The notes under the pieces are model-generated. The model saw only the letters and a program-made list of their open reading frames with translations, had not been told where the DNA came from and made no database searches. Source: Streptomyces erythrochromogenes (GTDB lineage Bacteria > Actinomycetota > Actinomycetes > Streptomycetales > Streptomycetaceae). Taken from it: 64,000 nt of DNA. Shown piece by piece: positions 1 through 64,000 of the stretch. The stretch lies in contig NZ_CP108036.1 of NCBI RefSeq assembly GCF_036170895.1, positions 1,116,001-1,180,000 on the forward strand. The letters run 5' to 3'. Position numbers and translations under genes: made by a program. How positions within the stretch are numbered: position 1 is the first letter of the stretch; every line of letters begins with the position of its first letter.

Positions 1-1
1 G

Positions 2-388
2 GCGGACCGCGCCGACGAGAAGATGAAGGCCCTGTCGGGCGGCATGGTACGCAGGGTCGGCATCGCCCAGGCCATCGTCAACGACCCGACGATCCTGCTG
101 CTGGACGAGCCGACGGTCGGCCTGGACCCGGCGCAGCGGCTGCGCTTCCGCGAGCTGCTTCAGCAGCTCGGCACGGACACGTGCGTCGTGGTCTCCACCC
201 ATCTGGTGGAGGACGTCGCCGCCGCCTGCACCAACGTGGTGCTCTTCGCCGAGGGCAGGCTGGTCTTCCAGGGCACCCCGGACGAGCTGGCCGCGGCGGG
301 CGGCCCCGAGCACGTGGGCGACAGCCCCCTGGAGCGCGGCTACTCGGCACTGCTCCTGACCCCCGAGCAGACAAGGGGCACCTGGTGA
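2..388 (+). CDS. ABC transporter ATP-binding protein, 3' part
   Basis: The reading frame is open from base 2, so the 5' end lies outside the window. What remains is the second half of an ABC ATPase. The signature loop reads LSGGM, with Met replacing the usual Gln. Walker B is ILLLDEP, the D-loop is GLDP, and the H-loop His is in STHLVED. The order matches ABC-2 type exporter or antibiotic-resistance ATPases. The last codons overlap the next gene's GTG start by 4 bp (GTGA), so it is translationally coupled to the permease. It should energise export through the two membrane proteins that follow. The substrate cannot be read from the sequence. Confidence 0.9.
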   Translation, partial: ADRADEKMKALSGGMVRRVGIAQAIVNDPTILLLDEPTVGLDPAQRLRFRELLQQLGTDTCVVVSTHLVEDVAAACTNVVLFAEGRLVFQGTPDELAAAGGPEHVGDSPLERGYSALLLTPEQTRGTW

Positions 389-1746
389 ACGTCCGTGTCC
401 TGCGCATCGAGCTGAAGCGCTCCGTCGCCCCGTGGGCCGGCGCCGTGGTCCTGACGACGGCGCTGGCGTTCCTGTACCTGGTGGACGCCGCGTGGTGGAG
501 GGGCACCACGGCGTGGACGGCCCAGTGGACGTCCATGGCCCTGTGGACCCGCGCCCTGCTGGGCTACCTGTGGCCGCTGGCCGTGGGGCTCGGGGCGCTG
601 CAGGGCCTGCGCGACCACCGCTCGAAGGTGTCCGAGCTGCTGACGACCACATCGCGTCCCGCCTGGCACCGCGCCGCCACGCTGGCGGGCACGACGGCGA
701 TCACCCTGGCCTCGGCGTTCGCGCTCCTCGTCCTCGTGGGCGCGGTCCAGGTGCTCTCCAACACCGAGTACACGCACCTCGGATGGCTGCCGGTCTCGCT
801 GGTGGGGGCACTCTCTCTCGCCGCGGGAGCCGTGCTGGGCATGGGGGCCGGGCGCGCCCTGCCGTCCGCGCTCACCCCGCCCGCGCTGACCATGGGCGCC
901 TTCGTGTTCACGGCCCTCATGCACATGTCGTTGGGCACGGAGCCGAACCGGGTCTCCCTGCTGTCCCCGGCGGTGCAGGAGGTGCGCGAGGTACTCGTCA
1001 CGCTCTCCGCCTCCGTGCACGTCGGGCAGACGATCTGGCTGCTCGGCATGGCCGCGACCGGCTTCGCGCTGCTGGTCGCCGCGACCCCGCGCGCCCGGCT
1101 GATCGCCCTGACGCCCGTCCTGGCCGGCGCGGCGATCGCCCTGCTCGTCCTCCCCTCCGCTCCAGGCCGGATGTATGTGGTCGACGAGGCCGCCGCGGAG
1201 CTGGTGTGCGATGGTCCGGTGTGCGTGACCAAGACGCACCAGGCACGACTCGCCGACCTCGCGGGTCCCGGCAAGGAGGCGCTGCGCCTGCTGCACGGCG
1301 CCCTGGGCGGCCAGGCGCCGGTCTCGGTCCGGGAGAACACCGCCGTACTGCCCGACGGCTCCACGCCGCAGTGGTCCGGCAAGACCGTGCTCTTCGACTT
1401 CGACGACGACATCATCGCCGCCGCGAAGGGCGAGGAGCTGACCTGGGCCCTGATCGCCAAAGGCATGGTGCCAGGGTGCACCCCCGTCGGCTGGAGCAGC
1501 TTCGGGAATGAGGATTTCGCGCAGACCGTCGCCGTGGGCTGGGTCCTCGGAGACCTCAGGTCGCTGCCCGGCACAGGATCAGCAAGTTTGCGCCGCGAGG
1601 TCGACGCCGCGGCCCGCCCGGTGTGGACGGAACTCAAGGCGCTGCCGCGGGCCGAACAGCTCTCGCGGATCAACGCGATGCGCGCCGCCGCGCTCTCCTG
1701 CAAGGGCGACGCGTTCGATGCACTGAACGGGGGTGCGTCCCGATGA
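385..1746 (+). CDS. ABC-2 type permease subunit, large
   Basis: A 453-residue membrane protein starting at GTG 385, which overlaps the ATPase stop (GTGA). About six hydrophobic segments occupy the first ~260 residues, for example around VVLTTALAFLYLVDA, LVLVGAVQVL and LIALTPVLAGAAIALLVLP. A soluble C-terminal portion of ~190 residues follows and is presumably extracytoplasmic; it contains a Cys pair in LVCDGPVCV. This TM block plus a large outer tail is typical of actinobacterial ABC-2 permeases that accompany a separate ATPase. It overlaps the next gene by 4 bp (ATGA), so the three genes form one operon. The cargo is unknown. Confidence 0.8.
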   Translation: MNVRVLRIELKRSVAPWAGAVVLTTALAFLYLVDAAWWRGTTAWTAQWTSMALWTRALLGYLWPLAVGLGALQGLRDHRSKVSELLTTTSRPAWHRAATLAGTTAITLASAFALLVLVGAVQVLSNTEYTHLGWLPVSLVGALSLAAGAVLGMGAGRALPSALTPPALTMGAFVFTALMHMSLGTEPNRVSLLSPAVQEVREVLVTLSASVHVGQTIWLLGMAATGFALLVAATPRARLIALTPVLAGAAIALLVLPSAPGRMYVVDEAAAELVCDGPVCVTKTHQARLADLAGPGKEALRLLHGALGGQAPVSVRENTAVLPDGSTPQWSGKTVLFDFDDDIIAAAKGEELTWALIAKGMVPGCTPVGWSSFGNEDFAQTVAVGWVLGDLRSLPGTGSASLRREVDAAARPVWTELKALPRAEQLSRINAMRAAALSCKGDAFDALNGGASR

Positions 1747-2318
1747 GATGGCTGACGCTGTACGCGCGCTCGCGTCAGGTACCCGCGTCACTCGCCGCAG
1801 TGGTGATCAGCGCGGTGGCGGTGTGGGCACTGGTCCGGGACGGGGGCGAGGGACCCGGTGATCCGCGGCTGCCCGTGCTCATCCTCGCTACGGGGGCGAT
1901 GGCAGCCTCGATCGGGCTCAGCGGGCAGGACCTCGCGCTGGACCGGACGGCCGCGATCCGATGGGTGCCCCGAAGAGCGGCACACGTGCTGCTCATCGGC
2001 GCGGTCGTCGGCACGGTGCTGTTGACAGTGCAGACCATGGGCGAGGACATGGCCACCACCGCGTTCGTCGTCCGGGACAGCGCGGGCCTGATGGGACTGG
2101 TCGCCCTGGGCGCGGCGCTCTTGGGCGGCCAGTACGCCTGGACGCTACCGTTCACCTGGCTCTCCTTCTCGTTCTTCGCCCCGCCCCCGACAGGTGTGCC
2201 GATGCAGGTGGCGACCTGGATGCTGCTGCCGCCCGGCACGGCAGCGGGCACCTGGACGGCCCTGGTCCTCACGGTTGCCGGCACCGCGGCCTACGCCGTC
2301 GCGGGACCGAGACGGTAG
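1743..2318 (+). CDS. Small membrane protein, second permease-like subunit of the ABC operon
   Basis: A 191-residue protein of about five hydrophobic helices with short loops, starting at ATG 1743 and overlapping the upstream stop. Segments include LAAVVISAVAVWALV, LPVLILATGAMAASIGL and VLLIGAVVGTVLLTV, and it ends in an Arg-rich tail. There is no recognisable enzymatic motif. Its position as the last gene of a tightly overlapping ATPase-permease operon suggests it is a second transmembrane subunit. It is followed by more than 500 bp without a gene. Confidence 0.7.
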   Translation: MRWLTLYARSRQVPASLAAVVISAVAVWALVRDGGEGPGDPRLPVLILATGAMAASIGLSGQDLALDRTAAIRWVPRRAAHVLLIGAVVGTVLLTVQTMGEDMATTAFVVRDSAGLMGLVALGAALLGGQYAWTLPFTWLSFSFFAPPPTGVPMQVATWMLLPPGTAAGTWTALVLTVAGTAAYAVAGPRR

Positions 2319-2867
2319 CCGGACCGGGCCACCGGATCGGGGCACGGCCGTGTTCGTGTGCGGATCCGCCAGCGGTGCCGTCGATGCCCGTTCGGCAGCC
2401 GCCGTGCGGGAGAGAACGTGCCGGCGCCCGCTCCCGCGTCCGCCACGCCGGGCACCGCACAGGTGCGGTGCCTGCAGTCATCCACCCGAAGGTGGGCAAC
2501 CTGCGCGGTGGTGCCCGGGCAACGGCGGGCGTGGGCCCCGAAACCCGGCCCGGATCCGCGGCGCGACACGGCAGGTTCTTCTCGTCACCGGCGAGGCCGA
2601 GGAATCCTCCAACCACCCAGCCGTACCGGTGTACGGATCCGGGCCGGGAGCCAAGGCGCCGCCTGGCCGGGCCCACGACGCTCAGAGGCCGCACCAGGCT
2701 GCCATACCACCAGTCGCCCTCGAACCCGCTCAGCGCCCAGTGATCGCCATGGAGCCGCCGTGCCGAGGGAGAGCCAAGGCAACGCCCACAGACCGCAATC
2801 GCCACGTGAACCTTTCCCCTCACTTTCCCCTCCACTGATCACCGATACACAGGCATGGGAGATACAG
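2319..2867 (+). other. Intergenic, no gene supported
   Basis: About 550 bp between the ABC operon and the STAND-type gene. Frames are open on both strands only because of the high GC content; none has a credible ribosome site or a recognisable domain. The promoter of the downstream gene should lie in its last part. A GGAGATAC stretch sits just before the ATG at 2868. Confidence 0.5.
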
Positions 2868-4941
2868 ATGTCCGACGACCCGAGCCTCGAAGAGGCGCAG
2901 CTGTACGGCCGGCTGCGTGCCGCACGTCGGGGACTGTTCGTGGGACGCGAGGCAGAGATCGGGTTGTTCCGAGAGGCTCTTGGCGGCCGTCCCGACGATG
3001 CCGACACGCTGGCGGTTCTGTGCCTGCACGGCCCGGGCGGGATCGGGAAGTCGACGTTGCTGCAGCGGTTCGAGGACGAGGCCGCGGCGGCGGAAAGGCC
3101 CGTGGTCCGCGTCGATCTGCGAAGGACCACCTGCTGGCCCGTGCTCTGGGGGGTGTGGGCGGACCAGGTCCGCATGCACGAGCGAGCCGTCCTGCTGGTG
3201 GACGACTCCGACCAGTGCGAGGCATGGGAGGAAGAGTTTCCCCACCGCTTCCTCCCGCTGCTTCCGAGGGGCACTCTCGTCGTCATGACGGCCCGGCGCG
3301 CACCGGCCGACCAGTGGGTCGCCGACCCCGGCTGGCGGCGGGCCCTGCGTGTCGTCCGGCTTGCGGAACTGGCCGCGGACTCTGCCGCAGAGCTGCTGCA
3401 CTCCGAAGGAGTGCGGCCGGAGCTGCACGAGAAAGTGCTCGACTTCGCCGGCGGGCACCCCCTGGCACTGCGGCTGGCCGCTGCGAGCGCCGCCTACGGC
3501 CCGACACACCCGGCGATGTGGCATCCGTCCCACGACCTCGTCCGGAGACTGCGCGATCACCTCGTCGGCGACGTGCCCTGTCCGGATCACCTCCGGGCCC
3601 TTCAGGTGTGTGCCCACACTCGGGCGACCAGGGAGGATTTGCTGCGCGAGGTCCTGCCCAGCACGGCGCCGGCGCCGCTCTTCGACTGGCTTCGCCGACA
3701 GCCCTACATCGACTCCGGTCCGAGCGGGCTGTCTCCGCACGACGCGGTGCGCGCGGTCCTCGACGCCGACATGAGGTGGCGAGACCCGCAGGGGTACGCG
3801 GACATGCATGAGCGGGTACGCACCCATGTGGTCTCCCGCGCCCTCACAGCCGGGGGCCCTTCCGCCCTCCCCGCAGCCATGGCTCTGACACACCTTCACC
3901 GGCCGGGTGGCTTCATGGGGCGCTTCGTGACATGGCAGGAAGCGGATTCCGTCCATGAGGACCACTACCACTCCCGGGATCGCGAAGCACTGCTCGGGCT
4001 GACCGAGCGCGCCGAAGGCTCTCAGGCGGCGGCTGCGGCCGGGTTCTGGATCGCCCGCCGCCCAGACGCCTTTCGGGTGCTGCGCCGGACCGACACCGGC
4101 GAGCCCGTGGCTTTCACAGCATGGCTGGAGCTGCGGAAGCCCGACGGGCCGGAGACGTCCGCCGATCCGGTCCTCGCGACTGTCTGGGAGCACTGCCGCG
4201 AGACCGCAGCGCTGCGCGACGGCGAGCACCTCGCCGTCGCGCGCTTTCTCGTCCCTCCCGACGGCCGGCAGGAGCCGTCGCCGATCACGGACATGCTGCT
4301 GCACCGGGTGCTCGCCCATCCTGCACTCGCAGAACCTGGCCTGGTCCTACGTCGCCCTGGCCGGTATGCAGTGGTGGCGCCCGTTCTTCACCTACCTCGA
4401 CCAGCATCCGCTCGCTTCTGCACCCGGCGCCGACGACCGCGTACCCATCCTGTACGCGCACGACTGGCGCGCTATGCCCCTGCGGCAATGGCTCACCGCT
4501 ATTGGACGGCTCGAACTCGACGGGACGAATCCGAACGCGGGACGGGGCACGCCCGGCACCGGTGAGCCGGCTGCACTGAGCCGCACCGAGTTCGAGCATG
4601 CCCTCCACGACGCCTTCAGGAACTGGCACCGACCGGCTGCGCTCCAAGCCAACCCGCTCACCCGCAGCGCACTGCTCGCCGGATACGGGGAGGCAGACCT
4701 CGCGGCCCGAGTGCGGCACGGGCTGACGGACGCCGTCGACGCACTGCGCGAGAGCCCGGGCACCGAGCCGTTCCACGCCCTGCTGACGACGACGTTCATC
4801 GACTCGGCACGCACGAGACAGTCCGCCGCGCTGCGTCTGGGACTGCCGTTCGGAACCTACCGGCGCCACCTGGCGAAAGCCCTGCACCAGGTGAGCGACC
4901 ACCTGTGGGTTCGCGAACTCTGCCGCAGGGCCCATCCCTGA
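2868..4941 (+). pseudogene. STAND/NB-ARC-like ATP-binding protein, interrupted by one frameshift
   Basis: The frame starting at ATG 2868 encodes an N-terminal linker, a P-loop (HGPGGIGKST, about residue 60) and a Walker B-like LLVDD. An NB-ARC-like winged-helix region follows, with GGHPLALRLA as the GLPL-type motif. The frame then loses protein character near 4311-4321. From there the +1 frame carries credible sequence (HSQNLAWSYVALAGMQWW and on) to a stop at 4941. Joining the two gives one protein of about 690 residues ending in a helical, possibly DNA-binding tail (LPFGTYRRHLAKAL). Family members act as nucleotide-driven switches in signalling or defence. The single shift could be a real lesion, a sequencing error or, less likely, a programmed frameshift. 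Confidence 0.65.
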
Positions 4942-4956
4942 AGCCGCGTGCCCGGC

Positions 4957-5418
4957 CTACCAGGCCAGGTGCAAATCCGGGCTCTCCGCCCTGTCCTTGT
5001 CGGCGAACATGCAGTTCAGGTGGAGCACCGTGCGGTACGTGCCGCGTACCCCGCCGGCCGGCTGCTGGTACACGATGCGGCCCGAGGCGTAGCGGGGCGT
5101 CTCCCGGTTGCTGTTGCCGTTCGGTCCGACGTACGAGATCTGCAGAGAGCACGGAGCCTGCTGCATGACCGGGGTGACGTAAGCGTCCGGGTACACGCTG
5201 GCCCCACGGGCACTGATGCAGGTGCGGACGTCGAGGATGGTACGCAGCTGGCGCGGGACGGGGCTGCTCGGATCCGGCACGGAGCCGACCAGCCGGCTCG
5301 TCCCACACCCGCCGCCGCTGGTTGCTGCCGCGGTACCCGGCATCACCGCGACGGCCCCGGCCGCCATCAGCAGCGCCAACACTGTGTTGCCAGACCTGCG
5401 TATCACCTTGCTTGCCAT
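4957..5418 (-). CDS. Secreted protein of unknown function
   Basis: The start is ATG 5418 because GGAGG stands 5 nt upstream; this gives 153 residues. An N-terminal signal peptide is clear: positive MASKVIRRSG, a hydrophobic core, and an AxA cleavage site around AAA-TSG at residues 27-30. The mature part is about 120 residues with four Cys (CGT, RTC, APC, LNC), enough for two disulfides. I do not recognise the fold. It points away from a promoter region at 5419-5560 and converges on the STAND-type gene. Confidence 0.7.
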   Translation of the reverse strand: MASKVIRRSGNTVLALLMAAGAVAVMPGTAAATSGGGCGTSRLVGSVPDPSSPVPRQLRTILDVRTCISARGASVYPDAYVTPVMQQAPCSLQISYVGPNGNSNRETPRYASGRIVYQQPAGGVRGTYRTVLHLNCMFADKDRAESPDLHLAW

Positions 5419-5580
5419 CGGACCTCCAAGGCAGACATGTCGGTGCACCTGATGCGCACCGCGTGTTCCCGATCATGGTCGGGGAACGTGTCCATCCGAG
5501 GGCCCAAGGGGAGTCCACTGCGGCCCACTCATGCCCGGACCCGTCACGCCAGGCACGGCCGGGAGGCAGTGCACCGCACG

Positions 5581-5610
5581 AGGCCCCGGACCGTCACGGT
5601 CCCGGGGCCT
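5581..5610. terminator. Stem-loop terminator
   Basis: Arms AGGCCCCGGACCG and CGGTCCCGGGGCCT pair around a TCA loop with one bulged base. It lies at the end of the minus-strand fragment 5594-5756 and downstream of the xylB-xylR operon, so it probably ends that transcript. Confidence 0.6.
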
Positions 5611-5756
5611 GCACGCCCAGCGGCGCCCGGAACAGGTCCACGAGCAGGAAGTCGCTCCGCGCCACCCCTGAGCAGCCGTGGACGGGCGGATCGCCGGAGA
5701 TGGCCGTGCCGGTCCAGCCCCACCGGTACTGGTCGTCGTTGCGAACCCATGCGGTC
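5594..5756 (-). pseudogene. Orphan C-terminal protein fragment
   Basis: Directly downstream of the xylR stop, one minus-strand frame reads about 53 residues of protein-like sequence (LTAWVRNDDQYRWGWTGTAI, then a stretch ending SDFLLVDLFRAPLG) to a TGA at 5594-5596. There is no start codon or ribosome site, and nothing upstream continues the frame past the ROK gene. It looks like the tail of a carbohydrate-active or other secreted protein left after a deletion. I cannot name the family. Confidence 0.35.
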
Positions 5757-5762
5757 AGAGCA

Positions 5763-6974
5763 CTAGCGGGCAGGCAGGCGGGTGGGATCGGCGATGATCT
5801 GTCGGACGGTCGACCATGCCGCGCCCAGCACCGGTCCGCGGCGCCCCAGCGCGGAGGGGCGCACCGCCTCCGGGGTCCAGGGCCGGACGGTGACCCGGAC
5901 GGCCAGTTCGGCGCGTATCGACGGGAGGAGCCAGTCGGCGAGTTCGGCGTAGGCGCCGCCCAGAACGAGGGAGTCCGGGTCGATCAGGTTCACTGCCGAG
6001 GCGAGGGCGAGTCCCAGGGCCCGTCCGGCGCGGTCCAGGGCGCGAAGGGTCGACGCGTCCCCGGCGCCTGCCCGTTCGGCCAGCAGGGCCACCGGGTCGC
6101 CGACATGTCCCAGCCCGGCCTCGCGCAGCACGGCCGCTTCGCCCGCGTACTGCTCCAGGCAGCCGCGTGCCCCGCAGGCGCAACGGGCGCCCTCCGGGTG
6201 GACGGGCAGGTGGCCGAGTTCGCCTGCGAAGCCGCGGGCGCCCCGGAACAGCTGTCCGCCGATGACCAGTGCGGCACCGATTCCGGCCTCGGCGGAGACG
6301 TGTACGAAGGTCTCGGCGGGGTGTCCCTGGTGCCACTGCTCGGCCAGCGCCCCGAGGTTGGCCTCGTTCTCCGGCTCGGGCACGGTGCCGGGGTCGGGCC
6401 AGTGGTCGGCGGGGCGGACCGCCTGCCAGCCGAGGTTGGGCGCGTTCGCGATCAGCCCGCTCGGCGTGTTCGGCACCACCCCCGGCACGGCCAGGACGCG
6501 GCCCTCGACGCGCAGGCCGAGGGCGGCGGCCTCGGCCTCCGCCTCGGCGCCCAGCGCGGCGGCCTCCGCCAGCACCTGCCCGGCCGGCCGGCCGGCGTTG
6601 GCCCGCTCCACCCGACGCCACACCCGGGGTTCACCGCGCAGGTCCACGACGCACGCGGCGAGATGGGTGACGCCGATCTCCAGGCCGAGGCCCGCGGGAC
6701 CCCGATCGCTCAGGGCCAGTGCCCGTCCGGGGCGGCCGACCCGTCCGCTGGGCGCGGTCTCCGTCTCGGTCAGCGCTCCGCGACCGATGAGCTCGTCGAC
6801 CATGGAGGAGACGGCCGGCCTGGTCAGGCCCGTGTGCCCGGCGACGTCCGCCCGGGAGAGCGGGCCGTGCGCGGCGACTGCGCCGATCACCACCGCGAGG
6901 TTCTGCCGACGCATCCCCTGCTGCGAGGCGGGCGCGGCGTCCACGCCCCCGCTCGCCCTGCCGATCCCCGTCAT
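5763..6974 (-). CDS. xylR: ROK family transcriptional regulator, probable xylose repressor
   Basis: 403 residues from ATG 6974, which has GGAGGG about 8 nt upstream. An N-terminal winged helix-turn-helix (about residues 20-75, LSRADVAGHTGLTRPAVSSM) precedes a ROK sugar-kinase-like domain. The zinc-binding CACGARGCLE motif is intact and preceded by GHLPVHPEG. It lies 13 bp downstream of xylB and is therefore co-transcribed with it, the usual arrangement of a pathway-specific XylR. By family knowledge it represses xyl genes until xylose binds. The palindrome at 8458-8485 between xylB and xylA is the likely operator. The xylose assignment rests on context. Confidence 0.85.
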   Translation of the reverse strand: MTGIGRASGGVDAAPASQQGMRRQNLAVVIGAVAAHGPLSRADVAGHTGLTRPAVSSMVDELIGRGALTETETAPSGRVGRPGRALALSDRGPAGLGLEIGVTHLAACVVDLRGEPRVWRRVERANAGRPAGQVLAEAAALGAEAEAEAAALGLRVEGRVLAVPGVVPNTPSGLIANAPNLGWQAVRPADHWPDPGTVPEPENEANLGALAEQWHQGHPAETFVHVSAEAGIGAALVIGGQLFRGARGFAGELGHLPVHPEGARCACGARGCLEQYAGEAAVLREAGLGHVGDPVALLAERAGAGDASTLRALDRAGRALGLALASAVNLIDPDSLVLGGAYAELADWLLPSIRAELAVRVTVRPWTPEAVRPSALGRRGPVLGAAWSTVRQIIADPTRLPAR

Positions 6975-6987
6975 TGACCCGACCCTC

Positions 6988-8418
6988 CTATCGCCCTCCC
7001 GGCGGGACCTCCTGCAACGCCCGCGCCCGCCGCAGCGTACTGGTGATCCGTTCGAGCGTGTCGTCGTCACGGGTCACGGGTTCCAGCACCCGGCCCTCGG
7101 CGGTCCGCCAGCGCCGGGCGACGGCGTCGGCAGGCTCACCGGTGAGCAGTGCGGCGGCCTGGGCGGCGGCCCCGAGCGCGACCGGTTCCTGGGCCGCGGG
7201 CACCTGAACCGCTCGACCGGACAGCCGCAGGACGGTCCGCTGCCAGGCCCGGCCGCGGGCTCCGCCGCCGATCAGCAGCAGGGGTTCGTCGGGGGCGGGT
7301 TTCTCGCCTCCGGCACGCAACACGTCGTCCAGGGCCGCGAGCAGGGCTTGGGCGGCGCCGTCGTAGGCGGCCTGGAGCAGCTGTCCCGGCGTGGTGTCGT
7401 GGCGCAGGCCGTGGACCAGGCCGGATGCACCCGGGAGGTCCGGAGTGCGCTCGCCGTCCAGATGGGGAAGCACCACCACCGTGCCGCCACCCTCGACGTC
7501 CTCGCGGTCGCGGCCGACGAGGGCGGCGAAGCGGTCCACGGCGAGGGTGCAGTTGAGCGTGCAGGCGAGCGGCAGCCAGCCGCCGAGGGCATCGGCGAAG
7601 CCGGCGACGGTTCCGCTCGGGTCGGTGGGCCGGGTCCGGCCGACGGCGTAGACGGTGCCGGAGGTACCGAGGCTCAGCACCGGACGTCCGGGCGTCAGGC
7701 CCAGCCCGAGGGCGGCCGCCATGTTGTCACCGGTCCCGGTGGCCACCAGCGCGCCCTCGCGCAGTGGCATCCCTGCTCGGACGACGCCCGCCCGGGCGCC
7801 CGGCGGGAGGACCTGTGGCAGTAGCCCGGGGTCGAGGCCGATCCGGCCGAGGACGTCCTGGTCGTAGCCGTCCGGGCCCCACCAGCCGGTTCCCGACGCG
7901 TCACCGCGGTCGGTGACCGCCTCGCCGGTCAGCCGCTCCGTCAGGAAGTCGTGGGGAAGCCGGACGGCCGCGACGCGGTCTGCGGCGGCACGCTCGTTGG
8001 CGCGCAGCCAGGCCCACTTGGCGGCCGTGAAGGCGGCCGTCGGGACGCTGCCGGTGCGGCGGGCGAGCTCTGCCGGGCCGAACGCGGCTGCGAGTTCGGC
8101 GGCCTGCGGGGCGGAGCGGACGTCGTTCCACAGCAGCGCCGGGCGCACCGGCCGGCCCGCCGTGTCGAGGGTGACCAGGCCGTGCTGCTGGCCGGCGATC
8201 GAGCAGGCGGCGGCACGATCCGCCCAGCCGGTGCCCGCCATGGCCTCGCCGAGCCCCCACCACCACTGGTCGGGGTCGCTCTCGCGTCCGGCGCCCGCGC
8301 TGACGGCGTGCGCGGCGCGGCCCTCGCCCAGGACGGCGCCGGTTTCCAGGTCGACGGCGAGGGCCTTGGTGGACTGGGTCGAGCTGTCGACACCGATCAC
8401 GACACGCTGTGCAGACAT
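6988..8418 (-). CDS. xylB: Xylulokinase
   Basis: 476 residues of the FGGY carbohydrate-kinase family, normal length. The N-terminal phosphate-binding loop is [15 protein letters not shown]. The conserved GQQHG and LWNDVR segments are present, and the second-domain nucleotide site appears as [13 protein letters not shown] and GGGARG. The start at 8418 is preceded by GGAGG. It phosphorylates D-xylulose to xylulose 5-phosphate for the pentose phosphate pathway. It is transcribed divergently from xylA across a 93-bp gap and is followed immediately by xylR. Confidence 0.93.
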
Positions 8419-8457
8419 GCGTTCCTCCGGTGGGGTTCCTTCTGGCGTGTCGGCATA

Positions 8458-8485
8458 CTAATTTGTTTTTCGTCATTACAAATAG
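8458..8485. promoter_or_regulatory. Candidate XylR operator between xylB and xylA
   Basis: An AT-rich island in GC-rich DNA contains the inverted repeat CTA-ATTTGT (8458-8466) and ACAAAT-AG (8478-8485), separated by 11 bases. ROK-type xylose repressors bind AT-rich palindromes of this general kind. It sits 27-54 bp from the xylA start and 40 bp from the xylB start, so it could control both directions. Confidence 0.6.
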
Positions 8486-8511
8486 CCCTCGGCCCTGATC
8501 CGGAGCGCCTC

Positions 8512-9684
8512 ATGACCAGCGACCCGCTCGTCCCCACTCCCGCGCACAGGTTCACCTTCGGCCTGTGGACCGTCGGCTGGCAGGGCCGGGACCCCTTCGG
8601 CGACGCCACCCGAGCCGCCCTCGACCCGGTCGAGACCGTGCAGCGGCTGGCCGAACTCGGCGCCTACGGCGTCACGTTCCACGACGACGACCTGATCCCC
8701 TTCGCCGCCGGCGGCACCGCACGCGAGCAGGCGGTCAAGCGCTTCCGCACCGCACTCGACACGGCCGGGTTGAAGGTGCCGATGGCCACCACCAACCTCT
8801 TCACCCACCCGGTGTTCAAGGACGGCGCTTTCACCGCCAACGACCGGGACGTGCGCCGGTACGCGCTGCGCAAGACGATCCGCAACATCGACCTGGCCGT
8901 GGAACTCGGTGCCTCGGTCTACGTCGCCTGGGGCGGCCGCGAGGGCGCCGAGTCGGGCGCGGCCAAGGACGTGCGCACCGCCCTCGACCGGCTGAAGGAG
9001 GCCTTCGACCTGCTGGGCGAGTACGTCGAGAACCAGGGTTACGACCTGCGCTTCGCGATCGAACCCAAGCCCAACGAGCCGCGCGGCGACATCCTGCTGC
9101 CCACCATCGGCCACGCCCTGGCGTTCATCAACGAGTTGGACCGGCCCGAGCGGGTCGGCCTCAACCCGGAGGTCGGCCATGAGCAGATGGCCGGGCTGAA
9201 CTTCCCGCACGGCATCGCCCAGACCCTGTGGCACGGCAAGCTGTTCCACATCGACCTCAACGGCCAGTCCGGCATCAAGTACGACCAGGACCTGCGCTTC
9301 GGAGCGGGCGACCTGCGTCAGGCCTTCTGGCTGGTCGACCTGCTGGAGTCGGCCGGCTACGACGGCCCCCGCCACTTCGACTTCAAGCCGCCGCGCACCG
9401 AGGACTCTGCCGGCGTCTGGGCCTCGGCGGCCGCCTGCATGCGCAACTACCTGCTCCTGGCGGAGCGTTCCCGCGCCTTCCGGGCCGATCCGGAGGTCCA
9501 GGCCGCGTTCGCCTCCTCCCGGCTGCCCGAACTCGCTCTCCCCACCGCCGAGGACGGCCTGGCCGGGCTGCTGGCCGACCGGTCCGCCTTCGACGAGTTC
9601 GACGTCGATGCCGCCGCCCGCCGCGGCATGGCCTTCGAACAGCTGGACCAGCTCGCCCTCGAACACCTCCTCGGCGCCCGCTGA
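8512..9684 (+). CDS. xylA: Xylose isomerase
   Basis: 390 residues, the usual size of the actinobacterial class I enzyme. Catalytic and metal-site motifs are intact: FHDDDL early, [32 protein letters not shown] and the metal-binding DFKPPRTED near the C-terminus. The start is ATG 8512 with GGAG 6 nt upstream. The enzyme converts D-xylose to D-xylulose, feeding XylB. It is followed by a stem-loop at 9702-9727 and then the dead alpha-xylosidase in the opposite orientation. Confidence 0.96.
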
Positions 9685-9701
9685 GCCGGTGTGCCCATGA
9701 A

Positions 9702-9727
9702 CCGGGCCGTGACGTTCCACGGCCCGG
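9702..9727. terminator. Terminator downstream of xylA
   Basis: A 10-bp stem of CCGGGCCGTG and CACGGCCCGG around a 6-base loop begins 18 bp after the xylA stop. The convergent alpha-xylosidase remnant may use it in the other direction. Confidence 0.65.
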
Positions 9728-9744
9728 CTCCGCCACGAGGGAAC

Positions 9745-10415
9745 CGCCAGGGGGCCGACAGAGGCCGCCGCGCAGTGACTCGGCCATGGCGTTGAAGTGC
9801 GACTCGCAGTCGCCGACCCAGTACACCGAAGTCGGCCTTGAAGCAGTCCACGCTGCTGCCGCCGTCGGCCTGCCAGATGTCCACGATCTGCCCGTTCTTG
9901 ACGAACGGAGTGAGCCGCTCCCCCAGCCCGTACTGCGACTCACCCACACCGAGGGAGAGTTGCCCGAGCATGAAGTGCCGGCCGGCGGCGTCGGTGGCGA
10001 AGCCGGTGCCGCGCTCGCCCACGGAGGTCAGCATCCGTCCGCCGGCGGTGAACTCCAGGCGCCACGGCTGGGAGGTGTCCACCCGCAGCGACAGCTCACC
10101 CGCACTGAGCTCGACCACCGCGCCGTCCTGGTGCACCTTTCCCACTTCCGGTTGCGCGCCGGGCAGCGCGTACTCCGGCCCCCGCCGCACCGAACCGGCG
10201 TGGTGCGTGACGCGGACCCCGATCACGCCCTCGGCCGGCGACCGGCACTCGACGGTCAGCAACAGACTGTTGAGCGTGTCGCCGCGGCCGCGCACGTGCT
10301 CCACCGGCGCGTAGAGGGTCATCCGGTGCTCGTCGGCCCGGACGTCCGCGACCTCGGTGGCGTAACGCGTGGTGACGCCCGGGGGCATCAGCCATTAGCC
10401 GTCGGTGAACTTCAT
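9745..10415 (-). pseudogene. Alpha-xylosidase (GH31, YicI-like) remnant
   Basis: The start ATG at 10415 overlaps the beta-glucosidase stop. Codons read MKFTDG and then TAA at 10395-10397, where homologues have Tyr. Beyond the stop the frame gives a clear GH31 N-domain (RPGVTTRYATEVADVR-like start, GESQYGLGERLTPFVKNGQ, IWQADGG). It then jumps straight to the catalytic nucleophile strand VDCFKADFG, so about 220 residues of the barrel are missing. A frame change leads to VYWVGDCESHFNAMAESLRG, another catalytic-domain piece, after which homology ends. GH31 alpha-xylosidases remove xylose from xyloglucan oligosaccharides in the cytoplasm. One nonsense codon, two internal deletions and a frameshift leave this gene dead. 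Confidence 0.85.
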
Positions 10416-11812
10416 CGTGCAGGTTCCTCCGTCCGGGCGCGGTGCGCGGTGATCAGGCCCCGGTACCAGTGGTAGCTGTCCTTGGGCGTTCGGGTCAGGG
10501 CGTCGTAGTCGACGTGGACCAGGCCGAAACGCTGGCCGTAGCCGCGCGCCCACTCGAAGTTGTCCAGCAGCGACCAGACGTAGTAGCCGCGCACGTCCAC
10601 CCCTGCGGAGATGGCGTCGGCGACGGCGGCGAGGTGGTCCGCGAGGTAGTCGATCCGCTCTGTGTCATGGACCCGGCCGTCGGGGCCGACGGTGTCTCCC
10701 TCGGCGGAGCCGTTCCCGGTGATCCAGACCGGCGGAAGCCGCGGGTAGCGGGCGTGGAGTTCACGGAGCAACTCTGTGAGCGCGTCCGGGACGACGGGCC
10801 ATCCCATGGTGGTGTGCCGGGCCCGGTACCGGTCCAGCTCGGTGACGCCGATGTCCACGGCGGTGCGCACTTCGGGGTCGGCCTCGCCGTGGGGGGCGGC
10901 GGCGAACGTCACCGGGCGGTAGAAGTTGACTCCGAGGAAGTCCAGCGGGGCGCCGATCAGTTCCAGGTCGCCCGGCAACCGCCAGGGGCCGTCGGCGAGG
11001 CCGGCCCAGGTCTCGGCCTCGTGCGCGGGGTAACGGCCCGCGAGGAGCGGCTCGGTCCAGACCTCGTTGTGGAGGACCTTGGCACGGCGCAGGGCGGCCC
11101 GGTCCTCTGGGAGGGCGGAGGCGAGATGGATGCGGTCGAGATTGAGGGTGATCCCGGCCTCCTGGGCGCCCGCGGCGCGCAGCTCCCGTATCGCGAGGCC
11201 GTGGGCGACCAGCAGGTGGTGGGCGGCCGCCCGTGCGCCGCGGCCCTCCTCGGCACCGGGTGCGTGCCGCCCCTCGGCGTAGCCGGCGAAGGCGGAGCAG
11301 TACGGCTCGTTGAGGGTGATCCAGCGCACCACCCGGTCCCCGTAGCGCTCGGCCGCGAGGGCCGCGTACTGCGCGAACGCCTCGGCGGTCTCCCTGACGC
11401 GCCAGCCGCCGCGGTCCTCCAGGGCTTGGGGCAGGTCCCAGTGGTAGAGGGTGGCGGCGGGTGCGACTCCGGCGGCCAGCAGCTCGTCGATCAGGCGGTC
11501 GTAGAAGTCCAGGCCCTTGGCGTTGACCGGCCCGGTGCCCCGGGGCAGCAGGCGGGGCCAGGCGATCGAGAAGCGGTAGCTGTCGACGCCGAGCCCGCGC
11601 AGCAGGGCCACGTCCTCGCGGTAGCGGTGGTAGTGGTCGCAGGCGGTGTCGCCCGTTGCACCGTCGAGCGTACGGCCGGGGGTGTGGCTGAAGGTGTCCC
11701 AGATGGACGGCCCGCGGCCGTCCTGGTCGTGGGCGCCCTCGATCTGGTAGGCGGCGATCGCGGCACCGAAACAGAACCCGGTGGGCAGTTCCGGGAAGGC
11801 CGGGGTGCTCAT
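10412..11812 (-). CDS. GH1 family beta-glucosidase with a missing catalytic nucleophile
   Basis: 466 residues, full length for GH1, with start at 11812. The family is clear: FCFGAAIAAYQIEGA, the acid/base Glu169 in TLNEPY, FLGVNFY, and the sugar-binding WSLLDNFEW plus DYDALTRTPKDS. The nucleophile motif, normally ITENG, reads ITGNG. Codon 366 is GGG (10715-10717) instead of GAG, a one-base change. GH1 enzymes need this Glu to form the glycosyl-enzyme, so normal hydrolysis should be abolished or very weak. There is no signal peptide, so it is cytoplasmic. In context it would have cut imported beta-linked oligosaccharides. Confidence 0.88.
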   Translation of the reverse strand: MSTPAFPELPTGFCFGAAIAAYQIEGAHDQDGRGPSIWDTFSHTPGRTLDGATGDTACDHYHRYREDVALLRGLGVDSYRFSIAWPRLLPRGTGPVNAKGLDFYDRLIDELLAAGVAPAATLYHWDLPQALEDRGGWRVRETAEAFAQYAALAAERYGDRVVRWITLNEPYCSAFAGYAEGRHAPGAEEGRGARAAAHHLLVAHGLAIRELRAAGAQEAGITLNLDRIHLASALPEDRAALRRAKVLHNEVWTEPLLAGRYPAHEAETWAGLADGPWRLPGDLELIGAPLDFLGVNFYRPVTFAAAPHGEADPEVRTAVDIGVTELDRYRARHTTMGWPVVPDALTELLRELHARYPRLPPVWITGNGSAEGDTVGPDGRVHDTERIDYLADHLAAVADAISAGVDVRGYYVWSLLDNFEWARGYGQRFGLVHVDYDALTRTPKDSYHWYRGLITAHRARTEEPAR

Positions 11813-11919
11813 GGGCAGTACCTCATGGGTCTGTCCTGCTCCTCAGTCTCGGGGGCGGGGCTCAGTGCGTGGGCGCGCGGGGCCTCGCGCGGTCTGCCCG
11901 GTCCGGTGGTGCGGGGCGG

Positions 11920-12902
11920 TCAGAGCGCCGGCGCCAGGTCGCGCTCGCGCAGCCAGGCCAGTTGGACGGGCGGGTTGGAGCCGTGGCCGCCGCCGTGGCC
12001 GCCGAACGGCCACACGGTCATGGTGCGGTCCTCGCCCGCGTAGTGATTGAAGGCGGCGTAGACCGTGGAGGGCGGGCAGACCGGGTCCATCAGGCCCACG
12101 CTGAACAGCGTCGGCACGGTGGCCCGCCGGGCGAAGTGGACGCCGTCGAAGTGGTCGAGGGTGGCGAAGGCCGGTTCCGCGCGGTGGCGGCTCTGCCAGC
12201 GCAGGTACTTGGCGATCTCCTGGTACGGGCCGTCGCCGCAGATCGCGGCAGCGTGGCGGAAGTGGCACAGGAACGGGAGGTCCGGCATCGCCGCCGCCAC
12301 GCGGTCCCCGGCGAGACCGGCGACGGCGAGCGCCAGACCGCCGCCCTGGCTGGCTCCGGCCACCACGATCCGACGGCCGTCGAGTCCGGGCAGCTCCGCG
12401 ACCGCCTCCACGGCTCGCACGCAGTCGGTGACCAATCGCCGGTAGTAGTAGGTGTCGGGAGAGTCGATGCCGCGGGTCATGAAGCCCTCGACCCACTGCG
12501 TGCCGTCGCCCATGCCCCGGTCCGGGGTGTCGTGGCCCTGGCCCCGGCTGTCGACGACGAGTTGGGCGTAGCCGGCGGCGGACCAGAACAGGTGGTCGGT
12601 GGGCAGTCCCCGTCCGCCGCCGTAGCCCATGTAGGTAACGACGACCGGCAGCGGTCCGGCCGCGTTGCGCGGGCGCAGCAGCCAGGCGGCCACCGGCTCG
12701 CCGTTCCAGCCGGGGAAGCGCACGTCGTCGACTCGACGGTGCTCAGCAGGTGCTGGGCGGTGACCCGTTCCACCTTGATCGCCGCGTCGTGCGACCGGGC
12801 TTCGGCAAGGGTCCGCCGCCGGAAGGCGTCGAAATCCCTCGGATCGGACAACTCTGGCCGGTAGCGGACGAGTTCGTCCGCGTCGAGGTCGGTGAGCGGC
12901 AT
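11920..12902 (-). pseudogene. Acetyl xylan esterase (AXE1/cephalosporin C deacetylase family), frameshifted
   Basis: Translation begins at ATG 12902 (MPLTDLDADELVRYRPEL) and proceeds to QHLLSTVE. At 12731/12732 one G is missing; restoring it yields STVEVDDVRFPGWNGEPVAAWL in the other frame, which then runs to the stop at 11920. The rest is a normal alpha/beta hydrolase: nucleophile GASQGGG, acid Asp in GLMDPVCPPS and His near GGHGGG. The intact protein would have about 327 residues and remove acetyl groups from xylo-oligosaccharides. The lesion could be a sequencing error, but neighbours on both sides are also damaged. Confidence 0.8.
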
Positions 12903-12996
12903 GGGGCTTCCTCCGGTCGGAGAGGTGACGAGGCAGCGGAGCTTGGCGGCCACAGGGAGCCTTGCCTCGCAGGTCCGGGCACTGGTGTGGGGAGGG

Positions 12997-13028
12997 GCGG
13001 TGGCCCGTCCCCCCGGACGGGCCACCGC
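12997..13028. terminator. Perfect 14-bp stem-loop
   Basis: GCGGTGGCCCGTCC and GGACGGGCCACCGC pair perfectly around CCCC. It lies between the esterase start and the orphan fragment at 13142-13297, so it probably ends transcription coming from the araB side and separates the esterase-glucosidase genes from it. Confidence 0.65.
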
Positions 13029-13141
13029 GCCTCCCCGCACCCCGCGTTCTCGAGGGCGGGTCTCGGCCTCCCCCCGGACCGCCCCGGAGAGATCGACGTC
13101 GCGGAAGAGAAGCACCGCGGGCCACACCGGATCGGCCGGGG

Positions 13142-13297
13142 TCACTGCGTCGCCGCTGGTGCGGGTGGCGTCGACGTGGCGGTGTCCGCGTGGTCGTCGA
13201 AGTCGACGACCACGCGGGGCGCGGGGGCCGTCCCGGTCACCGTGAGCTGTGCGGTGAGGACCGGGTGCTCGGCGGAGCGGTCGGCGGCTGTGAAGCA
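13142..13297 (-). pseudogene. Orphan C-terminal remnant of an unidentified protein
   Basis: Downstream of the epimerase a minus-strand frame reads FTAADRSAEHPVLTAQ, TVTGTAPAPRVVVDFDDHA and a Pro/Thr/Ala tail to a TGA at 13142-13144. It opens just after an in-frame stop, next to an ATG in another frame preceded by GAAAGG. This looks like the start and the end of a gene joined by a large internal deletion. The beta-rich tail would suit a glycosidase C-terminus, but the family cannot be assigned. Confidence 0.35.
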
Positions 13298-13312
13298 TCA
13301 CGTCGGCCTTTC

Positions 13313-14401
13313 CTACTCGGTCGAGAAGCGGTACGCCGTCGTCGAGCGGTACTCCTCCCCCGGGCGCAGGAGGGTGGAGGGGTACTCGGGCCGGTTGGGC
13401 GAGTCGGGAAAGTGCTGGGTCTCCAACGCGATGCCCGCGTACGCGAAATACGGGCGACCGGAGCGGCCGGTCAGCGAGCCGTCGAAGTGGTTTCCGGTGT
13501 AGACCTGGAGCCCCGGCTCCGACGTCAGGCATTCGACGCGCCGGCCGCTGGCAGGGTGGCTCAGGACGGCGGCCCGCCTGAGCCCGGTGCCGTCGAGCAC
13601 CCAGTTGTGGTCGAAGCCATCGGCGGCCCGGCGGATCTGCGGGTGTTCCTCGGTGATGCGGGCACCGATCGTCTGGGCCTCGCGGAGGTCGAACGGTGTG
13701 CCGGTGACGGACTCGGCCGGACCGAGCGGTATCAGTTCTGCGTCCACGGGGGTGTAACGGGCGGCCTCGACCCGCAGCAGGTGGCCGAGCACCGTCCCAC
13801 AGCCCTCGCCGGCCAGGTTGACGTACATGTGGTTGGTGAGGTTGACGACCGTCGGGGCATCCGTGGTCGCCCGGTAGGTGAGGGAGAGTTCACCGTCGGG
13901 GCCGAGCAGGTACGTGACCTCGGCCGTGAGGGCGCCCGGGAATCCCTGATCGCCGTCGGGACTGTCCATGCGGAGACGGACGCCTGCCCGCCTGCCCACG
14001 CGGACCGGCACGCCGTCCCAGAGGCGGGTGGCGAAGCCGTCCGGTCCGCCGTGCAGGGTGTGGCCGTCCTGCTGGGTCGCCAGCCGGTGCGTCGTGCCGT
14101 CGAGGGGCAGCGTTCCGCCGGCGATTCGATTGGCGTAGCGGCCGACCGTCGCGCCGAAGGAGGCAGCCTCCCCGAACAGATCCGCTGTGCTCTCGCAGCC
14201 CAGGACGACGTTGGCCCGCCGCCCGTTCCGGTCCGGCGTGTGCAGGGCCTGCAAGCGGGCTCCCAGACTGAGCACCTCCGCCGTCACGCGCTCCGGGGAG
14301 CCAAACGTCCAGCGGGTGATACGCCGTCCGTCCGGGAGCTCTGCGGCAGTCTCCTGGGTCACCGTCAGTTCACCATGGGACACGAGTGCGTCTCGCGACA
14401 C
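13313..14401 (-). CDS. Aldose 1-epimerase (galactose mutarotase family)
   Basis: 362 residues starting at GTG 14401, with a GGAG-type site upstream. Family landmarks are the substrate-binding GRYANRIAGG, HTLHGG with its conserved His, and VNLTNHMYVNLAGEG, whose second catalytic His belongs to the N-H-x-Y/F-x-N-L segment; the catalytic Glu is in GIALETQHFPDSPN. There is no signal peptide. It interconverts anomers of aldoses such as xylose, arabinose or glucose. It lies downstream of the araD/araA remnant in the same direction and looks intact, unlike most neighbours. Confidence 0.9.
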   Translation of the reverse strand: MSRDALVSHGELTVTQETAAELPDGRRITRWTFGSPERVTAEVLSLGARLQALHTPDRNGRRANVVLGCESTADLFGEAASFGATVGRYANRIAGGTLPLDGTTHRLATQQDGHTLHGGPDGFATRLWDGVPVRVGRRAGVRLRMDSPDGDQGFPGALTAEVTYLLGPDGELSLTYRATTDAPTVVNLTNHMYVNLAGEGCGTVLGHLLRVEAARYTPVDAELIPLGPAESVTGTPFDLREAQTIGARITEEHPQIRRAADGFDHNWVLDGTGLRRAAVLSHPASGRRVECLTSEPGLQVYTGNHFDGSLTGRSGRPYFAYAGIALETQHFPDSPNRPEYPSTLLRPGEEYRSTTAYRFSTE

Positions 14402-14482
14402 GCGACTACTCCGTTCGACGAGGCGGGGAGGGGGGCGATGCCCGCCGTATGGGCGGGCGTCATCGGCTCGGGGCGGGCGAGG

Positions 14483-15100
14483 TCACATCCCCTGAGCCAG
14501 TCGGTGGTAGGCCTGGTTCCAGCGCAGCTCCTTGGTGAACCGGCGGATGGCGGTGCCGGCGTCGATCACCAGGAGTTCCACGCCGAGCATCTCCGCGAGG
14601 TCGTCGAGTTCCTCGGCACCGAGGGGGCCGGAGAGTACGGTGTGGTCGGCGCTCCGGCTGTCAGCCAGGCCTCGGTGGAGGTGCGCAGGTCCGGACGCGG
14701 CTTCCAGACGGCGCGGGCGAACCGGCAGGTTGGGCAGCGGAGCCGGGGCTTCGACCACGTCGACCTCGTTGGCGACCAGCCGGAAGCGGCCGCCCATGTC
14801 GAGTGGGTGTGCACCACTCCCCCGGCCTCGGGCGGGTGCCGGTAGACGTAGGCGTGTGCGGCGGTGTCGGAGGAGGGCGCGTGGTCGCCTTCGACGACGT
14901 TCCCGTCGGGGTCACTGAGCATCGTGTTCCGGGGCGACAGCTCGTCGTGGGAGACGCCGCTCGGCTTGATGACCCACAGGTCCTCGGCGGGGAACGCGGG
15001 GGGGGACATTGCCCGCCGTCCAGACCACCAGGCCATTACGGACGAGTTCCCGGCGGAGGCCGCTGACCTGGCGACGAACCAGGTCGATGGTCGCGTTCAC
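14483..15100 (-). pseudogene. araD-araA fusion remnant (L-ribulose-5-P 4-epimerase start joined to L-arabinose isomerase end)
   Basis: A GTG at 15100 overlaps the araB stop and begins VNATIDLVRRQVSGLRRELV, the start of an AraD-type epimerase. The frame shifts at an 8-base G/C run (14998-15005). It then continues with VIKPSGVSHDELSPRN and SSDTAAHAYVYRHPPEAGG, including the metal-ligand segment VVHTHSTW. Here AraD is cut off. The sequence passes into GGRFRLVANEVDVVEAPAPL and, in changing frames, ARAVWKPRPDLRTSTEAWL and ELRWNQAYHRLAQGM to a TGA at 14483. These are the last ~115 residues of an L-arabinose isomerase. More than 100 codons of araD and about 380 of araA are gone. The usual order is araB-araD-araA, so one deletion explains the join. 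Confidence 0.85.
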
Positions 15101-16827
15101 CGTACCTCGCTCGGGTCGGTCAGGGCCGTGGTCGGGGTGGTAGGCGTGGTCAGGGCGGCGTTGCGGATGCGGCTCAGTCGGTGGAGCAGCTTGTCCGGCC
15201 CGGTGCCGAAGTGGTCGTGCAGGGCGCGGTACTCGGCGTACAGCGCGTCGTAGGCGTCGGCCCGGCCGGGGTCGGGCTGGTACGCCCCCCGGAGCACCCG
15301 GCCCATGGCCGCCGCCGCCGAGCGCACATCCGGGTGCGCCCCGGCGGCGACGGCGGCGTGGATCGCCGAGCCGAGGGCCGGACCCTGATCCGACTGGGCG
15401 AGCGAGACGGGACGGCGTAGTACGTCGGCGTAGATCTGCATCAGCAGGGCGTTCTTCTTCAGGCCACCGGTGACGATGAACTCGGAGACGGGGACACCGC
15501 CCTGTTCCAGGGCCTCGACGATGACACGGGTACCGAAGGCGGTGGCCTCCAGCAGGGCACGGTAGATCTCCTCGGGGCGGGTGTTGAGTCCGAGGCCTAC
15601 GATCACGCCGGAGAGGTTGTGGTCGACCAGGGTGGAGCGGTTGCCGTTCATCCAGTCGAGAGCCACCAGGCCGTGCCCACCGACGGGCTGGGCGGCGGCC
15701 TTGCGGCTGAGGAGCTCGTGCCGGTCTGCACCGACCGCCTCGGCCTCGGCGAGGTAGTGGGCCGGGAGGCCCTGACGCAGCCACCAGGCGAAGATGTCGC
15801 CGACGGCACTCTGACCCGCCTCGTAGCGATAGGAGCCGGTGACGATGCCGTCCTCGACCACGCCGCAGATGCCAGGGACGTCTGCGAGGGCGGCGCCGTT
15901 GACGACGTGGCAGGTGGAGGTGCCCATGAGGGCGAGGAGTTGGCCGTTCTCGACGGCCCGAGCGGCCGGTGCGGCCACGTGCGCGTCGACGTTGCCGGCG
16001 GCCACCGCGATGCCCGCGGGCAGCCCCGTCCACTCCGCCGCCCGGGCGGTGAGCGAGCCGACCCGGGAGCCCAGCGGGGCGAGGGGGTGTTCCAGACGGG
16101 TGCGGGCGAAGTCGGCGAACCCGGGGTGCAGGGCGGCGAGGTACTCCTCGCTCGGGTAACCGCCGTCCTGGAAGATGCCGCTGTATCCGGCCGTGCAGGC
16201 GTTGCGGCTCTCGACGCCGGTGAGCTGCCAGACGATCCAGTCGGCTGCCTCGATCCACCGCGCGCAGGCGGCATAGACGGCCGGGTCCTCCTCCAGGACC
16301 TGGAGCGCCTTGGCGTACTGCCACTCGGCGGAGATCCTTCCGCCGTAGCGGGAGATCCACTTCTCTCCGCGTGCGTGGGCGAGGGCGTTGATGCGGTCGG
16401 CCTGGTCCTGGGCCGCGTGGTGCTTCCAGAGCTTGGGCCAGGCGTGCGGGTGAGCGGCCCACTCGGTGGTCTCGGCGAGCGGGGTGCCGTCGGCGAGCAC
16501 CGGCAGGACCGTGCTGGCGGTGAAGTCGGTGGCGATGCCGATGACGTGAGCGGGATCGACGCCGGAGACGGCGAGCGCAGCGGGAACGACGGTGCGCAGT
16601 ACCTCACGCCAGTCCTCGGAGTGCTGCAGGGCCCAGTCAGGCGGCAGTGGGTGCCCGGTGCCGGGTAACTCGCGCTCGATGACGGCGTGCGGGTACTCGT
16701 GGACGACGGTCGCGAGCTCCTGTCCGTCATGCACGCGGACCACCACGGCACGACCGGAGAGGGTGCCGAAGTCGACGCCGACGACGTAGCTGTCCGAGCC
16801 CCGGGCGGCGGCAGGGATCACGGTCAC
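15097..16827 (-). CDS. araB: L-ribulokinase
   Basis: An FGGY kinase of 576 residues if started at GTG 16827, which has AAGGA about 8 nt upstream. An ATG at 16857 adds ten residues but has its AGGAG only 2 nt away. The N-terminal loop VVGVDFGTLSGRAVVVRV is diagnostic of AraB. GTSTCHVV, DWMNGNRSTLVD and TGGLKKNALLMQIYADVL follow as in the family. It phosphorylates L-ribulose. The stop overlaps the GTG of the araD remnant (GTGA), showing the original coupling. With AraA and AraD destroyed, the enzyme has no visible substrate supply or product sink here. A LacI-type operator lies upstream at 16903-16916. Confidence 0.92.
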   Translation of the reverse strand: MTVIPAAARGSDSYVVGVDFGTLSGRAVVVRVHDGQELATVVHEYPHAVIERELPGTGHPLPPDWALQHSEDWREVLRTVVPAALAVSGVDPAHVIGIATDFTASTVLPVLADGTPLAETTEWAAHPHAWPKLWKHHAAQDQADRINALAHARGEKWISRYGGRISAEWQYAKALQVLEEDPAVYAACARWIEAADWIVWQLTGVESRNACTAGYSGIFQDGGYPSEEYLAALHPGFADFARTRLEHPLAPLGSRVGSLTARAAEWTGLPAGIAVAAGNVDAHVAAPAARAVENGQLLALMGTSTCHVVNGAALADVPGICGVVEDGIVTGSYRYEAGQSAVGDIFAWWLRQGLPAHYLAEAEAVGADRHELLSRKAAAQPVGGHGLVALDWMNGNRSTLVDHNLSGVIVGLGLNTRPEEIYRALLEATAFGTRVIVEALEQGGVPVSEFIVTGGLKKNALLMQIYADVLRRPVSLAQSDQGPALGSAIHAAVAAGAHPDVRSAAAAMGRVLRGAYQPDPGRADAYDALYAEYRALHDHFGTGPDKLLHRLSRIRNAALTTPTTPTTALTDPSEVR

Positions 16828-16902
16828 TTTCTCATCCTTCGCACGGGAAACCGGCATTGCTCCTGCCGAGTTGAAGGGGGCGTCTCGCTCGATGGGCGAC
16901 AG

Positions 16903-16916
16903 TGTTAGCGTTAACA
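16903..16916. promoter_or_regulatory. LacI-family operator upstream of araB
   Basis: TGTTAGCGTTAACA is a near-perfect palindrome with one mismatched pair near the centre. It matches the site before the importer operon (18295-18308) at 13 of 14 positions. The gene between the two sites is a LacI-type regulator, so this is very probably its binding site. Confidence 0.75.
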
Positions 16917-17019
16917 ATCACCCTGTCAAGGGACCAATGGAGCCCTCGACCGAGTGCGGCCGACGCGGCGGAGAGCGTGGGCCGCTGCGGCGGTCAGCCC
17001 CGGGTCCGACGGTGCCGGC

Positions 17020-18051
17020 TCAACGGCGGGTGACGGGACCCGCGCTGCGACGCAGCACCATCTCGGGCGGGATCCGCACGTGAGTGCGGGTGTGCGCGAC
17101 GCCCGCCAGCTCCTCGACGAGCAGTTCCAGGGCCCTGCGGCCGAGCTCACCGAAGTCCTGGCGCACCGTGGCCAGGGGCGGGGTGAAGTAGGCGGCCTCG
17201 GGAATGTCGTCGAAGCCGACCACGCTGATGTCGCCCGGGATCGAGCGTCCGGCCTCGTGCAGGGCGCGCAGCAGGCCGAGCGCCATGTGGTCGTTGGCGC
17301 AGAAGACGGCGGTGACGTCGTCCAGTTCGGCGATCCGCAAGCCCGCCTGGTAGCCGGCGCGCGCACTCCAGTCGCCGGACTCCACACGCGGCACGGGGGC
17401 TCCGGCGGCCTCCAGCGCGCCGCGCCAGCCCTCCTGGCGGTCCTGGCTCTCCATCCAGCCGGCCGGGCCGGCCAGGTGGTGCACGGTACGGTGGCCCAGA
17501 TCGAGCAGGTGCCTGGTGGCCGCTTCGGCGCCGGACCGGTTGTCCACCGAGACCATGGGAACCCGCGACTGGCTGCCCGGTCCGACCGCGACCACCGGCA
17601 CGGAGCTGGAGAGCCTGGCCACCGCGCTGACGGCGGAGATCTGGGGCGCGATCACGACCACGCCCTCCACGCCCTGGGCGCGCAGCCGGTCGACGGCCTC
17701 CTGAACCGAGCGGCCGTCCAGGGAGTGCAGACTCGTCACGCTGACGAAGTACCCCGCACTGCGCGCAGCCTGCTCGATGCCGTGCAGCATCGAGGCGGGA
17801 CCGTACAGGGTGGATTCGAAGCTGACCACGCCGAGGGTTTGCGAGCGGCGGGTGACCAGGGCGCGGGCAGCGGAGTTGGGCCGGTAGTCCAGCTCCCGGA
17901 TGGCGGCGAGCACGCGCTCCCGGGTGCCGGGCCGCACATGCGGGGCGCCGTTGAGCACCCGGGACACCGTCTGGTGGGACACGCCGGCCAATCTCGCCAC
18001 GTCCGCCATCACAGGGTGGCGCCGCTCGGTCCCGGCACTGTCGTTTCCCAC
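17020..18051 (-). CDS. LacI family transcriptional regulator, probable arabinose repressor
   Basis: About 343 residues from GTG 18051; GTG 18057 is an alternative closer to the GGAGG. The HTH reads VMADVARLAGVSHQTVSRVL, followed by the hinge helix NSAARALVTRRSQTLGVV and a periplasmic-binding-like sugar domain. It lies between araB and the chvE-gguA-gguB operon. Matching operators occur on both sides, one about 240 bp upstream of its own start, which suggests joint control and autoregulation. The ligand is inferred to be L-arabinose from context. Confidence 0.88.
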   Translation of the reverse strand: MGNDSAGTERRHPVMADVARLAGVSHQTVSRVLNGAPHVRPGTRERVLAAIRELDYRPNSAARALVTRRSQTLGVVSFESTLYGPASMLHGIEQAARSAGYFVSVTSLHSLDGRSVQEAVDRLRAQGVEGVVVIAPQISAVSAVARLSSSVPVVAVGPGSQSRVPMVSVDNRSGAEAATRHLLDLGHRTVHHLAGPAGWMESQDRQEGWRGALEAAGAPVPRVESGDWSARAGYQAGLRIAELDDVTAVFCANDHMALGLLRALHEAGRSIPGDISVVGFDDIPEAAYFTPPLATVRQDFGELGRRALELLVEELAGVAHTRTHVRIPPEMVLRRSAGPVTRR

Positions 18052-18294
18052 TCGCACTTCCCTCCTCGACTCCGGGCTACGGTACGCCACCGACCGCCGA
18101 CGAAGGCTGTGCGAGCGGTGACGGACAAGCGGATGCGGCGGGTTACCACCATCCAGCGGCAGGGACACTGCGGCGTGCAGCCGGCCACTCCGAGAGCCGC
18201 CCACTGCCCAGCCCGGGGGCCAGGGACACAGTGGCTGATCGCCTGCGCCGTTGTGAACCCAACGGTGATCCGAACAGACCCTTGACGGCACACT

Positions 18295-18308
18295 TGTGAG
18301 CGTTAACA
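18295..18308. promoter_or_regulatory. LacI-family operator upstream of the sugar importer
   Basis: TGTGAGCGTTAACA lies 143 bp before the binding-protein gene and differs by one base from the site at 16903-16916. The long leader between it and the GTG at 18451 has no other gene. Confidence 0.7.
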
Positions 18309-18450
18309 CTCAGGTATCGCCAGGCCGGAGCCGCTGCAACCCGGACTTCCCACAGCGCGAGAAAACGACTCCCGGCCGACCCCGCTCGACCGCTTCCGGT
18401 CGCCCAGCCGGGTCGCACTGTGCCGGTCGCGGAACATCACTGGAGGAACT

Positions 18451-19545
18451 GTGCGGAAGCTTTCAGCGGGCCTTGTCGCCGTGGGTCTCACGCTGTCGCT
18501 GGCAGCCTGCGGCCAGAGCGCCAACGGAGCGGGCGACGGCGGGGCCGGCGGAGACGCCAAAGGGGGCCTCATCGGCATCGCGATGCCGACCAAGTCGTCG
18601 GAGCGCTGGATCAACGACGGCAACAACATGGTCAAGGAGTTCCAGGCCAAGGGTTACAAGACCGACCTCCAGTACGGCGACAACGTCGTGGAGAACCAGG
18701 TCTCCCAGGTGGAGAACATGATCACCAAGGGGGCCAAGCTGCTGGTGATCGCCGCCATCGACGGTTCCTCGCTCACCAACGTGCTGCAGAAGGCCGCCGA
18801 CGCCCACATCCCCGTCGTCTCCTACGACCGACTGATCCGTGGCACGAAGAACGTCGACTACTACGCGACCTTCGACAACTACAAGGTCGGTGTCCTCCAG
18901 GGCAGTTACATCGTCGACAAGCTCGGCCTCAAGGACGGCAAGGGCCCGTTCAACATCGAGCTGTTCGCCGGCTCACCGGACGACAACAACGCCACGTTCT
19001 TCTTCAACGGTGCGATGAGCGTCCTCAAGCCGTACGTCGACGACAAGAAGCTGATCGTGCAGAGCGGCCAGACCTCCTTCAACCAGATCGCCACACTGCG
19101 CTGGGACGGCGGTCTCGCCCAGTCCCGGATGGACAACCTGCTGAGCAAGTCGTACACCGCCGCCCGCGTCGACGCCGTGCTCTCGCCGTACGACGGCATC
19201 TCGATCGGCATCATCTCGTCACTCAAGGGCGTCGGCTACGGCACCGGCCAGTCACTGCCCGTCGTCACGGGCCAGGACGCCGAACTGGCCTCGGTGAAGT
19301 CGATCATCGCTGGCGAGCAGACCCAGACCGTCTACAAGGACACCCGCCAACTGGCCAAGACCGCGGTCCAGATGGGCGACGCGCTCCTGACCGGCGGCAA
19401 GCCCGAGGTCAACGACACCGGCCAGTACGACAACGGCGTCAAGACCGTACCGGCGCAGCTGCTCCAGCCGGTCAGCGTCGACAAGGAGAACTACCAGAAG
19501 GTCCTGGTGGACAGCGGCCAGTACACCGCGGACCAGCTCAAGTAG
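18451..19545 (+). CDS. chvE: Sugar ABC transporter substrate-binding lipoprotein (ChvE family)
   Basis: 364 residues from GTG 18451, with GGAGG 5 nt upstream. The signal peptide ends in a lipobox, LSLAACG (Cys about residue 20), so the protein is lipid-anchored outside the membrane. The mature part is a type I periplasmic-binding fold of the ChvE/XylF kind: [49 protein letters not shown] and [15 protein letters not shown]. This branch binds several aldoses including arabinose, xylose and glucose. It delivers sugar to the ATPase and permease immediately downstream. Confidence 0.93.
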
Positions 19546-19647
19546 CCCCCGGGGCCCGACCGACGGGTCCGACGATGCCGAACCGGCGGTGCGACGCACG
19601 GGAGACCGCCCGGCACCGCACCGCCCCGACGATACGGATGCACCACC

Positions 19648-21195
19648 ATGGCCCGACCCGTTCTCGAGATGCGGTCGATCAGCAAGACGTTTCCCGGTGT
19701 CAAGGCTCTCTCCGAGGTCAACCTGACCGTCGCCGCAGGTGAGGTCCACGCCGTCTGCGGTGAGAACGGCGCCGGCAAGTCCACACTGATGAAGGTACTC
19801 AGCGGGGTCCACCCTCATGGCGGCTACCAGGGCGAGATCTACTTCGAGGGCGATCCCTGCCGGTTCCGGGACATCCGGGCCAGCGAGCAGCGCGGCATCG
19901 TGATCATCCACCAGGAACTCACGCTGGTGCCCTACCTGTCCATCGCCGAGAACATCTTCCTCGGCAACGAGCACGCCACCCGCGGCGTCATCAGCTGGCA
20001 CCGGACGCTGACTCACGCCGCCGCACTGATCCGGCAGGTCGGACTCGACGAGAGCCCGCACACCAGGATCGCCGATCTCGGCGTGGGCAAACAGCAGTTG
20101 GTCGAGATCGCCAAGGCGCTCGCCAAGAAGGTCAAGCTGCTCATCCTGGACGAGCCGACGGCCGCCCTGAACGACGAGGACAGCCGCAAGCTGCTCGACC
20201 TGATCCTCGAACTCAAGGCTCAGGGCATTTCCTGCATCCTCATCTCGCACAAGCTGAACGAGATCGCCCGGGTCGCCGACGCCGTCACCATCCTGCGCGA
20301 CGGGCGGACCATCGAGACCATCGCGATCGGGGTCGAGGGCATCTCCGAGGAGCGGATCATCCGCGGCATGGTCGGCCGTGACCTGGAACACCGCTACCCC
20401 GAGCGCGCCCCGGAGATCGGCGAGGTCGCCTTCGAAATCGAGGACTGGAGCGTCCGGCACCCGATCGACCACCGACGGAAGGTGGTCGACGGCGCCTCGC
20501 TGCACGTGCGTCGAGGCGAGATCGTCGGCATAGCCGGCCTCATGGGCGCCGGCCGCACCGAGTTGGCCATGAGCGTCTTCGGCCGCTCGTACGGACGGTG
20601 GACCGGGGGCCGGGTGCGGCTGCACGGCCGGGAGATCCGTACCCGGACGGTGCCGGAGGCGATCGGGCACGGCATCGCGTACGTGACCGAGGACCGCAAG
20701 CAGCTCGGCCTCAACCTCAACGACGACATCAGCCGGAACATCTCGCTGAGCTCCCTCGGCAAGGTCGCGCGGCGAGGCTGGGTCAACCGGCACGAGGAGG
20801 CCCGGATCGCCGAATCGTTCCGGCGGACCATGAACATCAAGGCCCCCTCGGTGTTCGCGGAGACCGGCAAGCTCAGCGGCGGCAACCAGCAGAAGGTCGT
20901 CCTCAGCAAGTGGATCTTCGCCGAGCCGGAGGTGCTGATCCTCGACGAACCCACCCGGGGCATCGACATCGGCGCCAAGGCGGAGATCTACACCGTCATC
21001 GCCGAACTCGCCGCCCAGGGCAAGACGGTACTCGTCATCTCCTCCGAACTCCCCGAACTCCTGGGCCTGTGCGACCGGATCTACACCATGGCCGAAGGCC
21101 GGATCACCGGTGAGGTGACCCGCGCGGACGCCACCCAGGAATCCCTCATGCGCCTCATGACCATGAGCGCGGCATACCCCGACAAGCAGGTGTGA
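19648..21195 (+). CDS. gguA: Multiple-sugar ABC transporter, double ATPase subunit
   Basis: 515 residues with two ABC cassettes, the standard arrangement for this sugar family. Cassette one has Walker [10 protein letters not shown], the degenerate signature [15 protein letters not shown] and Walker B LLILDEP. Cassette two lacks a classical Walker A (GLMGAGRTE), as usual, and has signature LSGGNQQKV and Walker [13 protein letters not shown]. It starts at ATG 19648 and ends 3 bp before the permease start. It energises pentose uptake with the neighbouring binding protein and permease. Confidence 0.95.
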
Positions 21196-21198
21196 GGC

Positions 21199-22434
21199 AT
21201 GGCCCGGACCCAGACCACCCCAGACACCACGCTCGGCACACCGGAGACCGGCCAACGTCCGTCGGCCGGTGCCGTACTGGCCCGCGCGCTGCGCGGCAAC
21301 CTGCGCCAGTACGGGATGCTGGTCGCGCTGGCGCTGATCGTGCTGCTGTTCCAGTTCTGGACAGACGGCATACTGCTCCAGCCGCTCAACATCACCAACC
21401 TGATCCAGCAGAACGGCTACATCCTCATCCTGGCGATCGGGATGATGATCGTCATCATCTCCGGGCACATCGACCTGTCGGTCGGGTCGCTCGCCGCCTT
21501 CGTCGGGGCCGCCGCCGCGGTGATGATGGTCCGACACGACGCGCCATGGCCCGTGGCGCTGCTGGCCGCGCTGGCGATCGGGGCTCTCGCCGGCGCCTGG
21601 CAGGGCTTCTGGATCGCCTACCTCGGGATCCCCTCGTTCATCGTCACCCTGGCCGGCATGCTGCTGTTCCGGGGTGGCACCCAGATCCTCCTGCAGGGCC
21701 AGTCGGTGGCGCCGTTCCCCAAGGGCTTCCAGAACATCAGCAGCGGCTTCCTCCCCGAAGCCGGCCCCCGCACCGACTACCACAACCTCACCCTGCTACT
21801 GGGCCTCGCAGTGCTGGCCATCGCGATCCTTCAGGAGGTGCGCGGACGGCGGCGGGCCGCCTCGTACGGACGGGAACCGCTCCCGGCCGGGCTGTTCCTG
21901 GTGAAGCTCGGCGCGATCACCGCGGCCGTGGTGGCCTTCACGCTGCTGCTGGCCAGCTACCACGGGGTGCCGATCGTTCTGCTGATCCTCGGCGTCCTGC
22001 TGGTCGGCTTCGGATACGTGATGCGCAACTCGATCCTCGGCCGGCACACCTACGCCATCGGCGGCAACGAGGCGGCGGCGAGGCTGTCCGGGGTGAAGAG
22101 CAAGCGGGTCGTCTTCCTGGCCTTCGTCAACATGGGCGTCCTCGCGGCCCTGGCCGGGCTGGTCTTCGCCGCGCGACTCAACGCCGGTACCCCGCAGGCC
22201 GGCATCAACTTCGAGTTGGAAGCGATCGCCGCCGCCTTCATCGGCGGCGCCTCCGCCAGCGGCGGTGTGGGCACCGTCCTCGGTGCGATCATCGGCGGTC
22301 TGGTGCTGGGCGTGCTGAACAACGGCATGTCGCTGGTCGGTGTGGGTACCGACTACCAGCAGGTGATCAAGGGCCTGGTACTGCTCGCGGCCGTCGGCTT
22401 CGACGTCTACAACAAGCGCAAGGTTGGAGCCTGA
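21199..22434 (+). CDS. gguB: Multiple-sugar ABC transporter permease
   Basis: 411 residues, with an N-terminal cytoplasmic tail and about ten membrane segments in the pattern of the BPD-2 (RbsC/XylH/GguB) family. The coupling region GGNEAAARLSGVKSKRVV faces the ATPase. SGHIDLSVGS and IGGASASGGVGTVLGAIIGG are conserved segments. It is the last gene of the chvE-gguA-gguB operon and forms the channel for the imported pentose. Confidence 0.95.
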   Translation: MARTQTTPDTTLGTPETGQRPSAGAVLARALRGNLRQYGMLVALALIVLLFQFWTDGILLQPLNITNLIQQNGYILILAIGMMIVIISGHIDLSVGSLAAFVGAAAAVMMVRHDAPWPVALLAALAIGALAGAWQGFWIAYLGIPSFIVTLAGMLLFRGGTQILLQGQSVAPFPKGFQNISSGFLPEAGPRTDYHNLTLLLGLAVLAIAILQEVRGRRRAASYGREPLPAGLFLVKLGAITAAVVAFTLLLASYHGVPIVLLILGVLLVGFGYVMRNSILGRHTYAIGGNEAAARLSGVKSKRVVFLAFVNMGVLAALAGLVFAARLNAGTPQAGINFELEAIAAAFIGGASASGGVGTVLGAIIGGLVLGVLNNGMSLVGVGTDYQQVIKGLVLLAAVGFDVYNKRKVGA

Positions 22435-22559
22435 CCCCACCCCTCCTCCTCGTCGCTGTCGCCCGCGGTGGGCGAGGTGCGACCCCTGCCGTCGTACAGC
22501 GACCAGCCCACGACAGGGGGGCCCAGCGCCGAGGTGGCCAAGTACAGGGGACCAGCGCC

Positions 22560-22985
22560 TGCTGCCGCAGCACCGGCGCGGCACCCGCCACAGCAGGTTG
22601 CGGTTGTACCGCTCCAGCCGACCGGTCGCCGACTCGTACCACGGGAAACATCGAGTCCAGCGCTGCGGCCACCTGCGGGTCGTCGAGATTTTGAACATGT
22701 AGCGCATCGCGTCGCTGTCGTTGCGCCGGCCCCATGCCAGAGGCCGTGGTGCAGAAACACCACCGCCCCGGCCGGGCAGACCAGCCGGTCCTGGCCGTGC
22801 AGGTTCTGGTAGCGGCTGGTGTCGGACTCGTTGATCCGCCGGAGGTGGCGGGCCCGGCACGGTGAGCGTTCCGCCCATCTCCAGCGTCACCGCCTGCGGA
22901 AAGTACATCAACTGCACGTCGAAGGCGTCCGGCCGGACGTCGATGACAGCGTCCCCGCGCAGCGGCTGCGCGTCGCGTGAGCCGC
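22560..22985 (-). pseudogene. Phytanoyl-CoA dioxygenase family (PhyH) remnant
   Basis: Minus-strand pieces in switching frames spell a PhyH-type Fe(II)/2-oxoglutarate oxygenase: DAFDVQLMYFPQAVTLEMGG and GTLTVPG, then RINESDTSRYQNLHG, CPAGAVVFLHHGLWH, NDSDAMRYMFKI and WYESATGRLERYNRNLLWR. At least two frame changes (near 22860 and 22730) and absent N-terminal sequence make it non-functional. The surviving His of LHHGLWH would be a metal ligand. Co-orientation with the GH74 gene gives no functional clue. Confidence 0.7.
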
Positions 22986-23021
22986 GTTCCCCCTCCACTG
23001 GCTGTCGAGATGCTCGACGGC

Positions 23022-23144
23022 CTAGCGCAGGCTCTGGGCCCGGACTCGTTCCCATCGGGCTGCTTCCTGGCGTCGCCGCATCCAGAGGCCGCCGGCGGCG
23101 GCCAGCAGCAGGAGGACCACGACCCACGGGTGGCGGCCAGTCAC
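23022..23144 (-). CDS. Small membrane protein
   Basis: A 40-residue frame from GTG 23144, which overlaps the stop of the upstream fragment (GTGA). It has one hydrophobic helix (PWVVVLLLLAAAGGLWM) followed by an Arg/Glu-rich tail ending at TAG 23022. This resembles small actinobacterial membrane proteins with a single helix and basic tail. Its upstream partner has been cut by a MITE, so expression is doubtful. Confidence 0.4.
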   Translation of the reverse strand: MTGRHPWVVVLLLLAAAGGLWMRRRQEAARWERVRAQSLR

Positions 23145-23256
23145 GCCAGGATCGCCACGACCAGGCTGGCGACCTCCAGGGCCGCCAGCCCGAGCGGTCC
23201 CGGCGCTTCCGAGCCCGTGGCCTTGCGGCGCCGCGAGGCGCCCTGGATTGCGGTGA
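23141..23256 (-). pseudogene. Gene 3' end truncated by a MITE
   Basis: About 38 residues (VTAIQGASRRRKATGSEAPG, then LGLAALEVASLVVAILA) run up to a TGA that overlaps the next small gene. On the upstream side the frame enters the MITE at 23257, so the 5' part has been lost or displaced. The basic stretch followed by a hydrophobic end suggests a membrane-associated protein; the family is unknown. Confidence 0.4.
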
Positions 23257-23425
23257 CTAGGCCGTGTCTTTCGGATCTTGCCGGGCCCGCGCTGCCCGGC
23301 ACCGCACCTCGCCGCGTTGTCGGGGCTCCCGAGTACGCCCAGTACAAGCGGAGCCCCTCCGCCTTGCGATGCACGGCACCGGACAACGCGGGCTCGGCCG
23401 ACACGATCCGAAAGACACGCCCTAG
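23257..23425. mobile_element. MITE, copy 1 (169 bp)
   Basis: The 21-bp ends are inverted copies with one mismatch: CTAGGCCGTGTCTTTCGG... and its complement ...CCGAAAGACACGCCCTAG. Both begin and end in CTAG, the likely target. The interior contains GCACCTCGCCGCGTTGTCG and CTCCGCCTTGCGATGCACGG, also present in copy 2 at 53891-54055. There is no open frame for a transposase. Elements of this kind are mobilised in trans by IS5-like transposases in Streptomyces. This copy interrupts the gene ending at 23141. Confidence 0.85.
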
Positions 23426-23535
23426 TCGTCTTGGTTCTGCTGCTCCACGCCTTGACGATGCGGGTTCGCCTCGTCGCGCATCGTCCGGACAGCCCCAGGA
23501 GCTCGTGCAGGACGAGGCGAGGTCCCTCAGCCATG

Positions 23536-23571
23536 GCGGTGCCGCAGGCCGTTGTGTGCCTGCGGCACCGC
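23536..23571. terminator. Terminator of the GH74 gene
   Basis: A perfect 14-bp stem, GCGGTGCCGCAGGC and GCCTGCGGCACCGC, with an 8-base loop lies 14 bp beyond the GH74 stop codon. Confidence 0.75.
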
Positions 23572-23584
23572 TCGGGCGTTGGGG

Positions 23585-26203
23585 TCAGGACGGGTCGCCG
23601 TACTGGAGGCCGCGTCCGTTGGTGCCGACATAGACGCGCCCGAAGGTGTCGGGATCGCCGGTGATGACGCCGACACCGCCGATGCTGCCCCACTGGTGGG
23701 CGGCGTCGTTGACGCGGAGCCAGGTGGCGCCCTTGTCGGTGGAGCGGAAGACTCCGGTGACGTCCTTGACGGTACCGATCAGGTACAGGGCCTGGTAGTC
23801 GGCGCCCGGCGCCGCCTTGCCGAAGCCGAGGGCAGAGGCGGACTTCACCGTGGTGAGTGCGGTGAAGGTCCGGCCACCATCGGTGGAGCGCAGCAGCCCC
23901 TTGTCGCCGCCGGAGATCCACAGGTCCCCGGCGATGCCGGGGACGGCCGCGAGCCGGCCGGTGGGCAGGTTGGTGGCGCGGGCGGTGAAGGTCGCGCCGC
24001 CGTCGGTACTGGCGTAGAGCGTGCCGCCGGCCAGTGAGTAGAAGGTCTTGGCCGAGGAGCGGTCGGCGACGACCACGGCGCCGGTGCCCAGGCCGCTGAC
24101 CTTCGACCAGCTCGCCCCCTTGTCGGTCGAGCGGTACGGGGCCTGACCGGCCTGGGTCCAGACGATGGTGGAGCCGTCCGCCGCGAGCGCGACATGTCCG
24201 GTGTCGGCGCTGTCCACCGGCTCTGTCGTGAAGCCGGTCCAGCTGGTGCCGCCGTCGGTGGAGTAGGCGCCGTCCTTGTCGCCGCCAAGGCCGACGCGGA
24301 CCATCAGCGCGGGGTTGGACTGGGCGAAATCGATGTCGGTGCTGTTGGTCATCATCGGGTTCTTCAGTCGCCCGGCGGGCACCTTGGTCAGGGAGTCGTG
24401 GCGGAAACCGCCTTGGTCGCCCATGGCGGTGACGACTTGGGCGCCGCCGGGCGGGGCGACCGCGTCCAGCAGCGCGGTCTCCTCCAGCCCTCGGGCCCCC
24501 GCGCTCCAGTGGCTGGTGCCGCCGCTGTCGGAGGCGTTGGCGTCCTTGCTGCGCCAGATGCCGTTGCCGGTGCCGTACAGCACGTGCCCGGAGTTGAAGG
24601 GATCGATGGCCAGGGCGGTCATCCAGTGCCCGGTGCCGGTACCGACGTAAGGCGCGCCGGAGGCGTCCCGCACCGATTTCTCCGCCAGTGCCTTCCAGGT
24701 CGTACCGCCGTCGGTGGTCCGGTAGATCTCGTCCTCGGGCCACCAGCGGTCGAGGGTGGTGACCATCACCGTGGACGGCTTCTGCGGGTCGACGGCCAGA
24801 CCGGAGAACCCGTAGCTGCCCTGGGACGGGGAGACGTTCTTCCACGCCCCGCCGGCCGGCATGTACTTCCACACCGAACCCGCCGTCACGCCGTTGGGCC
24901 CGAGGGCGTTGGTGTACGTCAGGTACAGCGAGCCGTCACCGGAGAGCACACCGTGCTGCGGCATCTGGCCGGTGGGCTGCCCGGAGACGGCCTGCCAGGT
25001 GCTGCCGCCGTCGGTGGAGCGGTACAGGGAGGTGGACTTGTCGGCGACGCCGACATAGACCGTCTTGCTGCCGGCCGGGCCGTACGTCACGAAGGAGATG
25101 CCCGCGCCGCTGCTCGCCCCGTCCTTGACGGGGAACGAGGAGACCTGACTCCATGTCGCGCCGTGGTCGGTGCTGCGCCACAGGCCGTTCTTGCGGGTGC
25201 CCAGCAGGAGGGTGCCGTTGTCCACAGGGTTGATCGCCAGCCGCTCGCCCGCCCCGCGGCCGTCCTCGTTGCCGCCCAGCTTGAACGGCAGCTCGGTGCG
25301 CTTGAAGGTGCGGCCCCGGTCCGTGGAGCGCAGGATCGCGCCGTTGCCGGCCCACTCGTTGGTGTAGGTGCCGGTCGCGAGGTAGAGCCGGTCGGGGTCG
25401 ACGGGGTCGGTGGCCAGCGCATCGATGCCCAGAAGGTTCCAGTCCTTCTCGCCGAGCCAGTCGGTCAGCGGGATCCACTGCTCGGCCGCGGTGTCCCAGC
25501 GGTAGGCGCCGCCCATGTCGGTACGCGCGTACAGCAGACCCTTCTCGCGCGGGTTGAACACCAGCCCGGTGACGTAACCGCCTCCCACCACCTGGGCGTT
25601 GTTCCACACATACGGTCCGGCTGCCTGGGTCTCGGCCGTTTTCACCAGCTTCCACTGCTGGTTGGTGCTGCCCTTGCCGGGATACTGGATGACTGCCGCG
25701 CCCTCGGCCGTGGAGCCTCCGGAGACGTCCAGGACCTGGCCGCTCCTGCGGGAGGTGAAGGTGACGGCGTCGGAACCACCCACATCGTCGATCCGCCACT
25801 CCTGGGAGGTGGAGGAGCTGGCGGTCTGCTGCTCGGCGGCGGCCGCCTGGACGGTCGAATCGCCCGCTATGCCCAGCACTTTGCCGCTGTTGCGGTTCAC
25901 CAGCTCGTAGTAGCCGCCCCCGGTGGGTCTCAGCTTCCACTGCTGGTTGGCGGTGTTCTGGTCGGTCCACTGCTGGATGCGGGTGCCGTCGGCGGTCGAG
26001 AAGGCGTTGACGTCAAGCGCCTTGCCGCTGCGTACGGAAACCAGCCGGTAGTACGCATCGCCGTCGACCGTCGCGGCTTGGGAGTCCTCCTGCACGAACA
26101 GGAGATACGGCACGACGATGGCGGGCACACCGAGCAGCAGACCGGTCGCGGTCCAGCGACGGCGGTGACGCCCGCGGCGCCCGCCGGTCGTGGGGATCTT
26201 CAT
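23585..26203 (-). CDS. GH74 xyloglucanase with N-terminal ricin-type (CBM13-like) domain
   Basis: 872 residues from ATG 26203, with AAGGAG 8 nt upstream. A basic N-terminus and one hydrophobic helix (residues ~20-38) form a signal peptide or anchor. Residues ~47-190 are a ricin-type beta-trefoil with repeated NQQWKL motifs (three lobes). From ~205 come the two seven-bladed propellers of GH74 with repeated RSTDGG/TW elements. Catalytic acids are present: Asp229 in YARTDMGGAYRW and Asp596 in MGDQGGF. GH74 enzymes cut the beta-1,4-glucan backbone of xyloglucan outside the cell. A carbohydrate module at the N-terminus is less common than a C-terminal CBM. The gene diverges from the CBM42 sigma factor. 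Confidence 0.93.
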   Translation of the reverse strand: MKIPTTGGRRGRHRRRWTATGLLLGVPAIVVPYLLFVQEDSQAATVDGDAYYRLVSVRSGKALDVNAFSTADGTRIQQWTDQNTANQQWKLRPTGGGYYELVNRNSGKVLGIAGDSTVQAAAAEQQTASSSTSQEWRIDDVGGSDAVTFTSRRSGQVLDVSGGSTAEGAAVIQYPGKGSTNQQWKLVKTAETQAAGPYVWNNAQVVGGGYVTGLVFNPREKGLLYARTDMGGAYRWDTAAEQWIPLTDWLGEKDWNLLGIDALATDPVDPDRLYLATGTYTNEWAGNGAILRSTDRGRTFKRTELPFKLGGNEDGRGAGERLAINPVDNGTLLLGTRKNGLWRSTDHGATWSQVSSFPVKDGASSGAGISFVTYGPAGSKTVYVGVADKSTSLYRSTDGGSTWQAVSGQPTGQMPQHGVLSGDGSLYLTYTNALGPNGVTAGSVWKYMPAGGAWKNVSPSQGSYGFSGLAVDPQKPSTVMVTTLDRWWPEDEIYRTTDGGTTWKALAEKSVRDASGAPYVGTGTGHWMTALAIDPFNSGHVLYGTGNGIWRSKDANASDSGGTSHWSAGARGLEETALLDAVAPPGGAQVVTAMGDQGGFRHDSLTKVPAGRLKNPMMTNSTDIDFAQSNPALMVRVGLGGDKDGAYSTDGGTSWTGFTTEPVDSADTGHVALAADGSTIVWTQAGQAPYRSTDKGASWSKVSGLGTGAVVVADRSSAKTFYSLAGGTLYASTDGGATFTARATNLPTGRLAAVPGIAGDLWISGGDKGLLRSTDGGRTFTALTTVKSASALGFGKAAPGADYQALYLIGTVKDVTGVFRSTDKGATWLRVNDAAHQWGSIGGVGVITGDPDTFGRVYVGTNGRGLQYGDPS

Positions 26204-26685
26204 GGGGGGTGTTCTCCTTGCATGCCACCAGAGGAAAGTGGATCCAGCTACCGAAACGGCCGGATCCGACTCCTTGTGGTCACAGGCCCCGCAAAGGGTT
26301 GCCTTGAGCCGGGAACTTTTCAGGTCACCTCGTGGTGCGGTAGGCGTTGATCAGTGGCCGGGTGACACTGGTGCCCTTGGTGTCCTCCATGGCCGACTCC
26401 CACAGATCATCTGGGTGCGTTCGGGTAGCCGGCGGCCAACTCGCCGACGGCCCATTCAAGACCGACGATCTCGGAGGGAGACAGCTCCGGCCTTGGAGAT
26501 GGCGTGCCGTGCAAAGGCCGTGGCCACGTCCACAGCGCCGAAACGCGTGGGACGGGGGTCGGAACGGCCAGGGCCCTTCCAAGTCGGCGCGGGCCGGTCC
26601 AGTGATCCAGCTTTGGCCGCATACCCTTGCCGACGCTAAGGTGCGGCGCCGTACTCGGCGGATCGCTCCCCTGAGGGAGGTTGGA
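26204..26685. promoter_or_regulatory. Divergent intergenic region between GH74 and the CBM42 sigma factor
   Basis: About 480 bp carrying the outward promoters of both genes. An AACTTTTC element at 26314-26321 recurs upstream of the GH10-GH62 gene at 28434-28441, each in an otherwise GC-rich leader. A minus-strand frame ending near 26325 (AMEDTKGTSVTRPLINAYR) has protein-like character, but I cannot assign it. No complete gene is seen here. Confidence 0.4.
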
Positions 26686-28236
26686 ATGGGGCTCATGGAT
26701 GCGGACCACGCGGGGCTGGTTACCGCGGCGCAGGCCGGTGACGATCGGGCGCGCGAGGAGCTGATCGCCGCGTACCTGCCGTTGCTCTACAACATCGTCG
26801 GGCGAGCGCTGAGCGGACATGCCGACATCGACGACGTCGTCCAGGAAACCCTGCTGCGCGTGGTGCGCGACCTGCCTGCCCTGCGTGCCCCGGAGAGCTT
26901 CCGGTCCTGGCTGGTGTCGATCACGCTCCGCCAGATCAATACCCACTGGCACCGGCAACGCGCCTTCGCCGGCCGGACCACGGTCATCGACGAGGCACTC
27001 CAGATACCGGACGCCGGCGCCGAACTTGAGGACGTGACGATCCTGCGTCTGCATATGTCGGACGAGCGCCGTCTGGTTGTCGAAGCCGGCCGGTGGCTCG
27101 ACCCGGACCATCGGGTGCTGCTGTCGCTGTGGTGGCAGGAATGCGCCGGCTCGCTGAGCCGTGACGACATCGCCGCCGCGACGGGGCTCACTGTCGCCCA
27201 CGTCGGAGTACGCCTGCAACGCATGCGCGAGCAGCTGGAACTGGGCCGCACGATCGTCGCCGCGCTGGAGGCCGACCCGCGCTGTCCGCAGCTGGGGGAG
27301 ACCGTCGTCGACTGGGACGGTCACCGTGCATCGGTGTGGCGCAAGCGGATCGCGCGGCATACCCGCGGCTGCCCGGTCTGCATGGCGACGACGACAGAAC
27401 GGGTTCCGGCCGAACTACTGCTCCTCAGCCTCGCGCCGCTGGCCGTCCCGGCCGGACTCATCGCCGCGCTGGCCGCCAAGGGCCTGCTGTCGGGTACGGC
27501 CGCGAGCGCCGCCGGGCTGGCCACGACACACGTCGCCGTCAGCACGGCGACGGGGGGAGGCGGTCTGCACAGCTCGCTGATCGGCAAACTCTTCGCGGTC
27601 AGCGCTCATCCGGTGGCGAGCCTCGCCACCGGCGCGGTGCTCATCGCCGGGACCGCCACCTACGCGACGTGGCCCGAACCGGCGCACCGGGTGCCCGGCG
27701 TCATCGCCGCTCCCACGGTCGGCAATCCCACGCCGGTCCCGTCGCGCACCACCACGTCGGCCGGACCGTCCCCGGTGAGTCCGTCCGCCGTCGCAGGCAC
27801 TGTTCCGCTGGGCGCACAGTCGCTGGAGTCCGTGGACGAGCCCGCCCTGTACCTCACGTATGCCGGCGACTTCGCGACGCTCGGCCGAGTCTCCGCGTCC
27901 AGCAGCGCGCAGACACGGCAGCGGGTCACCTTCACGGTCATCGGGGGGCTGGCCGACACACGGTGCGTCACCTTCCGCGCCGCCGACGGCCGCTATCTGC
28001 GCCATCGTGACCTGCGGCTACGGCTGAGCACCAACGACGGCAGCGAACTGTTCCGTGAAGACGCCACCTTCTGTCCGCAACCCGGGGCGGTCGCCGGGTC
28101 GGTGACCCTGCACGCGCACAACTATCCCGGATCGGTCATCCGCCACCGCGACGGTGGCGTCTGGCTCGATGGCTCCGACGGCACTCGGGCCTTCGCCGGC
28201 CAGGCTTCCTTCATCATGCGCAGGGCCTGGTCTTGA
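26686..28236 (+). CDS. Membrane ECF-type sigma factor with zinc anti-sigma-like motif and C-terminal AbfB (CBM42) domain
   Basis: 516 residues from ATG 26686, with GGGAGG upstream. Residues ~20-90 form sigma region 2 (LLYNIVGRALSGHADIDDVV, QETLLRVVRDL). Residues ~139-190 form region 4 with an HTH (SRDDIAAATGLTVAHVGVRL). A linker leads to HTRGCPVC (His225, Cys229, Cys232), the HX3CX2C signature of zinc-binding anti-sigma domains. A hydrophobic stretch spans 244-268 and a stronger membrane helix 309-327. A Pro/Ser/Thr-rich linker follows. Residues ~376-516 match the AbfB arabinose-binding fold (YLRHRDLRLRL, FREDATFCPQPG, SVIRHRDGGVWL, ASFIMRRAW). The protein thus combines sigma, regulator, anchor and sugar sensor. 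It lies between GH74 and GH10-GH62. If both hydrophobic stretches span the membrane, the C-terminus would be inside; one span puts it outside, where the ligand is. Confidence 0.85.
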   Translation: MGLMDADHAGLVTAAQAGDDRAREELIAAYLPLLYNIVGRALSGHADIDDVVQETLLRVVRDLPALRAPESFRSWLVSITLRQINTHWHRQRAFAGRTTVIDEALQIPDAGAELEDVTILRLHMSDERRLVVEAGRWLDPDHRVLLSLWWQECAGSLSRDDIAAATGLTVAHVGVRLQRMREQLELGRTIVAALEADPRCPQLGETVVDWDGHRASVWRKRIARHTRGCPVCMATTTERVPAELLLLSLAPLAVPAGLIAALAAKGLLSGTAASAAGLATTHVAVSTATGGGGLHSSLIGKLFAVSAHPVASLATGAVLIAGTATYATWPEPAHRVPGVIAAPTVGNPTPVPSRTTTSAGPSPVSPSAVAGTVPLGAQSLESVDEPALYLTYAGDFATLGRVSASSSAQTRQRVTFTVIGGLADTRCVTFRAADGRYLRHRDLRLRLSTNDGSELFREDATFCPQPGAVAGSVTLHAHNYPGSVIRHRDGGVWLDGSDGTRAFAGQASFIMRRAWS

Positions 28237-31095
<2,859 letters not shown>

Positions 31096-31201
31096 CCTGC
31101 CCGATCCACTGTGATCGCGATTCGGCGCAGCCTGCCAGCGCGGAGACGAGCGGTCTACGGCACGGACAACTCCACCTGCTGACCGATACTCACCGCCTCG
31201 A

Positions 31202-31240
31202 GGAACCCCAGCCGTGCGTCGGCTGGGGTTCCCCTCTTTT
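31202..31240 (+). terminator. Strong intrinsic terminator
   Basis: Perfect 13-bp arms GGAACCCCAGCCG and CGGCTGGGGTTCC with loop TGCGT are followed by CCTCTTTT. It ends the GH10-GH62 transcript. The rest of the 31096-31674 gap holds only a short in-frame remnant (VYGTDNSTC and stop, near 31160) and the promoter of the expansin-like gene; no other gene is seen. Confidence 0.9.
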
Positions 31241-31674
31241 GTGGACTTTCATCGCGGGTACGGACCGAAGCACTACGACGCCACCGCGGACACGGGGCCT
31301 TGGCGATCCGGTGCAACTGCGGTTCGTCCAGCTCGGCCAGGGCACGGCGTGCGGTGGAGTCGGAAGCCGCAGCGCCGAGCAGGGCGGTGATCACGGAGCG
31401 ACCCGGCGCACCAGGAACGCTGGTGCGGCGGCCGCTCGACGGTCTCAGCTCTGCTGCAGGGAAGCCAGGATGAACGCGAAGTCCGCCGACCCGAACTGCC
31501 TGACGCGAGTCGGGGAAGCCTCGCCCGGGCCCGTGCCGAACCACTCCACCTGGGACCAGCCGGCGGGAATCGCGCCCGCTTCCTCGTCATCCCCGGTGGG
31601 AACCGTCGGCAACCTTTTCGCATCCTGCGGCGACCAAGCAGTGCACCTCGACTCGAATCTTCGAACGGACGGAC

Positions 31675-32613
31675 ATGCAGACTGCACGGCAGGCCGCGCG
31701 GCAGCGCAGGCGTAGACACAAGCTGATGATGGGAACGACGGCACTGACCGCCGCGGGCGTCCTCCTCTGCCTGGTGACGGCCATGCTCCCCGATCCCAAG
31801 GCCGAGGTCGGGACCGACGTGGCGGCCCCCGCCGCCACCCAGGCGGAAGCCATGCCCTCGGCCCCGACGAGCCCCGCGCCCCCGACGGACAGCTCGCATG
31901 CCGCGGCAACCGCGACCGCGGCCGTCGGTACGGCCACCGCGGCGCCACAGCCTTCGGCGAAGGCAACCCCGCAGGCGGCGTCCAGCACGGCACCGTCGGC
32001 AGGCCGCCTCCAGCCCGGGACCACCTACAAGGGCGTCGCCACCGCCTACGCCGCCGGCGACGGCAACGGCGCCTGCCTGTTCGGCCCGAGCGACGACCTC
32101 ATGATCGCGGCGATGAACACCACCGACTACGAGTCGTCCAGGGCGTGCGGCGCGTACGTGCGCGTCCGCGCCGCGAACGGCGCCTCGATCACGGTCCGGA
32201 TCACCAACGAATGCCCACTGCCCTGCGCACCCGGACAACTGGACCTCAGCGAACAGGCCTTCGCCAAACTGACCGATCCCAAGCTCGGCCGTATCCCGAT
32301 CACCTGGAGCCTGCTGAGCCCCCAGACGTCCGGCACGATCTCCGTCCGGTACAAGACCGGTTCCAGCCCCCACTGGTGCGGCATCCAGGTGATCGACCAC
32401 CGCAATCCGGTCGCACGGCTGGAGGTACGCACCACCAAGGGCTGGCGGAGGCTGCCTCGTACCGACTACAACTACTTCCTCTCCGCCGACGGCAGCGGGT
32501 GCGGCGGCGCGATGAGGATCAGCGACATCTACGGAGAGCAGCTGACGGTCGACGGGACCGCGCTGCTGCCGAACGTCGCACAACCGACCCGAGTCCAGTT
32601 CGCCCCGCACTGA
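31675..32613 (+). CDS. Expansin-like secreted protein
   Basis: 312 residues from ATG 31675. A basic N-terminus and one hydrophobic helix (~16-38) are followed by an 80-residue Ala/Pro/Thr linker. The globular part begins at ~115. A double-psi beta-barrel (TYKGVATAYAAGDGNGACLFG, RACGAYVRV, VRITNECPLPCAPGQLDLSE) and a second domain (VRYKTGSSPHWCGIQVIDHR, LEVRTTKGWRRLPRTDYNYF) match the two-domain layout of bacterial EXLX1-type expansins. These loosen cellulose-xyloglucan contacts without hydrolysis. It fits with the neighbouring GH74 and GH10-GH62 genes. It is translated separately and lies just upstream of the ECF sigma gene. Confidence 0.82.
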   Translation: MQTARQAARQRRRRHKLMMGTTALTAAGVLLCLVTAMLPDPKAEVGTDVAAPAATQAEAMPSAPTSPAPPTDSSHAAATATAAVGTATAAPQPSAKATPQAASSTAPSAGRLQPGTTYKGVATAYAAGDGNGACLFGPSDDLMIAAMNTTDYESSRACGAYVRVRAANGASITVRITNECPLPCAPGQLDLSEQAFAKLTDPKLGRIPITWSLLSPQTSGTISVRYKTGSSPHWCGIQVIDHRNPVARLEVRTTKGWRRLPRTDYNYFLSADGSGCGGAMRISDIYGEQLTVDGTALLPNVAQPTRVQFAPH

Positions 32614-32700
32614 AACCACGCCGCAGCCGGTGGCGGATCCGGGGTACGGCCGCACTGGAGCGCCCTGGGTCGTACCGGGCGCTGATACGCTGCCGCCCGG

Positions 32701-33273
32701 ATGTTAACGCACACATTTGCAGAAGGGGCGACCGACAGCGTGGTCCTCGATGACGCGTCCGCGGAGTTCCACGACTTCTTCGAACGCCACTACGCCGAAC
32801 TCGCCCGGTTCGCCCATCTCCTGACGGGCGAGGCGGACGGTGCCGACGATCTGGCCGCGGACGCCCTGATCGCACTGTGGCAGCGCTGGGACCGGCTGCG
32901 CCAGGCCGAGTACCCACTCGCCTACGCGCGTGGCGTGGTCGCCAACCTGGCACGGTCACGGATCCGCAGCGCGGTGCGCGAGCGCCGCCGGATCGCCCTG
33001 TTCTGGTCCCGCGGCGCTGAGCCGTTGGACGGTCCGGACGTGGCCGCCGTGGTGGACGTGCGTACTGCTCTCGACCGGTTGCCGTTCCGGAAGCGGGCAT
33101 GCGTGGTCCTGCGGCACGCCTTCGACCTGTCGGAGAAGGACACCGCTCTGGCGCTCGGAATATCGGTCGGTACGGTGAAGAGCCAGACCTCGAAGGGGAT
33201 GGCCGAACTGGAACGGATGCTGGGCAGCACAGGAGCAGCCGGGGAACTGTTGGCGGGGAGGAGGAGCCGTTGA
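32701..33273 (+). CDS. ECF (SigE-like) RNA polymerase sigma factor
   Basis: 190 residues from ATG 32701; a GTG at 32740 is an alternative start. Region 2 (EFHDFFERHYAELARFAHLL, ADDLAADALIALWQRW) and region 4 (LDRLPFRKRACVVLRHAFDL, LALGISVGTVKSQTSKGM) are complete and there is no extra domain. The stop overlaps the next gene's TTG start (TTGA). That gene encodes a single-pass membrane protein, the classic sigma/anti-sigma pair. It would redirect RNA polymerase when the partner senses an outside signal. Confidence 0.92.
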   Translation: MLTHTFAEGATDSVVLDDASAEFHDFFERHYAELARFAHLLTGEADGADDLAADALIALWQRWDRLRQAEYPLAYARGVVANLARSRIRSAVRERRRIALFWSRGAEPLDGPDVAAVVDVRTALDRLPFRKRACVVLRHAFDLSEKDTALALGISVGTVKSQTSKGMAELERMLGSTGAAGELLAGRRSR

Positions 33274-34079
33274 ACGAGGAGCTCACCGGGCGGCTGCGCG
33301 CAGCCGCCGAGGCCCACCAGCCCGACCGCGCCCGGATCCTGGCACGCGTGGAACGCGGCATGTCCGGCGCCCCCGCCGGCCCCCGCGAGTCGTCGGGCAC
33401 GAGGCCCTGGCCCAGGGTCGCGCTCGCCTCCCTCGCCACAGCGGGCATTCTGGCAGTCGGTGGTTTCGCCGTCGCCTCCATCGTCCAGTCCCCGCCGGCC
33501 CGGCCGGAGATTCCGGCCACCCCCGCCGCGCCGTCCGCGCCCGGGACTCCCCACCCGACGCCGTCGACGCCCACCACCGGCGGCCCGACCGCGCCGGACC
33601 GCTCGCCCTCGACTACGCCCTCGACCAGCCCCAGCCCTGCGGCGTCGGGCGGCGCGGGCTCGACCCGGCCCGGCAGCGCGCACGTCCAGGACGGGCCCCT
33701 GTGGTCGGCCGGCTCCTTGGACGCGAGCAGCAACACCTACTGGGCGCAGAGCAACATCACCCTCAAGACCACCCAACCGCTCACCGCACTCACCATGGAA
33801 CTGCGCATCACGCAGACCGGCGGAGTGCAGAGCACCGGCAGCTGGCGGACGCTGCCCGCCGACGACTTCACCGTCACCGTGCAGCACGAGGACGGAGCAG
33901 TGGTCTACCGCTGGACTCTCAAGCCGGGCCGCACGGTCCCGGCCGGACAGCATGTCTTCGCCGGCCAGTACAACCACGCCGCCGGCGAGCGCGAGGCCAA
34001 GCACGATGGCTACCGCGTCGACGCCAACGGTCCCCGCGGCGCACTCTCGGTCTGGGGCGGCTTCACCCCGACACGATGA
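33270..34079 (+). CDS. Single-pass membrane partner of the ECF sigma factor, putative anti-sigma with an extracellular domain
   Basis: 269 residues from TTG 33270, which overlaps the sigma stop and has GGAGGAG upstream. A short cytoplasmic helix-rich part (1-46, LNEELTGRLRAAAEAHQPDR) is followed by one membrane span (~50-72), a ~55-residue Pro/Ser/Thr linker and a globular domain at ~130-269 (DGPLWSAGSLDASSNTYWAQ, LTALTMELRITQTGG, DGAVVYRWTLKPGRTVPAGQ). The beta-rich, Trp-containing outer domain resembles a carbohydrate-binding sandwich, but I do not recognise a named family. Position and topology suggest it holds the sigma factor inactive and responds to an extracellular ligand. Confidence 0.7.
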   Translation: MNEELTGRLRAAAEAHQPDRARILARVERGMSGAPAGPRESSGTRPWPRVALASLATAGILAVGGFAVASIVQSPPARPEIPATPAAPSAPGTPHPTPSTPTTGGPTAPDRSPSTTPSTSPSPAASGGAGSTRPGSAHVQDGPLWSAGSLDASSNTYWAQSNITLKTTQPLTALTMELRITQTGGVQSTGSWRTLPADDFTVTVQHEDGAVVYRWTLKPGRTVPAGQHVFAGQYNHAAGEREAKHDGYRVDANGPRGALSVWGGFTPTR

Positions 34080-34150
34080 GGCCATGCCCGTAGCCGGGTC
34101 GAAGCCACCCACGCACCTGCGCGCCGCCTGCCTCACCCTCGCCGAGCGCT

Positions 34151-34870
34151 GTGTGGTCCCGCTTCCCTGGCCCGTGGGTGGACGGCGTGGACCGCCGCCC
34201 GCCCCTCACTGTCCGGCCGAGCTTCTCGGCCTCTGCATGGCATGGGCACCTTCTACAGGGACTGCGAGCACCCGCAATCCCGCTGGTCGAACCTGCCGAG
34301 TTGCGGGAAATACGAGAAATCGGTGACGAGAAGTTCCGCCTCCTCTGCGACCTGATGAGCGGGTGTGGGATGCGGAACGCCGAAGCGGTCGCAGTAAACA
34401 TCAACAATATCGTTTCCGATAACACATACAGGATAACCGAGCAGGTTAACCAGACAACGAAGGTGTGTGGACGCCTCAAGCATCGGAAACCAGGCGAGTA
34501 CCGGGATGTGCCGCTTCCTTCACGGATCAGGCAAGAGATCGAAGGCTACGCTCGAAAACACGGCACGATCGACGGCTATCTCCTAAGGGACCCACGGGAC
34601 CCGTCAAGACCTTTCCAAGCCTACCTGCTTCAAAATCAGTGGCAGAGACTGAAGCGCGAGCACCCTTCCCTCGTTCCGGAAGGAATCGCGCTGTACAGCT
34701 TTCGGCATTTCTTTGCATCACAATGCCTCCAGCTTCGCATACCGATCACTGATGTTGCAGACTGGATGGGCCATAAGAGCCTGGACGTGACATTTAAGGT
34801 CTACCGGCACCTCATGCCTGGCTCGATTGCACGCGCAGCATCGTCTCTAGATCTCGCCTTGGCCGCATAG
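34151..34870 (+). pseudogene. Tyrosine recombinase/integrase, N-terminally truncated
   Basis: From about 34270 the frame encodes the catalytic half of a phage-type integrase. The first Arg is in CGMRNAEAVAV, the His-x-x-Arg box is YSFRHFFAS, the third His is in DWMGHKS, and the nucleophile Tyr is in FKVYRHLMPG. The core-binding and arm-binding domains (~170 residues) are absent. The first ~40 codons after the nominal start at 34151 are unrelated. GC content and codon use are clearly lower than in surrounding genes, a sign of transfer. It marks the left side of the island-like region and cannot be a complete recombinase. Confidence 0.8.
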
Positions 34871-34949
34871 GAGCTGCCCAAAATCGCATTAATGGCGGAT
34901 TCCTACTCCCGCTGCCGAATCGCTCCCAGACTTCCTTCAAATGGTGCGG

Positions 34950-34983
34950 CCGGTCACCGCGCACTGCCGTGCGCGATGACCGG
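34950..34983. terminator. Stem-loop after the integrase fragment
   Basis: CCGGTCACCGCGCA and TGCGCGATGACCGG pair with one mismatch around a 6-base loop, about 80 bp downstream of the integrase stop. Confidence 0.55.
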
Positions 34984-35498
34984 GCTCGACAGCGTGCGAA
35001 CGCTGCAGGTGTGATGTCGCGGTCGACCTTGTGGACGGTCACGTATTCCCCAGGCACTGACCCCGCAGTTCCGGCGTGATCGTCGCCGGCCGGGATGCCG
35101 GCAGCGACGACCTCGCCGCCTTTCGTATCACCACCCGGGCTGTGGCTCGCCCAGGACCTCGCTGCCGATGTGCGCGGCAGACTGCTGGGCTCTGGTCAGG
35201 ACCCCTGGGCTGCCACCCCCGTGGACGAGAACAGTGTCATGCACAGTCGACCGATCCAACTGGGCCTGATCGCCGTGGAAAACGATCTGGACTCCGTCGT
35301 ACTTCGCATCCCGCATCGGTCCGCCTCTGTTTCGTCGGGCCGCAAGCCGTGCCAGTCGATGGCGGCCCTGCCCTGGCGCCGCGGGCACTGGCCGGGACAT
35401 GCCGCAGTGGTCCGCTGACCTGGCCGAACGTCGACGCTCGAAGCCGGAGTTGTCGGTCTTCTCGTGTAGCGTCTTCGGGAACCTTGGGGGTGGGGATC
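34984..35498. other. Intergenic, no gene supported
   Basis: About 515 bp between the integrase fragment and the RHS locus. Short frames occur on both strands (for example a minus-strand frame containing YDGVQIVFHGDQAQLD) but none has a convincing start or known domain. The promoter of the 35499 gene presumably lies near its right end. Confidence 0.4.
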
Positions 35499-36149
35499 AT
35501 GAGTGGTGGCAACGCTGACCTGGAGATGGATCCGGTCGCGGTGGGGAGCATCCAGGACGGTCTGCGGTCCGCGGTCAGGGAGTTGCGTGAGTTCGCGATG
35601 GACACCTCGGCCGTGGCGGGTGGCGGCATGAGCCAGCTCACGCTGACGGGTATGGAGGCCGGTCATCCGGCGGTCGCTGCGGCCCTGGAGGGCTTCTGCG
35701 AGCGCTGGGATCTGAGCGTGAGCAGTCTCTTCGTCAAGACCAGCGGGCTCGCCGAGCGCCTGGGTATTGCAGCTGGCTCCGTGTGGGAGGAGGACCAGTA
35801 CCGCAGGGGCACTTTCAAGGTGCTGGTCAACGCCGGTATCGGCAACCCCTACGCGTCGGAGGACGAGGTCGAGAAGAAGTCCATGGACGCGATCCTCTCC
35901 GATCACGCGCTCAAGCGGGAGACGCCGGAGCAGGCGCGTCAGGCCAGGGAGGACTTCGACCGTACGTGGGCGGACACCAAGCGCGGCATCCTCAACGAGG
36001 GTTTCGGGGGCAGCGTGTTGGAGGAGGTCGCCGAAGCGCAAGGCATGGACCGCGAGACTCTCGACCGCGTCCGCAACCCACAGGGCGCGGACCAGCAGGG
36101 TGGCGATCAGGACAGTGATCAGAGCGGGGATCAGGGGGGCAGTTCCTGA
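35499..36149 (+). CDS. ESX/type VII-associated helical protein upstream of the RHS toxin
   Basis: 216 residues from ATG 35499. The first ~110 residues are mostly amphipathic helix (DPVAVGSIQDGLRSAVRELR, FCERWDLSVSSLFVKTSGLA), as in WXG100/EspC-like partners of secreted polymorphic toxins. The remainder is acidic and helical and ends in a Gly/Gln/Asp-rich tail. It lies 35 bp before the RHS gene and probably acts as its secretion partner or chaperone. The exact family is uncertain. Confidence 0.6.
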   Translation: MSGGNADLEMDPVAVGSIQDGLRSAVRELREFAMDTSAVAGGGMSQLTLTGMEAGHPAVAAALEGFCERWDLSVSSLFVKTSGLAERLGIAAGSVWEEDQYRRGTFKVLVNAGIGNPYASEDEVEKKSMDAILSDHALKRETPEQARQAREDFDRTWADTKRGILNEGFGGSVLEEVAEAQGMDRETLDRVRNPQGADQQGGDQDSDQSGDQGGSS

Positions 36150-36184
36150 CGGGCGGCGGCAACTGGCTGGAGAAGGGTGCCGCC

Positions 36185-39100
36185 TTGACGGGCGACGCCG
36201 TCGAGTGGCTCGGTGACAAGAGCGCCGACGTATTGGAGGATGTCGGCTGGCAGGGGGGCGCCAACGCGGTCCGCAACACGGCGAACTCCGCGGCGAACCG
36301 TCTGGGCGCCGACGTCGGGGAGGTCGAGCTCGGCCAGAGCGACGATCCCAAGCAGCTGGTCCACGGCAGCGCGAGCAGCCTCCGTGCGACCGCCGGGCAC
36401 CTGAGTGACTTCCACGCTGCCTTCACCCGTACCGGGGATGGCCTGAAGAAGCTGGGCACGGACGGCATCAAGGGCGCGACGGCCGACGCCTTCCGGGACT
36501 CCGTCCAGGAGAAGGCGCCCCGCTGGTTCGCGGCCGCGGCCGCCTTCGAGACGGCGGCCGGCGCGGTCAGCCGCTTCGCCGACACGGTGACGTGGGCGCA
36601 GGGGCAGGCGAAGGAAGCGATCGACGAGTACAAGACCGCCGTCAAGCTGTCGGAGAACGCCCACGCCGCCTACGAGACGTGGGTCAAGGACTACGAGTCG
36701 GCTGTCAAAGCGCGGCAGGATCCGCTGCCGGCCCGCCCCATGGGTTTCACCGACCCGGGTGCGGACGGCATCAAGGCCGCCCGGCAGAAGCTGGCCGAGG
36801 CGCGGCGCCAGCGCGACGACGTGGCCCGCTCGGTGGCGCAGGCGTTGGAGAAGGCCCGGGACGCGGCGCCGAAGGTGTCGGCCGCTGACGCCGCGCTGGT
36901 CGAGATCGTCCGCAAGGGCGCAGAGGTCGAACACTTCCTCGGCGGAATCGCCAAGGGTACGGCTGGCCTGGTCAACTTCGGCCGCGGGCTCAGCCCCCAG
37001 GACCCGTACAACATCACCCATCCGACCGTGGCCGAGATGGGCCTCAACAGCATGGGGGCCAGTTTCCTCACGACGGCCAACGACCCAGGCGCCGCTGCCA
37101 AGGCCATGGCCGACAGCGCGATGCAGGACCCCTTCGAGTTCGGCGGCAAGCTCGTCCCGGAAGCCGCCGGCTCCAAGGGGAGTGGCCTGCTGTCCGGCGC
37201 TGCCCGCAGAGCCGCCACAGCTGCCAAACTCCTCGACGACGCAAAGCACCTGGACGGCCACAAGCCGGGCGGCAGCCGCGGGGATCACGAACAGAACCCG
37301 GACAGCAACGGCAAGCGGTGCAGCGAGACGGTGTGCAAGAGGGACCCGATCGACATCGCGACCGGCCGCATGCTGCTGCCCGCGACCGACATCGCCCTGC
37401 CCGGCGCACTTCCACTCGTCTTCCGGCGCACCTTCGACTCCGCACGACGCTCAGGGCGCTGGTTCGGGCCGACGTGGTCGTCAACGGTGGACCAGCGGCT
37501 GGAGATCGATTCCGATGGTGTGATCTTCAGCTGTGACGAGGGCAGTCTCCTCGCCTACCGCCACCCGGCCCCTGGGGCTCCGGTCATGCCCACGCACGGC
37601 CGGCAGTGGCCACTGGACCGGGTCCCGGGCGGTTACACCGTCACCGATCCTGACACCGGCAGGGTCTGGCACTTCGCCGACCACAGTGACGAGCTCGCGC
37701 TCCTGGCCCAGATCGACGACCGCAACGGCCGCTGGATCGCCTTCGAGCACGACGAGGCGGGTACTCCGAAGGCAATCGTCCACCACGCCGGCTACCACCT
37801 GAAACTCACCACGACCGAAGGCCGGGTGACGGCCCTCCACCTCAAGGGGGCTGCGACGGACGGATCCGACCAGGAGATCCTGCGCTACGGCTACACCGAT
37901 GGCCATCTCACCTCGGTCACCAACTCCTCCGGCCTCCCCCTGAGCTTCGCCTGCGACGAACACGGCCGCATCACCTCGTGGACCGACTCCAACGGAAGCC
38001 GCTTCGACTACATCTACGACGATCAGGACCGCTGCACCTACCAATCAGGCACGAACGGACACCTCGAATCCACCTTCACCTGGGACGATATCGATCCCGC
38101 AACCGGCCTCCGCATAACCACCCTCACCAGCGGTCTGGGGCACACCGAGCGTCACCTGATCAATGACCGATCACAGGTAGTCGCCGAGATCGACCCCCTG
38201 GGCGCGGTCACCCGCTTCGAGTACGACCGCTACAACCGACTGCTGTCACGCACCGATCCGCTGGGCTACGTCAGCCGCTTCGCCTACGACGAGCACGGCC
38301 GTATGACGGTGATGGAGCGTCCGGACGGACGGCAGGCGCGGGCCGAGTACGACGACAACGGGATGCCGATACGCCTCGTCGGAACCGACGGGAACGTCAC
38401 GCGCCAGACCTTCGACGAGCGCGGCAACCGTACCTCGGTGACCGACCCCACGGGCGCGACGACAGAGTTCGCGTACGACGCGGCCGGCTGGCTCACCTCG
38501 GTGACGGACCCGCTCGGCGCCACCACCCGGCTCATCCTGGACCGCCGGGGTCTTCCCGTCGAGGTCACCGATCCGTTGGGTGCCACGACCCGCTATGAAC
38601 ACGATGCCTTCGGCCGCACGGTCCGCGTCATCGACCCTCTCAGCGGGGAGACGCGAATGGAGTGGACGGTCGAGGGCCTGCCCTCCCGGCGCACCGCACC
38701 CGACGGCACGGTGGAGTCCTGGACGTACGACGGCGAGGGCAACTGCCTCAGCCACACGGACGCGATGGGAGGCACGACCCACTTCGCGTACACGGACTTC
38801 GACCTCCTGACGGCCCGCACAGGCCCGGACGGAGTCCGCCACGAGTTCTCCCACGACACCAACCTGCGGCTGACGCACGTGACCAACCCCCAGGGCCTGA
38901 CCTGGGACTACGCCTACGACGCGGCAGGCCAACTGGTCACGGAGACCGACTTCGACGGCCGGGCGCTGAGCTACGACTACGACCCTTCGGGCCGTCTGAC
39001 CTCCCGGGCGAACGGCCTGGGCCAGCGCATCGACTTCACGCACAACGCGCTCGGCCAGGTGATCCGCAAAGAGGTCGAAGGCAACGGGGCCACGACCTTC

Positions 39101-40750
39101 GAATACGACATCTTCGACGAACTCGCGGTGGCCACCGGCCCGGACGCCGAACTGGAACGCCTGCGGGACCGCTACGGCCGCCTGCAGTCCGAGACGGTCA
39201 ACGGCCGGACGCTGACGTACAGGTATGACGAGCTGGGCCGCCGGGTGGGGAGGACGACGCCTGGCGGTGCGGTCAGCGAATGGTCGTACGACGCCGCGGG
39301 ACGCAGGACGAAGCTCACCACGTCCGGGCGCGACATCTCCTTCTCCTTCGACGCCCTGGGCCGTGAGGTGGGGCGCACCGTATCGGACTTCGTGGCGCTG
39401 ACGTCGTCTTTCGACGCGATGAACCGACTGAAGGCTCAGACCATCACCTCCGGGGGCCGCAGCCTCCAGCACCGTGCCTACACCTACGGCGCGGGCGGCG
39501 GCCTCCTCGGCATCAGCGACGCACTCTCCGGTGCCCGCGGGTTCGACGTGGACTCGGCCGGCCGCGTCACAGCCGTCCACGCGCACGGATGGACCGAGCG
39601 GTATGCGTACGACGACGCCGGAAACCAGACGGAAGCCTCGTGGCCAGCGAACCACCCGTCGCACTCCGCGACGGGTGCGCGCACCTACGAGGGCACTCGC
39701 ATCGCCAGCGCGGGTGCCGTCCGCTACGAACACGACGGCCAAGGCCGGGTCGTCCTGCGCCAGAGGACCCGGCTGTCCCGGAAGCCCGACACCTGGCGCT
39801 ACAAGTGGGACGCGGAGGACCGTCTCACCGCGGTGACGACACCGGACGGCACGGTCTGGCGGTACACGTACGACCCCCTGGGCCGACGAATATCCAAGCA
39901 GTCCCCTTTCGAAACGGCCTACTTCACCTGGGACGGCACGACCCTCTGCGAGCAGACGACCGCGACCGTCGTCCTGACCTGGGACCACGCGGGCCTGCGC
40001 CCCCTGTCCCAGACGGAACGCCGCACGGACACGGACGACGAACGCTTCTTCGCCATCGTCACCGACCTGATCGGCACCCCGACAGAACTCGTAGACGAGT
40101 CGGGCGAGCTGGCCTGGCGAACCCGCACCACCCTCTGGGGCACGACGACCTGGAACCGCGATGCCACGGCATACACCCCGCTCCGCTTCCCAGGCCAGCA
40201 CTTCGACCCCGAATCGGGCCTCCACTACAACTACTTCCGCTACTACGACCCCGAATCGGCCCGCTACCTCAGCCAGGACCCCCTCGGCCTCGGCCCGGCT
40301 GACAACCCGGTCACGTACGTCCACAACCCTCACACGTGGAGCGACCCGCTCGGGCTCAGTCCCTGTCCGCCCCGGATCGAGGGTGGAGGCTGGGACCTCC
40401 GTGGAGATACAGACCCGCTGAGCATCATCCCCAAGGACGCCGTGCTGGAGCCGTGGAGGGCGATCGAGGGTGGTGTCGAGCACGGCATCAAGTGGAGTTG
40501 GAAGGACGATGTCACAGGGCTGACGGTGCGTATGCGCGTCCATGGGCCCGACCTCGGCCCACACGCTGGCCCCAACGCCAGCAGTGGCCCTATCTACCGC
40601 ATCCAGATCGGGAATCAATTCCAGGACGAGGCGGGTCGGCTCTACCATAGGCAAATCGGAAACCCGAGAAGTGAGAACTTTAATGAGGCGGCGGTCAACG
40701 ATACTCACATTCCGTGGCCCAGCCACCTTCCGGTACCATATCCGCATTGA
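36185..40750 (+). CDS. RHS-repeat polymorphic toxin with C-terminal Ntox30-like domain
   Basis: 1521 residues from TTG 36185, which has AAGGG about 7 nt upstream. No ATG or GTG is available earlier in the open frame. Residues 1-360 are helical and WXG-like (SSLRATAGHLSDFHAAFTRT), suggesting type VII or contact-dependent export. A DUF6531-type entry (CKRDPIDIATGRMLLP, ~380) starts the RHS shell. Dozens of YD repeats (YDxxGRLTS type) run to ~1340. The shell ends with the autocleavage-type LSQDPLGLGPADNP. The last ~130 residues are the variable toxin: GGVEHGIKWSWKDDVTGLTV, RMRVHGPDLGPHAG, YRIQIGN and a closing NDTHIPWP, which resemble the polymorphic toxin type 30 domain. The gene ends 17 bp before a small gene that should encode its immunity protein. 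Confidence 0.88.
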   Translation: MTGDAVEWLGDKSADVLEDVGWQGGANAVRNTANSAANRLGADVGEVELGQSDDPKQLVHGSASSLRATAGHLSDFHAAFTRTGDGLKKLGTDGIKGATADAFRDSVQEKAPRWFAAAAAFETAAGAVSRFADTVTWAQGQAKEAIDEYKTAVKLSENAHAAYETWVKDYESAVKARQDPLPARPMGFTDPGADGIKAARQKLAEARRQRDDVARSVAQALEKARDAAPKVSAADAALVEIVRKGAEVEHFLGGIAKGTAGLVNFGRGLSPQDPYNITHPTVAEMGLNSMGASFLTTANDPGAAAKAMADSAMQDPFEFGGKLVPEAAGSKGSGLLSGAARRAATAAKLLDDAKHLDGHKPGGSRGDHEQNPDSNGKRCSETVCKRDPIDIATGRMLLPATDIALPGALPLVFRRTFDSARRSGRWFGPTWSSTVDQRLEIDSDGVIFSCDEGSLLAYRHPAPGAPVMPTHGRQWPLDRVPGGYTVTDPDTGRVWHFADHSDELALLAQIDDRNGRWIAFEHDEAGTPKAIVHHAGYHLKLTTTEGRVTALHLKGAATDGSDQEILRYGYTDGHLTSVTNSSGLPLSFACDEHGRITSWTDSNGSRFDYIYDDQDRCTYQSGTNGHLESTFTWDDIDPATGLRITTLTSGLGHTERHLINDRSQVVAEIDPLGAVTRFEYDRYNRLLSRTDPLGYVSRFAYDEHGRMTVMERPDGRQARAEYDDNGMPIRLVGTDGNVTRQTFDERGNRTSVTDPTGATTEFAYDAAGWLTSVTDPLGATTRLILDRRGLPVEVTDPLGATTRYEHDAFGRTVRVIDPLSGETRMEWTVEGLPSRRTAPDGTVESWTYDGEGNCLSHTDAMGGTTHFAYTDFDLLTARTGPDGVRHEFSHDTNLRLTHVTNPQGLTWDYAYDAAGQLVTETDFDGRALSYDYDPSGRLTSRANGLGQRIDFTHNALGQVIRKEVEGNGATTFEYDIFDELAVATGPDAELERLRDRYGRLQSETVNGRTLTYRYDELGRRVGRTTPGGAVSEWSYDAAGRRTKLTTSGRDISFSFDALGREVGRTVSDFVALTSSFDAMNRLKAQTITSGGRSLQHRAYTYGAGGGLLGISDALSGARGFDVDSAGRVTAVHAHGWTERYAYDDAGNQTEASWPANHPSHSATGARTYEGTRIASAGAVRYEHDGQGRVVLRQRTRLSRKPDTWRYKWDAEDRLTAVTTPDGTVWRYTYDPLGRRISKQSPFETAYFTWDGTTLCEQTTATVVLTWDHAGLRPLSQTERRTDTDDERFFAIVTDLIGTPTELVDESGELAWRTRTTLWGTTTWNRDATAYTPLRFPGQHFDPESGLHYNYFRYYDPESARYLSQDPLGLGPADNPVTYVHNPHTWSDPLGLSPCPPRIEGGGWDLRGDTDPLSIIPKDAVLEPWRAIEGGVEHGIKWSWKDDVTGLTVRMRVHGPDLGPHAGPNASSGPIYRIQIGNQFQDEAGRLYHRQIGNPRSENFNEAAVNDTHIPWPSHLPVPYPH

Positions 40751-40767
40751 TCTGGAAAGTAGGAAAT

Positions 40768-41118
40768 GTGAAAAGTGAGGAATATGTCGACTTCCTCCGG
40801 GACCTTCTGAGTCTCGACGAAGCGGTGCGCACGGAAGCGAGTAATCGCGTTCAGGACTTCGTGAACTTGCTCTCCGGCACCCAAGCCAGAGTGGTAGGGG
40901 ACCTGATCGCCATGCTGGCCCCGCGCGAAGAGTCCCGGGTGGCCCTGGAGGCCCTCCTGCACGCGCTGAGCGATCTCGACGGATGCGGGAAGCTCGAAGG
41001 TGTCGATCTATCACCACTGGGAGAAATCCCGGAATCCATGATCCACGTGGAACACCGCGTGTACATGGATGCATTCGCCGAGCTCATCGCGGAGACGAGT
41101 AACGGCACCTCAGAGTGA
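40768..41118 (+). CDS. Probable immunity protein for the RHS toxin
   Basis: 116 residues from GTG 40768, with AGGA 4 nt upstream. The protein is small, acidic and mostly helical (EEYVDFLRDLLSLDEAVRTE, LEALLHALSDLDGCGKLEGV) with no signal or membrane segment. Its position 17 bp after the toxin domain and its low similarity to anything I recognise are typical of cognate immunity proteins. The assignment rests on position. Confidence 0.65.
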   Translation: MKSEEYVDFLRDLLSLDEAVRTEASNRVQDFVNLLSGTQARVVGDLIAMLAPREESRVALEALLHALSDLDGCGKLEGVDLSPLGEIPESMIHVEHRVYMDAFAELIAETSNGTSE

Positions 41119-41238
41119 GCGTGCACACGCGCTCACCTGAAGGCCGCAGTCGAGTCCGGGGAGACCATCCATTGCAGGTCACCCCTCGATGCAACGGGAC
41201 CGACATAATTCCCACGGGGGGCACATCGAGGGCATACA

Positions 41239-41263
41239 GCCCGGACGCTCCTGCCGTCCGGGC
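41239..41263 (+). terminator. Stem-loop between the two immunity genes
   Basis: GCCCGGACG and CGTCCGGGC form a perfect 9-bp stem around CTCCTGC, followed by CCCTTGCCCTT. It probably ends the toxin-immunity transcript, leaving the SUKH gene with its own promoter or as read-through. Confidence 0.55.
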
Positions 41264-41292
41264 CCCTTGCCCTTAGAAACAGGTCCCCCACC

Positions 41293-41826
41293 ATGAACAA
41301 CGCCCTTACGCGTCTTCTCGAAATCGCTCCGGCGCCGAGCGAGCCTCGCCAGAAGGATTGGGGCGAGGTCGAGCGCAGCCTTGGGGATGAGCTTCCCGCC
41401 GACTACAAGGAGCTCATCCACGTCTACGGGGGCAGTAACTGGGACAGCTATCTGTACGTCCTAGAGCCCCGCTGCCCCAACGAAAATTACGACCTCATCG
41501 AATGGGCGCAGAACCAGGCCGAAGACCTGGAAGACCTGTGGGAATTCGAGAAGAAGCCGGCGGAACTGGAGGTCGAGGGGGCCCGAGTCATCCCATGGGC
41601 GACCACGGACAACGGAGAATGCCTCTACTGGCTTTTCCGGCCAGGCCTTGATCCGGACCAATGGACCGTCATGGTGAACGAGGCACGCGGCGACCGATGG
41701 GAACATTTCTCCGCGTCCTGCACACAATTCCTCGCGTCCGCCCTTGACGGAGGGCTGCAGTCGAACATCCTCTCGTCCCTGTTCCCGCGTGCTACACACG
41801 AATTTCGCCAGCTCGGTGCGGTATGA
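41293..41826 (+). CDS. SMI1/KNR4 (SUKH) family protein, probable second immunity protein
   Basis: 177 residues from ATG 41293. The SUKH core is visible: DWGEVERSLGDELPADYKEL, the aromatic/Gly turn HVYGGSNWDSYLYVL, and later PWATTDNGECLYWLFRP. SUKH domains are the commonest immunity module beside bacterial polymorphic toxins, where they bind diverse nucleases. This gene may protect against an additional or former toxin tip, since the toxin already has an adjacent immunity gene. Confidence 0.8.
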   Translation: MNNALTRLLEIAPAPSEPRQKDWGEVERSLGDELPADYKELIHVYGGSNWDSYLYVLEPRCPNENYDLIEWAQNQAEDLEDLWEFEKKPAELEVEGARVIPWATTDNGECLYWLFRPGLDPDQWTVMVNEARGDRWEHFSASCTQFLASALDGGLQSNILSSLFPRATHEFRQLGAV

Positions 41827-41985
41827 CGACGCGACGCTCTGCCGGCCCCAAGGCTCGGTGTAGTCGGATGACGTCCGATTGCTGATTATTCTTGCCTGAG
41901 TGCTCACTCACTGACCCCTCGCGGCGAGCTGCGCGCACGGATCGGCCTCCGGCTTCCGTCGTGATCGGCCGCGTACGATCCGCTG

Positions 41986-42180
41986 GTGGCGATCGAGCTT
42001 CCAGACGAACTTGTGCAGCTTCAGCGTGCGGCTCATACGGCGCGGAGGGAGGCGACGACCGATGCGTACGGCCCGGAGGGGTGGGAGCCGTGGCTGGACG
42101 CCGTCGACGCGGTCCACGTCGCGGTGACCAAGTACGCGAAGGAGAGCGGGCAGTGCCAGCATGAGGTGGAAACGCCGTGA
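41986..42180 (+). CDS. Small conserved-looking protein, possibly C-terminally frameshifted
   Basis: 64 residues from GTG 41986 (AIELPDELVQLQRAAHTARR), helical and acidic; the style recurs in many streptomycete short proteins. The stop TGA (42178-42180) overlaps a GTG in another frame whose product begins VKTAANAEPRPNDQ. Adding one base before the stop would read HEVETAVKTAANAEPRPN, a natural continuation. The present end may therefore be a frameshift. Function is unknown. Confidence 0.5.
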   Translation: MAIELPDELVQLQRAAHTARREATTDAYGPEGWEPWLDAVDAVHVAVTKYAKESGQCQHEVETP

Positions 42181-42237
42181 AGACGGCGGCGAACGCGGAG
42201 CCCCGCCCGAATGATCAGGCGGAACTTGCCTCGATGA

Positions 42238-43092
42238 ATGCCATCGCCCTGCGCGGGGCGGCGCGACTGGCGCCGAGGGCTGACTCGGCCCGTGGAGGTG
42301 TTGGGCAAGATGCCAGGCACACGGGTGCCACGGGCTGCCGAGTTCCTCTTCAATCTCCTGCCGGCATACTCCCCGGGCCAAGAGGTGCATGGCGTACCCG
42401 GTCTGCGCATCACCCGGCGTTATCGGACCGCGATTGAGCTGCGCGTCCTTGGCGAGCCCACCCGCCTGCGTCTCACTGGGCTGCCCGCCAGACTGTGGCG
42501 CAGCGCCGAAGCGAGAACACTCTCTTGGTGGACCGACCCGAACACAATGCAACTGTGCTGGCGATGCTCCCCACGAGCATGGACCGACGCGGAGAGCGAG
42601 CACCACGCCCAGTGGGAAGACGACAACGACCACTTCGTTCAGGTGCAGCAGCGCGGGGCCTGGCTGGCCAGCGGGTTTCTCCGCCGGGCCGCCCTCCTGC
42701 ACACGGTGGCCAACACTTTCCTCCTCGACGGCTACCGGGGCACCGCCTTCGATGTAACCCGGCTCGTCCTGCGGTCCTCGCATGTCCACGAACAGGGGCC
42801 AGGGCCGCACAACATCCTCGCCGCCCTTGCGGACCCCACATTCGGCCTGCCCCTCCATCTCACGAGGTTTCGCGGCGACACTGACGAAAGCTACGGCCGG
42901 GACCAGCAGTTCGTGCTCGAAGACCCCGGAAAGACAGCCGTTCTCGACCTTCGGGCAACAGCAGAAGGAGCCCCCTCCCACCTCTCGCCCGAACTCTGGC
43001 AGGCCATTCTTCGCCGACTCCCCGATGCGGGATTCAGCAAGCGCCTGTCCCCCAGCGCCCTTGCCAGGCTCTGCAGCCTCGGGACACCCTAG
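42238..43092 (+). CDS. Protein of unknown function
   Basis: The frame is open from 42238 to 43092 (up to 284 residues). The true start is unclear: ATG 42310 begins MPGTRVPRAAEFLFNLLP, with GGAGG about 11 nt upstream, and gives 260 residues. Visible features are LRVLGEPTRLRLTGLPARLW, a CWRC pair in TMQLCWRCSPRAW, and a C-terminal segment LSPELWQAILRRL. There are no signal or membrane segments and I recognise no family. GC content is slightly lower than in core genes, consistent with the island. Confidence 0.5.
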   Translation: MPSPCAGRRDWRRGLTRPVEVLGKMPGTRVPRAAEFLFNLLPAYSPGQEVHGVPGLRITRRYRTAIELRVLGEPTRLRLTGLPARLWRSAEARTLSWWTDPNTMQLCWRCSPRAWTDAESEHHAQWEDDNDHFVQVQQRGAWLASGFLRRAALLHTVANTFLLDGYRGTAFDVTRLVLRSSHVHEQGPGPHNILAALADPTFGLPLHLTRFRGDTDESYGRDQQFVLEDPGKTAVLDLRATAEGAPSHLSPELWQAILRRLPDAGFSKRLSPSALARLCSLGTP

Positions 43093-43176
43093 AGATACGC
43101 AGCACCAGCGGCCAGATTCACTGGCGTGCATCGGACCACGGACCTGAGCACCAGTAGGCTGTTTGGGTGAAATAGC

Positions 43177-43207
43177 TATCGGGCCCTGCCGCAGCACGGG
43201 CCCGATA
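43177..43207. terminator. Stem-loop terminator
   Basis: TATCGGGCCC and GGGCCCGATA form a perfect 10-bp stem around an 11-base loop, 85 bp after the unknown gene ending at 43092. Confidence 0.6.
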
Positions 43208-43429
43208 GGCCACCTCCTTGTCGGGCTCTTCGCGCGGGGTTAGCGAGCTCCGACCTGCGCCGCACCCACCCGGCGGGGGCGTCGTCGCGATAGGCCAACT
43301 CGGCTGGTGTCGCAGTTCACTGCAGTGCACGCATCGACGGCTCCTTCTGTGCCGGTCGCTTGAAAGACCGCGTCCTACACGGCACGAGTGCGTCGCGGTG
43401 CTGGCCGCCGTCGGCGAAGCTCTGCACGA

Positions 43430-43840
43430 TCACGAGGTTCGCCGGTGCAGTTCGTACACCGGGTATGGCACTCGCTGCCCGTCGCCGGCGTGAAAATCGG
43501 CGGTACCGATGCGGGTGAAGCCCGCTTTGACGAGGCCGCGGCCAGAGGCAGGGTTGTCAGGGTGGTGCATGGCTTCCAGACGCGCCACTGCGGCTTCGGC
43601 GAAGATAAATGGGACGAACTGCCGTACGGCGTCGGTGGCATGGCCGCACCCCCAGGTGTCCTCGCGCAGGATGTAGCTGAGGGCGGCGGAACTTTCGCCC
43701 TGCCGACGGCATTTAACGAGGCCGATGAGGTCGCCGGCCACGGTGATGCCGAGGCTCCAGTGATCGCGGGGTTCTGCGTGGTCCTGTTCCGCGCTGTGGC
43801 GGAGGGCAAGCTGCACGCCCTTTCGGACGTCCAGCCGTGG
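43430..43840 (-). pseudogene. GNAT acetyltransferase C-terminal fragment
   Basis: The minus-strand frame reads HWSLGITVAGDLIGLVKCRR, SAALSYILREDTWGCGHATD, AVARLEAMHHPDNPASGRGL and VKAGFTRIG to a stop at 43430. This is the second half of a GNAT fold: the beta4/beta5 splay, a degenerate acetyl-CoA loop (RxxGxG appears as TWGCGHA) and the final strands. The N-terminal strands are missing or degenerate beyond ~43840, where plus-strand kinase sequence takes over. Confidence 0.6.
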
Positions 43841-43844
43841 CCGT

Positions 43845-43936
43845 TTCCGGCTCTGGAAGCGCTGATCGAGGCATGCCTGGCGCCAGACCCCGCCCAGCGC
43901 CCCACCGCCGCCGAGGTGGCCGCATGGTCGAGCTGA
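43845..43936 (+). pseudogene. Ser/Thr protein kinase C-terminal fragment
   Basis: About 30 residues, FPALEALIEACLAPDPAQRP and TAAEVAAWSS, match the end of subdomain XI of Hanks-type kinases, including the invariant Arg of DPAQRP. The rest of the kinase is absent because the minus-strand GNAT fragment abuts it. Its TGA overlaps the ATG of the next fragment by 13 bp. Confidence 0.6.
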
Positions 43937-44046
43937 GAGGGCTGACCCCCGATGATGCTCCCTTTGTGGCGCGCATCTATCGGAACCCGGTTCCTGGTCA
44001 TGCGCTAACTCTAGACACCTTGCTGTCACGTGACACGCACTGGTGA
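43924..44046 (+). pseudogene. GNAT-like N-terminal fragment
   Basis: ATG 43924 starts MVELRGLTPDDAPFVARIYR, a typical first strand and helix of a GNAT acetyltransferase. It runs only 40 codons to a TGA at 44046. It overlaps the kinase fragment, so a kinase-GNAT gene pair once stood here. The C-terminal GNAT half on the opposite strand at 43430-43840 may be its inverted remainder. Confidence 0.45.
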
Positions 44047-44708
44047 TGGAGCCTGTGCGTCAGCAACACCTCCATGCGCGTCGAACTCGTCGGGCTTGCC
44101 GTGGCATGACTCCGCTCTCAGGCCCCTCGTCTGTGCCGACTGCCGGTCGCTCGCGCGTCCGAACGGTCCGCTGACTCACGCTGGCGCGCTCCCAACCGCA
44201 CCTGTGAACCGTTCTGACGAGGGGCAAGGGAAGGCACGCCACAGAGCCGCGGACACCCTTACGGCAGTGCCGTTCATCGCACTGCCTCCCGGAAGCCCGC
44301 CTCGCCGAGACTGCACGGCGGACGTCGCTGCGACAACCGCTGCAGGGGTTGTCGGCTTCCTACAAGCGGTAGCACCCGGGCGATCAGACTCTCGGTCCGA
44401 GCCTAGCGAAGCGCAGCGGGTACCCCGACCGGCACGTAGCCGGGAACAACTTCCAGACAAGCGCGGATCGCCGACGAAGCCGCTTCGACGTCTGTACCTG
44501 CACGAAGCCTCACCTGACGCAGCGTCAGGAAAGTCAGCATTGGGTCAGCATTCGTAGACACACACCCACCCACGGACGCCCCCAGAGGGGGAAGGCCCCG
44601 CACCATCGAAGGGCAAGCGCGGGGCGCGATCGGAAGCGCCGAGGCTTCAGTAACCGGAAGGTGCCTGACCCGCGCCCCGCGGGCCCGCCTCTCTCCAGTT
44701 ATCGCAGG
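44047..44708. other. Intergenic, no gene supported
   Basis: About 660 bp without a credible gene. It carries GCGCGGGGCGCG (44617-44628) and CGCGCCCCGCGG (44671-44682), a long inverted repeat that may form the terminator of the pirin gene, which is read toward it. No tRNA or attachment site was recognised, although the stretch borders the island-like region. Confidence 0.4.
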
Positions 44709-45674
44709 TCAGCGCACTCGGCCGCGTGGTTTGAGGTGGGCCGGAGGCAGGTCAGGAGCCGGAAGCGGAGGGCCGTCATACCCCTTCACCTCGCCGAATC
44801 TCGTCCCATTCATCCAGTCCTCGCGGGCCTGTGCGATATCCTCATGGGAGCGGCCAATCCAGTTCCAGAACATCACGATCTCCTCCTCGAACGGTTCGCC
44901 GCCCAGGAGCATCAGGCCCGCGTCCGAGGCTGCCCGCAGGGGCAGTTCCGTGCGGCCGCAACCGAGGTAGAGCATCGAGCCCGGGAGGACCGGGACGCCG
45001 TCGACGTGGGCCTCGCCGGACATCGACAGGACCGCGTACTCGAAGTCCGGGTCGAGCGGGAGCCGGGTCTCGGTGCCCGCCGCCAGGGCCAGGTCCGCGC
45101 CCACGATCGGGGTGTACGCCGTGCCGGGCGAGGTCGCCGTGTCCAGGGTGCCGAGGACGACCGTCGCCGTCAGGCCCTGGGCCGTGACCGTCGGGAGGTC
45201 CGCGTGGTGCTGGAAGTGCGGTTCCACGTTCCGGTGGGCGTCCGGCAGGGCCACCCACAGCTGGGCACCGTGCAGGAAGCGCGCGTGCGGGCGCGGGCTC
45301 TCCTCGGAGTGGCTGATGCCGCGGCCCGAGGTCATCAGGCCCAGCTCGCGCGGCCGGATCGTCTCCAGGCTGCCGACGCTGTCGCGGTGCAGCACCTCGC
45401 CCTCGTGGAGCCAGCTGACCGTCTGGAGCCCGGAGTGCGGATGCGGCGCGACCTGCATGCCGGGCTCGTCGGCGATGTCGTCCGGACCGTAGTGGTCGAC
45501 GAAGCACCAGGCGCCCACCATGCGGCGGCCCAGGTTCGGCAGGAGTCGGCGGACCTCGGTGGACTCCCCGAGCTTGACCGTGCGCGGGCTGAGGAGCTCG
45601 CGCACCGGTTCGGCCACGACGAAGCCGCGGCCGCCGCAGGCGGAGAGAGCGGGCTGGCGATCGAGATTGCTCAT
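44709..45674 (-). CDS. Pirin family protein
   Basis: 321 residues from ATG 45674. The bicupin N-domain carries the metal motif APHPHSGLQTVSWLHEGEVL followed by TSGRGISHSEESP, with the conserved His and Glu ligands. The C-domain ends LGGEPFEEEIVMFWNWIG. Pirins bind Fe(II); bacterial members may be quercetinase-like dioxygenases or regulators. It is divergent from the TPR gene. Confidence 0.93.
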   Translation of the reverse strand: MSNLDRQPALSACGGRGFVVAEPVRELLSPRTVKLGESTEVRRLLPNLGRRMVGAWCFVDHYGPDDIADEPGMQVAPHPHSGLQTVSWLHEGEVLHRDSVGSLETIRPRELGLMTSGRGISHSEESPRPHARFLHGAQLWVALPDAHRNVEPHFQHHADLPTVTAQGLTATVVLGTLDTATSPGTAYTPIVGADLALAAGTETRLPLDPDFEYAVLSMSGEAHVDGVPVLPGSMLYLGCGRTELPLRAASDAGLMLLGGEPFEEEIVMFWNWIGRSHEDIAQAREDWMNGTRFGEVKGYDGPPLPAPDLPPAHLKPRGRVR

Positions 45675-45779
45675 GGGCACAACCTAGCCCCGAGGCGGCG
45701 GCCGTGTTGAGTGGAATGTTCCGGCTGCCAAGCGTGTTGGAGGCAGCGGACGAACCACCTGAACGGCGGAAGGGACGCG

Positions 45780-46130
45780 ATGAACGCGCCGACGGAGTAC
45801 TACGAGCACGGGACGGCAGCCGAGCGCTGGGCGCGCGCCCAGCTCTTCTTCGACGCGCGGGAGTACGCGACGGCCGCCCGCATCCTGGAGCCGCTGGCCG
45901 GCGAGGCCCCCGAGCAGCTGGCTCCGCGACTGTTGCTGGCCCGCGCCTACTACCACTCCGCGCAGCTCTCCCGCGCCGAGCGCGAGCTGCGCGCCGTGCT
46001 GGAGCGCTGGCCCGTTGAGGACTACGCCCAGCTCATGCTCGGTCGCACCCTGGAGCGCCTGGGCAGGCCCGACGAGGCCCGCCCCTACCTGCGGATGGCC
46101 GCCGCGATGGCCGGCGAGTTCCCCGAGTAG
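45780..46130 (+). CDS. Small tetratricopeptide-repeat protein
   Basis: 116 residues from ATG 45780, with AAGGGA 5 nt upstream. Three TPR-like helix pairs are visible (AERWARAQLFFDAREYATAA, LLLARAYYHSAQLSRAEREL, LMLGRTLERLGRPDEARPYL). It has no other domain and is probably a cytoplasmic interaction module. It lies 71 bp upstream of the methyltransferase. Confidence 0.85.
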   Translation: MNAPTEYYEHGTAAERWARAQLFFDAREYATAARILEPLAGEAPEQLAPRLLLARAYYHSAQLSRAERELRAVLERWPVEDYAQLMLGRTLERLGRPDEARPYLRMAAAMAGEFPE

Positions 46131-46201
46131 CGGGGGACGCGGGCGGCCCCGGCCCCGTGCGTGCGGGGCCGGGCGGCCGCCTCGGTTAGCCTGGGGGCAC
46201 G

Positions 46202-47395
46202 ATGAACCGTCTGACCACGCCTTTCGGCTCCTACGAGCTCACCCGCTTCCCCGAGGACCCGCGCGACCGGCTCCGCGCCTGGGACGCCGCCGACGAGTAC
46301 CTGCTGCGCCACCTCGCCTCCGGTACGGGGGAACGCGGCCCGGTGGACCTGGCCGGCGCCGGGCAGATCACCGTCCTCGGTGACCGCTGGGGAGCGCTGA
46401 CGACGGCACTGGCCGCGTTCCACCCGACGCAGATCACCGATTCCTACCTCTCCCGGGCGAGCACCGCGGCGAACCTGGACCGGGCCGGGATCGGCACCGC
46501 CAAGTCCACGGTGCGGCTCCTGACCACGCAGGACCCGCCGCCCGAGCGGATCGACGTACTCCTCGTACGGGTGCCCAAGAGCCTGGCGCTGCTGGAGGAC
46601 CAGCTGTACCGGCTGGCGCCGCACGTGCACGCGGGCACCGTCGTCGTGGGCACGGGCATGGTCAAGGAGATCCACACCTCCACCCTGAACCTCTTCGAGA
46701 AGATCCTCGGCCCGACCAGGACCTCGCTCGCCGAGAAGAAGGCCCGGCTGATCTTCTGCACGCCCAGCGCCACCGCGACGCGGGGCGACGACCCGTGGCC
46801 GGTGACGTACAAGCTGGACCAGGAGGCGGGCTCGGGCGCCGGTCTGACGGCCGTCAACCACGCCGGGATCTTCTGCGCGGACCGGCTCGACGTCGGCACG
46901 CGCTTCTTCCTGCAGAGCATCCCGACCAACACGAACGGCGCCCGGGTCGTGGACCTGGGCTGCGGCAACGGCATCGTCGGCACCGCCGTCGCCGTCGCGG
47001 ACCCGCGAGCGGAAGTCGTCTTCACCGACGAGTCGTACCAGGCCGTCGCCTCGGCGAAGGCCACCTTCCGCGCCAATGTGCACCGCGAGCGCGAGCGTGC
47101 CGACTTCCTCGTGGGCGACGGCGTCGCCATGCTGGACCCGGGCTCGGTCGACCTGATCCTGTGCAACCCGCCCTTCCACTCCCACCAGGCCACGACGGAC
47201 GCGACGGCGCTGCGCATGTTCGCCCAGTCGCGCAAGGCGCTGCGGCCGCACGGCGAGCTGTGGGTCGTCGCCAACCGGCACATGGGCTACCACACCCACC
47301 TGCGCCGGCTCTTCGGCAACAGCGAAGTCGTCGCGAGCGAGCCGAAGTTCGTGGTCCTGCGGGCGGTCAAGCAGGATCGTCCACGGCCCATGTGA
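46202..47395 (+). CDS. Class I SAM methyltransferase, RsmC/RlmG-type
   Basis: 397 residues. A degenerate N-terminal methyltransferase-like domain is followed by the catalytic one with VVDLGCGNGIVGTAVAVADP as SAM motif I and the diagnostic ILCNPPFHSHQ tetrad of N2-guanine rRNA methyltransferases. This two-domain layout matches 16S G1207 (RsmC) or 23S G1835 (RlmG) enzymes. Which of the two it is cannot be read from the sequence. Confidence 0.88.
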   Translation: MNRLTTPFGSYELTRFPEDPRDRLRAWDAADEYLLRHLASGTGERGPVDLAGAGQITVLGDRWGALTTALAAFHPTQITDSYLSRASTAANLDRAGIGTAKSTVRLLTTQDPPPERIDVLLVRVPKSLALLEDQLYRLAPHVHAGTVVVGTGMVKEIHTSTLNLFEKILGPTRTSLAEKKARLIFCTPSATATRGDDPWPVTYKLDQEAGSGAGLTAVNHAGIFCADRLDVGTRFFLQSIPTNTNGARVVDLGCGNGIVGTAVAVADPRAEVVFTDESYQAVASAKATFRANVHRERERADFLVGDGVAMLDPGSVDLILCNPPFHSHQATTDATALRMFAQSRKALRPHGELWVVANRHMGYHTHLRRLFGNSEVVASEPKFVVLRAVKQDRPRPM

Positions 47396-47423
47396 CCTGC
47401 CGGTACGTCCTACACTCTGGCGC

Positions 47424-48176
47424 GTGAGCAGCCAGGTGGAGGACGTAAGCGGTGGTGGGCGCTACCGCCGGGAGGACGTGGCCCGGGCGGCCGGCGTCAA
47501 GGTGCGCAACCTGCGCTACTACCAGGAGCGCGGACTGCTCCCGCCGCCGCGCCGGGAGGGCCGGATCGCCTGGTACTCCGACGACCACCTGACCCGGCTG
47601 CGGCTGATCAGCGACCTGCTGGGGCGCGGTTACACGGTCAACGGCATCGCGGAACTGCTGAACGCCTGGGAAGAGGGCGGCGGTCTGTCCCAACTGCTGG
47701 GCCTGGAGCGGGAGATGACCCGCGACTGGGTGCAGGAGGAGCCGGTGACGATGACCCGGACGGAGCTGCGCGAGCTGTTCGGCCCGACGGCCACCGCCGA
47801 GGACACCCGGCGGGCCGCGGAGCTCGGCTACGTCACGGTCGACGGGGACCTGGTCACCTACCCGAGCCGGCGGCTGCTGGAGGCGACGCTGGCGCTGGTG
47901 CGGCAGGGAGTGCCGCTGACGGAGATCCTGGACGCCGGGGAGTTCGTACAGGCGCAGGCGGCCGCGCTCGCGGACCGGTTCGTCGGACTGTTCCGGCGGC
48001 ATGTGATCGGCGCGGAGGGTCTGGAGCTGCTTTCGGCCACCCAGCTCCAGCACATCACGGCGGCGGTGACGGCCCTGCGGCCGGTGGCCGGCGAGGTCGT
48101 GGCCACCGAGTTCTCCCGGGCGATGGCCCGGCGGGTGGACGCGGAGGTCGCCGAACTGCTGCGTACGGAGCAGTAG
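47424..48176 (+). CDS. MerR family transcriptional regulator
   Basis: 250 residues from GTG 47424. The winged HTH YRREDVARAAGVKVRNLRYY, ERGLLPPPRREGRIAWYSDD and LLGRGYTVNGIAELLNAW is at the N-terminus. A long helical C-domain follows with no Cys cluster, so it is not a metal sensor. The effector is unknown. It starts 28 bp after the methyltransferase and may be co-transcribed. Confidence 0.92.
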   Translation: MSSQVEDVSGGGRYRREDVARAAGVKVRNLRYYQERGLLPPPRREGRIAWYSDDHLTRLRLISDLLGRGYTVNGIAELLNAWEEGGGLSQLLGLEREMTRDWVQEEPVTMTRTELRELFGPTATAEDTRRAAELGYVTVDGDLVTYPSRRLLEATLALVRQGVPLTEILDAGEFVQAQAAALADRFVGLFRRHVIGAEGLELLSATQLQHITAAVTALRPVAGEVVATEFSRAMARRVDAEVAELLRTEQ

Positions 48177-48283
48177 GAGTCGGCTCAAAGGGTGCGCTCG
48201 CACAACCTTGCCAACCACCATTGGCACTCTTACATTCAACTCGTCGGTAACAACGGTGCACAGCCGAAATAAGGGACGCTCCC

Positions 48284-50006
<1,723 letters not shown>

Positions 50007-50027
50007 TCCGGCCGCCGTACGAAGGCA

Positions 50028-50066
50028 GGCCCGTCCGGCCCCGAGACGTCCGGGGCCGGGCGGGCC
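50028..50066 (+). terminator. Terminator of the DUF6230 operon
   Basis: GGCCCGTCCGGCCCCG and CGGGGCCGGGCGGGCC pair with one mismatch around AGACGTC, 22 bp after the operon's last stop codon. Confidence 0.8.
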
Positions 50067-50139
50067 GACTGCCGCCCGGACCCGCCCGGGCGGGGAAATT
50101 GCGTTGCCGGACCGTTCGGGCCGCGAGAGGGTCGACGGC

Positions 50140-50448
50140 ATGTCACAGAGCACCGACCCCCCGCAGCAGTCCGCCGCGCGCCCGCTCCGCCGGGACGTCT
50201 CCGACCTCTTCTCGGGCGGCCGCCTCACCGCGATCCCGCGCAAGGCCGCCCGCCGGGAGCAGTTGCTCGTCCACCTGGCCGAGACCCTCTTCTCGGTGGA
50301 ACGCACCTACACGGAGCCCGAGGTGAACGAGGCCCTGCGCACCGTGCACGAGGACTGCTCGGCGCTGCGGCGCCACCTGATCACCTCGGGCCTGCTCACG
50401 CGGACCCGCGACGGCCGCAGCTACCGGCGGTCCACGACCACCCTGTAG
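50140..50448 (+). CDS. DUF2087 domain protein
   Basis: 102 residues from ATG 50140, with GAGAGG about 8 nt upstream. The sequence has the DUF2087 pattern: KAARREQLLVHLAETLF, YTEPEVNEALRTVHEDCSAL and RRHLITSGLLTRTRDGRSYR, a compact winged-helix-like fold often attached to regulators. It converges with the phosphoesterase gene, and the two 3' ends overlap by 28 bp. Confidence 0.85.
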   Translation: MSQSTDPPQQSAARPLRRDVSDLFSGGRLTAIPRKAARREQLLVHLAETLFSVERTYTEPEVNEALRTVHEDCSALRRHLITSGLLTRTRDGRSYRRSTTTL

Positions 50449-51185
50449 TGGGTCGTCAGCCGGCCGTCGTCGCCCAGCACGTGGAAGGCGACGGCCGGCG
50501 GCTCGTCGAGGTGCACGTGCTCGGAGGACCCGGTGCGCCCCTCCCACGGCAGCCGGAGGGTGGACACGACACCGGGCGCCACCAGGAGCGGCCGGCCGGC
50601 GAACGTGGTGGCGGCCGCGGTGTGGGCGTGCCCGCACAGGAACGCCGTCAGGTGCGGGTGCCGATCGACCAGGGCGGCGAGCCGCTCCTCGCCGAACTGG
50701 CGGATCTCGTCGACGTACGGGGTGTGCAGCTCGGCCGGCGGGTGGTGGAAGGCGACCAGGACCGGAGTGTCCCGCGGGGTGTCGGCCAGTACACCGTCCA
50801 GCCAGGCCAGCGTCGACTCCTCCAGGAAGCCGTGGTGCGCGCCGGGGACGGACGAGTCGCACACGGCGAGCACGAAGCCGTCGCCGCGCAGCACCTGGTC
50901 GACGGGCAGCACGGACCCCGTCTCCTCCCCCAGGAGTCCCCGGCTGAAGGCGGCGCGCTCGTCGTGGTTGCCGGGGCAGACGACCAGGGGGTGGCGCGAG
51001 CGGAGCAGCTTGGCGGCTTCCGCGTACTCCGCGTCCTCGCCGTGGTCGGCTATGTCCCCGCTCACGAGTACGGCGTCCAGGTCGTGGGGCAGGCCGTCGA
51101 GGTACTCCATGACGGCGCGGGTGCGGTCGGCCGCGCGCCGGCCACCGTCGAGGTGGAGGTCGCTGAGGTGTGCGATCACGATCAC
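50421..51185 (-). CDS. Calcineurin-type metallophosphoesterase (CpdA-like)
   Basis: 254 residues from GTG 51185, with AGGAG about 8 nt upstream. All metal motifs are present: AHLSDLHLDGG (D-x-H), LVSGDIADHG (GD), CPGNHDERAA (GNHD), FHHPPAEL and GHAHTAAATTF (GHxH). This order fits class III cyclic-nucleotide phosphodiesterases of the CpdA type or related phosphoesterases. The substrate is not determined. The protein is cytoplasmic. Confidence 0.9.
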   Translation of the reverse strand: MIVIAHLSDLHLDGGRRAADRTRAVMEYLDGLPHDLDAVLVSGDIADHGEDAEYAEAAKLLRSRHPLVVCPGNHDERAAFSRGLLGEETGSVLPVDQVLRGDGFVLAVCDSSVPGAHHGFLEESTLAWLDGVLADTPRDTPVLVAFHHPPAELHTPYVDEIRQFGEERLAALVDRHPHLTAFLCGHAHTAAATTFAGRPLLVAPGVVSTLRLPWEGRTGSSEHVHLDEPPAVAFHVLGDDGRLTTHYRVVVDRR

Positions 51186-51282
51186 GTGCGGTGTCTCCTG
51201 AATCCCTGGTCGAGAGATGCGGTCGACACGTTCAACGGGGCGGACGGGCCGCGCCGTTCCCCGTCCGCCCCGTCGCGGGACC

Positions 51283-52999
51283 TCAGCCGGTGGTGCGGCG
51301 CGGCCTGGTGCGGCGTACCAGCACCGAGCCGGTTGCCGTGAGCACGAGCGCGCCGCCTGCGAGGGAGGCGACGGCCGTTCCGGTGGAGGCGAGCGCACCG
51401 CCGGCGGGGGTGGTGCCCGTACCGCCGACCGTGGTGCCGGTTGCTCCTCCGACCGCGCCGCCGACCGAGCTGCCGGCCGAGCTGCCGGCCGAGCTGCCGG
51501 CCGAACCGGACCCGCCGATCGTGGCCGTGGAGCCGTCCGTGCCTGCCGAAGTCGCCGAGCCGCCGGTCGCGGGCGCGGAGCCGCCCGTCGTGGTGTCCGC
51601 GGCGGTGACGGTGAGCGTGGCCGGGGCGGTACGGCTCACGCCCGCGTCGTTGGCGAACTCGGCCCGGTAGCGGCGGCCGTTGTCGGCCGGCGCGGCCTTG
51701 AAGGAGTACGTGGCGGAGGTCGCGCCCGGCACGGCCTGCCAGGTCCGGCCCGCGTCCGTGCTGACCTGCCAGACGACGGTGGGCGCGGGGGTCCCCTCGG
51801 CCTGCGCGGTCAGGGAGGCCTCGGCCCCGGCGGCGACGGTCCGGTCCTCGGGGCTGCGGGTGATCCTGGGGGACGTGGAGCGCTCCAGCCGGGTGATCCG
51901 GCCGGCGGCCGGGTCCGACACGAAGACGGTGGCGCCGCCGGGCTGGACGGCGACGGCCGCACTGCCCGACTGGGCGTGGTTTCCAGGGAGCACGACGGCC
52001 CCCGCGGCCTCCTTGAGGTCCCGGGTGCGGTGGACGGTGAGCGCGCCGTCGCCGTCGCTGCCCGGCTGTGAGGTGTCCCCCGCGTCCTGCCACACCACGA
52101 AGGCCTCGCGGGTGGCGGCGTCGAACCCGGCCGCGCGGGGCATGTCCGCCCCGGCGCCGCCCCTGACGGTGCCGATCGGCTTGCCGGTCGCGTCGTGCAC
52201 GATGACGGAGGTGTCCAGTGCGACCCACACCGCGCCGGTCTCGGGATCGACCTCGGTGAAGCCTGCGAAGCTTTCTCCCGCCGGAAGCGCGACGGTCGCG
52301 GCCACCGTGAAGGAGGCGAGGTCCACGCGGTAAAGGCGGCGGTTTCCGAAGTCGGTGAACCACACCGTGCCGCGCGCCCGGTCGTAGGCGAACCGCTCGC
52401 CGCCCTCCAGGGTGAGGGAGCGCTTGACGGCCGCGGTGGCGATGTCGACCTCCGACAGCACGGAGCCCTGCGCCACCAGCACCGTCGAGGGGGCGGGCCC
52501 CGGGGCGGCGTCGGTGACCGGCCCGCCCGGCACCCAGACCCCCGCCGCCGCGGCGTCCCCGTCCTTGGCCGTGCCGATGCCGCGCAGCGGGTAGACGAAC
52601 ACGGCCCCGTCGCCGGGCAGGGGCGCGACGAGCTGCCGCACGGCCCGCCGGCCCAGCGTGCCCGTGGGTCCCGGGGCCTGACTGACGGTGCTGCGGACCT
52701 TGCCCGTCGGCGGGTTCCAGGACGTGCAGACCGCTCTCGTCGGCCTCCGTGGTCTCGGGCAGGTCGTCCGAACCGACGTACAGCTTCTTCGAGTCGGGGT
52801 GCAGGAGCAGGTCGCGGGCCCTGCCGGCGGTGGTGAACTGCGCGGTCGTCCGGTACACGACGGTGCCCTGCGGCACGTCACCGCCCTCACCCCCGGCCGC
52901 CGAGACGGGGCTGCCGGCGGCGGCCGAGGCGAGCACGAGCGCGAGCGCCGCGCAGGCGCTGCCGGCGCGGCCGGGGGTGAGGGGGTGTCGGGGTGTCAT
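51283..52999 (-). pseudogene. Cell-wall-anchored beta-propeller/Ig-like protein, interrupted by one frameshift
   Basis: ATG 52999 begins a signal peptide (GSACAALALVLASAAAGSPV, SAAG). The frame reads well to ESGLHVLE, then one extra base near 52714-52716 shifts it. The other frame continues PPTGKVRSTVSQAPG through propeller-like repeats (GFTEVDPETGAVWVALD), an Ig-like domain (PRITRSPEDRTVAAGAEASL, TPAPTVVWQVS) and a Gly/Ser-rich spacer. It ends LASTG, hydrophobic helix, RRTRPRR. LAxTG is the class E sortase signal of streptomycetes. The gene follows the small secreted protein behind an iron box. The insertion may be real or a sequencing error. Confidence 0.75.
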
Positions 53000-53055
53000 G
53001 GCTTCCTCGTCGACGGGCGGGACCGGGGTACGGCGGAACGGGGCGCGGAATCGCG

Positions 53056-53604
53056 TCAGTTGAAGGTCACCGGGACGTGGACGTCGTACTTGCGGTTCGA
53101 GGAGTTGAAGTGGTCGGCGCGCGTGACGACGGCGCACTCGACCGTCTCGCCGCAGATCTGGCCGCCGCCCAGGTCGGCCTTGACGTGGATGGTGACGCTG
53201 AAGGTGCCACCCGGACCGTACTTGGAGGTGTTGGCGAGGGTGCCGCCGAAGACGTTGCTGATCCAGTGCGAGGCGCCGGTGGTGCCGGACTGGTCCGAAC
53301 CGCCGAGGCAGGGGGTGGGCTTGGTCGCGCCCTGCGCGCCGTTCACCGCACAGAGTCCTACGTATATGCCCTTGCCGGTGTTGAAGCCGCTGCCGGTGAC
53401 GGTGACGTTCTGCCCGGCCGCGGCGGCGGAAGAGGGCGCCGTGACGCTGAGGCTGTAGGTGGCCGAGCCGTCGGTGACCGTACGCGTCGAGGTGGCGGCC
53501 GAGGCGGAACCGGCCGCGCCTACGGCGAGCGCGACGGCGGCGGAGGCGGCGACGGCCGCGCGGGCGGCGATTCGGGGCAGGGAGGCGGCGGAGGCAGCAC
53601 GCAT
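53056..53604 (-). CDS. Secreted neocarzinostatin-like Ig-fold protein, iron-regulated
   Basis: 182 residues from ATG 53604. The signal peptide ends near ASA-ATS (~residue 38). The mature part has the neocarzinostatin-type beta-sandwich pattern (LSVTAPSSAAAAGQNVTVTG, GFNTGKGIYVGLCAVNG, CLGG, ICGETVECAVVTRADHF) with two Cys pairs. Such proteins often stand beside heme-uptake (HtaA-like) surface proteins. A DmdR-type iron box lies 38 bp upstream, so expression is expected under iron limitation together with the LAxTG protein that follows 56 bp downstream. Confidence 0.8.
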   Translation of the reverse strand: MRAASAASLPRIAARAAVAASAAVALAVGAAGSASAATSTRTVTDGSATYSLSVTAPSSAAAAGQNVTVTGSGFNTGKGIYVGLCAVNGAQGATKPTPCLGGSDQSGTTGASHWISNVFGGTLANTSKYGPGGTFSVTIHVKADLGGGQICGETVECAVVTRADHFNSSNRKYDVHVPVTFN

Positions 53605-53641
53605 CACAAGAACACCTTTCGGGTGCGGGAATCAGCGGAAC

Positions 53642-53660
53642 TCAGGTAAGGCTAACCTAA
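53642..53660. promoter_or_regulatory. DmdR/IdeR iron box
   Basis: TCAGGTAAGGCTAACCTAA matches 17 of 19 positions of the streptomycete iron-box consensus (TTAGGTTAGGCTAACCTAA) and lies just upstream of the 53604 start. It is one of few AT-rich stretches locally. Confidence 0.85.
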
Positions 53661-53890
53661 TTTCGATCAAGCGCGTACGGCTGGTTCACGCCACGTGACA
53701 GACCGTCGGAGCAGGTCAAGCGCAGGCCCGAACGGCCTTCCCGAGCGCGGCCTTCCTGTTGCGGGCGGGCACGCTGCCGGCACCCGCGGGCGTGGCGAAC
53801 AAGGCACGGGCAGGACCAGATCGTCCAATCAGGCCGAAAACCGCGCCCCGGGCACCCCGGGGCGCGGTGGGGACATCGCCGGTTCAAGGG

Positions 53891-54055
53891 CCAGGCCGTC
53901 CCTTCCGGATCCTGCTGGACCCGCGCCGCCCGGCACCGCACCTCCGCGTTGTCGAGGCGCCCGAGGACGTCCAGTGATCGGGAGCCTCTCCGCCTTGCGA
54001 TCCACGGCACCGGACGACGCGGGCTCGACCGGCAGGATCCGAAGAAACGACCTAG
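53891..54055. mobile_element. MITE, copy 2 (165 bp)
   Basis: It is the same element as 23257-23425 and more diverged. The left end is CCAGGCCGTCCCTTCCGG and the right end carries CCGAAGAAACGACCTAG. The interior retains GGCACCGCACCTCCGCGTTGT and CTCCGCCTTGCGATCCACGG. The right CTAG supplies the TAG stop codon (54052-54054) of the flavoprotein gene, so the element inserted exactly at that gene's end. Confidence 0.8.
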
Positions 54056-55479
54056 CCGCGATAGGTCTCCAGCAGGCGCAGCCAGATCTCGCTGACCGTC
54101 GGGAAGGCCGGTACCGCGTGCCACAGCCGCGCGATCGGGACCTCCCCGGCCACGGCGATGGTCGCCGCGTGCACCAGCTCGGCGGCACCCGGGCCGACGA
54201 AAGTGGCCCCCAGCAGGACCTCCCGGTCGAGGTCGACGATCATCCGGGCCCGGCCGCGGTAGCCGTCGGCGTACAGGCCTGCACCGGAGACCCTGCCCAG
54301 GTCGTAGTCGACGGCGCGCACCCGGTGGCCCGCCTGTTCGGCCTCGGCCAGGGTCAGGCCCACCGCGGCGGCCTCCGGGTCGGTGAAGACGGCCTGCGGG
54401 AGGGCGCGGGTGTCGGCGGTGGCCGTGTGGGCGCCCCAGGGGGCGGTGTCCAGCGGGGCGCCCGCCGCGCGGGCGACGATGGCGGCGCCCGCGATGCGGG
54501 CCTGGTACTTGCCCTGATGGGTGAGGAGGGCACGGTGGTTGACGTCTCCGACGGCGTACAGCCAGTCGAAGCCGGGCACCCGGCAGGTCTCGTCGACCCC
54601 GATCCAGCCGCCGGGCGTCAGCCCGACGGTGTCCAGCCCGAGGTCCTCGGTCCGCGGCGCGCGGCCCGTCGCCATCAGCAGTTCGTCGCCCTCGACGACC
54701 TCCCCGCCCTCCAGCACCACGCCGACGGGCCCGGTGGACCCGTCCCGTTCGACCGCCTCGACCCCCACGCCCGTACGGACGACCGCCCCGGCCTCGCGCA
54801 GGGCTTCGGCGACGAGCTCGCCCGCGAAGGGCTCCATCCGCGGCAGCAGCCGGGCGCCGCGTACGAGGACCGTCACCTGCGATCCGAGCCCCTGCCAGGC
54901 GGTGGCCATCTCGGACGCCACCACGGAGCCGCCCACGATGACGAGCCGACCGGGGGCCTGCCGCGCGGACGTCGCCTCCCGGCTGGTCCAGGGGCGGGCT
55001 CCGGCGATCCCCGGGAGGTCGGGGACCATCGCCCGGGTCCCCGTCGCGACGACCACCGCGTGCCGGGCCGAGAGCACGTGCTGCTCGCCGTCCGGGCCGG
55101 TGACGGACACCTTGCGGACCCCGACGAGGCGGCCGTGGCCGCGGTGGACGTCGACGCCGATCGATTCGAGCCAGTCGATCTGGCCCTGGTCCTTCCAGTC
55201 GCCGGTCCAGTAGTCGCGGTGCGCGTACACCGCCGCGGTGTCCAGGGGGCCCCCGACGGCCCCCGCCAGACCCGGTACCCGACGGGCGTCGGCCCGCGCC
55301 AGCACCGGGCGCAGCAGCGCCTTGCTCGGGACGCAGGCCCAGTACGAGCACTCCCCGCCGACCAGTTCGCTCTCCACGAGGGCCGTGCTCAGCCCGGCGG
55401 CGCGGGTCCGGTCGACGATGTTCTCGCCGACCGGGCCCCCGCCGATCACCACGACGTCGTACTCCACGGCTTCAGTCAT
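54052..55479 (-). CDS. FAD/NAD(P)-dependent disulfide oxidoreductase (dihydrolipoamide dehydrogenase/mercuric reductase family)
   Basis: 475 residues from ATG 55479; a GTG at 55494 is an alternative start. FAD loop YDVVVIGGGPVGENI is followed by the redox-active pair in GGECSYWACVPSKAL (CX4C), the NAD loop LVIVGGSVVASEMA, the FAD-contact YAVGDVNHRALLTHQG and a dimerisation domain. The usual C-terminal catalytic His-x4-Glu is replaced by HAVPAFPTVSEIW, which keeps His and Glu. The physiological partner is unknown. The TAG stop belongs to the adjoining MITE. Confidence 0.9.
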   Translation of the reverse strand: MTEAVEYDVVVIGGGPVGENIVDRTRAAGLSTALVESELVGGECSYWACVPSKALLRPVLARADARRVPGLAGAVGGPLDTAAVYAHRDYWTGDWKDQGQIDWLESIGVDVHRGHGRLVGVRKVSVTGPDGEQHVLSARHAVVVATGTRAMVPDLPGIAGARPWTSREATSARQAPGRLVIVGGSVVASEMATAWQGLGSQVTVLVRGARLLPRMEPFAGELVAEALREAGAVVRTGVGVEAVERDGSTGPVGVVLEGGEVVEGDELLMATGRAPRTEDLGLDTVGLTPGGWIGVDETCRVPGFDWLYAVGDVNHRALLTHQGKYQARIAGAAIVARAAGAPLDTAPWGAHTATADTRALPQAVFTDPEAAAVGLTLAEAEQAGHRVRAVDYDLGRVSGAGLYADGYRGRARMIVDLDREVLLGATFVGPGAAELVHAATIAVAGEVPIARLWHAVPAFPTVSEIWLRLLETYRG

Positions 55480-55520
55480 GCGGGCCAGTCTCACCGCTGA
55501 TCAGTGGCCGCGTCACGCAC

Positions 55521-55928
55521 TCACGCCTCCGGCGTGCCGGATCCCTGGGCGCCGGAGTCCTGCGCGCCCGGCTGGGAGGCGGCGATCTTCGCGCGCACCT
55601 CGTCCATGTCGAGGGCGCGGGCCTGCCCGATGAGGTCGGTCAGCGCCGCCTCGGGCAGGGCGCCGGGCTGGGCGAAGATGGCCACCTGGTCCCGGACGAT
55701 CATCAGGGTCGGGATCGAGGTGATCTGGAAGGCACCGGCCAGCTCCTGCTGGGCCTCGGTGTCCACCTTGGCGAAGACCAGGTCGGGGTGGGCCTCCGAG
55801 GCCCTCTCGTAGACCGGGGCGAACTGCAGGCACGGCCGGCACCAGCCCGCCCAGAAGTCGATCAGCACGAACGGGTTCTCGCTGACCGTCTGGTCGAAGT
55901 TTTCCTTGGTGAGCTCGACTGTAGCCAC
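55521..55928 (-). CDS. trxA: Thioredoxin with a CRPC active site
   Basis: 135 residues from GTG 55928, preceded by AGGAGG. The fold is complete: FDQTVSENPFVLIDFWAGWC, RPCLQFAPVYERASEAHPDL, VFAKVDTEAQQELAGAFQIT, SIPTLM with the cis-Pro, and a C-terminal helix extended by an acidic Gly/Ser tail. The motif is WCRPC instead of the standard WCGPC. Changes at this position alter redox potential in the family, so its role may differ from general thioredoxin. Confidence 0.9.
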   Translation of the reverse strand: MATVELTKENFDQTVSENPFVLIDFWAGWCRPCLQFAPVYERASEAHPDLVFAKVDTEAQQELAGAFQITSIPTLMIVRDQVAIFAQPGALPEAALTDLIGQARALDMDEVRAKIAASQPGAQDSGAQGSGTPEA

Positions 55929-56128
55929 GGTGTCCAGACCTCCTGATAGAGCCGTCTGCACGTTGAACGAACGACCCGCCTCCGGCATTCCTCGCATCGG
56001 CCGAGCCTGCCGGACCCGCCGACGGGCCCGCCGGCCGCCGGGGGCGTTCCACCGATGCTTCCCCTGGGCCCTGCGGCCTGGGGAGACCCCACGGCGCCGG
56101 ACTCCGCGGGCCTGACCGGCGCTACTTC

Positions 56129-56143
56129 GACGACAGGACCTAG
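56129..56143 (-). mobile_element. IS-end-like sequence, left copy
   Basis: GACGACAGGACCTAG is the exact reverse complement of CTAGGTCCTGTCGTC at 61280-61294. Its CTAG provides the TAG stop (56140-56142) of the aldehyde dehydrogenase. No transposase is left beside it; the 55929-56128 stretch carries only hairpin-rich, non-coding sequence. Confidence 0.55.
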
Positions 56144-57579
56144 AAGGGGTGGCCCGCGGGGGTGGTGCGGGCCGTGGTCCAGCGCAGTTCCGTGAAGGCG
56201 TCCAGGTTCGCCTCGCCGCCGAAGCGGGCGCCGGTGCCGGAGGCGCCGACACCGCCGAACGGCGCGACGGCCTCGTCGCCCACCGTCTGGTCGTTGACGT
56301 GCGCTATCCCGGTCGGGATCCGCTCGGCCAGGTCGAGGCCGCGCCCCGCGTCGCGGGTCACGATCCCGAGGGACAGGCCGTACGGTCCCGCCGAGGCCAG
56401 TTCCACCGCCTCGTCCTCCGTCGCGAAGGACCGTACCGGCGCGACCGGGCCGAAGACCTCCTCGGCGTAGGCGGGGGTGTCGTCGGCGACGCCCGCCAGG
56501 ACGGTCGGCCGGTAGAAGAGCCCCCGGTGCGTGCCGCCGGCGACGAGCTTGGCCCCCGCCGAGGTGCTGGCCTCCACCAGGGCGTGCACACGGTCCAGCT
56601 GGGCGCGGTCGATCAGCGGCCCCAGGTGGACCTGCTCGCGGTACGGGTCCCCCACGGCCAGTGCCTCGGCGCGCGCGGCGAGCCGCTCGACGTACTCGTC
56701 GTACAGCGAGGCGTGCACCAGGTGGCGGCCGGCCGTCATGCAGATCTGGCCCTGGTGGAAGAACGACCCCCAGGAGGCCTGGGCGACGGCGGCCCCGACG
56801 TCGGCGTCGCGGAGCACGACGAGAGCCGAGTTGCCGCCCAGCTCCAGGTGCGTGCGCTTGAGGTGACGTCCCGCCAGCTCGCCGACGGTGCGACCGGCGG
56901 CGGTGGATCCGGTGAAGGACACCACCCGCACCCGCGGGTCGGCGACCACCGCGGCGCCCGTGTCGGCGCCGCCGGGCAGGACGTGCAGCAGCCCGTCCGG
57001 GAGCCCTGCGGCGGCGAGGACCGCGGCGAGCGCGAGCCCGCCGCAGACGGCGGTGCGCCGGTCCGGCTTGAGCAGCACGGCGTTGCCGAGGGCCAGCGCC
57101 GGCGCGACCGAGCGGATCGCGAGGATCAGCGGGGCGTTGAAGGGGGCCACGACCCCGACCACGCCGGCCGGGACCCGGCGGGTGAAGGAGAGCCGGGGGG
57201 CCTCGCTGGGCAGCACCTGCCCGGTCGGGCGCGAGGCCAGTGCCGCGGCCTCGTAGCACTCCTGCGCGGCGACGTGCAGCTCGAAGTCGGCCTTCCCGGG
57301 TATCGACCCGGACTCGCGCACCAGCCACTGCCGCAGTTCGTCGGCGTGCGCGGTGAAGAGGTCCCCGGCGCGGCGCAGCACGGCCGCCCGCTGCGGGTGG
57401 GTGGCGCGCGCCCAGTCGCGCTGCGCCGCCCTGGCTCGTACGGCGGCCTCCGCCACGTCGGCGGGGGCGGCGAGGTCGAGGGTGGCGAGGGTGCGGCCGG
57501 TTGCGGGTTCGACGACCGGGGCGGCACCGCCGGTGAGTGTGGGTCCGTCCTGCCAGAGCGTCGGGTCGAGGAGCGGCAT
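56140..57579 (-). CDS. Aldehyde dehydrogenase (benzaldehyde dehydrogenase-like)
   Basis: 479 residues from ATG 57579. Family motifs are intact: GVVGVVAPFNAPLILAIRSV, NAD-site FTGSTAAGRTVGE, catalytic Glu in HLELGGNSALVV, nucleophile Cys in SFFHQGQICMTAGR, and EEVFGPVAPV. Segment order and length match aromatic aldehyde dehydrogenases. It oxidises an aldehyde to the acid with NAD(P). The neighbouring thiolase and LacI regulator suggest a catabolic cluster. Confidence 0.92.
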   Translation of the reverse strand: MPLLDPTLWQDGPTLTGGAAPVVEPATGRTLATLDLAAPADVAEAAVRARAAQRDWARATHPQRAAVLRRAGDLFTAHADELRQWLVRESGSIPGKADFELHVAAQECYEAAALASRPTGQVLPSEAPRLSFTRRVPAGVVGVVAPFNAPLILAIRSVAPALALGNAVLLKPDRRTAVCGGLALAAVLAAAGLPDGLLHVLPGGADTGAAVVADPRVRVVSFTGSTAAGRTVGELAGRHLKRTHLELGGNSALVVLRDADVGAAVAQASWGSFFHQGQICMTAGRHLVHASLYDEYVERLAARAEALAVGDPYREQVHLGPLIDRAQLDRVHALVEASTSAGAKLVAGGTHRGLFYRPTVLAGVADDTPAYAEEVFGPVAPVRSFATEDEAVELASAGPYGLSLGIVTRDAGRGLDLAERIPTGIAHVNDQTVGDEAVAPFGGVGASGTGARFGGEANLDAFTELRWTTARTTPAGHPF

Positions 57580-57734
57580 GGCGCGGGGCCTCCGGGTGGG
57601 GATGGGCGGGATGCCGGACGAGGGGGGCGGCAGCACGCGCCATCGTGCCAGACCGGAGGCGCCACTTCTGTTCAGTTATTGGGCAGTTGACGACGAGGGC
57701 TGACCGGAAACGATCGACGCCCTGGTGGCCGGGG

Positions 57735-58934
57735 TCAGCGCTCCAGGACGAGCGCGATGCCCTGGCCGACGCCGATGCACAGCGCCGCCATGCCGGTGCC
57801 GGAGCCCGCCGCGGCCAGCTGGTGCGCGACCGAGCCGGCCAGCCGGGCACCCGAGGCGCCCAGCGGGTGGCCGATCGCGATGGCGCCGCCGCGCGGGTTG
57901 ACCACGGCCGGGTCCAGCTCCGGCCAGGCGGCCAGGCAGCCCAACACCTGCGCCGCGAAAGCCTCGTTGAGTTCGAGCACGGAGAGGTCGCCGAAACCGC
58001 GGCCGGCCTTGCCGAGCGCGCGCTGCACGGCGTCCACCGGGCCGAGACCGAACAGCTGGGGCTCGATTCCGGTGACGGCGGAGGCGCTGATCCGGGCGAG
58101 GGGCTCCCGGCCGGTGGCGGCCAGGCCCGCCTCGTCGGTCAGCAGCAGGGCGGCCGCACCGTCGTTGAGCGGCGAGGCGTTGCCGGCCGTGACCGTGCCC
58201 CGGCCGTCCGTCCGGAAGGCGGGCTTGAGCTTGGCCAGCGCCTCGGGCGTGGAGCCCTCGCGGATGCACTCGTCCCGCGCCAGGTCCACGCCCCCGTAGG
58301 GCACGACCTCGCCGTCGTACAGACCGGCGGCCCAGGCGGCCGCGGCCTTGCGGTGGCTCTCCAGCGCGAAGGCGTCCTGCGCCTCGCGGGTCACGGCGTA
58401 CTTGTCGGCGATCAGTTCGGCGCCCTCGCCGAGGGAGCCGGTCCACTCGGCGGGCATCCGCGGGTTCGTCATCCGCCAGCCCAGCGTGGTGGACCACATC
58501 TGCTGGTGTCCGGCCGGGAAGGCGCGTTCGGGCTTCTGGACCACCCAGGGGGCGCGGCTCATCGACTCGACGCCGCCCGCGATGGCCACGGAGGCGTCGC
58601 CGAGCGCGATGGCGCGAGCGGCCTGGATCACGGCCTCCAGGCCGGATCCGCAGAGCCGGTTGACGGTGACACCGGGGACGGTGACGGGCAGGCCGGCCAG
58701 CAGGACCGCCATGCGGGCCACGTCGCGGTTGTCCTCGCCCGCGCCGTTGGCGTCGCCGAAGACGACGTCGTCGATGCGGGCCGGATCGAGATCGGGCGTA
58801 CGGTCCACGAGCGCGCGCACCACGTGCGCGGCCAGGTCGTCCGGGCGGACTCCGGCGAGGGCGCCGCCGAACTTGCCGATCGGGGTGCGGACGGCGTCGA
58901 CGACGTAGACGTCGCGGACGGTGCGGATGCTCAT
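57735..58934 (-). CDS. Acetyl-CoA C-acyltransferase (thiolase)
   Basis: 399 residues from ATG 58934. The acyl-accepting Cys is in TVNRLCGSGLEAV. The conserved TAGNASPLNDGAAALLL and NEAFAAQ segments are present, His is in GGAIAIGHPLGASGAR, and the second Cys is in ALCIGVGQG. It is close to beta-ketoadipyl-CoA and acetoacetyl-CoA thiolases. It either degrades beta-ketoacyl-CoA or condenses acetyl-CoA; with the adjacent aldehyde dehydrogenase, catabolism is more likely. Confidence 0.93.
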   Translation of the reverse strand: MSIRTVRDVYVVDAVRTPIGKFGGALAGVRPDDLAAHVVRALVDRTPDLDPARIDDVVFGDANGAGEDNRDVARMAVLLAGLPVTVPGVTVNRLCGSGLEAVIQAARAIALGDASVAIAGGVESMSRAPWVVQKPERAFPAGHQQMWSTTLGWRMTNPRMPAEWTGSLGEGAELIADKYAVTREAQDAFALESHRKAAAAWAAGLYDGEVVPYGGVDLARDECIREGSTPEALAKLKPAFRTDGRGTVTAGNASPLNDGAAALLLTDEAGLAATGREPLARISASAVTGIEPQLFGLGPVDAVQRALGKAGRGFGDLSVLELNEAFAAQVLGCLAAWPELDPAVVNPRGGAIAIGHPLGASGARLAGSVAHQLAAAGSGTGMAALCIGVGQGIALVLER

Positions 58935-59107
58935 GGGGTCTCTCCTGGGCGGATCCGTACGGGCGCCGGCGCATCGGTGCCGGTGTCGGCACCGGGGCAC
59001 GCCGCCGGGCACGCCCGGTGGGGCGCGCCCGCAGTCTCTGTCCGCAGGTCACCGCCTGTCAACGGCCACCCTCGGTCGGGTCCGCCCGGCCCCGCCCGCT
59101 CACCAGG

Positions 59108-60124
59108 TCAGGTCGACTCCCGGTGGACGGCCTCGGCGGCCATGAGATCGTGCCGCTGCGTGGCCTCGGACGGCTCGCGCACCGCGTGGTCCACGAGCGA
59201 CGCCAGGTGGTCTCCGGTCGGCATCTCGATCCGCACCGTGCTCAGCCGGGGCCGCAGCAGCCGTCCGATGAGCAGGTCGTCGGCGCCGATCACGGCCACC
59301 TCCTCGGGGACCCGCAGCCCCTCGTCCTGCAAGGCCCGCATCAGCAGCATCGCGTACTCGTCGTTGTACGCGAACGCCGCGTCCAGCCGCAGCCCGCGCC
59401 ACCGGGCGGCGAGCTCCGCGGCGGACTCCTCCGAGTACGCCATCGGCAGGGCCTCGACCTCCGCGCCCTCCACGCCGCGGGCCCCCGCCAGCCGGGGCGC
59501 GGAGAACAGCTCCAGCCCCTCCTCCCGCGGGACCACCACGCCGATCCGCCGGCGGCCCCGCTCGACCAGGTGCGCGGCGGCCCGGGCGCCGACCTCCTGC
59601 TGGTCCATGACCAGCGCGTGCGCCCCGGGTACGCCGGCCGGGCCCATCGTGATCACGGCTCGGGCGCCGGCCCTCTTGAGGGTGGCGACGTTGTGGGCGG
59701 AGAGCGTGATCTCGCCGAGGGATATGACCGCCACCGGACGCAGTTCCGCCCACGCCCGGACGGCCTCGTCCCCGCTGAGGCCGAGGCTCCCGTACTGCAC
59801 GACGGTGTAGTCCAGCCGGCGCAGTGCCCACTGGAGTTCGTTGAGGAAGGTGCTGTAGAGCGGCCCGATCGGCACGTGCGGGGTGGGCAGCAGCACGATC
59901 CGGGTGTGTCCGGCGCGCAGGCTGCGGGCGGCGGCGTGCGGGACGTACCCGAGCTCCTCGGCCGCCTCGCGGACCTTGCGGCGGGTGGGCTCGCTGATCC
60001 GGACGGCCTCGGCGTTGTTCAGCACGTACGAGACCGTCGCGCGCGACACGCCCGCGCGTCGGGCCACGTCGGCGCTGGTGGGAACGGGGGCCGGCGGCTC
60101 CGGCGACTTCGATGACTGAGACAT
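59108..60124 (-). CDS. LacI family transcriptional regulator
   Basis: 338 residues from ATG 60124. The HTH is ADVARRAGVSRATVSYVLNN, the hinge HAAARSLRAGHTRIVLLP, and the effector domain is complete to the end. A likely operator (GTTACACG ... CGTGTAAC, 60194-60220) lies between it and the dead MFS transporter, so it probably controlled that divergent transporter and itself. The effector is unknown. Confidence 0.92.
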   Translation of the reverse strand: MSQSSKSPEPPAPVPTSADVARRAGVSRATVSYVLNNAEAVRISEPTRRKVREAAEELGYVPHAAARSLRAGHTRIVLLPTPHVPIGPLYSTFLNELQWALRRLDYTVVQYGSLGLSGDEAVRAWAELRPVAVISLGEITLSAHNVATLKRAGARAVITMGPAGVPGAHALVMDQQEVGARAAAHLVERGRRRIGVVVPREEGLELFSAPRLAGARGVEGAEVEALPMAYSEESAAELAARWRGLRLDAAFAYNDEYAMLLMRALQDEGLRVPEEVAVIGADDLLIGRLLRPRLSTVRIEMPTGDHLASLVDHAVREPSEATQRHDLMAAEAVHREST

Positions 60125-60193
60125 TGCCGTGGCATCTTTCCAGAACGGATGGGCCGCGGGTCTGGCGGATGGCCGGAAACGAATGCCACACAG

Positions 60194-60220
60194 TGGTTAC
60201 ACGAGCCATTGACACGTGTA
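60194..60220. promoter_or_regulatory. Candidate LacI operator
   Basis: Perfect inverted repeat GTTACACG (60194-60201) and CGTGTAAC (60213-60220) with an 11-base spacer, about 70 bp upstream of the LacI start and in front of the divergent transporter remnant. Confidence 0.55.
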
Positions 60221-60466
60221 ACTACCGCGTTGCATCCTCGTCGCACCCCCCGACCCATGCGTCACCGCACGTGGCGCACGCCCCGTCGTGCCGCCGCCCT
60301 GTCGCGCTCCGTCGCACCCCCGCCGTCGCGACAGGGCGGTGCGCACCCACCCCGCCTGCGCCGCCCCGCCGCCGCGCCCTCGCACCACCGCGCCCGGTTT
60401 CCTCTGTTTCACCCCTCTCAATCCCCTTCCTCCCCTTGTCCGTTCGCACCTGCCCAGGAGGGCACC

Positions 60467-61283
60467 GTGGCCCTACTTCGGCCTGATAGCGGGCGTCTCG
60501 GCGATTTTCGCCATGGTCTTCAACCCCGTCGTCGGCGCCCTGTCCGACCGCAGCGGACGGCGCAACCCCTGGATCCTCGGCGGCGGGCCGGCAGCCGTAC
60601 CGGCGATGTTCCTGCTCGGCTTCGCCGACACGATCCTGCTGATCACCATCGCCTGGTGCCTCGGACAGGCCGTCATGAACGTGTACCAGGCGGCCATCAC
60701 CTCCGTGGTGCCCGACCGGGTGCCCGTGAGCGCCCGCGGCTAGGCCTCGGCGGCGGTCGGCCTCGGCCTGCCCTTCGGCTCGACCCTCGGCGCGCTGATC
60801 GGGGCGGCCTTCTCGGAGGACCACCGCACCGGGTACCTCGTCTTCGGCGCGCTCGTGGCGGGCGCCGCCGTCCTGTTCACCGCCTGCGGCCGCGAGGAGC
60901 GGCTCCCGGCCCGCGCCCCGCTGCCCGTCAGGGCCCAGCTCGCCGCCTTCGCGAGCGCGCTGCGGGACCACGACTTCCGGTGGGCCTTCATCGGTCGGGT
61001 CCTGCTGGTCCTCGGCTACTTCGCGGTGAGCGGCTACCAGCTCTACATCCTGCAGGACCACACCGTGCTCCCCGAGGGCATCGAGCCCTAGGCGGCGGTG
61101 GCGGTGCTGGTGCCGCTGACCAGTGTGGCGATGGTGGTATCCACCGTCCTCGGCGGATGCCTCTCGAACCGTTTCGACCGCCGCAGGCTGTTCGTCGGCG
61201 CCGGCCACACCATCCACCGCGATGACTTCGACGGGTTCATGGCCTCCCTGGAGGGGTGGGTCCAGGACGCGCCTCCGCGCTAG
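60467..61283 (+). pseudogene. MFS transporter remnant with two in-frame TAG codons
   Basis: One frame encodes MFS helices (YFGLIAGVSAIFAMVFNPVV, the loop GALSDRSGRRNPWILGG, LLITIAWCLGQAVMNVYQAA, RWAFIGRVLLVLGYFAVSGY, LTSVAMVVSTVLGGCLSNRF) but is broken by TAG at 60741-60743 and 61089-61091. The first helix and a start codon are missing. At about 61198 the sequence joins unrelated codons (HTIHRDDFDGFMASLEGWVQ) and ends at a TAG inside an IS-end-like sequence. It is a dead sugar- or acid-type permease formerly controlled by the divergent LacI gene. Confidence 0.85.
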
Positions 61284-61294
61284 GTCCTGTCGTC
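61280..61294 (+). mobile_element. IS-end-like sequence, right copy
   Basis: CTAGGTCCTGTCGTC is the inverted partner of 56129-56143. The two copies enclose 5.1 kb (aldehyde dehydrogenase, thiolase, LacI, MFS remnant). The following ~120 bp (frame MSEARATIEPAFNGRPTVAA) could be a worn transposase start but is too short to assign. Confidence 0.55.
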
Positions 61295-61424
61295 CGGCGG
61301 GGGATACCGGGGCTCGTGATGTCCGAGGCTCGTGCGACCATCGAGCCTGCCTTCAACGGGCGGCCGACCGTCGCCGCCCCAGCGTCGGCTGCGTCCCACC
61401 CTCTGAGCAAGGAGCTCCACGCGC

Positions 61425-62207
61425 ATGTCCATACCTCCGGGTCCCCCGCCGTCCCCCGAGCCGTACCCGCAGCAGGGGCCGTACGGACAGCCGGGGCAGC
61501 CCGCGCCGTACGGCGGCCCGCAGGGCTGGTATGCGCCGCAGGCACCGCAGAAGAACAACGCGCTGGCCATCGTCGCGTTCGTGATGTCGCTCGTGTGCGC
61601 CATCCCGCTGGTCCCCCTGATCCTCGGCATCGTGGCCCTGTCCCAGATCCGCAAGCGCGGTGAGAAGGGCAAGGGCTTCGCCGTGGCGGCGATCGTCATC
61701 CACGGCGCGACCATCGCCTTCTACGGGATCCTGCTGGTCCTCGGCCTCTCCGGGGCGCTGGACGACGGCCCCTCCGCCAAGCGCGACACCAGCGGCCAGG
61801 TCACCGGATCGGGCTCCGTCAAGGTGAGCGACATCCGCAAGGGGGACTGCTTCAACACGAACGGCGATCTGGCGGAGTACCAGGACGAGGACGGCGGCGA
61901 GGCCTCCTTCTCGGTGCGCGTGGTGCCCTGCGACCAGCCGCACGAGGGCGAGGCGTACGCCGTCTTCAACCTGGACAACGGGACGTACCCGGGTACGGAG
62001 AAGGTCACCGCGCTCGCCGAGGAGAAGTGCGCCGGCACGCTGCTGACCGACTACGTGGGCAAGGACCCCAAGCTCGCGGAGAAGTTGGAGGTCTACTACT
62101 ACTTCCCGCAGGCCGCCACCTGGGCCCTCGGCGACCGCGAGGTCACCTGCTTCCTGGGCGACACCAGCGGGGCGAGCACCGGCTCGGCCCGCGCCACCGG
62201 CTCCTGA
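61425..62207 (+). CDS. DUF4190 domain membrane protein with extracellular septum-formation-like tail
   Basis: 260 residues from ATG 61425. A Pro/Gly/Tyr/Gln-rich cytoplasmic head (~45 residues) leads into two membrane helices of the DUF4190 type (NALAIVAFVMSLVCAIPLVP with SQIRKRGEKGKG, and FAVAAIVIHGATIAFYGILL). An outer domain follows with four Cys (GDCFNTNGD, VVPCDQPHEGEAYAVF, EEKCAGTL, REVTCFLGD), as in septum-formation-like domains. Its role in the envelope is unknown. It ends at a very strong terminator. Confidence 0.85.
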   Translation: MSIPPGPPPSPEPYPQQGPYGQPGQPAPYGGPQGWYAPQAPQKNNALAIVAFVMSLVCAIPLVPLILGIVALSQIRKRGEKGKGFAVAAIVIHGATIAFYGILLVLGLSGALDDGPSAKRDTSGQVTGSGSVKVSDIRKGDCFNTNGDLAEYQDEDGGEASFSVRVVPCDQPHEGEAYAVFNLDNGTYPGTEKVTALAEEKCAGTLLTDYVGKDPKLAEKLEVYYYFPQAATWALGDREVTCFLGDTSGASTGSARATGS

Positions 62208-62235
62208 GCCGCCGTCGCCCAGCAGAGCCGTACGT

Positions 62236-62273
62236 CCGCGGGGCCGCCACCGATTCCGGTGGCGGCCCCGCGG
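62236..62273 (+). terminator. Very strong stem-loop terminator
   Basis: Perfect 17-bp arms (CCGCGGGGCCGCCACCG and its complement) around ATTC, 29 bp after the DUF4190 gene. Confidence 0.85.
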
Positions 62274-62315
62274 CTCGTCCGGCCCGGTGTCAGAGGCGGT
62301 TGTGACACTGGCCCC

Positions 62316-62993
62316 ATGAACGACGACAGCGAGTACGAGGGTCACGTGGACCCGCGGGACCTCCTCCTGCGGACCGACTGGAACGCGGTGGAGCACTGCT
62401 GCCCCGACGTGGCGCCGGCCACGCCCGTGATGCTGCTGGAACTGCTGGACGATGATCCCGGTGTCCAGGGCTGGGCCTTCCGGGCCCTGGTCGAGGCCCA
62501 CACCCGCCAACAGGTCTTCTACACCGCCACGGCCCCCGCGGCCCGGTTCGTGGCCGCCGTGCTGGGGGATCCCCGGACGCTGAGGCCGGTCACGGACCGC
62601 GTCGCGCAGGAGGAGGTGGAGTTCGGCCCACAGGCCCCGTTCCCCCTGCGAGCCGGTCTGCTGGCATGGCTGGGGGACTCGGTCGTCGAGGCGCTCGCCC
62701 AGCGGGAGCGGCCCTACGGCGACGAGGAGGACCTCGAGGCGTTCCTCGACCTCGCCCCGGAGTTCCACGCGGCCGCGCGGCCCTTCCTCGACGACGGTGG
62801 CGGCGGGTCGCCCGAGGTCCGCGAGGCGGCCCTGGGCGTCCTGCTGGCCGTGCTCCGGCTGCCCGCCCTCGCCGACGGGATACCGGGCCACCGCGATCTC
62901 GTCCGCGCCACGGCCCTCGGCGACGGCCCCCACCGCCTGCGGGCCGTCGACACGCTCTCGTCCTGGGGCGAGGAGGTATCGCACTTGCTCTGA
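62316..62993 (+). CDS. Protein of unknown function, HEAT-like
   Basis: 225 residues from ATG 62316. The sequence is acidic and helical (ATPVMLLELLDDDPGVQGWA, AFRALVEAHTRQQVFYTATA, LRAGLLAWLGDSVVEALAQR, VREAALGVLLAVLRLPALAD), with helix-pair spacing like HEAT repeats. There is no signal or catalytic motif. It is probably a cytoplasmic scaffold; the family was not recognised. Confidence 0.75.
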   Translation: MNDDSEYEGHVDPRDLLLRTDWNAVEHCCPDVAPATPVMLLELLDDDPGVQGWAFRALVEAHTRQQVFYTATAPAARFVAAVLGDPRTLRPVTDRVAQEEVEFGPQAPFPLRAGLLAWLGDSVVEALAQRERPYGDEEDLEAFLDLAPEFHAAARPFLDDGGGGSPEVREAALGVLLAVLRLPALADGIPGHRDLVRATALGDGPHRLRAVDTLSSWGEEVSHLL

Positions 62994-63030
62994 CGGATGA
63001 CGCGGCCGCGCCTCCCCGTTACCGTCTTCC

Positions 63031-63042
63031 TACCGATCGGTA
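63031..63042. promoter_or_regulatory. Perfect palindrome upstream of the amidase
   Basis: TACCGATCGGTA is a perfect 12-bp palindrome ending 19 bp before the amidase start. The form resembles TetR-family operators. No TetR gene is present in the window, so a trans-acting regulator would be needed. Confidence 0.45.
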
Positions 63043-63061
63043 ATGGGGGGAGTGGTTCACG

Positions 63062-64000
63062 ATGTCGGAGTCCTCGGGTCCTGCCACGGCGGCGGCCTCG
63101 ACGCGGTCGGCGGCGGCATCCGCGGCGGACCGCGGACTGGTCGGGATGGCCGCCGCGCTCGCCGAAGGCGGCGTTTCGGCACGCCAGTTGACCGAGCAGG
63201 CACTACGCCGGATCGCGGAGGCGCAGCCCGAGCTCAACGCCTTCCGGACGGTGCGCGCCGAGGCCGCGCTCGCCGAGGCGGACGCGGCGGACCGCAGGCT
63301 CGCCGCGGGCGAACGGCTGCCGTTGCTGGGCGTGCCGCTGGCGGTGAAGGACGACATGGACGTGGCCGGCGAGCCGACGGCCTTCGGCTGCGCCGGGTCC
63401 TTCGCCCCGAAGACCGCCGACAGCGAGGCGGTACGCCGGCTGCGGGCGGCCGGTGCGGTCGTCGTCGGCAAGACCCAGACGCCGGAGCTGGGCCAGTGGC
63501 CCTTCACCGAGGGCGGGGCCTTCGGCGCGACCCGCAATCCGTGGAACCGGTCCTACACGCCGGGCGGTTCCTCGGGCGGTTCGGCGGCCGCGGTGGCGGC
63601 GGGCCTGGTCCCGGCCGCGCTCGGTTCGGACGGGGCCGGGTCGGTGCGGATCCCCGCCGCCTGGACCCACCTGGTCGGCGTGAAACCGCAGCGCGGACGC
63701 ATCTCCACCTGGCCGGAGCCGGAGTCCTTCAACGGGCTCACGGTCAACGGGGTGCTGGCCCGTACGGTCGCGGACGCGGCACTGCTGCTGGACGCCGCGA
63801 GCGGACCGCACCCCGAGGACCTGCACCGCCCGGCGCGCATCTGCGCGGTCGAGGCGGCCCGGCGCACCCCGCGCCGGCTGCGGATCGCCCTGTCCTTCGG
63901 GATGGCCTTCACGGCGACGCCCAAATCGCTGGATCCGGAGGTGCGCTCCGCGGTGGAGCGGCTGGCCGCGCGGCTGGAGTCGCTGGGCCACGAGGTGGTC
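63062..64000 (+). CDS. Amidase (amidase signature family), 5' part
   Basis: ATG 63062 opens a frame that runs off the end of the window (313 codons so far). The amidase signature is complete: catalytic Lys in LAVKDDMDVAG, the Gly/Ser loop GGSSGGSAAAVAAG with the cis-Ser, nucleophile Ser in GSDGAGSVRIPAAW, and GVKPQRGRIS. Family members hydrolyse amides of varied carboxylic acids. The last ~150-170 residues of a normal-length enzyme lie outside. Confidence 0.93.
   Translation, partial: MSESSGPATAAASTRSAAASAADRGLVGMAAALAEGGVSARQLTEQALRRIAEAQPELNAFRTVRAEAALAEADAADRRLAAGERLPLLGVPLAVKDDMDVAGEPTAFGCAGSFAPKTADSEAVRRLRAAGAVVVGKTQTPELGQWPFTEGGAFGATRNPWNRSYTPGGSSGGSAAAVAAGLVPAALGSDGAGSVRIPAAWTHLVGVKPQRGRISTWPEPESFNGLTVNGVLARTVADAALLLDAASGPHPEDLHRPARICAVEAARRTPRRLRIALSFGMAFTATPKSLDPEVRSAVERLAARLESLGHEVV

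Follow-up and report, generated by a model that had tools for sequence, protein, structure and literature searches.

A putative one-protein arabinoxylan sensor of Streptomyces that joins an ECF sigma factor, a zinc anti-sigma-like element and a CBM42 domain, and its predicted GH10-GH62 target

Sigma factors of groups ECF52 and ECF53 are described, in the excerpts available of the two sources, as fusions of a sigma domain with a zinc finger, one or two membrane helices and a carbohydrate or glycosidase domain, and their release by proteolysis has already been proposed (PMC8999054, PMC10766802). According to a 2024 review, as excerpted, experiments have yet to validate the carbohydrate and glycosidase domains that these factors are predicted to carry (PMC10766802). 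The first characterised ECF52 member, SCO4117 of Streptomyces coelicolor, is reported in the accessible part of its description to carry a smart00776 sensor, to govern a pleiotropic developmental regulon and to act on the proposed motif CSGYN-17-SRHA (PMC5826349). A CBM42 outer domain on a sigma regulator is on record, in the portions available, for RsgI5/SigI5 of Clostridium thermocellum, members of a cellulosome-regulating family (PMC4711584, PMC12203970). For RsrA, a zinc anti-sigma factor of Streptomyces, the available excerpt gives Cys11, His37, Cys41 and Cys44 as zinc ligands, helices at residues 11-23, 29-39, 51-60 and 71-84, and a CHCC site that serves as redox switch (PMC4960319).

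Here we describe a locus in a 64,000-nucleotide stretch of the Streptomyces erythrochromogenes genome (the window), whose features are collected in Table 1. We consider it quite probable, on the strength of sequence comparisons, that its sigma-AbfB protein is a one-protein, membrane-anchored arabinoxylan sensor that switches on a GH10-GH62 enzyme. According to this model, the N-terminal ECF sigma factor would be silenced by the RsrA-like CHCC zinc anti-sigma element that is fused to it and acts in cis, and one membrane helix together with a disordered linker would put the CBM42 domain outside the cell, where it would meet arabinofuranosyl side chains of xylan. Contact would induce proteolysis or a conformational change that opens the lock and frees the sigma part, which would then bring RNA polymerase to GTTACG-N17-GCCTCC (28443-28471) so that a leader ORF and the GH10-CBM13-GH62 gene are transcribed. 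For its own expression the sigma gene would rely on a vegetative-type promoter, without the autoregulatory element seen in many relatives with other sensors.

Table 1. Features of the sigma-AbfB locus (positions within the window)
Feature	Position	Strand	Basis or remark
GH74 xyloglucanase, N-terminal ricin-type lectin	23585..26203	-	Pfam; PDB match
CTAAGGT, vegetative-type -10-like, before sigma gene	26636..26642	+	TANGGT in 44/63; putative function
Sigma-AbfB gene	26686..28236	+	516 aa, frame without internal stop
ECF sigma core, residues 22-185	26749..27240	+	TIGR02937 E 1.3e-18; PDB sigma-E 1or7
Zinc anti-sigma-like motif C200-X24-H225-X3-C229-X2-C232	27283..27381	+	spacing identical across family
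Hydrophobic stretch, residues 241-266	27406..27483	+	recurring prolines; AF2 helices 242-246, 256-264; putative topology
Membrane segment, about residues 302-327	27589..27666	+	more basic before than after; predicted
Pro/Thr/Ser linker	27667..27810	+	sequence; pLDDT <50 up to residue 370
AbfB/CBM42 domain, residues 379-510	27820..28215	+	PF05270 E 4.9e-40; 9fnk fold
Box 1, ATAACG-N17-GCATCA	28382..28410	+	alignment; strict pattern 37/63
Box 2, TTTTCT-GTTACG-N17-GCCTCC, predicted target promoter	28437..28471	+	62/63 loci
Small leader ORF, 51 aa	28571..28726	+	TGA overlaps ATG of GH10-GH62
GH10-CBM13-GH62 enzyme, predicted target	28723..31095	+	Pfam GH10, Ricin_B, GH62

Domain architecture and the zinc anti-sigma-like element

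The fusion of sigma and AbfB parts is real and far beyond chance. Among 8000 candidates scored in a homologue search, 3108 proteins matched at E <= 0.001; all 120 among the matches listed carry AbfB together with Sigma70_r2, and the organisms given among the matches listed are Streptomyces or Kitasatospora only. The protein classifies as an ECF sigma factor by its Sigma70_r2 match (Pfam, residues 26-92, E 1.5e-13) and by TIGR02937, which spans both sigma regions named in an earlier sequence-only reading of this DNA; region 4 taken alone reaches E 0.098, under the Pfam cut-off. In the AF2 model, confidence is high for the sigma helices (pLDDT 80-94, the linker 91-130 being poor), for the zinc region as far as residue 230 (87-91) and for the AbfB blocks (88-96, with 78 for the last block). 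Residues 268-370 remain below 50, a range that takes in the Pro/Thr/Ser linker as far as residue 370.

The built-in zinc anti-sigma-like element claimed by the sequence-only reading is borne out by its spacing. C-X24-H-X3-C-X2-C is present in 109/109 rows, window included (107 distinct loci, L091 and L094 being counted twice), so that every row has the ZAS spacing C/H-X24-25-H-X3-C-X2-C; it recurs in 76/76 proteins of a second census that overlaps with this set. The HX3CX2C motif at H225, C229 and C232 had been recognised correctly, whereas the probable fourth ligand, C200, had been overlooked. Alignment of 24 members with various outer domains revealed C200, W210, G212, W218, R219, H225, C229 and C232 as invariant. 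A zinc-region profile searched against the PDB at E up to 10 retrieved only two weak matches, 3hug (E 0.09), which we take to be RslA, and 8rlz DdvA (E 0.37), both of them anti-sigma factors; in Pfam nothing convincing was found for this region, with zf-HC2 appearing at E 0.11 in 1 of 18 proteins. The AF2 model places helices at residues 201-206, 216-228, 242-246 and 256-264, with a short one at 230-234 in between, an order that resembles the helix order given for RsrA in the excerpt available.

Membrane topology and the CBM42 domain

The membrane helix placed earlier at residues 309-327 stands as a segment of about residues 302-327, but another hydrophobic stretch, residues 241-266, had gone unmentioned. 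The number of spans decides on which side of the membrane the CBM42 domain would lie. The segment at about 302-327 is flanked asymmetrically: in 50 of 54 members the preceding 15 residues are more basic than those that follow, with a net charge of up to +9 just before it, and the segment therefore likely runs from inside to outside. By Kyte-Doolittle hydrophobicity the two stretches are on a par in the family (means of 1.87 for 241-266 and 1.88 for the second); in the window protein the values are 2.30 and 1.73, and the second stretch is the stronger one in just 27 of 54 members. A transfer-energy scale was used as well, with ad hoc weights. This equal hydrophobicity would suit an arrangement with two membrane spans and a cytoplasmic CBM42, yet we hold such a topology to be very improbable in view of the charge bias around the second stretch, the poor first stretch of several members, and the conserved AbfB cysteine pair and Pro/Thr/Ser linker. 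Residues 241-266 probably represent the last helices of the anti-sigma fold and no membrane span: prolines recur within them across the family, they are only weakly hydrophobic in L101, L158, L175, L176 and others, and their position matches that of the last two RsrA helices, which is why we read them as part of the lock. An outer CBM42, as proposed in the sequence-only reading, thus keeps the support of the charge bias for one span, although 241-266 is equally hydrophobic; a single span with CBM42 outside is favoured, not proved.

The AbfB domain has the pair Cys427/Cys463 in 66/66 rows (L091 and L094 being counted twice), and each of the two meets a cysteine when aligned with a solved AbfB, a conservation that suits an oxidising location outside the cell. 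Residues 379-510 combine the PF05270 match with a beta-trefoil fold, upholding the earlier assignment to AbfB/CBM42. In Foldseek, the model superimposes on 9fnk with an rmsd of 1.4 and a TM score of 0.89-0.90 by target length; the molecule name of 9fnk is anti-sigma-I factor RsgI5. Among the same 66 rows, the RH signature, whose residues we take to bind arabinofuranose in AbfB subdomains, is kept in the beta subdomain of all rows (again with L091 and L094 entered twice) and in the gamma subdomain of 53, and is absent from the alpha subdomain. On account of this distribution, a CBM42 with up to two arabinofuranose-binding sites is plausible.

Neighbouring enzymes, the predicted promoter and the sensor family

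The flanking genes are GH74 and GH10-CBM13-GH62, as read before and now backed by Pfam and PDB matches, with xyloglucan hydrolase 2cn2 as best PDB match of GH74 (E 2.7e-186). A scan of named genomes yielded 65 loci, and counts were made on the 62 whose match was long (L037-L098); L099-L101 were left out for their partial match, L099 being recognised later as a complete member of the AbfB class that has the motif. GH10-GH62 is next to the sigma gene in 59 of the 62 named loci, the criterion being a start at most 800 nt downstream, with small ORFs in between allowed and some homologues matching just part of the window's enzyme. Sigma identity falls below 80% in 12 of these 59 loci, with a lowest value of 68%, and the loci are related, so that such counts are not independent events. 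The exceptions are L046, with GH74 next, and the Micromonospora loci L091 and L094. The other window neighbours tested occur in few of the compared loci. GH74 is arranged in tandem in 39 of the 62 loci, following GH10-GH62 (or sigma in L046), so that it could be co-transcribed there; it is divergent in five, as in the window, and lies elsewhere in the locus in one, and the fetched DNA of the remaining 17 contained no long match to it. In L092 and L097, which were kept in the zinc, motif and adjacency counts, the sigma-AbfB frames are interrupted (457 and 405 aa), either through decay or through a sequencing error, with GH10-GH62 and GH74 alongside otherwise normal.

A leader ORF of the kind that precedes the enzyme in the window (MTRHTHEPR...TRDPRGES), variable in length and putatively coding, was found in 45 of 60 loci; translational coupling or leader-peptide control is possible. 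Further away, an apparent pentose-use cluster adjoins the locus at 10412-22434 (GH1, acetyl xylan esterase, aldose epimerase, FGGY kinase, LacI regulator and sugar ABC transporter); its transporter and LacI genes were compared, and the transporter genes are closely common to few loci. A DPBB (expansin-like) protein and a small ECF sigma factor are encoded downstream at 31675-33273 and occur together in four compared loci, and an RHS-repeat protein with a T7SS signal domain and a C-terminal Ntox30, a polymorphic-toxin layout, is found at 36185-40750.

The sigma-GH10 intergenic region holds strongly conserved blocks, and GTTACG-N17-GCCTCC is the sole exact match to this sequence in the window. 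Its relaxed form, GTTAYS-N17-GYCTYC, is found in 62 of 63 loci, window included, either between sigma and enzyme or a short way downstream; the spacer is 17 nt long in 61 motif-bearing loci of the 63, L037 being the one without the motif. Together with the conserved adjacency, this placement of the family promoter argues for local control of GH10-GH62 as the sequence-only reading had it. Upstream of the sigma gene of the AbfB class the motif occurs in 0/63 loci, and TANGGT within 120 nt before it in 44/63 only, from which we infer a vegetative-type promoter and a missing autoregulatory element. No Rfam element was found in 26000-29000. Searched with up to one mismatch in the window's own genome, GTTACG-N17-GCCTCC gave 53 matches versus 38 for the reversed pattern and thus no sign of a large regulon; GTTAYS-N16-18-GYCTYC gave 12 versus 3. 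Three among the 12 look canonical: this locus, a paralogue's own promoter and a CAP-protein gene.

Direct control of GH74, which the sequence-only reading had included, found no such backing. The 482-bp GH74-sigma intergenic region contains zero motif matches with up to two mismatches, a motif-free upstream region that led us to discard GH74 as a direct sigma target in this genome, and it is probably not one. A separate element, AAGGCAACCCTTTGCGGGGCCTGTGACCACAAGGAG at 26204-26330 before GH74, is conserved in most divergent loci aligned and has no relation to the sigma motif; a stretch similar to it precedes the sigma gene in L060.

AbfB loci alone served to define the motif, which was first tested, with spacers of 15-18 nt, on 46 family loci, where 22 of 23 matches lay beside a sigma gene; narrowing the spacer to 16-17 nt after this test removed one match, the one far from sigma. 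In 41 members with other sensors (14-21 kb each, both strands), all 18 exact matches lie at most 300 nt sense-upstream of sigma (binomial P 8e-39, treating related loci as independent), versus at most 2 upstream matches for any of 199 permuted motifs. The exact motif is absent upstream in the other 23 of the 41; ten of these have a match with one mismatch, at 64-91 nt upstream in nine of the ten. ECF autoregulatory promoters usually lie upstream of the sigma gene, and GTTAYS-N16/17-GYCTYC, placed before sigma in 18 of 18 cases in the other-sensor relatives, behaves as a family promoter. In three Micromonospora loci, TTTCCGTTAYS-N17-GYCTYC stands right after the sigma stop; the gene that follows AbfB-sigma and motif differs there and is no evident xylanase. 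In L186 the motif is on the divergent strand, and in the AbfB member L185 none was found in the fetched DNA.

The same sequence might instead be the operator of another regulator that travels with the sigma genes. This is unlikely in our opinion, even though another strongly conserved element, box 1, stands beside the motif in Streptomyces. Box 1 follows its strict pattern in 37 of 63 loci, is conserved in Streptomyces with its spacer, lies mostly 61 or 52 nt upstream of box 2 and matches the genome once when up to 3 mismatches are allowed. Considered as a candidate second sigma promoter, it shares the 17-nt spacing of box 2 but has another downstream half. An operator is hard to reconcile with two half-sites at 16-17 nt, with a sigma family that accompanies it alike in Micromonospora, in the window's genus and in a second family of the same order as that genus, with a motif that follows AbfB-sigma even where the next gene differs, and with its position before the sigma gene, as usual for ECF autoregulation. 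We therefore retain the promoter reading.

Across 41 genomes, GTTATS-N16/17-GTCTCC matched 48 sites versus 8 for the reversed pattern. By a tally done by hand, with signal sequences judged by eye, 24 of the 48 precede family sigma genes, 18 precede secreted or surface-looking proteins and 6 are unassigned. The 18 proteins comprise 8 alginate-lyase-like ones, 6 secreted beta-helix-looking ones of one family (Pfam, run on 3 of the 6, gave weak PATR only), 2 with CAP domains, 1 AbfB protein adjoining an AbfB-sigma, and 1 pectinesterase-GH28 encoded divergently from a sigma with Pel9A-like beta-helix sensor (L245, 2653-7730). Sigma proteins with an outer domain ending in VPQY-TR (L160, L167, L180, L184, L187, L249, L257) occur in 7 of 25 genomes of the window's genus, exactly the seven in which an alginate-lyase-like gene bears the motif (hypergeometric P 2e-6); a VPQY-type sigma is also present in four genomes of another family, where the exact motif matches include no alginate-lyase-like gene. 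The VPQY-type outer domain had no Pfam match in L160, L187 and the related L149 and L172; Pfam searches covered 20 of the 46 family proteins and, later, L187 and L245. In the window's genome, the motif lies 74 nt ahead of the gene for sigma L148, which has a CAP sensor, and is found at a CAP-protein gene too. From the 48 sites and the VPQY and CAP cases, predicted targets tend to match the sensor type across the family.

This tendency bears on a further reading, in which CBM42 is an anchor or a binder of other arabinose glycans, such as those of own or neighbour cell walls, and the protein really responds to something else, for example redox stress at the CHCC site. In RsrA, according to the excerpt, that site acts as a redox switch (PMC4960319), which lends this reading some appeal, as does the commonest sensor class of the 76-protein census, CAP (31/76, classes set by crude string rules), which is not a plant-glycan module. 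We nevertheless regard it as rather unlikely: the zinc core stays fixed while the sensor changes, and targets follow the sensor, AbfB going with GH10-GH62 or an AbfB protein, Pel9A-like with pectinesterase-GH28 and CAP with CAP. Arabinoxylan sensing by CBM42 remains our preferred reading, and we lean slightly towards a wider model of widespread, modular one-protein sensors for glycans and surfaces in Actinobacteria, which would have a fixed core of sigma, zinc lock and membrane segment, an exchangeable outer domain, a shared GTTAYS-N16/17-GYCTYC code and sensor-matched secreted targets; the CBM42 class would have dropped autoregulation and moved the promoter to the enzyme, becoming a linear, dedicated arabinoxylan switch.

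Comparison with known systems

With a concrete predicted ligand, a concrete predicted promoter and a single predicted target unit, the locus makes the domain prediction for ECF52/ECF53 testable, and the promoter code predicts targets for family members with sensor domains of no known kind; the compact sensor design may also be of use for sugar-inducible expression in Streptomyces.

The sigma-AbfB protein could be viewed as just another SCO4117-like ECF52 developmental regulator, given an identical order of parts in the portion of the SCO4117 description at hand (PMC5826349). We find this hardly credible. The same genome has L189, an ECF52-type protein bearing NPCBM (the domain that we take smart00776 to denote), as a separate gene with 21% identity (E 0.016) over the sigma domain; by its parts L189 would be the SCO4117 orthologue, and ECF52 membership of sigma-AbfB was rejected on these values. 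As far as the accessible part of its description goes, SCO4117 differs from sigma-AbfB in its sensor, its regulon and its proposed motif (PMC5826349). The family has the ECF53 traits of a C-terminal zinc finger, a membrane span and carbohydrate or glycosidase domains, and ECF53 is the likely group of sigma-AbfB, assigned by layout of parts.

In RsgI5/SigI5, judging by the excerpts available, sigma and anti-sigma are two genes, the sigma factor belongs to the SigI family and the regulator has an RsgI N-terminal domain, a family that does not occur among the Pfam matches of sigma-AbfB at E <= 1. Homology between the two as whole systems was not found either; by analogy, they may work alike. The RsrA excerpt likewise shows CHCC ligands, spaced C-X25-H-X3-C-X2-C versus X24 here, but RsrA is a separate redox protein, whereas the CHCC element here is fused to its own sigma factor and membrane-bound.

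The sequence-only reading had called the combination uncharacterised. Fused ECF52/ECF53 factors are published, as the available portions of these sources attest (PMC5826349, PMC8999054, PMC10766802), but no account of a CBM42 version or its targets was found in the open-licence literature, so the claim survives in part. The layout is of a known kind, and the target and promoter signature of sigma-AbfB appear to be new. What sigma-AbfB shares with ECF53/ECF52 factors, as excerpted, is the joining of sigma, zinc finger, membrane helix and carbohydrate domain; what sets it apart from those described there is its CBM42 sensor, its predicted promoter signature and its predicted dedicated GH10-GH62 target. 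As judged from sequence comparison, the promoter code, the predicted GH10-GH62 target, the missing autoregulatory element in the AbfB class and the match between sensor and target would be the new elements.
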